A DNA stretch of 40,549 nt. It comes from Alistipes sp. GTDB lineage: Bacteria; Bacteroidota; Bacteroidia; Bacteroidales; Rikenellaceae. The stretch is taken from NCBI GenBank assembly GCA_017937765.1, contig JAGBCY010000003.1, positions 1-40,549 on the forward strand, written 5' to 3'. This document shows positions 1 through 40,549 of this stretch, piece after piece (the stretch's first letter is position 1; each line of letters begins with the position of its first letter). Below the pieces are notes generated by a model, which ran no database searches, had not been told where the DNA came from, and saw only the letters and a program-made list of their open reading frames with translations. A program made the position numbers and the translations under genes.

Positions 1-220
1 CGTTGGTGCAACCCTTCTTGATGGCGATAGCAGCACCTACAACATAAGCCCACTTAGCGTTCTCGAAGCAGATGGGCTGAGTCTCCTCGCACATCTTATA
101 GGGGTCGATGCCCTTCTCGTCGCAGATGGCCTTAGCCTCCTCGACTGACTTGATACCATATTGTGCAAGCACAGCGTTGATCTTATCGATTCTGCGCTCG
201 TAGCTCTCAAATAATGCCAT
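1..220 (-). CDS. GGGtGRT-family protein, partial (N-terminal 73 residues)
   Basis: The first 73 residues read from an ATG at 220; the rest lies beyond the left edge. The start (MALFESYERRIDKIN), a Cys-containing segment (AKAICDEKGID) and an Ala-rich piece (YVVGAAIAIKKG) match what I recall of the GGGtGRT family. That family is regularly found beside a NifU-like scaffold protein in anaerobic Bacteroidota and Firmicutes, which is the arrangement here: the scaffold gene lies 45 bp upstream on the same strand. The molecular role is not established; a part in iron-sulfur cluster handling is inferred from the neighbour only. The naming motif itself lies outside the window, so the call rests on the N-terminus and context. 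Confidence 0.75.
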   Translation of the reverse strand, partial: MALFESYERRIDKINAVLAQYGIKSVEEAKAICDEKGIDPYKMCEETQPICFENAKWAYVVGAAIAIKKGCTN

Positions 221-265
221 AAATTTAATCTGATTTAATGGTTAATAAACTCTCGAACGCCTCCG

Positions 266-958
266 TTACTCGTGACGGGGATCGATATACTTAACTGCGT
301 CCTTGAAGCGGCCGTATGAGCCCTTAGCCTTCTCCAACGCCTCTGCGGGCTCGATGCCCTTCTTGATGAAGTCCATCATCTTGCCGAGGTGTACGAACTC
401 GTAGCCGATAACCTCATCGTTAGCGTCGAGAGCCATACGTGTGCAGTAACCCTCAGCCATCTCGAGGTAGCGAGTACCCTTAGCGTTAGTACCGAACATT
501 GTACCTACCTGCGAGCGGAGACCCTTGCCGAGGTCCTCGAGCGATGCGCCGATAACGAGGCCACCCTCCGAGAATGCCGACTGAGTACGGCCATATACGA
601 TCTGCTTGAACAACTCGCGCATAGCGGTGTTGATTGCGTCGCAAACGAGGTCGGTGTTCAAAGCCTCGAGGATAGTCTTGCCGGGAAGAATCTCTGAAGC
701 CATAGCTGCAGAGTGGGTCATACCCGAGCAACCGATAGTCTCTACCAATGCCTCCTCGATGATACCATCCTTAACGTTGAGCGTGAGCTTGCACGCGCCC
801 TGCTGGGGTGCGCACCAACCGATACCGTGAGTAAGACCAGAGATATCCTTGATCTCCTTCGCGCGTACCCATTTGCCCTCCTCGGGGATAGGAGCCGACT
901 CGTGGTTGGCACCCTTCTTCACGCAGCACATCTGCTGCACTTCGTGTGAGTAAATCAT
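266..958 (-). CDS. NifU-like iron-sulfur cluster assembly scaffold protein
   Basis: A 230-residue cytosolic protein of the NifU N-terminal-like scaffold family, which assembles Fe-S clusters on conserved cysteines before transfer to apoproteins. Candidate cluster cysteines visible are Cys11-Cys12, Cys49 and Cys56 (GWCAPQQGAC), Cys77 (TIGCSGMTHSAAMASE) and later single Cys residues. It is longer than the canonical NifU N-domain of about 125 residues, as expected for the version that travels with GGGtGRT proteins. It is transcribed first in a two-gene unit with the GGGtGRT gene, 45 bp downstream. A good promoter (GTTG, 21 bp, TACCTTTG) lies about 60-95 bp upstream. The cysteine roles are inferred from the family, not shown. 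Confidence 0.85.
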   Translation of the reverse strand: MIYSHEVQQMCCVKKGANHESAPIPEEGKWVRAKEIKDISGLTHGIGWCAPQQGACKLTLNVKDGIIEEALVETIGCSGMTHSAAMASEILPGKTILEALNTDLVCDAINTAMRELFKQIVYGRTQSAFSEGGLVIGASLEDLGKGLRSQVGTMFGTNAKGTRYLEMAEGYCTRMALDANDEVIGYEFVHLGKMMDFIKKGIEPAEALEKAKGSYGRFKDAVKYIDPRHE

Positions 959-1020
959 AGCTTTAATTACTTTTTAGTTATTGTGTATTATATTGCTTTT
1001 GCTGTTTGCATAAATCGTGA

Positions 1021-1053
1021 CAAAGGTACAAAAAATAATTCGGATTTCGCAAC
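1021..1053 (-). promoter_or_regulatory. Bacteroidota-type promoter for the NifU-like gene
   Basis: On the minus strand, GTTG (1050-1053) is followed after 21 bp by TACCTTTG (1021-1028), a full match to the -7 consensus TAnnTTTG. The predicted transcript starts near 1014, giving a leader of about 55 nt before the ATG at 958. Confidence 0.65.
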
Positions 1054-1072
1054 CTAATTCTGTAATTTTTTT

Positions 1073-1115
1073 AAAAACGAAGAGCGCGCAACAACTGTAG
1101 TGGTGTTACGCGCTC
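1073..1115 (-). terminator. Rho-independent terminator after the LRR lipoprotein gene
   Basis: A 12-bp stem (arms 1082-1093 and 1104-1115, one G-T pair) lies just past the stop codon at 1145. On the minus strand it is followed by TTCG and a T5 run (1073-1077). It separates this gene from the NifU-like gene's promoter. Confidence 0.75.
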
Positions 1116-1144
1116 TCTATCTTGCGAAGAATCAGCCACGGGCG

Positions 1145-3214
1145 TTAGTAGCCCACGATCTGCTTGGAGTAGCGATACCAGTGTGGGGCACTCTTGTAGA
1201 TCTCGACAGCTGCTACGGGAACGTATATCGTTAGCGTATCGCCGTAGCCATCGAAGATATAGTCGCCACCGAGTGTGGGTGGTGTCATAGACTCGAGGCG
1301 TATCTCACCGAGGTTCGAGCAGCCCGAGAAGGCGTATTCGCCGATATGGGTGACGCCCGCGGGGATCGTTATGCTCTTCAGACCCGAGCAATCCTTGAAG
1401 GTGTAGTCGCTGATGGTTTCCAGACTCTCGGGAAGCTCGATCTCCTCGAGCGACGTACAGCCGTAGAAGGCGTGGTCACCAATTGATATGAGGCCGGTTC
1501 CCAAATCGATCTCCGACAGTTCACTACAACCGGCGAACGGCCCGTTATTGATATGCTTCACAGTAGAGGCGAGTGTGACGCTACGCATCGGAAGGTCGCT
1601 GAGCAGCATATCGCCCACGACGCTACACTTCTCGGTGAATATCACGCTTTCGGCCTCGAGGCCCGAGAACCAGTGGCGCGAGGTGCTGCCGGTGGTTGTC
1701 TGCGACTTGATATCGCCATCGATTATAAAACGCTCGGTGTGACAGCCGTCGAATGCCATATTACCTACCGAGACGATACTCTTGCCGATGGTGATGCTCT
1801 CCACGTCACACTCGGCAAAGGCGCAGGCACCTATCGATGTGGTGTCGTCGCTAAGTACTATGCGTTTGAGCAGAGCATAGTTATAGAATCCGTACTGGCC
1901 GATATAGCGGATGCCGTCGCTTTGTAGCTCGGTAACCGTCTCGCCGTCAACCTTAAGCACACACTGCTGGCCATTGAGCGGGTTTGCCGTCGGACCGCCG
2001 AAGGTGATGTCGCACCACTCGGCTACGCTCTCGATATGAATCTCCTTGAGGGCATTGCAATCCTCGAATGCGCGGTTGTGGATGTTGTCCACCTCGGGGC
2101 TGAGGTACACACGTTCCAAGATGTCGTAATCGAAGAATGTGCCGGAGCCTATGCTGTTGTTAATGTAGACCGTAGCAAACTCCGAGCCATAGAGCCAGTG
2201 GTTGGGGTCGGTCGTTGCGCACCCCTCGTTGGGGATATAGCAGTCGGTTGTGAGCACACCCTTGCAGCCATTGAAGATGCCGCCCTCGAGAATCTCGATT
2301 TGCGAGGGTAGGGTAAACTCGCTACACCCCGTGCAGCCACTAAACGCGCCCTCGCCAATCTTTGTGAGCGTGGCAGGGAGGTCGAACTGCGTGATCTCGC
2401 GGCAGTTCTCGAAGGTGTGTGCCGGTATGGCGCGCACCAAATAGTCGAAGATGATACGGCCACAGCCGCGCTCCTCGTCGTAGATGTGGGCTAAGAATAG
2501 TGCGCCGAAGCCCTCGCTCGAGCCGATGTCGACCTTGCGTTTTGTCTTGGTGTAGTATGCCACCTCGTTGAGTGCCGAGCCCTGTGCCGACTGTACCACG
2601 ACGAAGCTCGTAAGTAGTTCGCTATCATCGCTTATAACATAAACAGTGGCGATACGCGACGATGTTGTGCGGTTATCGGTAGCGGTGAGGCGCAATACGT
2701 GATCCTCCACCGAGCGCGTCACGCGTGCCGAGAGCCAGATGGCGTCGTTCGAGACGGTGACACGATAATCCTGATTCGTCTGGATTGGAATCTCGTACAG
2801 GGCATCCACCGCACTCAGCGTCACGAGCTTATCCACGTCAGCATTAAAGACGGGGTGCATCTGCTGCGTAATGGGGATGGTTGCACGCTTACCGTTAGAT
2901 AGCTTTACCTCCACGCTACTTGTGCGATCCTCGCCTAAGTGGTTGGGTGCCACGGTGATGGTGAAAGTATTTTGCTCTTTGGTCCCAGATGCGGGCGTGA
3001 TTGTTACCCACTCGTCGGCGGGTGTAGCTGTCCAGCTATACGACGTAGTGAAGAGGTAGTCCTCGCTGCCGCCGTTATAGGGGAATACGGGCTTTAGTGC
3101 ACAGCCCGGATTGAACATAATCGCAGGCGTGTTGTCGCCATCCTCATATTCGCAGGCGGCAAACGTGGTGCATATAATCACAAGTAGCAGTATGTTCTTT
3201 ATAGCTATCTTCAT
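1145..3214 (-). CDS. BACON plus BspA-type leucine-rich-repeat surface lipoprotein
   Basis: A 689-residue predicted lipoprotein. I chose the ATG at 3214, not the upstream one at 3304, because a clean type II signal follows it: hydrophobic residues 7-18, then TFAAC with lipid-bearing Cys21. Residues about 40-130 and 135-225 look like two BACON domains (buried Trp in DEWVTITP, strand ending in ITQQ). The rest is a string of BspA/LRR_5 repeats with the recurring pattern F.GC..L..I.LP..L..I...AF..C. Such proteins sit on the surface of gut Bacteroidota and are associated with binding to host or mucosal proteins. No enzyme motif is visible. It lies 235 bp downstream of the TonB-dependent receptor on the same strand, so the two may share a transcript. 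Its ligand cannot be read from the sequence. Confidence 0.85.
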   Translation of the reverse strand: MKIAIKNILLLVIICTTFAACEYEDGDNTPAIMFNPGCALKPVFPYNGGSEDYLFTTSYSWTATPADEWVTITPASGTKEQNTFTITVAPNHLGEDRTSSVEVKLSNGKRATIPITQQMHPVFNADVDKLVTLSAVDALYEIPIQTNQDYRVTVSNDAIWLSARVTRSVEDHVLRLTATDNRTTSSRIATVYVISDDSELLTSFVVVQSAQGSALNEVAYYTKTKRKVDIGSSEGFGALFLAHIYDEERGCGRIIFDYLVRAIPAHTFENCREITQFDLPATLTKIGEGAFSGCTGCSEFTLPSQIEILEGGIFNGCKGVLTTDCYIPNEGCATTDPNHWLYGSEFATVYINNSIGSGTFFDYDILERVYLSPEVDNIHNRAFEDCNALKEIHIESVAEWCDITFGGPTANPLNGQQCVLKVDGETVTELQSDGIRYIGQYGFYNYALLKRIVLSDDTTSIGACAFAECDVESITIGKSIVSVGNMAFDGCHTERFIIDGDIKSQTTTGSTSRHWFSGLEAESVIFTEKCSVVGDMLLSDLPMRSVTLASTVKHINNGPFAGCSELSEIDLGTGLISIGDHAFYGCTSLEEIELPESLETISDYTFKDCSGLKSITIPAGVTHIGEYAFSGCSNLGEIRLESMTPPTLGGDYIFDGYGDTLTIYVPVAAVEIYKSAPHWYRYSKQIVGY

Positions 3215-3449
3215 AATCCCTAAGGTATGTTTCAGTTTGTCATTATGGACATCCATCCCATCAGCCACTAAGTTTGCGCAGCAGGATCGCACACAACCTG
3301 CCATCTACGCCTACTACGCTTCGTTAATTGCGTCCTGGACACCACACAAAACATTGTCCCCTCCACCTTCGGTATATCGGGTATACTATCTATATACGTA
3401 ATCGCCCTTGAAAAAGTTGCACCCGTGCGGCGTAAAATGTGATATTTTA

Positions 3450-6400
3450 TTAAAATACCACTCTCACGCCGAGCTGCATATGCCAACGCGAGGCGATGTC
3501 GTCCATCGTATAGCTTGCACCGTTGAACTTATATACGGGGCGATAGCCGCCATCCGCTGGCTGTAACTCGGTGATTGTCACGGGTGAAAGTGCCCAGTTC
3601 GACGTGCGGTGTACAAGACCCCACGAGCGCGAGATGAGGTTCGAGAGGTTGATTACATCGAGCGACACCTCGACACGTCGGCTGCTCGTCTTCGAGAAGT
3701 AGAACGACTGCGCTACGTGGAGGTCGAGACGGTGGACGAAGGGCAACGAGTGAGAGTTGCGCTCGGCAAACTCACCACGGTGCGATTGAAGATATTTATC
3801 ACCCTTGATATAGTCGTTGAACGCCGTGGCCGATGTATCGTCGGCCCAAAGCATCGACGACATCTCTGACTCGGTAGGTATGTAAATCAATGAGTTGCCG
3901 CGATATGTATCGCCATTGGCATCCACCTTACCGCGAGCGTATGTCAACGAGTAGTGCTCGCCCGAGTAGCCGTTATATAGCAACATTACATTTGTGCCAA
4001 AGAGCCCGTAGCGGCGCGAATACGAGAGCGATGCTACGATCTTGTGGGGGTACTCGTAGACCGAGTTGCTAAGCTCGGGCGAGTTGCTATCGACTGCGTA
4101 GGTACGACCCCAGTTCGACGATGACTGCGCCGAGATACCGTCGTTTATGCTCTTCGACTGCGAGAAGGTGTAGGCGGCCATTGCCTTAAGTCCCGAGAGG
4201 GCGTACATAAAGTTATATTCCACGCGTGCTGTCGCGCTCCACGAGTAGCCGCGCTGCGTGTTGCTAAGGCGGTAAACGGCCGAGTAATCCGAGGTCGTAG
4301 AGCTGTAATAGGTGGCCGAAGCGTCCGATCCCTCGCCACCAACGTATAGCCTCTGGCCACGATCCTCGGCAACGAGATTCTCGACAAAGATATTATTTAG
4401 TCCCTTGCTGTAATCTGCATCAATGCCGAGGATGAGAGGGTAGAGGTCAATCCTTGCGCCAGCAGCTAAGCGGAACACCTGCGGAAAGCGGAAGTCGTTG
4501 TCTACAAGGTCGATAGACGGGTTGCTCTTGATGCCGACACTCTCGGGATGAAGACTGAAATCGGGAGTCTCGGCAGGGTTTGTCACAGTCACACCCACCG
4601 AGCGAAGGCCTGTGTTCTGGTAGCAGTTCGATAGCCACACGAAGGGCACACGGCCAGTATAGATGCCCGCGCTACCGCGAAGTGTCAAGCGGTCGTTCTG
4701 CCACTCGACACCAACACGCGGAGAGAGCAGCACCTGCATTCGGGGTACCAGTCCCGTTGCTACTCCGAATTTAGCGAAATAACCACTATTGAATGCCTCG
4801 TTTGCCACGGGCTTGTCGAACATCACGGGGATATCGGCACGCAGACCGTAGGTGATGTGCAGCTTACGGTTGAGCGTCACCTCGTCTTGAACGTATAAGG
4901 CAAACTGCCCCGTTGTCATCGGCGGGTTGAGCTTGCCGTCGGCAAAGTAGCCATACGCGTACTGCGTGGCCTTATCGGCGAGGAAATCGTCCATCGAGGC
5001 GTATGTATAGGTGCCGCGCGCGTTGGCCATATAGAGGTTGTCGGCACAGTAAATCTCGTTCGATGTACCGATGGTAATATCGTGATTGCCATAGCTATAC
5101 GTCAGATCATCGGCGATGATGACGACATCCTGATATAGCATATTACAACCCGAGTATGGATTTGTGCCAATCGTAGCCGTGCCGTTGCCGCGCTCGCCGA
5201 GACCGTTGATAATCACCGCGGGGAGGCTGCGATCCGTCGTGCGACCATCCTGAAGGCGGGTATATCCCACGCGGAGTGAGTTGCTGAAGTGGTTGTCCCA
5301 CTGCTTGTTCTGCCACGACGAGTTGAGCTCCGCAACCACCGAGTGTGTGCGGTTGATGTTCGTGTACTCCGAGCCGGCGAAGTAGAACGACTGCGCCGTA
5401 TTTGACGAGGCGTCGGCATCGGCGTGGAGCATATTATATCGTAGCGATAAGTGGTGATTGTCGCTGATATTCCAGTCGATACGTGCAACGGCTGATCCGG
5501 TGAGTGACAGAATGTTATGACCTCCATAGCCGCCGCCGTCGTAGCCCGTGAGTGCCTCGTAGCTACCCGAGATAATCTCGGCCTCCTCGAGTGTCAGAGC
5601 CGACGGACTGCCGCTCGCGGGGAAGTTCGTCGACGGGGTCGTGTTGCGGTTGAACTCGCCCGCAACGAAGAAGAAGAGCTTATCCTTGATGATGGGACCA
5701 CCAATCGTAACGCCCACGATGTTTGTCATCTGCTCGGTGAGTCGCTTGCGATCGGCGATGTCGCGACCGGGTGTTGTGCCCCAGAAGTGCTCGTTATTAA
5801 AGTAGGTGTAAGCCGTGCCGCGGAACTCGTTGTCACCCGAGCGTGTCACAGCGTTAATGCTACCGCCTGTGAAGCCGCTCTCGCTGAGGTCCACCGTAGC
5901 GGTAGAAATCTGTACCTGCGAGATGGCATCCAACGGTATGGGGTTTGCCTGAGTGAGCGATCCGGTCATTCCCGTGGTACCGAGGCCATAGATATCGGCC
6001 GACGATGTGCCGTCGATGGTGAAGGCGTTGTAGCGCGTGCTCTGGCCACCGAGGATGATGCCTCCCGATGCCGGATTTACGGCCGTGGGCATCAGCTTCG
6101 TGAGGTCGTAAATAGAGCGGTCGATGGTGGGAATCTTGTCGATATCCGTCGCCGAGAAATTCTGCGTGGACATATCCGACGAGGTCGATTCGATGACAAT
6201 CTCGTCGATCAGTGCATCGGCCTCCTTGAGCTCGGCATCGAACGTCATAGTCGCACCAAGAGGTAGTTCTACATCCTTGTACATCACGGTTTTATAGCCG
6301 AGGAATGAGATCTCGATTCGGTAGGGTCCGCCTACACGCATACCTCCGATAGAGTAGTGTCCTTCGGTATTGGAGGTTGTTCCATACATAGTTCCCGATG

Positions 6401-6542
6401 GGGTGTGGAGTGCCACGATGGTAGCACCATAGAGAGGGTTGTCGTTAGAGGTTACGCTACCACGAATTGACGAGGATGTAACCTGTGCCGATGCCACTGC
6501 CACGACAAGAAGCAGTGCGACACTCAAAAGCAGTCGCTTCAT
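3450..6542 (-). CDS. Oar-like TonB-dependent outer-membrane receptor
   Basis: A 1030-residue protein with a signal peptide (hydrophobic residues 4-17, cleavage near ASA-QV). A carboxypeptidase-regulatory-like domain follows (about 25-110, including SIRGSV and GHYSIGG). Next comes a plug domain (about 130-250; RSIYDLTKLMP, GGQSTRYNAFTIDGTSS, GGSINAVTRSG) and a long beta-barrel ending in an aromatic residue (LGVRVVF). The N-terminal layout resembles the Oar/adventurous-gliding-type receptors rather than SusC, and no SusD partner is adjacent. Such receptors import large ligands across the outer membrane using TonB energy; the substrate is unknown. A promoter with a full -7 match lies 84-113 bp upstream. 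The downstream neighbour is a surface LRR lipoprotein, which may be its surface partner. Confidence 0.9.
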   Translation of the reverse strand: MKRLLLSVALLLVVAVASAQVTSSSIRGSVTSNDNPLYGATIVALHTPSGTMYGTTSNTEGHYSIGGMRVGGPYRIEISFLGYKTVMYKDVELPLGATMTFDAELKEADALIDEIVIESTSSDMSTQNFSATDIDKIPTIDRSIYDLTKLMPTAVNPASGGIILGGQSTRYNAFTIDGTSSADIYGLGTTGMTGSLTQANPIPLDAISQVQISTATVDLSESGFTGGSINAVTRSGDNEFRGTAYTYFNNEHFWGTTPGRDIADRKRLTEQMTNIVGVTIGGPIIKDKLFFFVAGEFNRNTTPSTNFPASGSPSALTLEEAEIISGSYEALTGYDGGGYGGHNILSLTGSAVARIDWNISDNHHLSLRYNMLHADADASSNTAQSFYFAGSEYTNINRTHSVVAELNSSWQNKQWDNHFSNSLRVGYTRLQDGRTTDRSLPAVIINGLGERGNGTATIGTNPYSGCNMLYQDVVIIADDLTYSYGNHDITIGTSNEIYCADNLYMANARGTYTYASMDDFLADKATQYAYGYFADGKLNPPMTTGQFALYVQDEVTLNRKLHITYGLRADIPVMFDKPVANEAFNSGYFAKFGVATGLVPRMQVLLSPRVGVEWQNDRLTLRGSAGIYTGRVPFVWLSNCYQNTGLRSVGVTVTNPAETPDFSLHPESVGIKSNPSIDLVDNDFRFPQVFRLAAGARIDLYPLILGIDADYSKGLNNIFVENLVAEDRGQRLYVGGEGSDASATYYSSTTSDYSAVYRLSNTQRGYSWSATARVEYNFMYALSGLKAMAAYTFSQSKSINDGISAQSSSNWGRTYAVDSNSPELSNSVYEYPHKIVASLSYSRRYGLFGTNVMLLYNGYSGEHYSLTYARGKVDANGDTYRGNSLIYIPTESEMSSMLWADDTSATAFNDYIKGDKYLQSHRGEFAERNSHSLPFVHRLDLHVAQSFYFSKTSSRRVEVSLDVINLSNLISRSWGLVHRTSNWALSPVTITELQPADGGYRPVYKFNGASYTMDDIASRWHMQLGVRVVF

Positions 6543-6593
6543 TTGCTAATGATTTAGGGACACTATTTATGTGTCAGGTTAATGATTAGGTTG

Positions 6594-6614
6594 GTCGCGC
6601 CTCTCGAGAGCGCG
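6594..6614. repeat. Palindrome in the leader of the Oar-like receptor gene
   Basis: TCGCG (6595-6599) and CTCTCGAGAG (6601-6610) followed by CGCGA (6611-6615) form a near-perfect inverted repeat interrupted only by one extra C at 6600. It lies between the predicted transcription start and the ATG at 6542, so it could be an operator or an RNA hairpin. Confidence 0.5.
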
Positions 6615-6625
6615 ATTTGCGGTTG

Positions 6626-6655
6626 CAAATATATAAAAAAATTTTTAGTTGCAAG
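6626..6655 (-). promoter_or_regulatory. Promoter for the Oar-like TonB receptor
   Basis: On the minus strand, CTTG (6652-6655) precedes TATATTTG (6626-6633) by 18 bp. The -7 element is a full consensus match; the spacing is one base shorter than typical. Confidence 0.6.
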
Positions 6656-6899
6656 CGTTTTTGCTCCTTTTGGGGGAATACTTTTCTAAGATGTAACAAA
6701 ACACTCTTAGTCGAAAATATTGACATATCGCATAAATATGTACAATGCTCCCTGCCTCAGCCTCTTATACCTCGTTTTGGTTTATTAAAATCTCTATTTT
6801 GTGGGGGCGTGTGGTGTGAACCATTTTGATTCGAAATGCAAGGAGTGTGCCCAGCCCCCTCATTTTAGATAGTTTGTTGAAAAAAAATAACAATGATTT

Positions 6900-6930
6900 T
6901 TTGCTATTTAAATTAATTGGTCTATCTTTG
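6900..6930 (+). promoter_or_regulatory. Promoter of the SusC/SusD-protease cluster
   Basis: TTTG (6900-6903) and TATCTTTG (6923-6930) are separated by exactly 19 bp, a textbook Bacteroides primary sigma promoter. The start of transcription should be near 6937, leaving about 395 nt of leader before susC. Confidence 0.75.
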
Positions 6931-7010
6931 TGCATTAACTTTACACCAAGAGTGTGGACCTACATAATCGCAGGTTGCGTAGCAAGGGTTTCGCTGGCGG
7001 GGTAGAGGAG

Positions 7011-7104
7011 GAGGCCAAGTGGTGAAGAGGATGGAATGAGTGGAGAAGAGGATGGAGGCCAAGTGGAGAATATGATGGAACCGAGTGGAGAAGAGACGGA
7101 GGCC
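7011..7104 (+). repeat. 44-bp purine-rich tandem repeats in the SusC leader
   Basis: Two imperfect 44-bp units (7011-7054 and 7055-7098) and the start of a third (7099) all begin GAGGCC. Units 1 and 2 share GAGGCCAAGTGG, GATGGAA and GAGTGGAGAAGAG, with a compensated one-base shift between the last two blocks. Degenerate related purine-rich sequence continues to about 7230. The 44-bp period is not a multiple of three, which argues against a protein repeat. Confidence 0.75.
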
Positions 7105-7331
7105 GATGATGCGAGAGAGTGTGTTTGTGAGTGTGAGGCTTGGAAAATGGTGAAAGAGAGGCTCGGACGATGGCGAGTGTGAAGATTGGGAGAGAATGAG
7201 TGTAAAGCTTGGGCGACGGTGATGGTGAAATTTGAGGCTGATGAGGAAGTTGATACCTCGCGATGTTGTTGAAAATAAGAAAGATACTAAACTAAAAACT
7301 TTATAACTTTATACAAATTTATTTAAAACTA

Positions 7332-10300
7332 ATGCTTATGGTTAGAAAAGTTGTACTATCAATGGTTGCAACTCTGGTCTTGGGATGCTTCGGAGCATTC
7401 GCACAAGGTCAGCGTGTTACCGGTACAGTGACCGATGATACCGGTATGCCGGTCATCGGAGCAGCGGTTGTAGTCGAGGGAACTTCTCGAGGAACTACTA
7501 CCGACGTTGCCGGTTATTATGAGATTGCGGCTGCATCTGATGCCAACCTGGTATTCTCGTACCTCGGTTTGCAGACTCAGACTGTTGCTGTTGCAGGCCG
7601 TTCGCAGGTAGATGTTGTCCTCGCTGCCGATTCAGAGCAGATCGAGGAGGTCATCGTTCAGGCGTTCGGTACTGCTAAGAAGGAGGCCTTTACCGGTTCG
7701 GCTAAGGTCATCAAGTCAGAGGACCTTTTGAAGACTCAGTCTTCATCGGCTGCCAGCGCACTTGTTGGTAAGGTTGCCGGTCTTCAGACATCTTCGAGCT
7801 CAGGTTCTCTTGGTTCGGAGCCTTCAATCCGTATCCGTGGTTTCGGTTCTATCAACGCGAACCAGGCTCCCCTTTGGGTTGTCGACGGTGTGCCTTATGA
7901 GGGTGACCTTAACAACCTGAATATGGCCGATATCGAGTCGATGACCGTATTGAAGGATGCTGCATCTAACGCACTTTATGGTGCTCGTGGTGCTAACGGT
8001 GTGATTATGGTGACTACCAAGCGTGCTACGGCTGGTGATGCTCGCGTATCGTTCGACGCTAAGTGGGGTGTGAATACTCGCGCGCGCGTACTTTATGATT
8101 ACACACGTGACCCCGGCCAGTACTACGAGATGCACTATACATCGTTGTATAACTACTACCTCGATCAGGGTAACGACTCTTCTACTTCATACCAGAAGGC
8201 TGTTAACACCTTGACATCAAACAATATCGGTGGTTTGGGTTACAACGTTTATACCGTGCCCGCAGGTCAGAACCTTATCGGTACCAACGGTAAGCTCAAC
8301 CCCAACGCAACTCTCGGCCGCAAGGTGACAAACGAGGGTGGTACCTATGGTGATGAGTATTACCTCACTCCCGATGACTGGATGGACGAGTTGTACGACC
8401 CCTCATTCCGTCAGGAGTATAACATCAGCATCGCTGGTGCTTCTGAGAAGTCAAGCGTGTTCGCTTCGTTCGGTTACTTGAACAACAATGGTATCACCGA
8501 CGGTTCGGATATGCAGCGTTGGACAGCACGTCTTCGCGCTGACTATCAGGCAAAGAAGTGGTTGAAGGTGGGTGCTAATATGAACTACACCAACTTCAAC
8601 TGGAACGGTGCTTCTTCATCTAACGAGGGTGACGGTACTACCGCTGACGTATTCTCGGCAGTAGCTAACACCGCTCCTATCTATCCTGTATATATCCGTG
8701 ATGGCGAGGGTAACATCGTTAAGGATAAGTATGGCTGGCCCGTATACGATACCGGTGACGGTCGTGACAACGGCGTATTGCGCCCCAGCGGTCAGCAGGC
8801 TAACCCCTTGCAGCTTATCTGGTTGAACGAGTCTAACTCTGAGGGTAACGCATTCGGTGTTAACGGTTTTGCTGATTTCATCATCATCCCTGGCTTGAAG
8901 CTTACTCTTAACGGTTCGGTATCTATCGACGAGACACGTTCTACATCGCTTAGCAACCCCTACTACGGTCAGTTCGTAACCAATGGTGGTGTTGTATCTA
9001 AGTCACACAGCCGTATCTACTCGCACAACTTGCAGCAGTTGTTGAACTACAACACTGTATTTGGTGCTAACGAGGAGCACAGCCTCGACCTGTTGCTCGG
9101 TCACGAGACTTATTCATATCGTTCATACTCTTTGGGCGGTGCTAAGTCTAACATCTTCGACACCGACAACAACGAGCTTGCTGGTGCAATGGTTGATATG
9201 AGCTCGGCTTCATCATCACGTGGTGAGTACATCAACGAGGGTTACTTCTTCCGTGCACAGTATAACTACGGTGAGCGTATCTTCGCATCGGCTTCATTCC
9301 GTCGCGACGCTTCTACTAACTTCCACCCTGATCACCGTTGGGGTAACTTCTGGTCAGTAGGTGCTGCGTGGATCATCAACCGCGAGAATTGGTTTAATGC
9401 TCCCGTATTCAGCATGTTGAAGGTTAAGGCATCTATCGGTTCTCAGGGTAACGACGGTATCGGTTCATACCGTTACACCGACCTCTACAACGTATCGAAC
9501 GACGGTGCTGGTGGTATCTCTATCGCATTTGCTCAGAAGGGTAACCCCAACATCACTTGGGAGACCAACACTAACTTCAACATCGGCGTTGAGTTCGGTA
9601 TGTGGAACGATCGCTTCAGCGGTAGCATCGACTTCTTTAACCGTAAGACCACTGATATGTTGTTCTCAGTGCCCGTAGCTCCTTCAATGGGTTACTCGTC
9701 ATACTATGACAACATCGGTGATATGGTTAACCGTGGTATCGAGATCGAGTTGAGCGCAGACCTTATCCGCACTCGCAATGTAACTTGGACATTCGGTCTT
9801 AATATGACTCACGTACGTAACAAGGTGCTCTACTTGCCCGAGTCACGTAAGGATCAGGACTTCAACGGCGATGGCGTGTTGGACGGCTTCATCAGCGGTT
9901 CACAGATCGTAGCTGAGGGCTATCCTATGTACACTTGGTTTATGCCTGAGTATCGTGGCGTAAACGAGAACGGTGAGGCTCAGTGGTACTACAAGTATGA
10001 GAAGACCGATGCTGAGGGTAACGGCACAGGTGAGTTCGAGGAGGGCGTTTCTTCAACTTATCAGTACGCTTCGCTCCAGTCATCACGTAAGCTCAAGGGC
10101 TCGGCTACTCCCGACCTCTATGGTGGTTTCAACACTACGTTGTATGCTTACGGTTTCGACTTCTCTATCGCATTTGACTACCAGATCGGTGGTTTGTCAT
10201 ACGATTCAGGTTATGCCGGCTATATGTCATCGCCCAGCGGTACATCAGTTGGTCGGAACTACCACGTTGACTTGTTGAACGCTTGGACTAAGGGCGTAAA

Positions 10301-10601
10301 TGAGGATTCGCAGATTCCTCGTTTCCAGTACGACGATGTTTACTCAGCAGCAACATCGGACCGCTTCCTTACCGACGCTTCGTACATCAACATCTCTAAC
10401 ATCAATATTGGTTATACATTCCCTGCTAAGTGGTGGAACAACAAGATCTCAGGTTTGCGTATCTACGTAGCTTGCGACAACGTTTACTACTGGTCACAGC
10501 GTAAGGGTTTGGATCCTCGCCAGAGCTTCAGCGGTGGTACAACCAATGTTAACTACTCACCTATCCGTACCATCTCGGGTGGTGTAACATTGACCTTCTA
10601 A
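7332..10601 (+). CDS. SusC/RagA-family TonB-linked outer-membrane transporter
   Basis: A 1089-residue protein. It has a signal peptide (cleavage near AFA-QGQ), a carboxypeptidase-regulatory-like domain (about 27-110) and a TonB-box-like stretch (IEEVIVQAFG, near 105-115). The plug carries the SusC signatures SIRIRGFGSINANQAPLWVVDG and DAASNALYGARGANGVIMVTT (split by an intervening segment); a 22-strand-type barrel ends in TLTF. SusC proteins import oligomers captured by the SusD lid lipoprotein; RagA is the peptide-importing member. The neighbours here are proteases, not glycosidases, so a peptide cargo is inferred. A second ATG at 7338 is an equally possible start. susD follows after 8 bp. 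Codons favour GGT, CGT, AAC and TAC, which suggests high expression. Confidence 0.95.
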   Translation: MLMVRKVVLSMVATLVLGCFGAFAQGQRVTGTVTDDTGMPVIGAAVVVEGTSRGTTTDVAGYYEIAAASDANLVFSYLGLQTQTVAVAGRSQVDVVLAADSEQIEEVIVQAFGTAKKEAFTGSAKVIKSEDLLKTQSSSAASALVGKVAGLQTSSSSGSLGSEPSIRIRGFGSINANQAPLWVVDGVPYEGDLNNLNMADIESMTVLKDAASNALYGARGANGVIMVTTKRATAGDARVSFDAKWGVNTRARVLYDYTRDPGQYYEMHYTSLYNYYLDQGNDSSTSYQKAVNTLTSNNIGGLGYNVYTVPAGQNLIGTNGKLNPNATLGRKVTNEGGTYGDEYYLTPDDWMDELYDPSFRQEYNISIAGASEKSSVFASFGYLNNNGITDGSDMQRWTARLRADYQAKKWLKVGANMNYTNFNWNGASSSNEGDGTTADVFSAVANTAPIYPVYIRDGEGNIVKDKYGWPVYDTGDGRDNGVLRPSGQQANPLQLIWLNESNSEGNAFGVNGFADFIIIPGLKLTLNGSVSIDETRSTSLSNPYYGQFVTNGGVVSKSHSRIYSHNLQQLLNYNTVFGANEEHSLDLLLGHETYSYRSYSLGGAKSNIFDTDNNELAGAMVDMSSASSSRGEYINEGYFFRAQYNYGERIFASASFRRDASTNFHPDHRWGNFWSVGAAWIINRENWFNAPVFSMLKVKASIGSQGNDGIGSYRYTDLYNVSNDGAGGISIAFAQKGNPNITWETNTNFNIGVEFGMWNDRFSGSIDFFNRKTTDMLFSVPVAPSMGYSSYYDNIGDMVNRGIEIELSADLIRTRNVTWTFGLNMTHVRNKVLYLPESRKDQDFNGDGVLDGFISGSQIVAEGYPMYTWFMPEYRGVNENGEAQWYYKYEKTDAEGNGTGEFEEGVSSTYQYASLQSSRKLKGSATPDLYGGFNTTLYAYGFDFSIAFDYQIGGLSYDSGYAGYMSSPSGTSVGRNYHVDLLNAWTKGVNEDSQIPRFQYDDVYSAATSDRFLTDASYINISNINIGYTFPAKWWNNKISGLRIYVACDNVYYWSQRKGLDPRQSFSGGTTNVNYSPIRTISGGVTLTF

Positions 10602-10609
10602 CGTAAAAT

Positions 10610-12313
10610 ATGATTAAGACTATGAAAGTAAATAAGATATTTAAGACTGCAGCCCTTGTACTCTGTTCGTCAGTGTTGTTCAGCGGCTGTATTAAGGAGG
10701 TCCTTCCCAAGGCTGGTTCTATCACTCAGGAGCAGCTCGCAGATAGCGATGTTGGTCTTGAGTATATGATGAAGGCTATCCCTGCATATATGGCAGCAAG
10801 CACCGCTATGAGCTATGACCACTCGGACTTTGGTTACCACTCAATCGGTGTTTGGATGGATCACCACGCATTGATTGCATTCCCTTGTACACGTCCCGAC
10901 CGTGGTGGTAACCCCTACTACTGCCGTTTCCAGGCTACGAACTACGGTTTCGATATGAGTATGAACGGTGGTTACACTCACTACTTGTGGTATAACTACT
11001 ATCCTTTGATCAAGAAGGCTAACGAGGTTATCGGTGCTGCTGGTGACCAGGAGGATATGCGCGAGTATCGCGGTATCTCTAAGACCTTCCGTGCGTTGTT
11101 CTATCTTGACTTGGCTCGTTACTACGATGCACTTCCCGCTAAGGCTCCCGAGCTCCCCACATATGAGGGTGACTTGACTAAGGTTCAGGGTCTTACAGTG
11201 CCTATCGTAACCGAGGCTACGGATGAGAAGGCTGCTAAGAACAACCCCCGTGCTACACGCGAGGAGCTCTTCACCTTCATCCTTTCGGACTTGGCTGACG
11301 CTGAGGCTTGCTTGAAGCCCTACGAGGATGGCGAGGTTAAGGCTACTGTTTATGGCTCAACTCCTACCTATCCCGAGTTGGCTGCTGTTTACGGCTTGTA
11401 CGCACGTGCTTACTTGTGGCTCGGTGGTTTCGAGGATGTTACCTATGAGAACGTTCCTACGGGTGAGGCTGCTTATCGTCTCGCTGCTGAGTATGCTCGC
11501 AAGGCTATCAACACTGCGAACGCTCCCATTATGTCTGAGAACGAGTGGACAAACATCACTACGGGCTTCAACACCGTGGTTCCCGCTTGGATGTGGGCAA
11601 CAACCCTTTCGAGCGATACCGTTCTTAACAACCTCTTCGCTTTCGTAGCGCATATGGCTCCCGAGGCTACTTACGGTTATGCACCTTTGGCCTGCCAGGG
11701 CGTACCCTCAAGTATGTACGATCGTTTGCGCAGCACCGACTTCCGTAAGAAGCTTATCGTAGGTCCTAACACTTCGTACGACGAGTTTAAGAGCTATACC
11801 TCTATGTCTCGTGACGAGTGGGAGGAGTTGGCTTACCGTGCTCCTTACACTAACTTCAAGTTCCGTCCTTTCCAGGGTGAGCGCGTTGACTATATGACTG
11901 CTAACGCCGTTTCGCTCCCCGTTATGCGTATTGAGGAGATGTACTTGATCGAGGCTGAGGCTACCGCACACTACGACGATGCTACTGCACGTATGTTGAT
12001 CGGTACGTTTATGGTGAACCGCGATCCTAACTACTTTATCCTTCCTACTCAGAACGTTATCGACGAGATCATCTTCCAGAAGAGCGTTGAGTTCTGGGGC
12101 GAGGGTATTGTATTGTTCGATATGAAGCGTCTTAATATGGGCGTGAATACATTGGAGCAGAACTACCAGTCGGGTATGTTGTTCAAGACCGACGGTCGTC
12201 TTCCTTGGTGGAATATGCCTATTCCTTCGTCTGAGTCATCAGTAAATACAGCGATTAAGGGCTTCGAGGGTCCTGATCCTTCTTACGGTGTTGAGTCAGA
12301 GGATGCGATCTAA
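10610..12313 (+). CDS. SusD/RagB-family surface lipoprotein
   Basis: A 567-residue lipoprotein: LFSGC places the lipidated Cys at residue 27 (23 if the ATG at 10622 is used). The TPR-rich SusD fold is suggested by the conserved segment FRALFYLDLARYYDALP, the later PVMRIEEMYLIEAEA and the C-terminal substrate-lid region ending NMPIPSSE. SusD forms the hinged lid on the SusC barrel and captures the ligand at the cell surface. The order susC-susD with 8 bp between them is typical of co-translated pairs. An aromatic-rich N-terminal half (HYLWYNYYPL and others) could line the binding site; the ligand type cannot be told from the sequence. Confidence 0.93.
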   Translation: MIKTMKVNKIFKTAALVLCSSVLFSGCIKEVLPKAGSITQEQLADSDVGLEYMMKAIPAYMAASTAMSYDHSDFGYHSIGVWMDHHALIAFPCTRPDRGGNPYYCRFQATNYGFDMSMNGGYTHYLWYNYYPLIKKANEVIGAAGDQEDMREYRGISKTFRALFYLDLARYYDALPAKAPELPTYEGDLTKVQGLTVPIVTEATDEKAAKNNPRATREELFTFILSDLADAEACLKPYEDGEVKATVYGSTPTYPELAAVYGLYARAYLWLGGFEDVTYENVPTGEAAYRLAAEYARKAINTANAPIMSENEWTNITTGFNTVVPAWMWATTLSSDTVLNNLFAFVAHMAPEATYGYAPLACQGVPSSMYDRLRSTDFRKKLIVGPNTSYDEFKSYTSMSRDEWEELAYRAPYTNFKFRPFQGERVDYMTANAVSLPVMRIEEMYLIEAEATAHYDDATARMLIGTFMVNRDPNYFILPTQNVIDEIIFQKSVEFWGEGIVLFDMKRLNMGVNTLEQNYQSGMLFKTDGRLPWWNMPIPSSESSVNTAIKGFEGPDPSYGVESEDAI

Positions 12314-12351
12314 TGTGGTTCCTATTTGTTAATAGAAAATAAGATTACATT

Positions 12352-14757
12352 ATGAAAAATATCAAATTTTTGTTTTTGGCATTAGCGACACTCGTTGCCG
12401 GCGCATTCACCGCCTGCCAGGAGGATTGGACCCCCGGTCCAGTTGACTCTGATAAGAGTGTGTACTTGCCCGTAGATGTGAATGTTGCTGCATTCCCTAC
12501 CGTGGATGACGAGTCAACTCCAGATGTTGATGAGCGTTTGCGCGCTTTGTTCCCCGTATACCGTCAGAACACCAATGGTGAGTTGACTGTTGAGTTCCGC
12601 ACGCGTCTCTTTGATGAGGATCTTAGCTTTATCCTTGAGCGTGATGAGGAGGGTAACCCCATTGAGACTCTTCCCGTTCCCGAGGCTTTCAAATTTGACG
12701 AGTCTGTAACCTTCGTCGATGGCGAGAACGTTGCTTATTTGGGTATCACTTTGAATGAGGTTATGCTCGGCAGAATCTCGGTAGGTGAGCTCTTCGATGC
12801 TGAGATTATGGTTAAGGATCCTCAGTATCACGGCAACTATGGTCTCTACCGCAAGGTCATCAGCTTCGGTATTCCTGAGACTTGGAATCCCGTTGACGAG
12901 AACTTGGCCTCTAACGAGGGTATCTTGTTCGATGACTTCCTCTCTGGTCTCTATGGCCAGCCCGCTGGTAACGGTGCTCCCGTAGTTATCGAGGAGAGTG
13001 GTTCGCGTCCCGGTTACTACCGTTTGGTTAATCCTTTCAAGGAGGAGAACGCCATTGTCTTTATCGGTGGTATTCCTTCGGATATGTCATTTGCTCCCGG
13101 TGATACATACCTCGAGGTTGACGCACGTGATCCTAACAACGTATTCATTCCCTACCAGAACGTCGGTGTATCTATCGAGGGTTGGGGCGATGTATATATT
13201 GGTATGACAACCAACACTCCCGGTACTTTGGGTGTTTTGAAGGATGGTATCATTACCTTCCCCGCTAACTGTATGGGTGTTTTCCAGGCCAGTGGTTCGG
13301 GTAACTATGCTAACACAAGCGGTCTCTTTAGAATCGTTCTTCCTGGTGTGAGCCTTGTTGATTACTCAATGAGTGTTGCTTGCGTTGGTATGGAGACATC
13401 TATCGACAACACAGTTACTAACGCTATCCTTAACTTTGCGACAGGTGCTGACGTTGAGAAGTTCCGTTTCGCTGTTGTAAAGGGTGATCATCCTATCACA
13501 TCTAAGGTTTCTACCGGTATTGGTAAGTTCGAGGAGCAGTATCACGAGGCTATCACTAACCTCATCGACGATGAGTACGAGCCTACTGACGAGGATACTA
13601 TGGCTGAGGCTACTCCTTCGCAGAACACTTGGTATGTATCGTTCGACGAGAGCGACTTGTACACCGTATTCGCTGTTCCTTACAACGCTAATGGTGAGCC
13701 CATTATGGAGAATATCGCATCGACATTCTTCTACTACCGTGCTGCCGGCTCTACTACCGAGGCTCCCGAGATGCCCGATATGAAGGTACAGTTTGGTTCG
13801 GTTGCTAACGTTATGGGTAATCCCCAGTACGAGGCATCTTATCCTGCACCTTACATCCTTTGCCTTAACGTTGCACAGGAGGATGGTAAGTATCTCTCTG
13901 CAGTAGCAAGCTACTTCGCTGAGACTGCTAAGGTTGAGGCTGCGTTGGCTGCTGGTGAGACTTTCGAGTCGTTGCTCGCAAGTGCTGATGCTCAGGATAT
14001 GAGCGATGCAATTAGCGGAATCGCTGCTGGTCAGTTTGATCCTCTGTTGTTCAACAACCTTACTCCTGATACCGAGTACACCGTTATCGTTGGTACTACC
14101 AACATCTATGGTCAGTCGGCATACTACCGTGCTGATGCTAAGACAGCTAAGTACAACGGTTTCCTTAATATCGGTGTATATGAGTTTACCGATGGCAACA
14201 GCAAGATGCAGATTAAGTTCAAGCCCTTCTTCAACCAGAATTATGGTCAGATGTTCCTTATCACTTGGGTAGGTGACGACCTTATCACGGATGAGGGTGA
14301 GCCTATGGAGTTGTCGTTCGTAACATATTCGTTCCCCGATTACGGTACCGTAGCTTGCTCTGGTCAGATTTATGAGCTTGGCGACTACTTCTTCAATGTG
14401 CCTATCGACTACTACAATGGCGATAAGTCGAAGTTCTGGGGCTACAGAAGCTCGTCGACTGCAGACTATGAGTATGCTAACGAGTCGTTCGTTATGGAGT
14501 ATGACAATAATGGCAACATCGTAGGTATCCAGACTTACTTCCAGAAGTACGTTGTTGATACTGAGGGTAATATGGAGGTTCTTGCAGAGTTCGATCCCGC
14601 AACTACAACAGTTAAGTTGATCGAGTCGCATATGCCTACACCCGAGGAGCCCGCAACGTTCTCTGCACCTCGCAAGTCATTCTCTAAGATCGGTGTGTAC
14701 ACTGGTACTATCGACCTTACGTTGAGAACTGATTTAACCCCTGTAAGCATTAAGTAA
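12352..14757 (+). CDS. Large surface lipoprotein of unknown function, third gene of the SusCD cluster
   Basis: An 801-residue protein not recognised by name. The N-terminus is a clear lipoprotein signal (hydrophobic 5-17, AFTAC with Cys21), followed by an acidic linker. Residues about 490-600 contain a fibronectin-III-like segment (LTPDTEYTVIVGTTNIYGQ). The protein is very acidic, contains no catalytic motif that I can identify, and ends in TPVSIK without a sorting domain. It starts 38 bp after susD and is followed by two hairpins and the first protease. By position it corresponds to the SusE/SusF-like surface-binding proteins of other SusCD loci, which hold the substrate near the importer. 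That role is inferred from position only. Confidence 0.8.
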   Translation: MKNIKFLFLALATLVAGAFTACQEDWTPGPVDSDKSVYLPVDVNVAAFPTVDDESTPDVDERLRALFPVYRQNTNGELTVEFRTRLFDEDLSFILERDEEGNPIETLPVPEAFKFDESVTFVDGENVAYLGITLNEVMLGRISVGELFDAEIMVKDPQYHGNYGLYRKVISFGIPETWNPVDENLASNEGILFDDFLSGLYGQPAGNGAPVVIEESGSRPGYYRLVNPFKEENAIVFIGGIPSDMSFAPGDTYLEVDARDPNNVFIPYQNVGVSIEGWGDVYIGMTTNTPGTLGVLKDGIITFPANCMGVFQASGSGNYANTSGLFRIVLPGVSLVDYSMSVACVGMETSIDNTVTNAILNFATGADVEKFRFAVVKGDHPITSKVSTGIGKFEEQYHEAITNLIDDEYEPTDEDTMAEATPSQNTWYVSFDESDLYTVFAVPYNANGEPIMENIASTFFYYRAAGSTTEAPEMPDMKVQFGSVANVMGNPQYEASYPAPYILCLNVAQEDGKYLSAVASYFAETAKVEAALAAGETFESLLASADAQDMSDAISGIAAGQFDPLLFNNLTPDTEYTVIVGTTNIYGQSAYYRADAKTAKYNGFLNIGVYEFTDGNSKMQIKFKPFFNQNYGQMFLITWVGDDLITDEGEPMELSFVTYSFPDYGTVACSGQIYELGDYFFNVPIDYYNGDKSKFWGYRSSSTADYEYANESFVMEYDNNGNIVGIQTYFQKYVVDTEGNMEVLAEFDPATTTVKLIESHMPTPEEPATFSAPRKSFSKIGVYTGTIDLTLRTDLTPVSIK

Positions 14758-14778
14758 ATCATAAGTATTTCGTCCTAT

Positions 14779-14828
14779 GGGGCGGCAACCTCGAAGGAGC
14801 TGCCCCGAGGCGAACTCTCGAAAGAGAG
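14779..14828 (+). other. Two hairpins between the 801-residue lipoprotein and protease 1
   Basis: Hairpin 1 pairs 14779-14786 (GGGGCGGC) with 14799-14806 (GCTGCCCC), enclosing a small CCT/AGG stem. Hairpin 2 is CTCTC-GAAA-GAGAG (14815-14828), a GNRA-type tetraloop. Neither is followed by a T run, so they look like intercistronic processing or mRNA-stability elements rather than full terminators. Confidence 0.55.
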
Positions 14829-14870
14829 ACTTAATGGAGTACTAACAAACAATGATAAACAATTAAACTT

Positions 14871-16865
14871 ATGAATAAGGGTAAGATTTTATTGATAGGC
14901 TTGGCAGGAATGCTTGCAGCGGCTTGTGCTACCGACACGGTAGATCAGCCTCAGGCTACTCCCGAGGCATCTTATGCCAAGAAATTCGTTAATACCTCTT
15001 CAGATGCAGTGCAGGGTAAGCTTCTCTTCTACGTTGAGGAGGGTAGCGTGGCTCAGCTCGAGGCAGCCGCTTCGGCATCAGCTACAGGTATTAGCCAGAT
15101 CGATGCCGTTGCTTCGGAGATCGGTGCAACAAGCATCTCACAGGTATTTAATATGAAGGTTAACGCTGAGCTCAAGCGTGAGCTCGGTATGGACCGTTGG
15201 TTCGCAATCGAGTTCTCGAAGGACGTAGACCTCGACGTTGCTGCTAAGCAGTTGGCTGCTGTTGCTAACGTTGAGCGCGTAGAGTTCTCGACAATCGTTA
15301 AGGCTCCTAATGTTGACGAGCCCGAGATCGTTGAGGTTGCTGATATGAGCACAACACGTGCTGGTGAGTATCCTAACGACCCCAGCTTTGGTGCTCAGTG
15401 GAGCTTGATCAACAAGGGTAATACCAGCGCAACTCCCGGTACTGAGGGTTACATCTTCCCCGGTGCTCGCGCAGGTGTTGATATCAACGTTGTTCCCGCT
15501 TGGGAGCTCTCGAAGGGTAACTCTGACGTTATCGTTGCTATCGTTGATAACGGTGTTGACTACAACCACGAGGACTTGAAGGCAAATATGCTCGTTAACG
15601 AGGCTGAGTTGAATGGTACTGAGGGCGTTGATGATGATGAGAATGGCTATGTAGACGACGTTTACGGCTATAACTTCTACAACAACACTCCCGTTATCAC
15701 CTTTGGTAATGGTCACGGTACTCACGTAGCTGGTACTGTTGCTGCTGTTAGCAACAATGGTGTAGGTGTTGCTGGTGTTGCTGGTGGTACTGGTGCTGGT
15801 GATGGTGTGCGTCTTCTCTGCTGCCAGATGCTCTCTGACGTAGATACTGCTTATAGTGAGGCAGGTTACGATTCAGCTGCTAAGGCTATTGAGTATGCTG
15901 CTGACCGTGGTGCTGTTATTGCGAACAACTCTTGGGGTAATGATCCCGGTATGTTCGTTAACGACAACTCGTTCGAGGTAAATATGTCGCTCCGCTATAT
16001 TGCGTTCAAGTACTTTATGACCAAGAAGAATCACCCCGCTTTGGATGGTGGTATCTTGATCTTCGCAGCTGGTAACGAGGAGGCTCCTATGGCTGGTTAT
16101 CCCGGTGCTTACAGCGAGTATATCTCTGTAACCTCTATCGGTCCTCACGGTCTTCCCGCAACTTATACCAACTACGGTCCTGGCTGTAACATCGCTGCTC
16201 CTGGTGGTTTGTACTTCTCTAACCAGTATAGCCACGCAATGCGTTCGGGTTGCATCCTTTCGACTTTGCCCGATAACAAGTATGGTTATATGCAGGGTAC
16301 CTCGATGGCTACGCCTCACGTATCTGGTATTGCTGCTTTGGCTCTCTCGTACGCTTCAGATATGGGTAAGTGCTACACGGCAGATCAGTTCAAGACTATG
16401 CTTCTTACGTCGGTTAACAACCTCGACTACTACCTCACAGGCGACTACGCAGCATATGCCGGCAAGATGGGTACAGGTACTATCGACGCTTACCGTGCTA
16501 TGATGGCAGTTCGTGGTATCAGCTGCGTTCCTGTTATGGCAGGCGAGGAGGCTGTTATCAACCTTACGGCACTTGTTGCTGATGGTAGCACTCAGTTCAA
16601 GACTTGGGAGGAGATCATCATCTCTGATGACGTTCGCGAGCGTCTTGGCATCAAGAACGAGACTATCTTTGGTGACGACCTCATCCTCACTTGCGAGAAC
16701 CCCGGTGGTGGTGTTATCTCAGTAGTGATGGTTGCTGGTGGTGATACTATCGGTGGTGGTAGCACTATGGGCGGTATGCGCATCGAGAAGGAGATTGCTC
16801 TTATCGTTAGCGATCGTTTCACTGCAACTGATGGTGTTGTTTCTAACCCCGGTGGTTGGTTGTAA
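14871..16865 (+). CDS. S8 (subtilisin-family) lipoprotein protease 1
   Basis: A 664-residue secreted serine endopeptidase, lipid-anchored at Cys19 (MLAAAC). Residues about 35-145 form a fervidolysin-like pro-region (NTSSDAVQGKLLFYV...GMDRWFAIEF). The catalytic domain follows, with Asp226 (VDNGVDYNHEDL), His282 (GHGTHVAGTV), oxyanion Asn402 (FAAGNE) and Ser478 (GTSMATPHVSG). An acidic loop, EGVDDDENGYVDD (251-263), is the calcium-binding-type insertion common in Bacteroidota subtilases. A tail of about 120 residues ends NPGGWL. The motif TRAGEYP (162-168) lies at the pro-region/catalytic boundary and may be the self-processing site. It is followed 43 bp later by a small lipoprotein, and the pair is repeated immediately downstream. 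Likely role: surface proteolysis feeding the SusCD importer (inferred). Confidence 0.93.
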   Translation: MNKGKILLIGLAGMLAAACATDTVDQPQATPEASYAKKFVNTSSDAVQGKLLFYVEEGSVAQLEAAASASATGISQIDAVASEIGATSISQVFNMKVNAELKRELGMDRWFAIEFSKDVDLDVAAKQLAAVANVERVEFSTIVKAPNVDEPEIVEVADMSTTRAGEYPNDPSFGAQWSLINKGNTSATPGTEGYIFPGARAGVDINVVPAWELSKGNSDVIVAIVDNGVDYNHEDLKANMLVNEAELNGTEGVDDDENGYVDDVYGYNFYNNTPVITFGNGHGTHVAGTVAAVSNNGVGVAGVAGGTGAGDGVRLLCCQMLSDVDTAYSEAGYDSAAKAIEYAADRGAVIANNSWGNDPGMFVNDNSFEVNMSLRYIAFKYFMTKKNHPALDGGILIFAAGNEEAPMAGYPGAYSEYISVTSIGPHGLPATYTNYGPGCNIAAPGGLYFSNQYSHAMRSGCILSTLPDNKYGYMQGTSMATPHVSGIAALALSYASDMGKCYTADQFKTMLLTSVNNLDYYLTGDYAAYAGKMGTGTIDAYRAMMAVRGISCVPVMAGEEAVINLTALVADGSTQFKTWEEIIISDDVRERLGIKNETIFGDDLILTCENPGGGVISVVMVAGGDTIGGGSTMGGMRIEKEIALIVSDRFTATDGVVSNPGGWL

Positions 16866-16908
16866 TGGGTGACTATACGTAATAATAATCTCTAAAAACA
16901 AAGAAATT

Positions 16909-17370
16909 ATGAAGAATCTTAAGATATGGTCACTTGCATTGGTACTTCTTATGGCAATGACCGGTTGCGAGCCTACCCCCACCGACAACTTCAAGGCCGG
17001 TGACGTTAAGGCTATTGTAAACGAGTGGCGTCTTGTAGAGTGGGATAGCGAGGTTGCTCCCTACGACGTGTACGTTGATTTCAACGAGGATAACACCTTC
17101 GTTATCTACCAGCGTATCTACGGCACAGCTTACGAGCGTTTCGATGGTAACTACTCTTTGAATGGTAACAACCTCACTGGTATGTACGGCGATGGTACGG
17201 AGCTTAAGCCCTACCGTGCTGAGGTATCTGTTGATGGCGAGACGTTGCGTCTCCACAGCACCGAGGGTGAGCGCGAGATTATGGGTGTCTACGCAAAGAC
17301 TACCATTCCCGAGAACGTGAAGGCTGAGGCTGACGGTACACGTGCAGCTGAGGGTGTTCCCTTCTTGTAG
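16909..17370 (+). CDS. Small lipocalin-like lipoprotein, partner of protease 1
   Basis: A 153-residue lipoprotein (AMTGC, Cys20). The body alternates short beta-strands and begins with a W-R-L-V-E-W pattern. It continues with VDFNEDNTFVIYQ, a 'fluffy' lipocalin-like signature seen in many Bacteroidota lipoproteins, and ends with AKTTIPENVKAEA and the tail TRAAEGVPFL. I do not recognise a defined family beyond lipocalin-like. It lies 43 bp after protease 1 and is followed by a strong terminator, so the two are co-transcribed. Small beta-barrel lipoproteins next to surface proteases in Bacteroides can be their inhibitors (staphostatin-like inhibitors beside C10 proteases), so inhibitor, chaperone or substrate are all possible. 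Its tail shares the TRAxE motif with the protease. Confidence 0.8.
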   Translation: MKNLKIWSLALVLLMAMTGCEPTPTDNFKAGDVKAIVNEWRLVEWDSEVAPYDVYVDFNEDNTFVIYQRIYGTAYERFDGNYSLNGNNLTGMYGDGTELKPYRAEVSVDGETLRLHSTEGEREIMGVYAKTTIPENVKAEADGTRAAEGVPFL

Positions 17371-17403
17371 TCGCTCTCTACGGATTTGATAATCCGATGA
17401 ATG

Positions 17404-17438
17404 GGTGTCACCGACTTTTGTTGGTGACACCTTTTTTT
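17404..17438 (+). terminator. Terminator after cassette 1
   Basis: A 12-bp stem (17404-17415 with 17420-17431, one G-T pair) with a TTTT loop, followed by T7 (17432-17438): a very strong rho-independent terminator. Confidence 0.92.
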
Positions 17439-17570
17439 GTGGCAGCAGGGAGAAAGGCGGGCTGTCTATCGAGTGGCGGGATTTCGTTGGGTGGACAATA
17501 TTGACTCTTTACGGTGCGTTACATTGTTGTTCGGTACGTTGGACTAAGCGGCTCGTTATGTGTTAATTGT

Positions 17571-17581
17571 CCAATAATTGG
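17571..17581. repeat. Palindrome upstream of the cassette 2 promoter
   Basis: CCAAT-A-ATTGG, an 11-bp perfect inverted repeat, lies 10 bp upstream of the -33 element. It is a candidate operator half-site pair, but short enough to occur by chance. Confidence 0.35.
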
Positions 17582-17590
17582 TCGAAAGTT

Positions 17591-17621
17591 GTTGTACTTA
17601 ACGAAAAAATTGCTAACTTCG
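17591..17621 (+). promoter_or_regulatory. Promoter of cassette 2 (protease 2)
   Basis: GTTG (17591-17594), 19 bp, then TAACTTCG (17614-17621), one mismatch from TAnnTTTG. It lies 55 bp before the chosen ATG at 17676. Confidence 0.55.
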
Positions 17622-17675
17622 CAACTTGAAACTAATAATTGTCTGAGAAGGAACTTTTTAACTTTAAACAAAATT

Positions 17676-19676
17676 ATGAATAAGGGTAAACTTTTACTTA
17701 TCTCTTTGGTTGCTCTCTTTGCAGCTTCGTGTGCAACGGATAGCGTCGATGAGTCGGCGTCGGTTGAGCAGAGTGCTGTGGCAGCCAAAAAATTTGTCAA
17801 TACCTCGGATAATGCCGAGCAGGGTAAGCTTATCATCTACGTATCGGAGGAGTGCGCCACGCGTTTGGAGTGCTCGGAGGTTACACGTAGCGGTATGACC
17901 GAGTTGGACCTCTTGGCTTCGGACCTCGGTGCTACGTCAATCACCCCCGTCTTTAACCTCAAGGTTAACGGCGAGCGTAAGCGCGCGATGGGTATGGACC
18001 GTTGGTTTGTTGTTAATTTCCCTGTTCAGGAGTCGTTGGAGGGTGCGGCTGACCGCCTCGCTAACATCGACTATGTTGAGGCTGTGCAGTTCTCGACGAT
18101 CATCCCTCGCCCCGTACAGCAGGCCGTGGAGTTCGACCCCGCGAGCATCGCTCAGACACGTGCCGAGGAGTATCCCTTTAACGATCCCGGTTTGTACTAC
18201 CAGTGGCACTATATCAACAGGGGCTACGTTACGCTCTATCCTACATCGGTAGCTGGTGAGGATATCAACGTTGAGCCCGCTTGGAAGTACACATCGGGCC
18301 GTCCCGAGATTGTTGTTGCCGTTATGGACGAGGGTGTATGCTATACGCACGAGGACTTGAAGGACAATATGCGTGCTAACGAGGCCGAGTTGAATGGTGT
18401 TGAGGGTGTTGATGATGACGAGAATGGTTACGTCGACGACATCTATGGATATAACTTTGCCACCAACGGCCGCGTGTCGTGGGGTAGAGATGGTGATTCT
18501 GGCCACGGTACACACGTCGCAGGTACGGTAGCCGCTGTTAATAACAACGGTATCGGTGTTGTCGGTGTTGCCGGTGGCTCGGGCTCAGGCGATGGTGTTC
18601 GCATCTTTTCGGCACAGATCTTCTCGGGTAAGCAGACCGCTGGTTATGATGCTACGGCCCAGGCTGCAGAGTATGCTGCCGACAATGGTGCTTGTATCTT
18701 GCAGTGTTCGTGGGGCTTCGAACCCAACGCTTTCAGTGGCGATAATATGTTTGTCCAGGGTATCGCAGGCGTTGAGTATAAGGCATTCCAGTACTTCATC
18801 GAGACTAAGAACTGCGATGCTTTGGACGGCGGCTTGGTAATCTTTGCGGCAGGTAACGAGGGTCAGCCCGTTGCTGGCTATCCTGGTGCCTACAACGATT
18901 ATATCGCAGTTACGGCATACGCGCCCGATGGTCTTCCTGCTTACTATACCTGCTACGATAAGGGCTGTAACGTATCGGCTCCTGGTGGCGAGTACTACCT
19001 CGTAGGTAACAGCTGGGCTGAGACTGGTTGCGTTTACTCTACGCTTCCGAATAATACCTATGGCTATATGCAGGGTACTTCGATGGCTTGCCCCCACGTG
19101 TCGGGTATTGCGGCTCTTGGTCTGTCGTATGCTCTGGACCTCGGCAAGACCTACACTGTCGATCAGTTTAAGTCGTTGCTCCTCACTTCGGTTAACTCTT
19201 TCGACGAGGACCGCTTCGCGGATTTCAAGGCTAATCCCGAGGGCGGTACCCTAAACCTTGCAAGCTATCGTGGTAAGATGGGTACTGGTAAGATCGATGC
19301 TTATCGTCTGTTTATGGGTATCCGTGGTGTGAGCTGTATACCTGTGTCGACAACAGAGTCTAACACTATCGACTTCAATGCATTTATCGGCGACGGTAAT
19401 GTGAGTATGAAGATGCTCGACTACGAGATCTCGGACGAGACTCGCGAGGCTTTGGGCATCACCTACGACGCAGCATTTGGCGGTAAGCTCGCCCTCGAGT
19501 GCACAAAGCCTGGTGCTGGTACTATCACCGTAGGCCTTGTTGCTGGTGGTAAGAACGTTGGTGGCGGTATGGTTACTGGCGGTATGCGCATCGAGAAGGA
19601 GTTTGCCATCATCGCACGTCCCGGTGTTCCGGTAGACGAGAATGGTCAGCCTCAGATCCCTGGCGGTTGGTTGTAG
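17676..19676 (+). CDS. S8 (subtilisin-family) lipoprotein protease 2
   Basis: A 666-residue paralogue of protease 1 with the same layout. I chose the ATG at 17676 because it gives the same MNKGKLLLI start and a lipobox (FAASC, Cys19); a longer frame would hide the signal and overlap the promoter. The pro-region spans about 36-145. Catalytic Asp218 (VMDEGVCYTHEDL), His277 (GHGTHVAGTV), Asn394 (FAAGNE) and Ser469 (GTSMACPHVSG) are all present, and the acidic loop EGVDDDENGYVDD is identical to that in protease 1. TRAEEYP (161-167) lies at the pro-region boundary. The active-site Asp motif differs from protease 1 (DEG versus DNG), and Cys residues flank the active site (VCYTHED, SMACPHV), suggesting altered specificity. 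It has its own promoter, so the two proteases can be expressed separately. Confidence 0.93.
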   Translation: MNKGKLLLISLVALFAASCATDSVDESASVEQSAVAAKKFVNTSDNAEQGKLIIYVSEECATRLECSEVTRSGMTELDLLASDLGATSITPVFNLKVNGERKRAMGMDRWFVVNFPVQESLEGAADRLANIDYVEAVQFSTIIPRPVQQAVEFDPASIAQTRAEEYPFNDPGLYYQWHYINRGYVTLYPTSVAGEDINVEPAWKYTSGRPEIVVAVMDEGVCYTHEDLKDNMRANEAELNGVEGVDDDENGYVDDIYGYNFATNGRVSWGRDGDSGHGTHVAGTVAAVNNNGIGVVGVAGGSGSGDGVRIFSAQIFSGKQTAGYDATAQAAEYAADNGACILQCSWGFEPNAFSGDNMFVQGIAGVEYKAFQYFIETKNCDALDGGLVIFAAGNEGQPVAGYPGAYNDYIAVTAYAPDGLPAYYTCYDKGCNVSAPGGEYYLVGNSWAETGCVYSTLPNNTYGYMQGTSMACPHVSGIAALGLSYALDLGKTYTVDQFKSLLLTSVNSFDEDRFADFKANPEGGTLNLASYRGKMGTGKIDAYRLFMGIRGVSCIPVSTTESNTIDFNAFIGDGNVSMKMLDYEISDETREALGITYDAAFGGKLALECTKPGAGTITVGLVAGGKNVGGGMVTGGMRIEKEFAIIARPGVPVDENGQPQIPGGWL

Positions 19677-19709
19677 TATTTGGTGTTAACGTAAACTTAA
19701 GATATTGAT

Positions 19710-20195
19710 ATGAAGAGAATTAATATATGGTCGCTTGTTGCGATGCTGTGTTTCGGCTTGACGGCCTGCGGTGAGAACCTCGGTGGTGACGACAATGGTG
19801 GCAACGGAGGTAATGATTCGAAGGTGGCAATTGCCGGCGAGTGGGGTATTGTATCGTGGAACGGTGCTGAGCCCGTATTCGACATCTATGTAGACTTCAA
19901 CGAGGATGGTACCTTCGAGATGTACCAGCAGGTTTATTCGCTCACCTATGAGCTCTTTACGGGCCACTACGTTGCGGATAAGGGCATTATCAACGGCTCG
20001 TACTCTGACGGTAGCGCGTGGAAGTGTAGCTATAAGTACACGGTGGATAAGGATGAGGCTGGCGTTCAGCGTCTCACGCTTGATAGCGAGGAGACTATTG
20101 TCGTAACCAGCGTATATACCGCTACGGAGATTCCCGCCGAGGTTAAGGCCGAGGCTTCGGAGACACGTGCAATGGAGGTTGAGCCCTTCTTGTAG
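19710..20195 (+). CDS. Small lipocalin-like lipoprotein, partner of protease 2
   Basis: A 161-residue lipoprotein (GLTAC, Cys20) paralogous to the product of 16909-17370. Shared features are a start of the type MK-x-I-x-IWSL, the segment YVDFNEDGTFEMYQ, an IPAEVKAEA stretch and a TRAMEVEPFL tail. It carries an added Gly/Asn/Asp-rich linker (residues about 22-36) between the lipid anchor and the barrel. It follows protease 2 after 33 bp and ends in its own terminator. The body sequence has diverged more than the tail, which suggests that the tail is functionally constrained. Same possibilities as for the first copy: inhibitor, accessory factor or substrate of the adjacent protease. Confidence 0.8.
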   Translation: MKRINIWSLVAMLCFGLTACGENLGGDDNGGNGGNDSKVAIAGEWGIVSWNGAEPVFDIYVDFNEDGTFEMYQQVYSLTYELFTGHYVADKGIINGSYSDGSAWKCSYKYTVDKDEAGVQRLTLDSEETIVVTSVYTATEIPAEVKAEASETRAMEVEPFL

Positions 20196-20215
20196 TGGTC
20201 TGCCATCATACGGTT

Positions 20216-20249
20216 ATCCCCGAGGAGCACGGCTCTTCGGGGATTTTTA
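20216..20249 (+). terminator. Terminator after cassette 2
   Basis: A 13-bp stem (20216-20228 with 20232-20244, one G-T pair), ACG loop, then TTTTTATTTG. The region is convergent with waaA, which ends at 20270; the A/T content on the other side is too weak to call it bidirectional. Confidence 0.88.
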
Positions 20250-20269
20250 TTTGTTTCGGGCTTTTATGC

Positions 20270-21538
20270 TTAGTGGTGTGTTTGTGCGGATGCAGTGCGT
20301 TGGTCTAATTGCTTGATGACTGCCTCGGTGACTAATTCTGTGGCTCCGCAGTTGGATGAGGTGTATTGCCGTGCAGCGTCCGCGAGCTTGGAGTGTAGCG
20401 CGCCGTCGTTGTTCAGCCTCGTGAACCAGGCCTCGAGCTCGCACGATGAGCGTACGGGGGTGGCAATGCCGCGGGCAACCATCTCGCGTGCCTCACGAAA
20501 CTTCTGATAGTTAGGGCCAAAGGCTAACGGCAAACCGAAGGTCGCAGCCTCTAAGGTGTTGTGTATGCCGCGGCCGAAGCCTCCGCCGATGTATGCCCAG
20601 CGGGCGTAGCCGTAGAGCGATGAGAGGAGGCCTATGGTGTCGAGGATCATCACCTGTGCCGATCGTATATCGCTCTCGGGTGCCACTTGCGTGTAGCGCA
20701 CGCATCCTCCACGTATCGAGGCGATGATGCGCTCTATGCGGCGGTCATCCATCTCGTGGGGGGCTATGATGAAGCGTGTTGTGGGGTTGCTGTTGGCGAG
20801 GTCGATGAGAAGCCTCTCGTCCTCGCCCCACGTCGACCCTGCAACGAAGAGGTCGTCTGTGCCCTTAAATCGCTCGACGATGGGTATTCGCTTTGCTTGT
20901 CGCGCAATCTCGCGCACGCGGTCGAAGCGTGTGTCGCCAGCGACAGTGATGTTACGTAGACCGATGTCCTCGAGTAGAGTCTTGGAGCTCTCATCCTGCA
21001 CGTAGAGTGTTCTGAAGCCACGTAGTGCCTCGCGCCAAGCACCGCCCCACGGACGGAAGAAGATGGAGCGTGGGCGGAAGATTGCCGATACAAGGTAGGT
21101 GGCTATGTCGCGCTGGCGTAGCTCGCCGAGGTAGTTTAGCCAGAACTCATACTTGATGAATATCGCTGCCTCGGGGCGTACGATGTCGAGGAAGCGGCGC
21201 ACGTTTTCAGGCCTATCGGACGGCAGGTAAAAGATGTAATCTGCGCCGGGGAAGTCCTTGCGAATCTCGTAGCCCGAGGGCGAGAAGAAGGTTAACAGGA
21301 TACGTATGTCGGGACGTAAAGCCTTGATACGCTCGATGATAGGTCGCCCTTGTTCGAACTCGCCGAGCGAGGCGGCGTGAATCCAAATGATAGGCTCTCC
21401 GCGCGTGATCCTCTCGGCCATCTGCTCCAAGAGGCCACGGCGTCCCTCGCGCCACCGGCGCGCCTTTGAGTCCCAGAGCGAGGCTATTGCGATGCCGCAC
21501 TCGTAGGCTCGGATACCTATATTATATATAAGCGACAT
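20270..21538 (-). CDS. waaA: 3-deoxy-D-manno-octulosonic acid (Kdo) transferase
   Basis: A 422-residue GT30 glycosyltransferase that adds Kdo to lipid A precursors at the inner membrane, starting the lipopolysaccharide core. I chose the ATG at 21538 (MSLIYNIGIRAYE); the longer frame to 21712 runs into yraN and adds unrelated sequence. Visible family marks are the N-terminal membrane-associating helix, IWIHAASLGEFEQG with catalytic-base candidate Glu60, FIKYEFWLNYL (about 127-137), the donor-binding segment VAGSTWGEDE, and YIGGGFGRGIHNTLEAATFG near the C-terminus. It is last in a pepE-yraN-waaA run. lpxH, elsewhere in the window, acts in the same pathway. Confidence 0.93.
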   Translation of the reverse strand: MSLIYNIGIRAYECGIAIASLWDSKARRWREGRRGLLEQMAERITRGEPIIWIHAASLGEFEQGRPIIERIKALRPDIRILLTFFSPSGYEIRKDFPGADYIFYLPSDRPENVRRFLDIVRPEAAIFIKYEFWLNYLGELRQRDIATYLVSAIFRPRSIFFRPWGGAWREALRGFRTLYVQDESSKTLLEDIGLRNITVAGDTRFDRVREIARQAKRIPIVERFKGTDDLFVAGSTWGEDERLLIDLANSNPTTRFIIAPHEMDDRRIERIIASIRGGCVRYTQVAPESDIRSAQVMILDTIGLLSSLYGYARWAYIGGGFGRGIHNTLEAATFGLPLAFGPNYQKFREAREMVARGIATPVRSSCELEAWFTRLNNDGALHSKLADAARQYTSSNCGATELVTEAVIKQLDQRTASAQTHH

Positions 21539-21557
21539 CCGCGTAGTGTTAAATTTC

Positions 21558-21586
21558 GGGGCTGACCGTGGGTATGGGTCAGCCCC
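21558..21586 (-). terminator. Possible terminator or processing hairpin after yraN
   Basis: A perfect 10-bp stem (GGGGCTGACC 21558-21567 with 21577-21586) lies immediately after the yraN stop codon. Only a short TTT follows on the minus strand, so termination would be partial; waaA starts about 20 bp further on. Confidence 0.5.
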
Positions 21587-21590
21587 TCTG

Positions 21591-21944
21591 TTATAGGATA
21601 TTTTCGGTGTATTCGATCGCGAGGTGTCCGTGGTCGTCGATGGTGACGGCAATGAGGTCGAACTGTAAGTCGAGGCGTATGCGATGCAGCGTACGATAGG
21701 CCAGAGCACCACGACGCAACGTACGACGTTTCTGGTCGTTGATACTATCGTAGGGCGACTGCCAGCCCCCGAGCTTACGGGTCTTGACCTCGATGATGTG
21801 CAGCGTGTCGAAGTGCTGGGCGATGATGTCTATCTCGTAGTGCCCAACACGCCAGTTGCGCTCGACGATGTAGAATCCCCGCTCGCGAAGCCACTCAACC
21901 GCAGCATCCTCACCACGTGAACCTATCTCTATGGTTGTAGGCAT
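21591..21944 (-). CDS. yraN: YraN/UPF0102-family protein
   Basis: A 117-residue protein with the endonuclease-like fold typical of UPF0102. RGEDAAVEWLRERGFYIVERN, split here as RGEDAAVEWL and RGFYIVERNW, is followed by HYEIDII (Glu37, Asp39) and IIEVKTRK (Glu52, Lys54). These are the D/E-x-K elements of a restriction-endonuclease-type core. The cellular role of the family is not firmly known. It lies 12 bp after pepE on the same strand. The length is normal for the family. Confidence 0.9.
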   Translation of the reverse strand: MPTTIEIGSRGEDAAVEWLRERGFYIVERNWRVGHYEIDIIAQHFDTLHIIEVKTRKLGGWQSPYDSINDQKRRTLRRGALAYRTLHRIRLDLQFDLIAVTIDDHGHLAIEYTENIL

Positions 21945-21956
21945 TGTCGAGCAGTG

Positions 21957-22670
21957 CTACTTAGAGCGACGAATGAGGAAGTCGATGTTATCGCCGGGCT
22001 GTACCTCGTAGGTCTCGATACCCTTCTTGAAGATGCGCATCGGACGGTTACCGATAAGCTCGATGCCGTTGTCGTCGATGCGGAGCATACAACCCTCTCT
22101 GAGGCCTACGACGTAGCGGCTACGGTTAGCCTCGAGGTACTCGAGGATGCGCTGCTCGCGAGTCTCGCCGGCGTGACCCTCGGGGTTAGCGTCGAGGTAG
22201 TGGGGGTTGATCTGGAACGACACGAGACCGATGGCGCGGAACGACTCGGGCTGAACAATAGGCATATCGTTTGTAGTGCAGATCGTAGGACACGTAACGT
22301 TGCTGCCTGCCGACCAGCCAACGTAGGGGACACCAGCCTTCACGCGGCGGAAGATCATATCGAGGAGGTCCTCCTCCTGCATCTTCTTAAGTAGCGCGAA
22401 CGTGTTACCGCCGCCGATGACGATGGCCTGAGCGTGGCGCACGAAGTTGCGCTTGTTGATGGCGCGGTGAATGGAGCTTACCTTGATGCCTATCTCGTTG
22501 AAGCGGGCCTGAACCTTAGCTTCGTACTCGTCGTACGAAAAGGTAACGGCGGCGTAGGGAATAAATACAACTTCGGTTACGCCTTTAAGCGTCTTGGCGA
22601 TCTCCTGAATGGGGTACTGCAAGTAAGGCTCGCCAGCATTGGTGGAATTGGAAATTAGCAAAAGGTTCAT
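21957..22670 (-). CDS. pepE: Peptidase E (alpha-aspartyl dipeptidase, S51)
   Basis: A 237-residue cytosolic dipeptidase that hydrolyses dipeptides with an N-terminal aspartate. The catalytic residues fall at exactly the numbers known for Salmonella PepE: Ser120 in GWSAGSN, Asp135 in NDMPIV and His157 in INPHYLD. The glycine-rich AIVIGGGNTFALL (about 82-94) is also typical. It is first in the pepE-yraN-waaA run and divergent from acpP, with overlapping promoter regions. As a dipeptidase it would suit the intracellular end of peptide use, though the family is widely housekeeping. Confidence 0.95.
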   Translation of the reverse strand: MNLLLISNSTNAGEPYLQYPIQEIAKTLKGVTEVVFIPYAAVTFSYDEYEAKVQARFNEIGIKVSSIHRAINKRNFVRHAQAIVIGGGNTFALLKKMQEEDLLDMIFRRVKAGVPYVGWSAGSNVTCPTICTTNDMPIVQPESFRAIGLVSFQINPHYLDANPEGHAGETREQRILEYLEANRSRYVVGLREGCMLRIDDNGIELIGNRPMRIFKKGIETYEVQPGDNIDFLIRRSK

Positions 22671-22741
22671 AAGACTCAGAGTATTAATTGTTTAGTATAT
22701 ATTGTTATAAAATTGACAATAAAATTTTTACGTGATAATGT

Positions 22742-22749
22742 CAAAGATA
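22742..22749 (-). promoter_or_regulatory. -7 element of the pepE promoter
   Basis: TATCTTTG on the minus strand is a full consensus match about 72 bp before the pepE ATG. No good TTTG is found 19-21 bp upstream, where the acpP -7 element lies instead. Confidence 0.5.
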
Positions 22750-22762
22750 ATAAAAAAAGTGT

Positions 22763-22770
22763 TACTTTTG
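22763..22770 (+). promoter_or_regulatory. -7 element of the acpP promoter
   Basis: TACTTTTG matches TAnnTTTG fully and lies 86 bp before the acpP ATG. The expected -33 position (about 22739-22743) reads TGTCA and coincides with the divergent pepE -7 element. Confidence 0.55.
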
Positions 22771-22856
22771 TACCGTCTGATGAATTTTTTTATTCGAGGA
22801 CGAATTACAGTAGCATACAATTTACTACTATAATGTTTAACTAAAACTTATTTATT

Positions 22857-23090
22857 ATGTCAGAAATTCAGTCAAAAGTTGTCGAGATCATCGTTGACAA
22901 GTTGGGTGTTAAGGAGTCAGAGGTAGTACCCGAAGCAAGCTTCACAGCACACCTCGGCGCAGACTCTTTGGATCAGGTAGAGCTCATTATGGAGTTTGAG
23001 AAGGCTTTCGATCTTCAGATTCCTGATGGCGATGCTGAGAAGATCCAGACTGTTGGCGATGCTATCAGCTACATCGAGGCACACAAGTAA
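22857..23090 (+). CDS. acpP: Acyl carrier protein
   Basis: A 77-residue acidic carrier protein of type II fatty-acid synthesis. The phosphopantetheine attachment site is Ser37 in [11 protein letters not shown], followed by the helix II recognition region (IMEFEKAF). Length and sequence are standard. It is first in an acpP-fabF-rnc operon (39-bp gap to fabF), a common order in Bacteroidota. The leader is about 80 nt and AT-rich without a Shine-Dalgarno sequence. Confidence 0.98.
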
Positions 23091-23129
23091 TAGATAGTTC
23101 TTTACCATCTCGAAGGCAATTGCGGTAAA

Positions 23130-24380
23130 ATGGAGTTGCGTAGGGTTGTTGTAACGGGCATAGGCACGATAAATCCGATAGGAAACAATATCGAGGAGTA
23201 TTTCCGCAACTTAGAGGCGGGAGTCTCTGGGGCTGCCCCCATCACCAATTTCGACGCATCGAATTTCAAAGTGCGTTTTGCCTGCGAGGTAAAGGATTAT
23301 GATTGGTCGCGATACTTCGACCGTAAGGAGGTACGCAAGTACGACCGTTTTGCTCAGTTTGCTCTCATCGCAGCCTCGGAGGCTGTGGCCGATGCAGCAT
23401 TTGGCGAGGATGTAAATCGTCGTCGTTGTGGTGTTGTGTGGAGCTCGGGCGTAGGCGGTATCGAGACCTATTTTCAGGAATGTATGGACTATGCCAAGGG
23501 AGGTGAACTCCCTCGGTTTAGTCCATTTTTTGTTCCTCGAATGATAGCCGACCTCGCTGCGGGACATATAGCTATGAAGTATGGCTTTATGGGCCCGAAT
23601 TATAGCGTGACGTCGGCGTGCGCATCGTCGAACCACGCCCTCATTGATGGCTTCAACCTTATCCGTTTAGGTAAGGCTGAGGTTATTGTCACGGGCGGTG
23701 CCGAGGCTCCCATCATACAAGCGGGCGTCGGCGGCTTCAGCTCGATGCAGGCACTCTCTACGCGCAACGACGATCCCCAGCACGCATCGCGTCCTTTCGA
23801 CCGCGACCGCGACGGGTTTGTTATGGGCGAGGGAGCGGGTGCTTTAGTGCTGGAGGAGTATGAACACGCCGTTAAGCGTGGCGCAAAGATCTATTGTGAG
23901 GTAGCCGGAGGTGGTATGTCGGCTGACGCTCACCATATAACTGCCCCGCATCCCGAGGGCGCAGGAGCTATCATCTCTATGGAGGAGGCTCTGTCGGACG
24001 CAGGAATGAAGCCCTCGGATATCGACTACATAAACGTGCACGGCACATCCACCCCGTTAGGTGATATCGCTGAGCTTAAGGCTCTTGAGGCCCTCTTTGG
24101 CGATATGCTTCCCGAGATTAGCATTTCGTCGACAAAGTCGATGACGGGCCATCTGTTGGGTGCTGCCGCAGCTATTGAGGCACTGGCCTCGATTATGGCC
24201 ATCACGCGTGGCATCATACCACCTACGATCAACGTCGAGAATCTCGACCCGGAGGTTAATGAGAATCTTGATCTTACGCTGGGCGTGGCTCGCAGACGCG
24301 AGGTGCGTGCAGCTCTTAGCAATACATTCGGCTTTGGAGGTCACAATTCAACGGTTATCTTCCGCCGCCTCGCCGAATAA
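23130..24380 (+). CDS. fabF: Beta-ketoacyl-ACP synthase II
   Basis: A 416-residue condensing enzyme that elongates acyl-ACP with malonyl-ACP. The Cys-His-His triad is complete: Cys164 in TSACASSNHA, His304 in NVHGTSTPLGD and His341 in SMTGHLLGAA. The C-terminal NTFGFGGHNS loop is present. Cys-His-His rather than Cys-His-Asn separates it from FabH, and its pairing with acpP supports FabF over FabB. It lies 39 bp after acpP and 30 bp before rnc. Confidence 0.97.
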   Translation: MELRRVVVTGIGTINPIGNNIEEYFRNLEAGVSGAAPITNFDASNFKVRFACEVKDYDWSRYFDRKEVRKYDRFAQFALIAASEAVADAAFGEDVNRRRCGVVWSSGVGGIETYFQECMDYAKGGELPRFSPFFVPRMIADLAAGHIAMKYGFMGPNYSVTSACASSNHALIDGFNLIRLGKAEVIVTGGAEAPIIQAGVGGFSSMQALSTRNDDPQHASRPFDRDRDGFVMGEGAGALVLEEYEHAVKRGAKIYCEVAGGGMSADAHHITAPHPEGAGAIISMEEALSDAGMKPSDIDYINVHGTSTPLGDIAELKALEALFGDMLPEISISSTKSMTGHLLGAAAAIEALASIMAITRGIIPPTINVENLDPEVNENLDLTLGVARRREVRAALSNTFGFGGHNSTVIFRRLAE

Positions 24381-24410
24381 TAACCACCCTACATATATCT
24401 GTGAATCACT

Positions 24411-25196
24411 ATGTTTGACTTTTTGATTCGTCCGTTTCGTCGTCGTTATGGTAGCGATAAGGAGTTCTTTGCGGCCATCGACGATATGTTTGGATTCATC
24501 CCTCATAATATTGAATTATACAAACTTGCACTCATACACAAGTCGGCATCTGTCGAGCTCGAGGATGGTAGCCATATCAACAACGAACGCCTTGAGTTTT
24601 TGGGCGATGCCGTTATTGAGAGCATCACTTCGGACTATATCTTTATCGAGTTTCCCGACCGCGATGAGGGCTTTATGACGCAGCTGCGCTCGAAGATCGT
24701 ATCGCGCCAGTCGCTCAACCGCCTCGCTTCGGCCATAGGCCTTGATAAGCATATCATCTCGAACGCTGCGGGTAACTTCGCGCAGAAGCATATCTATGGC
24801 GATGCCTTCGAGGCGATGATGGGTGCCATCTATTTGGATCAGGGTTACGACTTTGTTAATCGTCTGTTGATCAACGATATCTATGGCCGCTATCTGTCGC
24901 TGGACGAGATTCTGCAGTCGGAGACCGACTTCAAGAGCCGTCTGATCGAGTGGTGTCAAAAGAGCCACTATACAATCGAGTTCCGTACCGACAACGGTCG
25001 CGGCGGCCAGTCGGGCCACCCATCTTTCCATTCGGTTGTCTACATTGACGGCATTGCCGTGGGCCACGGCTCGGGCGACTCGAAGAAGGAGGCAGAGCAG
25101 AGGGCTGCGTTCTCCGTGTCGCAGGCCTCGACTGTTGCGATCGGAGACGAGGCGAGCGCACAGCTTCTCGACAAGATCGACCGTATGGCGAATTAG
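24411..25196 (+). CDS. rnc: Ribonuclease III
   Basis: A 261-residue double-strand-specific endoribonuclease for rRNA and mRNA processing. The signature NNERLEFLGDAV spans residues 57-68 with metal-site residues Glu62 and Asp66; the second acidic pair lies in YGDAFEAMMGAIYLD. A double-stranded RNA-binding domain covers about 180-250 (DFKSRLIEW..., GDSKKEAEQRAA). It is last in the acpP-fabF-rnc operon, with a terminator about 40 bp after the stop. It is slightly longer than E. coli RNase III (226), with an N-terminal extension of about 20 residues. Confidence 0.96.
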   Translation: MFDFLIRPFRRRYGSDKEFFAAIDDMFGFIPHNIELYKLALIHKSASVELEDGSHINNERLEFLGDAVIESITSDYIFIEFPDRDEGFMTQLRSKIVSRQSLNRLASAIGLDKHIISNAAGNFAQKHIYGDAFEAMMGAIYLDQGYDFVNRLLINDIYGRYLSLDEILQSETDFKSRLIEWCQKSHYTIEFRTDNGRGGQSGHPSFHSVVYIDGIAVGHGSGDSKKEAEQRAAFSVSQASTVAIGDEASAQLLDKIDRMAN

Positions 25197-25233
25197 GTGC
25201 AGTCGATGTGAAGTTGGCGTAGTTAGGTAAGGT

Positions 25234-25277
25234 GCCCCAAAGTTGTGATTATCATCCTTTGGGGCTCTTTTATTTTG
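25234..25277 (+). terminator. Terminator after rnc
   Basis: A 9-bp perfect stem (GCCCCAAAG 25234-25242 with 25257-25265), followed by TCTTTTATTTTG. Its T-rich tail merges into the -33 region of the radC promoter. Confidence 0.8.
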
Positions 25278-25304
25278 TAAGTTAATCGTTTATTCGTATC
25301 TTCG
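25274..25304 (+). promoter_or_regulatory. radC promoter
   Basis: TTTG (25274-25277), 19 bp, TATCTTCG (25297-25304), one mismatch in the -7 box. Transcription should begin close to 25309-25312, almost on the first radC ATG. Confidence 0.6.
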
Positions 25305-25311
25305 TGGGAAA

Positions 25312-25983
25312 ATGAGCTTGTACGCTATGAGAAATGTTATTGATAAACTGATGTCGCGCGGGGCAGCAAGCCTGACGGATGAGGAACTTGTGGCTGTTAT
25401 CATTGCCGAGAGTATGTCGGATGAAAGAGCCGTGGAACTCGCACGCGAGTTACTCGCAGGTTCGGGTGGTGATGTTATGAGCCTCGTCGAGCAGGACGCG
25501 GCGCGCCTGCGTATGGTTGGTGGCCTCGGGCGTATGCGAGCCCTCAGGCTCAAGGCCGTGGCTGAGTGCGGCCGTAGGGTGGCGGTAAGCCGAGCCACGA
25601 ACTTTGACAACATAGGCTCGGATAGCGACGTTGTGCGTATTATGGAGCCGCAGCTCGGAGGCCTTCAGCACGAGGAGTGCTGGGCGTTGTACCTCGCCTC
25701 GTCGGGCCGGGTGCTGGAGCGTATGCGCATAAGTCAGGGCGGTGTACAGGCTACGGTTGTCGATTGCAGGCTCATCATCAAGCGCGCGTTAGAACTTCTT
25801 GCCGTGCAGATCGTGCTTGTGCATAACCACCCCTCGGGGAGTGCCGAGCCCAGCGAGCAGGACCGAGTGCTTACGGAGCGTGTGGCCGAGGCTGCACGCC
25901 TCTTCGAGATTCGCCTTCTGGACCACGTGATCATCGCACGCGGCTCGCATTTTAGTTTCCGCGGACACGCACTCTTAGGATAA
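25312..25983 (+). CDS. radC: RadC-family JAB/MPN-domain protein
   Basis: A 223-residue protein of the RadC family. The N-terminal part has a helix-hairpin-helix (GGLGRMRALRLKAV, about 70-83). The C-terminal MPN domain carries the JAMM metal motif: His171 and His173 in LVHNHPSGSAEPSEQD, plus Asp184. The historical DNA-repair role in E. coli is disputed and the molecular function is uncertain. The promoter lies so close that translation from the first ATG would need a leaderless or near-leaderless mRNA. The ATG at 25327 (MRNVIDKL) would have a leader of about 15 nt and is a reasonable alternative start. Confidence 0.92.
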   Translation: MSLYAMRNVIDKLMSRGAASLTDEELVAVIIAESMSDERAVELARELLAGSGGDVMSLVEQDAARLRMVGGLGRMRALRLKAVAECGRRVAVSRATNFDNIGSDSDVVRIMEPQLGGLQHEECWALYLASSGRVLERMRISQGGVQATVVDCRLIIKRALELLAVQIVLVHNHPSGSAEPSEQDRVLTERVAEAARLFEIRLLDHVIIARGSHFSFRGHALLG

Positions 25984-26016
25984 TCGCCTTTTATAGCGCG
26001 AGGTGTGGGATTTATG

Positions 26017-26047
26017 TTTCACATTTCGTAAATTTTTACTACCTTTG
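26017..26047 (+). promoter_or_regulatory. proS promoter
   Basis: TTTC (26017-26020), 19 bp, TACCTTTG (26040-26047). The -7 box is a full match and -33 differs at one base. The leader is about 50 nt. Confidence 0.65.
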
Positions 26048-26105
26048 CCACGATATACGGCACTGGTACGTATGGAGTATTGCAAATAATTAAAATCAAG
26101 ATATA

Positions 26106-27590
26106 ATGGCAGTTGAACTGAAAGATTTGACCAAGAGCGACGAGAACTATTCGCAGTGGTACAACGATTTGGTTATTAAGGCCGGCCTCGCTGAGAACTC
26201 GGCGGTGCGCGGCTGTATGGTCATCAAGCCCTATGGCTATGCCATCTGGGAGAAGATGCAGGATGTGTTGGATCGTATGTTTAAGGAGACGGGACACGAG
26301 AATGCCTACTTCCCGCTCTTTATCCCTAAGTCATTCTTCTCGCGTGAGGCGAGCCACGTTGAGGGCTTCGCTAAGGAGTGCGCCGTGGTTACGCACTACC
26401 GTCTGAAGAACGACCCCGAGGGTAACGGCGTTGTGGTTGACCCCGCAGCACGCCTCGAGGAGGAGCTCATCGTGCGTCCTACGTCGGAGACCATCATCTG
26501 GAATACGTACAAGAATTGGATCACATCGTACCGCGACCTGCCTATCCTCTGCAACCAGTGGGCTAACGTGGTGCGCTGGGAGATGCGTACGCGTCTCTTC
26601 TTGCGTACGGCTGAGTTCTTGTGGCAGGAGGGTCACACGGCACACGCCACAGCCGAGGAGGCTATGGAGGAGACCGAGCGTATGATCAACGTCTACAAGA
26701 CCTTCGCAGAGGAGTGGATGGGTGTTCCCGTTATCGTGGGTCACAAGTCGCCTAACGAGCGTTTCGCTGGTGCTGTCGACACACTCACAATCGAGGCGTT
26801 GATGCAGGATGGTAAGGCTTTGCAGAGCGGTACGTCGCACTTCCTCGGCCAGAACTTCGCTAAGGCCTTCGACGTGCAGTACACCAATAAGGAGGGCAAG
26901 CAGGAGTACGTGTGGGCTACATCGTGGGGCGTGTCGACACGTCTTATGGGTGCGTTGATTATGGCTCACTCGGATAATAACGGTCTTGTTCTTCCTCCGA
27001 AACTCGCTCCTATTCAGGTTGTTATGGTGCCCATCTATCGTGGTGAGGAGCAGCGTGTTCAGGCTGTCGCTCGCTTCGAGGAGATCGCTCGTGAGCTTCG
27101 TGCTCGTGGCGTGTCGGTTAAGATCGACGGCCGCGATAATGTACGCTCGGGCTTTAAGTTTGCCGAGTATGAGCTCAAGGGTGTGCCCGTGCGCTTGGCC
27201 CTCGGTCCTCGCGACCTGGAGAATGGCACCATCGAGCTTGCTCGCCGTGATACGCTCACGAAGGAGGTAATCTCGCAGGAGGGTCTGGCTGACCACATCG
27301 TAAAGCTCCTCGACGAGATTCAGCAGAACATATTTAAGAAGGCCCTTGATTTCCGTAACTCTATGATTACTAAGGTGGATACCTGGGAGGAGTTCAAGGA
27401 TGTACTCAACAATAAGGGTGGCTTTATCCTTGCACACTGGGATGGTACTCCCGAGACCGAGCAGGCTATCAAGGATGCCACTAAGGCGACAATTCGTTGT
27501 ATCCCGATGGATGTCGTCGAGGAGGAGGGCACTTGTGTATTCTCCGGCAAGCCGTCGAAGTATCGCGTGTTGTTTGCTAAGAGCTATTAA
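26106..27590 (+). CDS. proS: Prolyl-tRNA synthetase (archaeal/eukaryote-like type)
   Basis: A 494-residue class II aminoacyl-tRNA synthetase that charges tRNA-Pro. Class II motif 2 is seen in the region [14 protein letters not shown]...[10 protein letters not shown]; the anticodon-binding domain follows about residue 290 ([10 protein letters not shown]). The protein ends in KSY, the C-terminal Tyr characteristic of the shorter type that lacks the bacterial editing insertion. It is monocistronic: its own promoter lies upstream and large hairpins start directly after the stop codon. It converges with folA. Confidence 0.97.
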
Positions 27591-27716
27591 TTTGTTGTGA
27601 TAAAGCGGCATCTACTGCCGCTAACAAAAAGTGCCGTCAATGGGCTGTACTTCCATGTACTATCCCATCGACGGCATTTTTGCCGAGCGTTGTATCTGCG
27701 GCTTTCTGACAACAAA
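27591..27716. repeat. 126-bp long inverted repeat / bidirectional terminator after proS
   Basis: Starting at the base after the proS stop codon, the whole segment folds as one imperfect hairpin centred at 27653.5. The outer ends are TTTGTTGT (27591-27598) and ACAACAAA (27709-27716). The middle arms are TGCCGTCAATGGG (27632-27644) and CCCATCGACGGCA (27664-27676) with one mismatch. The tip is GTAC-TTCCAT-GTAC (27647-27660). AAAAA precedes the middle stem and TTTTT follows it, so it can terminate transcripts from both proS and folA. The left arm also holds its own small hairpin, GCGGCA-TCTAC-TGCCGC. Confidence 0.85.
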
Positions 27717-27723
27717 TTATCTC

Positions 27724-27810
27724 TTGTGATAAGGCAGCATCTACAGCCACTAACCAAAAGAGCCGTCAATGGGCTGTACCTCCATGTACTATCCCATCGA
27801 CGGCATTTTT
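27724..27810. repeat. Second copy of the proS-folA hairpin element
   Basis: An 87-bp direct repeat of 27595-27681 at a distance of 129 bp, with about seven substitutions and no gaps. The core stem (27762-27773 with 27793-27804) and the T5 tail (27806-27810) are kept, while the small outer hairpin has decayed. The right outer arm is missing because folA ends at 27827. It should terminate transcription in both directions. Confidence 0.85.
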
Positions 27811-27826
27811 ACATCATTACTGCCTT

Positions 27827-28312
27827 CTACTTTGCTCTATCGTATGTGCGGAACGCAAAGGGATATTCATACTCCTCACCGCGCGCGTGCTGCTCCTCGG
27901 CAGTGAGCTTCCACTGGTCGTAGTCAATCTCTGGGAACGACGTATCTCCCTCATAATCACGCCCAACGCGAGTGATATACATCCTATCGGCCACGCCGAG
28001 AGCCTCGGCGTATATCTGTGCACCACCGATGATAAAGATCTCCTCATCATCACCCGCAAGCGCGATTGCCTCCTCCAGAGAGTGTGCCGTGAGCGCACCC
28101 TCAAACATACGGTCGCCACGTGTGATGACAATATTCGTGCGCTTGGGCAGCGGCCGTGAGCCGAGCGACTCGAAGGTCTTGCGTCCCATAATCACTGCGT
28201 GGCCCGAGGTTGTGGTGCGGAAGAAGCGCATATCCTCCTTGATATGCCACAGCAACGCGTTTTTATCTCCAATAGTGCCATTCTGAGCGATGGCGACGAT
28301 GATGCTTACCAT
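27827..28312 (-). CDS. folA: Dihydrofolate reductase
   Basis: A 161-residue enzyme reducing dihydrofolate to tetrahydrofolate with NADPH. Marks: IVAIAQNGTIGDKNALLW, the catalytic acid Asp27 in WHIKEDMRFF, VIMGRKTFESLG with the nucleotide-binding loop, and FIIGGAQIY near residue 95. It lies 12 bp after thyA; the pair regenerates the folate oxidised by thymidylate synthase. It is the last gene of a five-gene minus-strand run. Confidence 0.97.
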   Translation of the reverse strand: MVSIIVAIAQNGTIGDKNALLWHIKEDMRFFRTTTSGHAVIMGRKTFESLGSRPLPKRTNIVITRGDRMFEGALTAHSLEEAIALAGDDEEIFIIGGAQIYAEALGVADRMYITRVGRDYEGDTSFPEIDYDQWKLTAEEQHARGEEYEYPFAFRTYDRAK

Positions 28313-28324
28313 AGTTTTATAGGT

Positions 28325-29218
28325 TTAGAACGATAGCGGTGCTTTGATAGCGGGGTGAGGGTCGTAACCCTCGAGCGTGAAGTCCTCGTAGCGGTAGTCG
28401 AAGATGCTTCGGACGTCGGGATTCAGACGCATATGTGGCAGTGGGCGCGGCTTGCGGCTAAGCTGCTCAGCGGCCTGCTCCGTGTGGTTGAGGTAGAGGT
28501 GCGCGTCGCCGAGCGTGTGGATAAACTCTCCCGCCTCGAGGTTACACTCCTTGGCGATCATCATCGTAAGCAGTGCATAGGATGCGATGTTGAAGGGCAC
28601 GCCAAGGAACGTATCGCCACTGCGCTGGTATAGCTGGCACGAGAGCTTGCCCTCGGCCACGAAGAACTGGAACATCGTGTGGCACGGCGGCAGAGCCATA
28701 TGCTCAACGTCGGCAACGTTCCAGGCCGAGACTATCAGTCGGCGCGATGTGGGGTTGCGCTTGATGCTCTCGATGACGTTTCGAATCTGGTCGATCGCGC
28801 CACCGTCGGGCTTAGGCCAGCTACGCCACTGGTAGCCATAGACGTGGTTGAGGTCGCCAAAACGATAGCCCTCAATGGGCGACTCGATACCAGCAGCACC
28901 GAGGAATGTATCCATATCTACGGGTAGCACGCCGTGCTTGACGCAGAGCTCGTTATAGTAGCGATAGGCGTCGCTATCCCATATATGCACGCCATTGTCG
29001 ACGAGGTATTTTATGTTTGTGTCGCCGCGCAGGAACCACAATAGCTCGTGGATGACGCCCTTCAGAAATATCTTCTTCGTAGTCAGCAGCGGGAAGCCCT
29101 GGGCGAGGTCGAAGCGCATCTGATAGCCAAAGATGCCCTTGGTGCCCGTGCCCGTGCGGTCGTCGCGCACAACGCCCTCGCGGCAAATCTTATCGAGAAG
29201 CTCCAGATATTGTTTCAT
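28325..29218 (-). CDS. thyA: Thymidylate synthase
   Basis: A 297-residue folate-dependent enzyme making dTMP from dUMP. The nucleophile is Cys179 in [12 protein letters not shown]. The phosphate-binding Arg lies in DDRTGTGT (about 21) and the folate/dUMP region in [20 protein letters not shown]. It is about 33 residues longer than the E. coli enzyme (264), the extra length lying mainly around residues 92-125 ([13 protein letters not shown]...), as in other longer ThyA proteins. Its first 29 bp overlap the end of lpxH, which suggests translational coupling. Confidence 0.97.
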
Positions 29219-29960
29219 CTATGTCGAATGTTTTAAGTTTCAGGTTGTTGTCGCCGTCTAACGTAGCGTACGTCGCAGCTTCGCGCGACCAGTCACTGAG
29301 GAACAGAACTTCGGCTCCATCTGCAGAGGTGCTGTGCGCCAAGTGCATATGTCCGAAGATGTAACCACCAACGTCGGGGTGCGTGGCGTGGTGCGTGCGA
29401 GCATACTCCACGAGGTAGTCGAGCCTATCGGCCGTAATCTGCTCCGTGCCGTGCGACTTACGCGACTTGCCGCTCCACCACGAGCCAAAGCGCAGGGCGA
29501 TATCGGGGTGTACAAGCCAGCGGAAGAGCCAGCGTGCCACGCGCGAACGGAAAAAACTATTCATCAGGCGAAGCAACGGTTGCCCCTTGATATTCATATT
29601 ATCGCCGTGGGCGAGGTGTAGCTTTTGGCCGTTGAGTGTGACGACGCGCGGCGAGTGGACAATCTCGATGCCGCACTCGCGCGTGAGGTAGTCGTAGGTC
29701 CACATATCGTGATTGCCGGTGTAGAGTGTGACCTTTATGCCACGGTCGCTAAGCGATGCGAGGCGTCCGAGTGTGCGGGTAAAGCCGTGAGGCACAACGC
29801 GTAGGTACTCGAACCAGAAGTCGAAAATGTCGCCCAAGAGGTATATCTCCGTGGCATCCTCGGCGACCATATCAAGCCATCGGCAGAAGGCCTGCTCGGT
29901 GCGTCGCGCCTCGGCCGTGTTGCCTGCACCGAGGTGTATGTCCGAAACGAAGTATATCAT
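29190..29960 (-). CDS. lpxH: UDP-2,3-diacylglucosamine diphosphatase-type metallophosphoesterase
   Basis: A 256-residue calcineurin-like phosphoesterase that, in the LpxH family, cleaves UDP-2,3-diacylglucosamine to lipid X in lipid A synthesis at the inner membrane. Metal-binding motifs in order: SDIHLG (Asp7, His9), LLGDIFDFW (Asp44), GNHD (Asn83, His84), LAHGDN (His118) and GHMHLA near residue 205. A basic/hydrophobic stretch (about 125-150, [18 protein letters not shown]) resembles the membrane-binding lid. It starts 6 bp after the thioredoxin-like gene and overlaps thyA by 29 bp. The exact substrate is assigned by family. Confidence 0.88.
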
Positions 29961-29966
29961 TGTGGA

Positions 29967-31109
29967 CTACAAGGACTTCTTGATTTGCTGCTCCAGCTCG
30001 TCCATATTGATCGGTGCAATGCTCATATTTCCCTCGCGGTCAATGAGATATGCCAACGGCAGCTGGCTTACGTTATAGAGGGTAATGACCTCGGGATGGT
30101 TGCCTCCGAATACCGAGATCCAGGGGTGACGCTGCTGGCGTACAGCCTCGATCCAAAGCGATATGTCGCCGTCGACAGAGATGTGGTAGACCTCGAAGCC
30201 TGCATCGTGATACTTCTCGTGGAGAGCCTTGAGCTCGGCGTTTATGTTGTTGCAGAGGGCACTCTCAGCGGTCCAGAAGTAGAGCATTACAACCTTGCCG
30301 TCGAGATCCGACAGACGGTGCTTGGTCTTGTATATATCCTCGAGCTCGATATCGGGATACGAGGCGAGCTCAATACGCTGGCTAAGTTCGGCAAGAGCCT
30401 CAGCCTCAGCGATCTCGCGTTCGATGATGGCGATGTAGGGTGAGTCGGGGTAGCTCTTATTGAGGCCCTCGAGCACCGACTGGTAGTGTGCTATGGTGAT
30501 GCCGTGGCCGTCCAACTGTGGGATATACTGCTCGACGACGTTATGTCGCATAGCATAGAAGGCCGCGAGCTTATCGCGGTACTTGCCGACGAACTCCACC
30601 TGTGTCTTGATGGCGGCACGAGCTGCAAGGTATGCCTCACGCTCCGAGACGGCCTTGCTACTGTTGATGAGCGTCTCGGCGATAAGGGCCAGACGGTCAC
30701 CCGAGGCGAAGTACTCGTGGTTGAACTGAGCGATGAGCTCCGACTCCTCGGAGCCCTCGACCTTGTAGTTGAGGAATATATCGCCTGCGGCCTCGAGACG
30801 GATGTGGTCACCGGGGGCTACGACGAGCGTCACAGGACGGTGGTCACCCGGGAATGCCAACTTATAGAAACGAGGCGAGGTGCCATCCTCGATGTCGAAC
30901 GAGAACTTGAAGCCTCCGTTGTCGGCAAGTGCCTGGGCTGCAATACGCTCGGGAGCTACGAAGGTGTCGGAAACGCGCTCGAGATATACCGAGTCGACGT
31001 TGCTGCCGACGAAGCGGCCCTCGATGGTCGTGGACTTACCCTCGGGCTCCGAACTACAAGAGCTGAGTATCGTGGCGATGACGCTAAGAAATAGAAGTAT
31101 CTTCTTCAT
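29967..31109 (-). CDS. Thioredoxin-like (TlpA-type) lipoprotein lacking the first active-site cysteine
   Basis: A 380-residue predicted lipoprotein. I chose the ATG at 31109 (MKKILLFL) because the signal and lipobox (LSSC, Cys18) follow directly; an upstream ATG at 31136 only adds nine polar residues. Residues about 25-125 resemble the DUF4369 domain found before Bacteroidota thioredoxins. A helical middle follows, then a thioredoxin-like domain from about 245 (ELEDIYKTKHRLSDLDGKVV, written here only as ELEDIY and LSDLDGKVV). The active-site position reads FWTAESALC instead of FW..WC..C. Ser283 replaces the first Cys and Cys286 is kept, so normal disulfide exchange is unlikely. It lies between DUF4290 (39 bp upstream) and lpxH (6 bp downstream). 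Confidence 0.85.
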   Translation of the reverse strand: MKKILLFLSVIATILSSCSSEPEGKSTTIEGRFVGSNVDSVYLERVSDTFVAPERIAAQALADNGGFKFSFDIEDGTSPRFYKLAFPGDHRPVTLVVAPGDHIRLEAAGDIFLNYKVEGSEESELIAQFNHEYFASGDRLALIAETLINSSKAVSEREAYLAARAAIKTQVEFVGKYRDKLAAFYAMRHNVVEQYIPQLDGHGITIAHYQSVLEGLNKSYPDSPYIAIIEREIAEAEALAELSQRIELASYPDIELEDIYKTKHRLSDLDGKVVMLYFWTAESALCNNINAELKALHEKYHDAGFEVYHISVDGDISLWIEAVRQQRHPWISVFGGNHPEVITLYNVSQLPLAYLIDREGNMSIAPINMDELEQQIKKSL

Positions 31110-31148
31110 TACTATCTGTTTACGGTTTTGGTTCAATACTTTTCTGAG

Positions 31149-31814
31149 CTATTGGCGGTGTAGACTGTGACGCTGTACGCTCTTTGTGCCTGTCTTCTGC
31201 ATCTTGCGGCCGTTGTTACGCTGCTGCTTGCCACGCTTCTGGTTGCGCTGAGGTGTGTGGCGATACTCGCTGCGCATCGCGCTCACGGCCGAGAGGTCCA
31301 TCTCGACATTGCCACCCGCCATAATACGAATATCGCGAACGATGGAGTCGTTGTTCGGGTGCTCGTTGTTGAACTCGTAGCTCTTGGTACGCAGGTAGCG
31401 GGCGATGTTCACCATCTCCTGAGTGGTATGTCGCGTGGCGCGCTCCGAGGCCACCACACGCACGAAATGCTGGGCATACTTTCCGTAGTGCTTAAAGGCT
31501 ATGCGCGACTGCGGATAGGGTAATTTTTCCGGCGTGATATCCAGATCTTGGCGTGATGGTTGTGGGTAGGGCGAGTCGACATCAAGTTGGAAATCCGACA
31601 TTATGAAGAGGTGGTCCCAAAGTTTATGCTTGAAATCCTCGGTATCACGAAGTGTGGTGTTAAGGTTGCCCATAACGGCAATCACGGCCTTTGCCTGTCG
31701 TGTGCGCTCTTGTCTATCCTCGATCTCGAGGAGCGAATCCACCATCTCGTGGATATGTCGGCCATATTCGGGCAAGAACAACTTACGTCGTGTGTAATTA
31801 TAGTTTTTTCTCAT
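31149..31814 (-). CDS. DUF4290-family protein
   Basis: A 221-residue soluble protein recognised as the Bacteroidota-specific DUF4290 family, of unknown function. Typical pieces are YNYTRRKLFLPEYGRHI at the N-terminus, LWDHLFIMSDFQLDVDSPYP (about 65-84) and KLPYPQSRIAFKHYG. The last 35 residues are very basic and rich in Gln/Asn/Lys/Arg (RNQKRGKQQRNNGRK), suggesting nucleic-acid contact. It is first in the minus-strand run to folA; I see no convincing promoter upstream. Confidence 0.85.
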   Translation of the reverse strand: MRKNYNYTRRKLFLPEYGRHIHEMVDSLLEIEDRQERTRQAKAVIAVMGNLNTTLRDTEDFKHKLWDHLFIMSDFQLDVDSPYPQPSRQDLDITPEKLPYPQSRIAFKHYGKYAQHFVRVVASERATRHTTQEMVNIARYLRTKSYEFNNEHPNNDSIVRDIRIMAGGNVEMDLSAVSAMRSEYRHTPQRNQKRGKQQRNNGRKMQKTGTKSVQRHSLHRQ

Positions 31815-31918
31815 TGTGTATGATATTAAACTCTTGGATTAAAACCCGTGAAATAGTACGTTATGTCCATTATTATGTCGGGTTTAGGTCATTATGCAGC
31901 GTAGGGGTTGCACCTTCC

Positions 31919-31981
31919 GCCTAAAGAGTGCATCTTTAACGGCTGTAACGCTCGCCTAAAGATTTGACGGCTGCAAGCTCG
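31919..31981. repeat. Imperfect direct repeat upstream of the sigma-54-type activator
   Basis: Two adjacent units share GCCTAAAGA at their start (31919 and 31954) and ACGGCTG-[T/C]-AA-x-GCTC at their end. Unit 1 also contains a small inverted repeat, TAAAGA-GTGCA-TCTTTA (31922-31938). It lies 60-120 bp before the activator ATG in a 229-bp divergent intergenic region. Confidence 0.55.
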
Positions 31982-32043
31982 ATATACTCTTTACCGCGAT
32001 TTGACCATACAAAGTAACTAAAAAAAAATCACATAAACAAACT

Positions 32044-33189
32044 ATGGCAAAAATTTTACTCCTATCGCACTCAAAAAGTATGCTTAACTCGCTGAGCGAG
32101 CGGCTGCAATTCGAGAACTACGCTACGACCGAGACAGACAGCCTGCCCTCGGCCACGGAGCTATCCCACACGGGCGATTACGATGCGGCGATTGTCGACG
32201 GCGAGATGACCATTACGGACATCGGCCTGCCGCTTATCGTTGTCACGCGTAAGCCCAATATCGACTCGGCCGTTGAGGCTCTGCGCCACGGGGCTATCGA
32301 CTACCTCTCTGCACCGATTGATATGAACCGCCTGCTTACCGTGCTACGCGGCATAAGCCACGACGGCGATACGGCGACGGCGAGCGAGGCTCCGCGGCGC
32401 GTGGTGCGTCACTCGTCAAAACGCACGAACTGTGCCACGCAACCTATCATCGGCCGCTCGGAGGCTATCGAGCACGTGCGCAGTATGATACGGCGCGTGG
32501 CACCGTCGGATGCCCGCGTGCTGGTGCTCGGCGAGAATGGTACGGGTAAGGAGCTTGTGGCCCGCTGGTTACACCTAAAGAGTGGGCGGTCGGCGGCTCC
32601 GTTTGTCGAGGTTAACTGCGCTGCGATACCTGCGGAGCTTATCGAGAGTGAACTCTTTGGCCACGAGAAGGGATCGTTTACGTCGGCCGTAAAGCAACGA
32701 AAGGGTAAGTTTGAGTTGGCCGATGGTGGTACCCTCTTTATGGACGAGATTGGCGATATGTCGCTCTCGGCGCAGGCTAAGGTGTTGCGTGCGTTGCAGG
32801 AGAATAAAATCACGCGCGTGGGCGGTGATCGTGATATCGCAGTGGATGTGCGTGTGGTTGCTGCGACGAACAAGGATATTCGTCACGAGATAGAGCTCGG
32901 ACACTTTCGCGAGGACCTCTATCATCGTCTGAGTGTCATCGAGATAGACGTACCTCCGTTGCGCGAGAGGCGTGACGATATCGCGCTACTTGTCGATCAC
33001 TTCATCGAGGAGATTTGCACGCGTCACAGCATCGAGGCGAAGGGTATCGACGCAGAGGCTATTGAGCTACTCACCGTGCGTCCCTGGACGGGAAACATAC
33101 GCGAGCTTCACAACGTCGTCGAGCGACTGATAATCCTTAGCGACGAGCGTATCACGGCCGATGCAGTGAGACTATATTGTAAGGCCTAA
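32044..33189 (+). CDS. NtrC-type AAA+ sigma-54 activator without a DNA-binding domain
   Basis: A 381-residue protein. Residues 1-105 look like a receiver domain with the phosphoacceptor position (Asp52) kept. The acidic pocket is replaced (LLLSHSKS where VDDD is expected) and the conserved Lys is missing (YLSAPID). Residues about 123-355 form the AAA+ domain: Walker A GENGTGKE (163-170), the sigma-54 contact loop as GSFTSA (210-215) instead of GAFTGA, Walker B LFMDEIGD with Asp234 and Glu235, then PPLRER. The protein ends soon after the AAA+ lid (NIRELHNVVERLII...RLYCKA), with no Fis-type helix-turn-helix. It converges with gph, overlapping it by 4 bp. It probably activates sigma-54 promoters without enhancer binding, or acts by protein contact. 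Confidence 0.9.
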   Translation: MAKILLLSHSKSMLNSLSERLQFENYATTETDSLPSATELSHTGDYDAAIVDGEMTITDIGLPLIVVTRKPNIDSAVEALRHGAIDYLSAPIDMNRLLTVLRGISHDGDTATASEAPRRVVRHSSKRTNCATQPIIGRSEAIEHVRSMIRRVAPSDARVLVLGENGTGKELVARWLHLKSGRSAAPFVEVNCAAIPAELIESELFGHEKGSFTSAVKQRKGKFELADGGTLFMDEIGDMSLSAQAKVLRALQENKITRVGGDRDIAVDVRVVAATNKDIRHEIELGHFREDLYHRLSVIEIDVPPLRERRDDIALLVDHFIEEICTRHSIEAKGIDAEAIELLTVRPWTGNIRELHNVVERLIILSDERITADAVRLYCKA

Positions 33190-33842
33190 AGTATCTCCGC
33201 CTCAAGCTCTTGCACGGTGCTCACTACGCACGTGGCACCGGCCGCGTAGAGCTCCTCGGCGAAGCGGAAGCCCCAAACTACACCAACGGAGTCGATGCCA
33301 GCAGCGGCGGCTGTACGTATGTCGATGCCAGAGTCGCCAACCATAATGGCGCGGTCGCGCTCGACGCCTGCGATGCGTAGGATGTTATTCACTATCTCGG
33401 GGTCGGGCTTTAGCGGTGCGCCCTCGCGATTGCCCTCCACGGCCACGAACTCGATGTCGGAGAAGAACTTGGCCACCAGACGGTCGGTGCCGTGCTGAAA
33501 CTTATTCGATGCCACGGCGAGCTTCACACCGCACGCTCGGAGCTTTGCAAGTAGCTCTGGCATACCATCGTAGGGCACGGTATATCGGTCGATGTTATCG
33601 ACATAGTAGCGGCGAAACTGCCAAACGCACTCCTCGACATAGGTCTCATCCGAGGCTAACTCCGCAGGCAGGGCGCGCTCAACGAGGCGTTTGATGCCGC
33701 CACCAACCATCTGGCGGTACTCCGCGTCGGTATGCTCGGGCAGGTTACGCGAGCGCATAACGTAGTCGACCGAGGCGGCAAGGTCGCCGATGGTGTTTAG
33801 CAGCGTGCCGTCGAGGTCGAAGATTACAAGGTCGTATTTCAT
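33186..33842 (-). CDS. gph: HAD-family hydrolase, phosphoglycolate phosphatase type
   Basis: A 218-residue haloacid-dehalogenase-type phosphatase. Motif I is FDLDGTLLNT (Asp9 and Asp11), motif II VASNK, motif III Lys in LKPDPE, and motif IV MVGDSGIDI. The cap domain lies between motifs I and II. It is of the Gph subgroup, which removes the phosphate from 2-phosphoglycolate arising from oxidised DNA ends, but substrate choice within HAD proteins cannot be fixed from motifs. The stop overlaps that of the convergent activator by 4 bp. A hairpin separates it from the outer-membrane protein gene upstream. Confidence 0.85.
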   Translation of the reverse strand: MKYDLVIFDLDGTLLNTIGDLAASVDYVMRSRNLPEHTDAEYRQMVGGGIKRLVERALPAELASDETYVEECVWQFRRYYVDNIDRYTVPYDGMPELLAKLRACGVKLAVASNKFQHGTDRLVAKFFSDIEFVAVEGNREGAPLKPDPEIVNNILRIAGVERDRAIMVGDSGIDIRTAAAAGIDSVGVVWGFRFAEELYAAGATCVVSTVQELEAEIL

Positions 33843-33861
33843 AGAGTCGCTATTATTAGAA

Positions 33862-33892
33862 GAGGCTGCCCATACATACGTTGGACAGCCTC
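33862..33892 (-). terminator. Hairpin after the small outer-membrane protein gene
   Basis: A 10-bp stem with one G-T pair (33862-33871 with 33883-33892), just past the stop at 33915. It is followed on the minus strand by TTCTAATAAT, so it is a modest terminator that may let some transcripts continue into gph. Confidence 0.55.
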
Positions 33893-33914
33893 GAAATCGT
33901 ACGCGTGGCAGATC

Positions 33915-34403
33915 TTAGAAGTAGAACGTGCCGGTGAGGCCCAAGTTAGCAAGGCCGTGAGCGTGGAAGTCGGCTGCTGAGTCGCCCTTGTAATAGAAGA
34001 TCTCGGGACCAAACGTAGGGGTCCAGTCGATAGAGAGGCTGAAGGGGGCATTGTTGAACTTGATACCCAAGCGTGCCATAAGGGCAACACCCACGTAGGC
34101 GTAGTTCGACACGCCACCAACGTTGATACCGGCACCTGCATCCAAGAACCAAGCACCTACGCTCGGTGTCCAGTCAAAGTCGGCGAGGTTCCAGTTGTAA
34201 AGAGCTGTGAAGTCTACCGTGAGATCACCACCATAGTTAGCCCACGACATACCGAGGCGACCCTCAACATAATTATTGCTATCTACCTGATACTGACCAA
34301 CAGCCTGAAGACCCGAACCTACGCGCAAACCTGCTGACCAATCCTGAGCGAATGCACCTGTTGCAAACATTGCAGCAACAACGACAAGCAAAAACTTTTT
34401 CAT
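33915..34403 (-). CDS. Small outer-membrane beta-barrel protein
   Basis: A 162-residue protein with a type I signal peptide (MKKFLLVVVAAMFATGAFA, cleavage before QDW). It has alternating aromatic/small-residue strands (WSAGLRVGSGLQ, YVEGRLGMSW, FTALYNWNL, AYVGVALMARLGIKF) and a C-terminal aromatic (TGTFYF) as used by the BAM machinery. The size suggests an 8-strand barrel of the OmpW/OprF-N-like kind; no enzymatic or binding motif is visible. It has an excellent own promoter (TTTG-19-TATATTTG) and is probably well expressed. Function unknown. Confidence 0.8.
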   Translation of the reverse strand: MKKFLLVVVAAMFATGAFAQDWSAGLRVGSGLQAVGQYQVDSNNYVEGRLGMSWANYGGDLTVDFTALYNWNLADFDWTPSVGAWFLDAGAGINVGGVSNYAYVGVALMARLGIKFNNAPFSLSIDWTPTFGPEIFYYKGDSAADFHAHGLANLGLTGTFYF

Positions 34404-34442
34404 ATTTTCTACGTTTTGATTAAAAAATTCCGTTTACGATTA

Positions 34443-34473
34443 CAAATATAACATAATATTTGGAGACTACAAA
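34443..34473 (-). promoter_or_regulatory. Promoter of the small outer-membrane protein gene
   Basis: On the minus strand, TTTG (34470-34473), 19 bp, TATATTTG (34443-34450): both boxes match the consensus fully. The leader is about 35 nt. Confidence 0.75.
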
Positions 34474-34671
34474 TTTTTTTCAATACATTGTGCGATATAC
34501 GCAACAGATACATCGGCACAAATACTAAGCCTATCGTTGTGCCTAATACTCGTTCGCCACGTAAAATATGTCTCCAATCCAGCTCGCAGTCTATCTCGCC
34601 GAGGGCTATATCCCAAGAAAGATGTATTACCAAGTTACTCTCGGAGGATTTCTCTCGGCTAATTCGGTAGA

Positions 34672-34711
34672 AAAGCGAAGGCCGACGTTCTACTACAAAC
34701 GTCGGCCTTCG
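34672..34711 (-). terminator. Terminator after def
   Basis: A perfect 14-bp stem (34676-34689 with 34698-34711), followed on the minus strand by CTTTTC. It ends the glyS-ruvX-def operon. Confidence 0.82.
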
Positions 34712-34717
34712 AGGTTG

Positions 34718-35266
34718 CTATCGCTTCGTCTTATAGGCGGCGCGGTACGAACCGCGAGCCATCTTCTGAAGCTTATTCTTTATCAGGTTGCGGCGTAGTG
34801 GCGAGAGGTGGTCGGTGAAGACCATACCCTCGATGTGGTCGTACTCGTGCTGGATGACGCGCGCAGGCTTGCCGGTGAACTCCTCGTCGTGCTCCTCGAA
34901 GTTCTCGTCGAGGTAGCGCATACGTATCGTGACGGGGCGGCGAACATTCTCGTGAAGGCCGGGAAGCGACAAGCAGCCCTCCTCGAAGAGCGACGTCTCC
35001 TCCGACTCCTCGTAGATCTCGGGGTTGATGAACACCTTGCGGTAGTCTGCCAGTGTGGGATCATCCTCGCCCCAGGGTGTGCAGTCGACGATGAAGAGGC
35101 GGATGTTCTTGCCTATCTGCGGCGCAGCAAGGCCAACACCCTCGGCCTCGGCTAACGTGGTCCACATATCGTCGATGAGCTTCTTGAGCTCGGGGTAGTC
35201 GGGCGTTATATCCTCCGACTCGTTACGCAAAATCTGCGAACCGTATATTACAATTGGATATATCAT
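34718..35266 (-). CDS. def: Peptide deformylase
   Basis: A 182-residue metalloenzyme that removes the formyl group from new N-termini. The three signature motifs are intact: GVGLAAPQIG (43-52), EGCLSLPG with metal ligand Cys98, and QHEYDHIEG with ligands His140 and His144 and catalytic Glu141. It lies 23 bp after ruvX and is last in the operon, with a strong terminator 6 bp past the stop. Confidence 0.97.
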   Translation of the reverse strand: MIYPIVIYGSQILRNESEDITPDYPELKKLIDDMWTTLAEAEGVGLAAPQIGKNIRLFIVDCTPWGEDDPTLADYRKVFINPEIYEESEETSLFEEGCLSLPGLHENVRRPVTIRMRYLDENFEEHDEEFTGKPARVIQHEYDHIEGMVFTDHLSPLRRNLIKNKLQKMARGSYRAAYKTKR

Positions 35267-35289
35267 AAAACCTTTACTCTGTCTAATGT

Positions 35290-35706
35290 TTACATTCCTA
35301 CTGATGCCATATAGTCCTGCAAGATGATGGCGGCCGAGACCTTATCCACGAGGCTCTTATCGCGGCGAGCCATCTTGCCGATACCGCTCTCGCGGATTGT
35401 GCGCTGTGCAAGCACGGAGGTAAACCTCTCGTCGTAGGCGACAACGCGCTTCTCGGGGTAGGCGTGGCGCAGGCGGCCGATAAGTGGCTCTATGTAGCGC
35501 ATAGTCTCCGACGGCTGGCCATTCATCTGGCGTGGGTAGCCTACGACGATGACGGCGACATCCTCACGCTTGAAGTAGTCGGCCAAGTAACGCTCGAGCT
35601 GCTTAGTCTCGACCGTCTCTAAAGGCGAGGCGATGATGCCCAGGGGGTCGGTAACGGCCAACCCCGTGCGCTTCGTGCCGTAGTCTATGGCTATTAGGCG
35701 TGGCAT
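35290..35706 (-). CDS. ruvX: YqgF/RuvX-family RNase H-like nuclease
   Basis: A 138-residue RNase H-fold protein (MPRLIAIDYGTKRTGLAV with the first acidic residue Asp8). It further carries VIVVGYPRQMNGQPS (about 54-68) and VVAYDERFTSVLAQR (about 86-100), the standard YqgF motifs. The family is linked to 16S rRNA maturation and, less certainly, Holliday-junction resolution. It lies 1 bp after the 37-residue membrane peptide gene and 23 bp before def. Confidence 0.95.
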   Translation of the reverse strand: MPRLIAIDYGTKRTGLAVTDPLGIIASPLETVETKQLERYLADYFKREDVAVIVVGYPRQMNGQPSETMRYIEPLIGRLRHAYPEKRVVAYDERFTSVLAQRTIRESGIGKMARRDKSLVDKVSAAIILQDYMASVGM

Positions 35707-35707
35707 A

Positions 35708-35821
35708 CTACAACAAAAATTTACCTATAACATAGCCGATGGCATAGCCTATGCCGAGGCATATTGCTATGATGGCAATAATCGCTGACCACTTGCGGGT
35801 TGAGGTTGGCTTGCTTGACAT
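35708..35821 (-). CDS. 37-residue single-pass membrane peptide
   Basis: A short gene read from an ATG ending at 35821 to TAG at 35708-35710. The product begins MSSKPTSTRKW, a basic cytosolic tail, followed by one hydrophobic helix (about residues 11-34: SAIIAIIAICLGIG and YAIGYVIG) and ends KFLL. Glycines at 23, 25, 29 and 33 give a GxxxG-like zipper that favours helix packing. It starts 6 bp after the glyS stop and ends 1 bp before the ruvX start, so it fills the gap exactly and is surely co-transcribed. I know no family for it; a helper or membrane tether is possible. The tight spacing and clean membrane pattern support a real gene. Confidence 0.75.
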   Translation of the reverse strand: MSSKPTSTRKWSAIIAIIAICLGIGYAIGYVIGKFLL

Positions 35822-35827
35822 CTCGTC

Positions 35828-37372
35828 TTAGGCCTTAACCTTTGCAAGAAGGTGACGCAACGCTACCTTGCTATCGACCAATGCGTAGAGCTCGTCGATA
35901 GCTACGCGCTCCTGCTCCATAGTGTCGCGGTGGCGGACAGTGACGGTGCGATCCTCGAGGGTCTGGTGGTCAACGGTAACGCAGAACGGAGTACCGATGG
36001 CATCCTGACGGCGGTAACGCTTGCCGATAGAGTCCTTCTCGTCGTAGGCGACGTTGTAGTCGAAGCGAAGCATATCAATAATCTCGCGTGCAACCTCCGG
36101 CAGACCATCCTTCTTTACAAGAGGCATTACGGCAACCTTCGTAGGTGCAAGCGGTGCGGGGATGCGAAGCACTACGCGCTCCTCGCCATTCTCCAACTTC
36201 TCCTCGGTGTAGGCTGCCGACATAATCTGCAAGAACATGCGGTCAACGCCGATCGAGGTCTCGACAACGTAGGGAACATAGCTCTCACCACGCTCGGGGT
36301 CGAAATACTGAATCTTCTTGCCCGAGAACTCCTGATGGCGACCGAGGTCGAAGTCCGTACGCGAGTGGATACCCTCAACCTCCTTGAAGCCGAAGGGGAA
36401 GTTGTACTCCACATCGGTAGCAGCATTGGCATAGTGAGCGAGTTTGTCGTGGTCGTGGAAGCGGTAGTTGTCGTCGCCGAAGCCCAAAGCGCGGTGCCAA
36501 GCCATACGTGTATTCTTCCACTTGTTCCACCAATCCATCTCTGTGCCGGGCTGTACGAAGAACTGCATCTCCATCTGTTCGAACTCTCGCATACGGAAGA
36601 TAAACTGACGAGCAACGATCTCGTTACGGAAGGCCTTACCGATCTGAGCGATACCGAAGGGGAGCTTCATACGGCCCGTCTTCTGCACGTTGAGGTAGTT
36701 CACGAAGATACCCTGCGCCGTCTCGGGACGGAGGTAGATAGTGCTGGCACCATCGGCCGTCGAGCCCATCTGCGTCGAGAACATAAGGTTGAACTGGCGA
36801 ACGTCGGTCCAGTTGCGTGTGCCAGAAATGGGACATACAATCTCGCAATCGAGGATTATCTGGCGAAGCTCCGTGAGGTCGTTGTTGTTCAACGCCTCGG
36901 CAAAGCGAGTGTGCACGGCGTCCATCTTGGCCTTGATCTCGAGCACGCGGGGCGATGTTGCGAGGTACTGCTCGCGGTTGAAGTTCTCCTTGAAACGCTT
37001 GTGCGCCTTCTCAACCTCCTTCTCGATCTTCTCCTCCTGCTTGGCGAGCCAATCCTCGACCAGAACATCGGCACGGTAACGCTTCTTCGAGTCCTTGTTG
37101 TCGATCAACGGATCGTTGAAGGCACCCACGTGGCCCGATGCCTCCCAAGTGCGGGGGTGCATAAAGATTGCAGCATCGAGACCCACGATGTTCTCGTTGA
37201 GCTTAACCATCGAGTCCCACCAGTAGCTCTTGATATTATTCTTGAGCTCGACGCCATTCTGACCGTAGTCATAGACAGCACCGAGACCATCGTATATCTC
37301 GCTCGAGGGGAAGATAAAACCATACTCCTTGCAGTGAGCGACCAACTTCTTGAACAATTCTTCCTGTGTCAT
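35828..37372 (-). CDS. glyS: Glycyl-tRNA synthetase (dimeric type)
   Basis: A 514-residue class II synthetase of the single-chain homodimeric type. Motifs: N-terminal GFIFPSSEIYDGLGAVYDYG, TWEASGHVGAFNDPL, RPETAQGIFVNYLNV, FGIAQIGKAFRNEI (motif 2 region), FREMEQ-type element REFEQMEMQFF, and the C-terminal anticodon-binding domain from about 405 (PLAPTKVAVMPL). It has its own promoter and begins the operon with the 37-residue peptide, ruvX and def. Confidence 0.97.
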   Translation of the reverse strand: MTQEELFKKLVAHCKEYGFIFPSSEIYDGLGAVYDYGQNGVELKNNIKSYWWDSMVKLNENIVGLDAAIFMHPRTWEASGHVGAFNDPLIDNKDSKKRYRADVLVEDWLAKQEEKIEKEVEKAHKRFKENFNREQYLATSPRVLEIKAKMDAVHTRFAEALNNNDLTELRQIILDCEIVCPISGTRNWTDVRQFNLMFSTQMGSTADGASTIYLRPETAQGIFVNYLNVQKTGRMKLPFGIAQIGKAFRNEIVARQFIFRMREFEQMEMQFFVQPGTEMDWWNKWKNTRMAWHRALGFGDDNYRFHDHDKLAHYANAATDVEYNFPFGFKEVEGIHSRTDFDLGRHQEFSGKKIQYFDPERGESYVPYVVETSIGVDRMFLQIMSAAYTEEKLENGEERVVLRIPAPLAPTKVAVMPLVKKDGLPEVAREIIDMLRFDYNVAYDEKDSIGKRYRRQDAIGTPFCVTVDHQTLEDRTVTVRHRDTMEQERVAIDELYALVDSKVALRHLLAKVKA

Positions 37373-37453
37373 AATATGTAGTTTTTACGTTTGTAGCTTA
37401 TCGTGTTACGCGCTGAAATTTCGCCGTGAATCCTTTACGCGCGCTTCAACCCG

Positions 37454-37485
37454 CAAAGTTAAGAAAAACTTTCCGATTCTGCAAG
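37454..37485 (-). promoter_or_regulatory. glyS operon promoter
   Basis: On the minus strand, CTTG (37482-37485), 20 bp, TAACTTTG (37454-37461). The -7 box is a full match. The leader is about 75 nt. Confidence 0.65.
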
Positions 37486-37670
37486 GGTGGTGGTTCGACG
37501 GCACGTGCGGAGTGTATAAGTTTGTGGAGATGGGGTGGTGCGTCGGATGATGATGAGGTGGCGCGATGTCGGGGAGGGCTGGTTCGGCAGTAGCGAAAAT
37601 CGGATGGTGGGGGATGTGGTGTTGGTTTGAAGAGAGCAAATCGGATGGGGCGAGGTTGATTATGAGATAC

Positions 37671-37724
37671 AAAAAAGGGAACTTAGGGGCGGAGGTTAAA
37701 TTCTCCGAGGCTCCCTAAGTTCCC
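37671..37724 (-). terminator. Terminator after the PNGase F-like gene
   Basis: A perfect 12-bp outer stem (37677-37688 with 37713-37724) with an inner GGAG/CTCC pairing, followed on the minus strand by T6 (37671-37676). Confidence 0.9.
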
Positions 37725-37766
37725 TTATTCATCTAACGCCCGTATGGCGTTCTGTTCGGCTGTCGA

Positions 37767-38882
37767 CTACTTGTAAAGGAACAGATCGCCAACGACGATA
37801 TACTGCGCAACGCCCTCAGCATTAGGTGCATCGAACGACGACTCGAAGCGCGGGAGGTTGAGGTCGATCTCCAGCTGGCCATCCTTAACCGCCGCCATAT
37901 CGATGGTCCAGTACTGCACATTCGTGGGGTTCCCCGGTGCCCAGTTGGCACGGTCGTAGTTGTAGGTGCCCTTCTGGATGTAGTTGTCGGCGTTGGAGTA
38001 GAAGATATGGCCCTCGGTTGTCTGTCTTATGCCGTTGATATCAAACGAATACCAGTTCTCGACAAACTCGGCCATATTCTCAGGCTGGTAGCCCTCTATA
38101 TCTGGGAAAGTGCCCTTGTCGTGGCCGTGGCCTGTGATCGAGAGGCGAAGCTCCATCGAGGTTACACCCTTAGGTATAGCTACGTGGCGAGTGCCTAAAC
38201 GCTCCTCGGCCTCAATGTCGTGACCCTCAACGCCGTAGGCCCATCCGCGGAAGCCGCTGTTGCCGTTGGTGAATGAGTCATAAATGGGTACGATGCCTAC
38301 AAGCTCACGCTCCGCCGTGCCGTCGTAGAGCAGGAAGCGTAGCTTGAAGCTATGGGCGCGCTCCTCCGTGGCATCGAAGCCACCATAATAGTAGGCAAAC
38401 TCCACGTCGCCCTGAAGCAGTGAGCGGAACTCCGTGACGTCGATATAAAAGCTCTTCTCCCACGAGGCGTCGAACATACCGCCAAAGGGGGTGATTGCTC
38501 GCGTGATCTCGTGCCAATGGTCTGTGATCTTGTCCTTTACGAAGATCATCGTCGTATAGTCGTAGACCGCGGGACCTGCTCCAAACGAGCCCATCGTGTA
38601 CTCGAGCATCACGCGCTTGGAATCGCCCTCGGGGAAGTTCAGCGTGAAGGATGGGAGCTCCGAGCCCCAGCCGCTAAACTCGAGTCGATACTCGTCGCTC
38701 GTAACCTCGGCCGAGGGTGCCGAACTCACGGGGTTGAACTTGTAGAAGGGCTTGCGCGAAGCATCCTCGACAAGTGCAGTGGGGTCGGCGGGTGTGGTGT
38801 CGCCACCACTCGGGCTACCCTCGGGACTGGTGCACGAGAGTAGCGCGAAGGCGATGAGTGTGTAGATCAATGCTTTGGGCAT
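37767..38882 (-). CDS. PNGase F-like lipoprotein (putative N-glycan-releasing amidase)
   Basis: A 371-residue lipoprotein (LLSC, Cys17). By eye it aligns with Flavobacterium peptide-N-glycosidase F over both jelly-roll domains: VYDYTTMIFVKDK with WHEITRAITPF, IDVTEFRSLLQGDVEF, the LRLSITGHGH strand, AEFVENWYSFDIN, and YDRANWAPGN near residue 310. Asp108 matches catalytic Asp60 of PNGase F and Glu272 matches Glu206. The equivalent of Glu118 is unclear (Glu173/Glu174 near, Ala176 at the aligned place). PNGase F cleaves the bond between asparagine and the N-glycan. The gene starts 3 bp after the S9 peptidase and ends in a strong terminator. Activity is inferred and could be altered if Glu118 is truly absent. 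Confidence 0.75.
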   Translation of the reverse strand: MPKALIYTLIAFALLSCTSPEGSPSGGDTTPADPTALVEDASRKPFYKFNPVSSAPSAEVTSDEYRLEFSGWGSELPSFTLNFPEGDSKRVMLEYTMGSFGAGPAVYDYTTMIFVKDKITDHWHEITRAITPFGGMFDASWEKSFYIDVTEFRSLLQGDVEFAYYYGGFDATEERAHSFKLRFLLYDGTAERELVGIVPIYDSFTNGNSGFRGWAYGVEGHDIEAEERLGTRHVAIPKGVTSMELRLSITGHGHDKGTFPDIEGYQPENMAEFVENWYSFDINGIRQTTEGHIFYSNADNYIQKGTYNYDRANWAPGNPTNVQYWTIDMAAVKDGQLEIDLNLPRFESSFDAPNAEGVAQYIVVGDLFLYK

Positions 38883-38885
38883 ATG

Positions 38886-40549
38886 TTAAATGTCGTTGTT
38901 GAGTTGGTGGATGTCGGTTTCGGTCTCGCGCTCGCCGAGCAGGTGCTCCGAGAAGTAGTCGGCCATACGCCAGAAGAAGTACTCGTTCATATCGCCAAAG
39001 CCGTGACGCTGACCCGGGAGGATGAGCATATCGAAACGCTTGTTGGCGCGGATAAGAGCATCGACAACGCGAAGCGTATTACCCGGGTGAACGTTCTCGT
39101 CGATATCGCCGTGAACAAGGAGAAGGTTACCCTTCAGACGTGATGCAATCTCGGGATTTGCCGTGATCTCATACTCGAAAATAGCCTCGCCATTCTCGCC
39201 CTCGCGCTCGATGATGCCGTGGTGCTTCTCGCTCCACCAGCGGTTGTAGATGTTGTTGTCGTGGTTACCGGCGCACGATACCGCAACGTCGAAGAAGTCG
39301 GGGTACATAAGGATCGCTGCCGTCGACATAAAGCCACCGCCCGAGTGTCCGTGGATACCCACGCGGGTGATGTCGATGAACGAGTGGCGTGCTGCCAGCT
39401 GCTGAGCCGCAACGACCTTATCCTTAAGACCATAGTCACGCATATTGCCGTAGCCGTAGTTGTGGTACCACTTCGAGCGATCGGGGTGACCGCCGCGGTT
39501 ACCAACGGTGATTACGATGAAGCCCATCTGAGCAAGGCGGTCGGTGCGGTTGAGGCTTCCGAACCACGACTGCTCAACAGCCTCGGTCTGCGGACCGGGG
39601 TATACATACTCGATGATGGGGTACTTCTTCGTGGGGTCGAAATCGTAGGGCTTGTACATCACGCCGTGGAGGTCGGTGATGCCGTCGGCAGCCTTAACAA
39701 CGAAGGGCTCGGGGAACTTGTAGCCGTGGGCCATAAGGGGTCCCATATCTACGGTCTCGAGCTCCATAACGCGCTTGCCATCAACGGTGTAGAGCTCTGA
39801 CTTGGGGGCAGTGTCTACGCGCGAGTAGGTTGTCGTGAAGTAGCGACGGTCGTCCGAGAGCGAGAACTCGCCGTTGAAGCCCTTGGGGTCGAGCTGCTTG
39901 AGTCCCGTGCCATCGTAGTTCACGCGGAAGAGGTGTAGGTAGTAGGGGTTCTCGTCCTTGTTGTAACCCGTTGCAGTAAAGTAGATTACCTTGCGAGTAT
40001 CGTCAACGCCGAGGACGTCCGACACGTGCCAATCGCCCGTGGTGATCTGGTTGATGAGCTTGCCATCCGAAGCGTAGCGGTAGAGGTGTGCCCAGCCCGT
40101 GCGCTCCGACCACTCGATGACCTCGTTGCCGCCATTTACGAGCGTGGGGTAGCGATACTCGATCGAGGTCTTCATCTCCTCGTGTACCACCTCGGTAACC
40201 TCACCCGTGAGGATATCTACCTTGCAGAGGTCCACGCGCTTGATGTCGCGGCTCTGACGAAGGACGTAGAGCGAGGTGTTGTCGCCCTGCCATACGTGGC
40301 GGTAGGGACGCTGGTAGTTCTCCTTGTAGAGTGCGGGGCGGGGGCAGATGAAGAGCATCTGCTCGTCGTACTTGGCCATATCTATCTCCTTGCGCTCCAT
40401 AGTCTCGGCGTCGAACACCTCGAGCCAGAACTTGGGGCTCTCCTCGCCTGGCATCTGATACTTGTAGCTGAAGAGCTCGGGACGCTTCTTGAGGATGTTG
40501 ATCACCCAGAAATCCTCGAGCATCTCGGTGTCGCTGCGTACGGTGGCAA
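38886..40549 (-). CDS. S9 dipeptidyl-peptidase IV-type serine peptidase, partial (C-terminal part)
   Basis: At least 553 residues; the frame stays open through the right edge, so the N-terminus with the signal and the start of the beta-propeller is missing. The ATG at 40523 is internal to a conserved propeller segment (DFWVINILKKRPELFSYKY). Counting from that Met, the hydrolase triad is Ser394 (GIHGHSGGGF), Asp475 (HGDIDENVHP) and His507 (PGQRHGFGD). Propeller and catalytic order match S9B enzymes, which remove X-Pro/X-Ala dipeptides from peptide N-termini, usually in the periplasm or at the surface in Bacteroidota. It ends 3 bp before the PNGase F-like gene, forming a tight two-gene unit. 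Confidence 0.92.
   Translation of the reverse strand, partial: ATVRSDTEMLEDFWVINILKKRPELFSYKYQMPGEESPKFWLEVFDAETMERKEIDMAKYDEQMLFICPRPALYKENYQRPYRHVWQGDNTSLYVLRQSRDIKRVDLCKVDILTGEVTEVVHEEMKTSIEYRYPTLVNGGNEVIEWSERTGWAHLYRYASDGKLINQITTGDWHVSDVLGVDDTRKVIYFTATGYNKDENPYYLHLFRVNYDGTGLKQLDPKGFNGEFSLSDDRRYFTTTYSRVDTAPKSELYTVDGKRVMELETVDMGPLMAHGYKFPEPFVVKAADGITDLHGVMYKPYDFDPTKKYPIIEYVYPGPQTEAVEQSWFGSLNRTDRLAQMGFIVITVGNRGGHPDRSKWYHNYGYGNMRDYGLKDKVVAAQQLAARHSFIDITRVGIHGHSGGGFMSTAAILMYPDFFDVAVSCAGNHDNNIYNRWWSEKHHGIIEREGENGEAIFEYEITANPEIASRLKGNLLLVHGDIDENVHPGNTLRVVDALIRANKRFDMLILPGQRHGFGDMNEYFFWRMADYFSEHLLGERETETDIHQLNNDI

Follow-up and report, generated by a model that had tools for sequence, protein, structure and literature searches.

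SusCD transporter loci are usually interpreted through their glycosidases. RagAB of Porphyromonas gingivalis and BT2263-2264 of B. thetaiotaomicron are, according to the available part of the source, SusCD transporters of oligopeptides (PMC10132118). SusCD loci that bear peptidases have already been published, mostly as predictions: the available portions of the reports describe a locus of F. collinsii with five peptidases (S9, S37, M24, M43) and polysaccharide utilization loci of Petrimonas mucosa with M60 and S15 peptidases (PMC10132118, PMC7768429, PMC11992087 jointly), as well as BT4240-50 of B. thetaiotaomicron, where an M60-like protease accompanies SusCD and mucin glycoproteins are the proposed target (PMC11992087). 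An earlier note on the DNA analysed here, which took known SusCD systems to lack proteases of their own, therefore overstated the case. Among proteases encoded with small lipoproteins, the KLIKK proteases of Tannerella forsythia are paired with potempins, which the available text describes as specific inhibitors (PMC7296668); mirolase is subtilisin-like, and PDB entry 8ehe is by its title potempin C with mirolase. The dentilisin system (PrcB-PrcA-PrtP) of Treponema denticola has, in the portion of the source available, a lipidated subtilisin-type zymogen with partner lipoproteins (PMC8167434).

The window (the whole stretch of Alistipes sp. DNA that was analysed, 40,549 nt) contains a SusCD locus with the following features:

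6901..6930, +, Bacteroidales-type promoter-like site, TTG-N19-TATCTTTG (pattern match and similarity in relatives)
6937..7331, +, leader of about 395 nt, with a GA-rich tandem repeat at 7004-7106 and the last ~50 nt conserved
7332..10601, +, SusC/RagA-type TonB-dependent transporter, 1089 aa (TIGR04056, 766.7 bits, cut-off 368)
10610..12313, +, SusD-like lipoprotein lid, 567 aa (PF14322 35.5 bits and PF07980 29.6 bits, both above cut-off)
12352..14757, +, SLP, large lipoprotein, 801 aa (no family at E 0.001)
14871..16865, +, S8a, lipoprotein subtilase, 664 aa (catalytic domain preceded by a prodomain)
16909..17370, +, lipA, lipocalin-like lipoprotein, putative partner of S8a, 153 aa (PF13648)
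17403..17432, +, intrinsic-terminator-like hairpin between the S8-lipocalin pairs (13 pairs, loop 4, T-run)
17676..19676, +, S8b, lipoprotein subtilase, 666 aa (start set by homology)
19710..20195, +, lipB, lipocalin-like lipoprotein, putative partner of S8b, 161 aa (42% identical to lipA)
20216..20244, +, intrinsic-terminator-like hairpin at the locus end (13 pairs, loop 3, T-run)

The gene order, all on the + strand, is SusC, SusD, SLP, S8a, lipA, S8b, lipB, and families and coordinates agree with the earlier description of SusC, SusD and a lipoprotein followed only by S8 proteases and small lipoproteins. The SusC and SusD genes are adjacent (8 nt apart), as in other SusCD transporter loci. 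Also as first described, Pfam and NCBIfam scans of the locus proteins detected neither glycosidases nor lyases or sulfatases, and the locus thus lacks the carbohydrate-active enzymes that define a polysaccharide utilization locus. It resembles RagAB in its SusC/RagA and SusD/RagB pair (this SusC matches RagA at E 6.5e-94), but here the proteases are encoded inside the locus and the cargo is a prediction from the genes. Similar to the loci of F. collinsii and Petrimonas and to BT4240-50, for which peptide or glycopeptide uptake is proposed, its SusCD adjoins peptidases; in contrast, those loci carry other protease families, BT4240-50 includes glycosidases, and the available text on them does not mention a protease-lipocalin pair.

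The promoter-like site was recognized by what we take to be the Bacteroidales promoter consensus. The pattern TTG-N18-22-TANNTTTG has a single + strand match in the window and five on the - strand, and sequence clearly similar to the site lies upstream of susC in relatives L060, L061, L063, L070, L073 and L100. In six relatives the leader is about 130 to 265 nt long, neither its length nor its middle is conserved among them, and the window has no Rfam match; a conserved regulatory leader was therefore dropped as a candidate, and the proposal that regulation might come from the long leader is not supported. In line with the earlier note, a scan of 28 proteins from the window, a subset of its ORFs, found no ECF sigma factor, anti-sigma factor or hybrid sensor. 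At 32044-33189, 12 kb from the locus, a sigma-54-type response regulator is encoded. The terminator-like hairpin between the two S8-lipocalin pairs makes two transcription units likely: the genes from SusC to lipA would probably form one, and S8b-lipB, a related pair behind the hairpin, may have its own start. This hairpin is present also in L060 and L073, and none was found in five of the eight two-pair loci tested.

Both subtilases are recognized by PF00082 (S8a 166.7 bits, E 9.2e-49; S8b 152.3 bits, E 2.3e-44) and by the PF16361 prodomain (1.5e-21 and 6e-24), the S8b values being computed on a longer frame starting at GTG; homology and the lipobox place the start of S8b at ATG 17676 instead of the mechanical GTG 17514. 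Both enzymes have intact catalytic D, H and S motifs, and together with the lipobox C19 they are invariant in all 26 alignment rows. A model of S8b fused to lipB (mean pLDDT 86.3, pTM 0.75) has the subtilase fold expected of family S8, with subtilisin matches in Foldseek (best E 1.7e-21), and its alignments with pro-subtilisins span 510 to 548 columns, so that the lipidated N-terminus of the subtilase is, as modelled, its prodomain. Among 48 S8 C-termini, 46 have W followed by a final L, M or F and two have IKY; none has the -KLIKK of the Tannerella enzymes. An aromatic-Leu C-terminus is common to the S8 proteins and their lipocalin partners, and is rare in other lipoprotein-like frames. The dentilisin profile NF033595 (PrtP) detects S8a at 9.7e-23, but the two subtilases, at 80.6 and 65.8 bits, stay below its cut-off of 300.

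The small lipoproteins prove to be constant companions of the proteases in the sampled SusD-anchored regions, a pairing that the earlier note missed. PF13648 matches lipA above its cut-off (E 5e-6) and lipB below it (E 0.0023). Among the 38 fetched regions of relatives in which SusC lies beside a relative of this SusD, the gene following S8 (at least 450 aa) encodes a lipocalin lipoprotein in 22/22 cases. Across 40 pairs, S8 and lipocalin distances are correlated (Mantel r 0.81, none of 2000 permutations as high, the species tree not being removed), and in both trees a single branch sets the 22 single-pair rows apart from the rest; a clean split of first from second pairs was not found in the lipocalin tree (2 and 3 changes). 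Pairs occur without SusCD in view (L249, L250, L253, L254, L256), as do lipocalins without S8 in view (L251, L257, L259), and SusCD was seen in four of 20 regions picked by PF16361. The recurrent unit is the S8-lipocalin pair, perhaps an enzyme plus its inhibitor or anchor. This unit, the hairpin between the pairs, the unconserved leader and the shared aromatic-Leu C-terminus are new beyond the earlier reading.

Comparative genomics indicates that the neighbourhood of protease and transporter is not due to chance, because 18 of the 38 SusD-anchored regions carry S8, and many related species retain the set. S8 presence tracks the SusD tree (7 label changes versus 15.0 in shuffles; 0/500 as low), which bears out the expected conservation of S8 proteases near SusC and SusD relatives. 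In all 18 regions S8 lies downstream of SusC and SusD on the same strand, at KdtA-flanked and other places. The remaining 20 regions lack S8, and thus transport does not need it; a scan of 30 further proteins from these regions found no glycosidase, so that the replacement of proteases by glycosidases, which would have spoken against a peptide system, was not seen. Applied to L026, a further SusCD locus in the organism's own genome, the same scan did find a GH3. A C10 protease with an I69 prodomain follows the second pair in five of nine two-pair loci (assigned by Pfam in L063 and by similarity in the others), the set in L082 is followed by a second SusCD plus a zinc metallopeptidase of PF15890, and in relatives a different type of SusCD locus (L260-L262) likewise closes with S8, a lipocalin following one gene later.

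We consider it reasonably probable (roughly 0.6) that the locus serves nutrient acquisition, with SusCD and SLP acting alongside lipid-anchored subtilases controlled by lipocalins. The subtilases would cut protein at the cell surface, with SLP as the capture lipoprotein; SusD would close over the fragments and SusC would import them with TonB energy. The recurring S8 linkage, the 22/22 pairing, the parallel distances and the C10 protease in five of nine loci suggest that capture, surface proteolysis and import are probably parts of one system, with peptides as the predicted cargo. Each dedicated lipocalin-like lipoprotein most likely binds and controls its subtilase: as an inhibitor it would shield the cell's own surface proteins, and as an anchor it would retain the enzyme after the lipidated prodomain is cut off.

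The second of these roles, with the locus function unchanged, has appreciable though less than even odds: the lipocalin would stabilise the mature subtilase or hold it at the outer membrane after autoprocessing, like PrcB of dentilisin. In its favour, the lipobox lies ahead of the prodomain and the pairing holds throughout the sampled loci. In the available text on Treponema denticola, PrtP depends on PrcB, a 23-kDa lipoprotein, and lipids are kept by PrcB and PrcA1 but not by mature PrtP (PMC8167434). Against this, the same text states that PrcB has no homologues outside oral Treponema, and the potempins, protease-paired small lipoproteins from another member of the Bacteroidota, are described as inhibitors in the available part of their source (PMC7296668). 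PrcB is likened to the lipocalins by description rather than sequence, and dentilisin differs in gene order and partners and has no SusCD. The likeness to the KLIKK-potempin system is a Bacteroidota secreted protease beside a small lipoprotein gene, but there, as far as the available text goes, the lipoprotein gene precedes the protease instead of following it, the proteases have a C-terminal T9SS domain ending in KLIKK, and SusCD is not mentioned. Homology of the lipocalin to potempin E (E 0.0018 with the signal peptide, absent up to E 5 without it) was rejected in favour of analogy only, and at E 5 the search listed no further chain with potempin in its name.

SLP was rejected as a known glycan-binding protein: it belongs to no family, profile searches gave only weak FN3-type matches, and Foldseek matches of its AlphaFold2 model (pLDDT 77.4, pTM 0.48) were generic, mostly FN3/Ig proteins with TM-scores under 0.4. 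It is possibly a string of Ig/FN3-like domains. The two closest solved relatives of SusC, the 'SusC homolog' 8aa4 (E 1.5e-98), presumably of glycan type, and RagA, are too close to choose between, and similarity to the nearest solved structures does not separate the ligand types. For SusD, just two solved relatives were found, both titled 'SusD-like carbohydrate binding protein' (E 1.1e-14 and 2.3e-9) and with no ligand shown; the PDB search with this SusD at E 0.01 did not retrieve RagB. The 8aa4 match and the naming of the SusD relatives are consistent with uptake of glycans or glycopeptides, in which the subtilases would strip glycoproteins such as mucin and glycan-bearing pieces would be imported. 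A protease-bearing SusCD locus, BT4240-50, has been proposed for mucin glycoproteins in the available part of one report (PMC11992087), a GH2 adjoins an S8-lipocalin pair in the distant locus L104 (with SusCD on the opposite strand), and a protein with a PNGase F C-terminal domain is encoded in the window at 37767-38882. That gene is 17 kb off on the opposite strand, however, and besides the GH2 of L104 no glycosidase was found among 17 further proteins near S8-lipocalin pairs, nor any in the locus or in the 30 proteins of relatives without S8; uptake of glycans or glycopeptides is judged unlikely. The joint encoding of capture, proteolysis and import proposed in the earlier note is partly supported: the linkage recurs and is joined by C10 and, in L082, by a metallopeptidase, but the GH2 of L104 tells against it. 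The least probable alternative is that the subtilases act in defence, in competition or in interaction with the host, the genus keeping both here and the importer's cargo being unrelated: pairs do exist without SusCD in view, and in L244 and L245, at the same KdtA-flanked place, SusD is strongly diverged (61 and 77 bits) but S8 is not (680 and 679 bits), yet S8 keeps its position and strand in the 18 regions at KdtA-flanked and other places and closes a different type of SusCD locus as well.

Surface proteolysis followed by import, the preferred reading, could be extended to a self-restrained protein utilisome, in which SusCD, the capture lipoprotein, the anchored subtilase and a lipocalin inhibitor would be one surface machine. 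The zymogen cleavage site in many loci would be x-P-F before N/D-D; the C-terminal tail of the inhibitor (x-P-F-L or x-R-F-L) would mimic this site of its protease and plug the active site until competing substrate displaces it, and the -GGWL tail of the subtilase would do likewise or mark both partners for the same dock. Taken whole, with the tail-plug mechanism included, this proposal is improbable; if true, Bacteroidota would import peptides through a regulated 'cut and swallow' device that carries its own protection.

A recurring SusCD-protease locus, in which each protease has a fixed lipoprotein partner, would allow protein use by gut Bacteroidota to be recognized from sequence, and the S8-paired lipocalins would add a new family of candidates for protease inhibitors or anchors.

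In the window, which comes from an assembly of 1.92 Mb that is 85.7% complete, the SusCD locus runs on the plus strand and is flanked by two minus-strand genes, one for an outer-membrane beta-barrel protein and the other KdtA. The locus comprises the following features:

6901-6930, plus strand: promoter-like site of the Bacteroidales type, the sole plus-strand match in the window
7004-7106: GA-rich tandem repeat in the middle of the leader
7332-10601, plus strand: SusC
10610-12313, plus strand: SusD
12352-14757, plus strand: large surface lipoprotein (SLP)
14871-16865, plus strand: lipoprotein subtilase S8a
16909-17370, plus strand: lipA, the small lipocalin-like partner of S8a
17403-17432: terminator-like hairpin of 13 pairs
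17676-19676, plus strand: lipoprotein subtilase S8b
19710-20195, plus strand: lipB, the small lipocalin-like partner of S8b
20216-20244: terminator-like hairpin of 13 pairs

A PF16361 prodomain is present in S8a as well as S8b; so are the catalytic motifs and a lipobox cysteine, which are invariant in all 26 aligned S8 proteins. A family-profile scan of the locus identified no carbohydrate enzyme among its proteins, as the earlier note had claimed. Among named genomes, the S8 alignment best matches L100, a sheep-colon MAG of Alistipes sp. (75% identity, best segment) with the same gene order. The window's genome encodes four S8 proteases: two in this locus, a third downstream of a separate SusCD locus (L024), and a fourth with two lipocalin-containing proteins alongside and SusCD not in view (L023). 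The L024 locus (C31:89001-109000, on the contig whose positions 1-40549 are the window) also encodes DUF4984, DUF5003 and DUF4458/LRR lipoproteins, and its last gene is the S8 protease, with an -NGWL tail. Above the family cut-off, this genome has five SusC loci, including a split one; in L028 (3325-6286, C19:33427-36283) the SusC gene is broken into two frames. Elsewhere in the window, the minus strand encodes a BspA-type leucine-rich repeat protein with BACON domains (1145-3304), and a PNGase F C-terminal domain protein adjoining a DPP IV-like S9 peptidase (37767-38882 and 38886-40523).

When 150 genomes of the family were searched with SusD, 47 of them yielded 54 match rows in all. The first is the window itself, the next 40 (rows 2 to 41) are the regions compared, and the 13 weakest were left out. 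SusD lacks SusC in two of the 40 regions; these paralogues (L065, 5659-7557, C26:46763-48307 of the window's genome, and L062 of G118) share 52% and 56% identity with the SusD of the window, and the former bears a BACON domain. Among the 38 SusC-SusD regions, S8 lies downstream in 18 (including L072, cut by a contig end, and L082, with S8 in two frames) and is absent from 20. A SusD tree was built from 45 rows (the 38 regions, the window, and L100, L101, L103, L244, L245 and L248, which were added for having S8); on it, the presence of S8 requires 7 changes versus a shuffled mean of 15.0, with none of 500 shuffles as low. The conserved S8 neighbourhood that the earlier note had suggested looking for is present in 18/38 regions of relatives and follows the SusD tree.

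The earlier note also considered that homologous loci might carry glycosidases in place of the proteases, but no glycosidase was identified in 30 proteins of the S8-less loci scanned with Pfam: 18 of the 21 same-strand genes past the first lipoproteins, and 12 of 20 first lipoproteins (L086 included). As a positive control, the same library does detect a GH3 in L026, a separate SusCD locus of the window's genome. The 12 first lipoproteins matched no Pfam family, and the remaining 8 are SLP-like by similarity. Downstream same-strand genes were tabulated for 19 of the 20 loci (L086 was dropped through a weak S8 match); in 8/19 an opposite-strand gene comes immediately after the first lipoprotein, and the further genes scanned elsewhere encode an epimerase, three integrases, aminopeptidase P, response regulators with PglZ, ribosomal proteins and others. 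The phage-type integrase genes directly follow the SusC-SusD-lipoprotein genes on the same strand (L078, L085, L089), possibly reflecting mobility or phase variation.

In 16 regions picked by SusD rather than by lipocalin, the next same-strand gene after S8 encodes a lipocalin lipoprotein in 22/22 cases (S8 of at least 450 aa and at least 300 bits; the L072 and L082 fragments fall under the size limit). At E 0.01, 40 of the 50 lipocalins gathered have a PF13648 match; part of that collection was anchored on lipocalins. Across 40 pairs with both genes full, S8 and lipocalin identity distances correlate (r 0.81, 0/2000 permutations as high), a value that still includes the shared species tree. 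In both trees a single branch sets the 22 single-pair rows apart from the rest, which places the origin of the second pair inside the two-pair group. The S8 tree parts first from second pairs well (2 and 1 changes), the lipocalin tree less so (2 and 3). L244 and L245, with single pairs in the same KdtA-flanked place, adjoin the two-pair group in both trees.

Of 20 lipocalin-anchored regions, five have pairs with SusCD not in view (L249, L250, L253, L254, L256), as does L255, where pair order is reversed; three have lipocalins with no S8 in view (L251, L257, L259), and L252 and L258 are truncated at contig ends. Among 20 PF16361-anchored regions, SusCD is present in four (L214, L217, L220, L224), in a sample without the weakest matches, with several regions ending at contig ends and four from a single same-family relative. 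That relative (G019; L210, L211, L212, L213) encodes eight PF16361 subtilases, several in tandem, with SusCD not in view. A different subtilase arrangement, in which a larger S8 (~750 to 1080 aa) precedes a ~300-aa gene whose start may be PorV-like, is found in L107, L110, L123, L124, L129, L136 and L172.

Nine loci have two pairs (window, L060, L061, L063, L064, L070, L073, L100, L243). In five (L063, L064, L070, L073, L243) the second pair is followed by a C10 protease, then a small lipoprotein; the L063 protease matches PF01640 (6.6e-57) and the I69 prodomain (5.9e-16) in Pfam, and the other four were assigned by similarity. In L082, a second SusC-SusD and a PF15890 zinc metallopeptidase (15694-18193) lie directly behind the S8-lipocalin set. 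L104 has a GH2 gene just upstream of its pair, with SusCD on the other strand; none of 17 other proteins near pairs is a glycosidase.

The promoter-like site fits the Bacteroidales-type consensus, and six relatives have a clearly similar sequence ahead of susC. The earlier note's suggestion that the long leader may be regulatory was not borne out, because leader length varies (~395 nt in the window versus ~130 to 265 nt in the six relatives) and the leader middle, including the GA-rich repeat, is unconserved. In the gap before the second S8, inspected in all two-pair loci except L100, a terminator-like hairpin is present in 3/8, and all eight have a -7-like box at 62 to 98 nt upstream (exact TAnnTTTG in six, TAnnTTCG in the window and L060); both promoter boxes occur only in L061. 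A terminator scan of the window gave 14 sites versus 11.8 expected, those other than the two 13-pair hairpins having 7 pairs or fewer. From these hairpins and boxes, SusC-SusD-SLP-S8a-lipA and S8b-lipB are read as two probable transcription units.

Both partners have characteristic C-termini: W plus L, M or F in 46/48 collected S8 proteins (600 to 720 aa), and F, Y, L or W plus L, F or M in 41/49 lipocalins. In 327 other lipobox frames of the same regions, some surely non-genes, these tails occur 0 and 10 times, respectively; the rows are related, so the counts give no probability. Judged by eye, some loci have lipocalin tails (for example -VPFL) similar to the segment that joins the prodomain to the catalytic domain (for example -VPFDD or -YPFND). 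The tails may plug active sites or serve sorting.

SusCD loci with peptidases have already been published for F. collinsii (PMC10132118), Petrimonas mucosa (PMC7768429) and BT4240-50 (PMC11992087), and an F. psychrophilum collagenase shares an expression cluster with a SusCD pair (PMC9723704); the available portions of PMC7618045 and PMC4936053 contain nothing on proteases in SusCD loci. No report of SusCD loci in which S8 proteases pair with lipoproteins was found in searches of mostly open-access literature that used words other than "lipocalin".

Two known systems suggest, by analogy, roles for the lipocalin partner: potempins are small lipoproteins described as inhibitors of an adjacently encoded protease (PMC7296668; PMC4404884; PDB 8ehe title), and PrcB is thought to help keep the mature dentilisin subtilase at the membrane (PMC8167434). 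Sequence favors neither role: the lipocalin match to potempin E (E 0.0018; 0.0022 in a second search) is lost once signal peptides are removed. For a fused S8b-lipB model, alignments to pro-subtilisins span 510 to 548 columns and those to mature-enzyme entries ~348 to 423, so the lipidated N-terminus of S8b is part of the prodomain, and autoprocessing would release the subtilase from its own lipid anchor. The locus probably works by capture, cutting and import: SLP and SusD would capture the substrate, the anchored subtilases would cut it, and the pieces would be imported through SusC.
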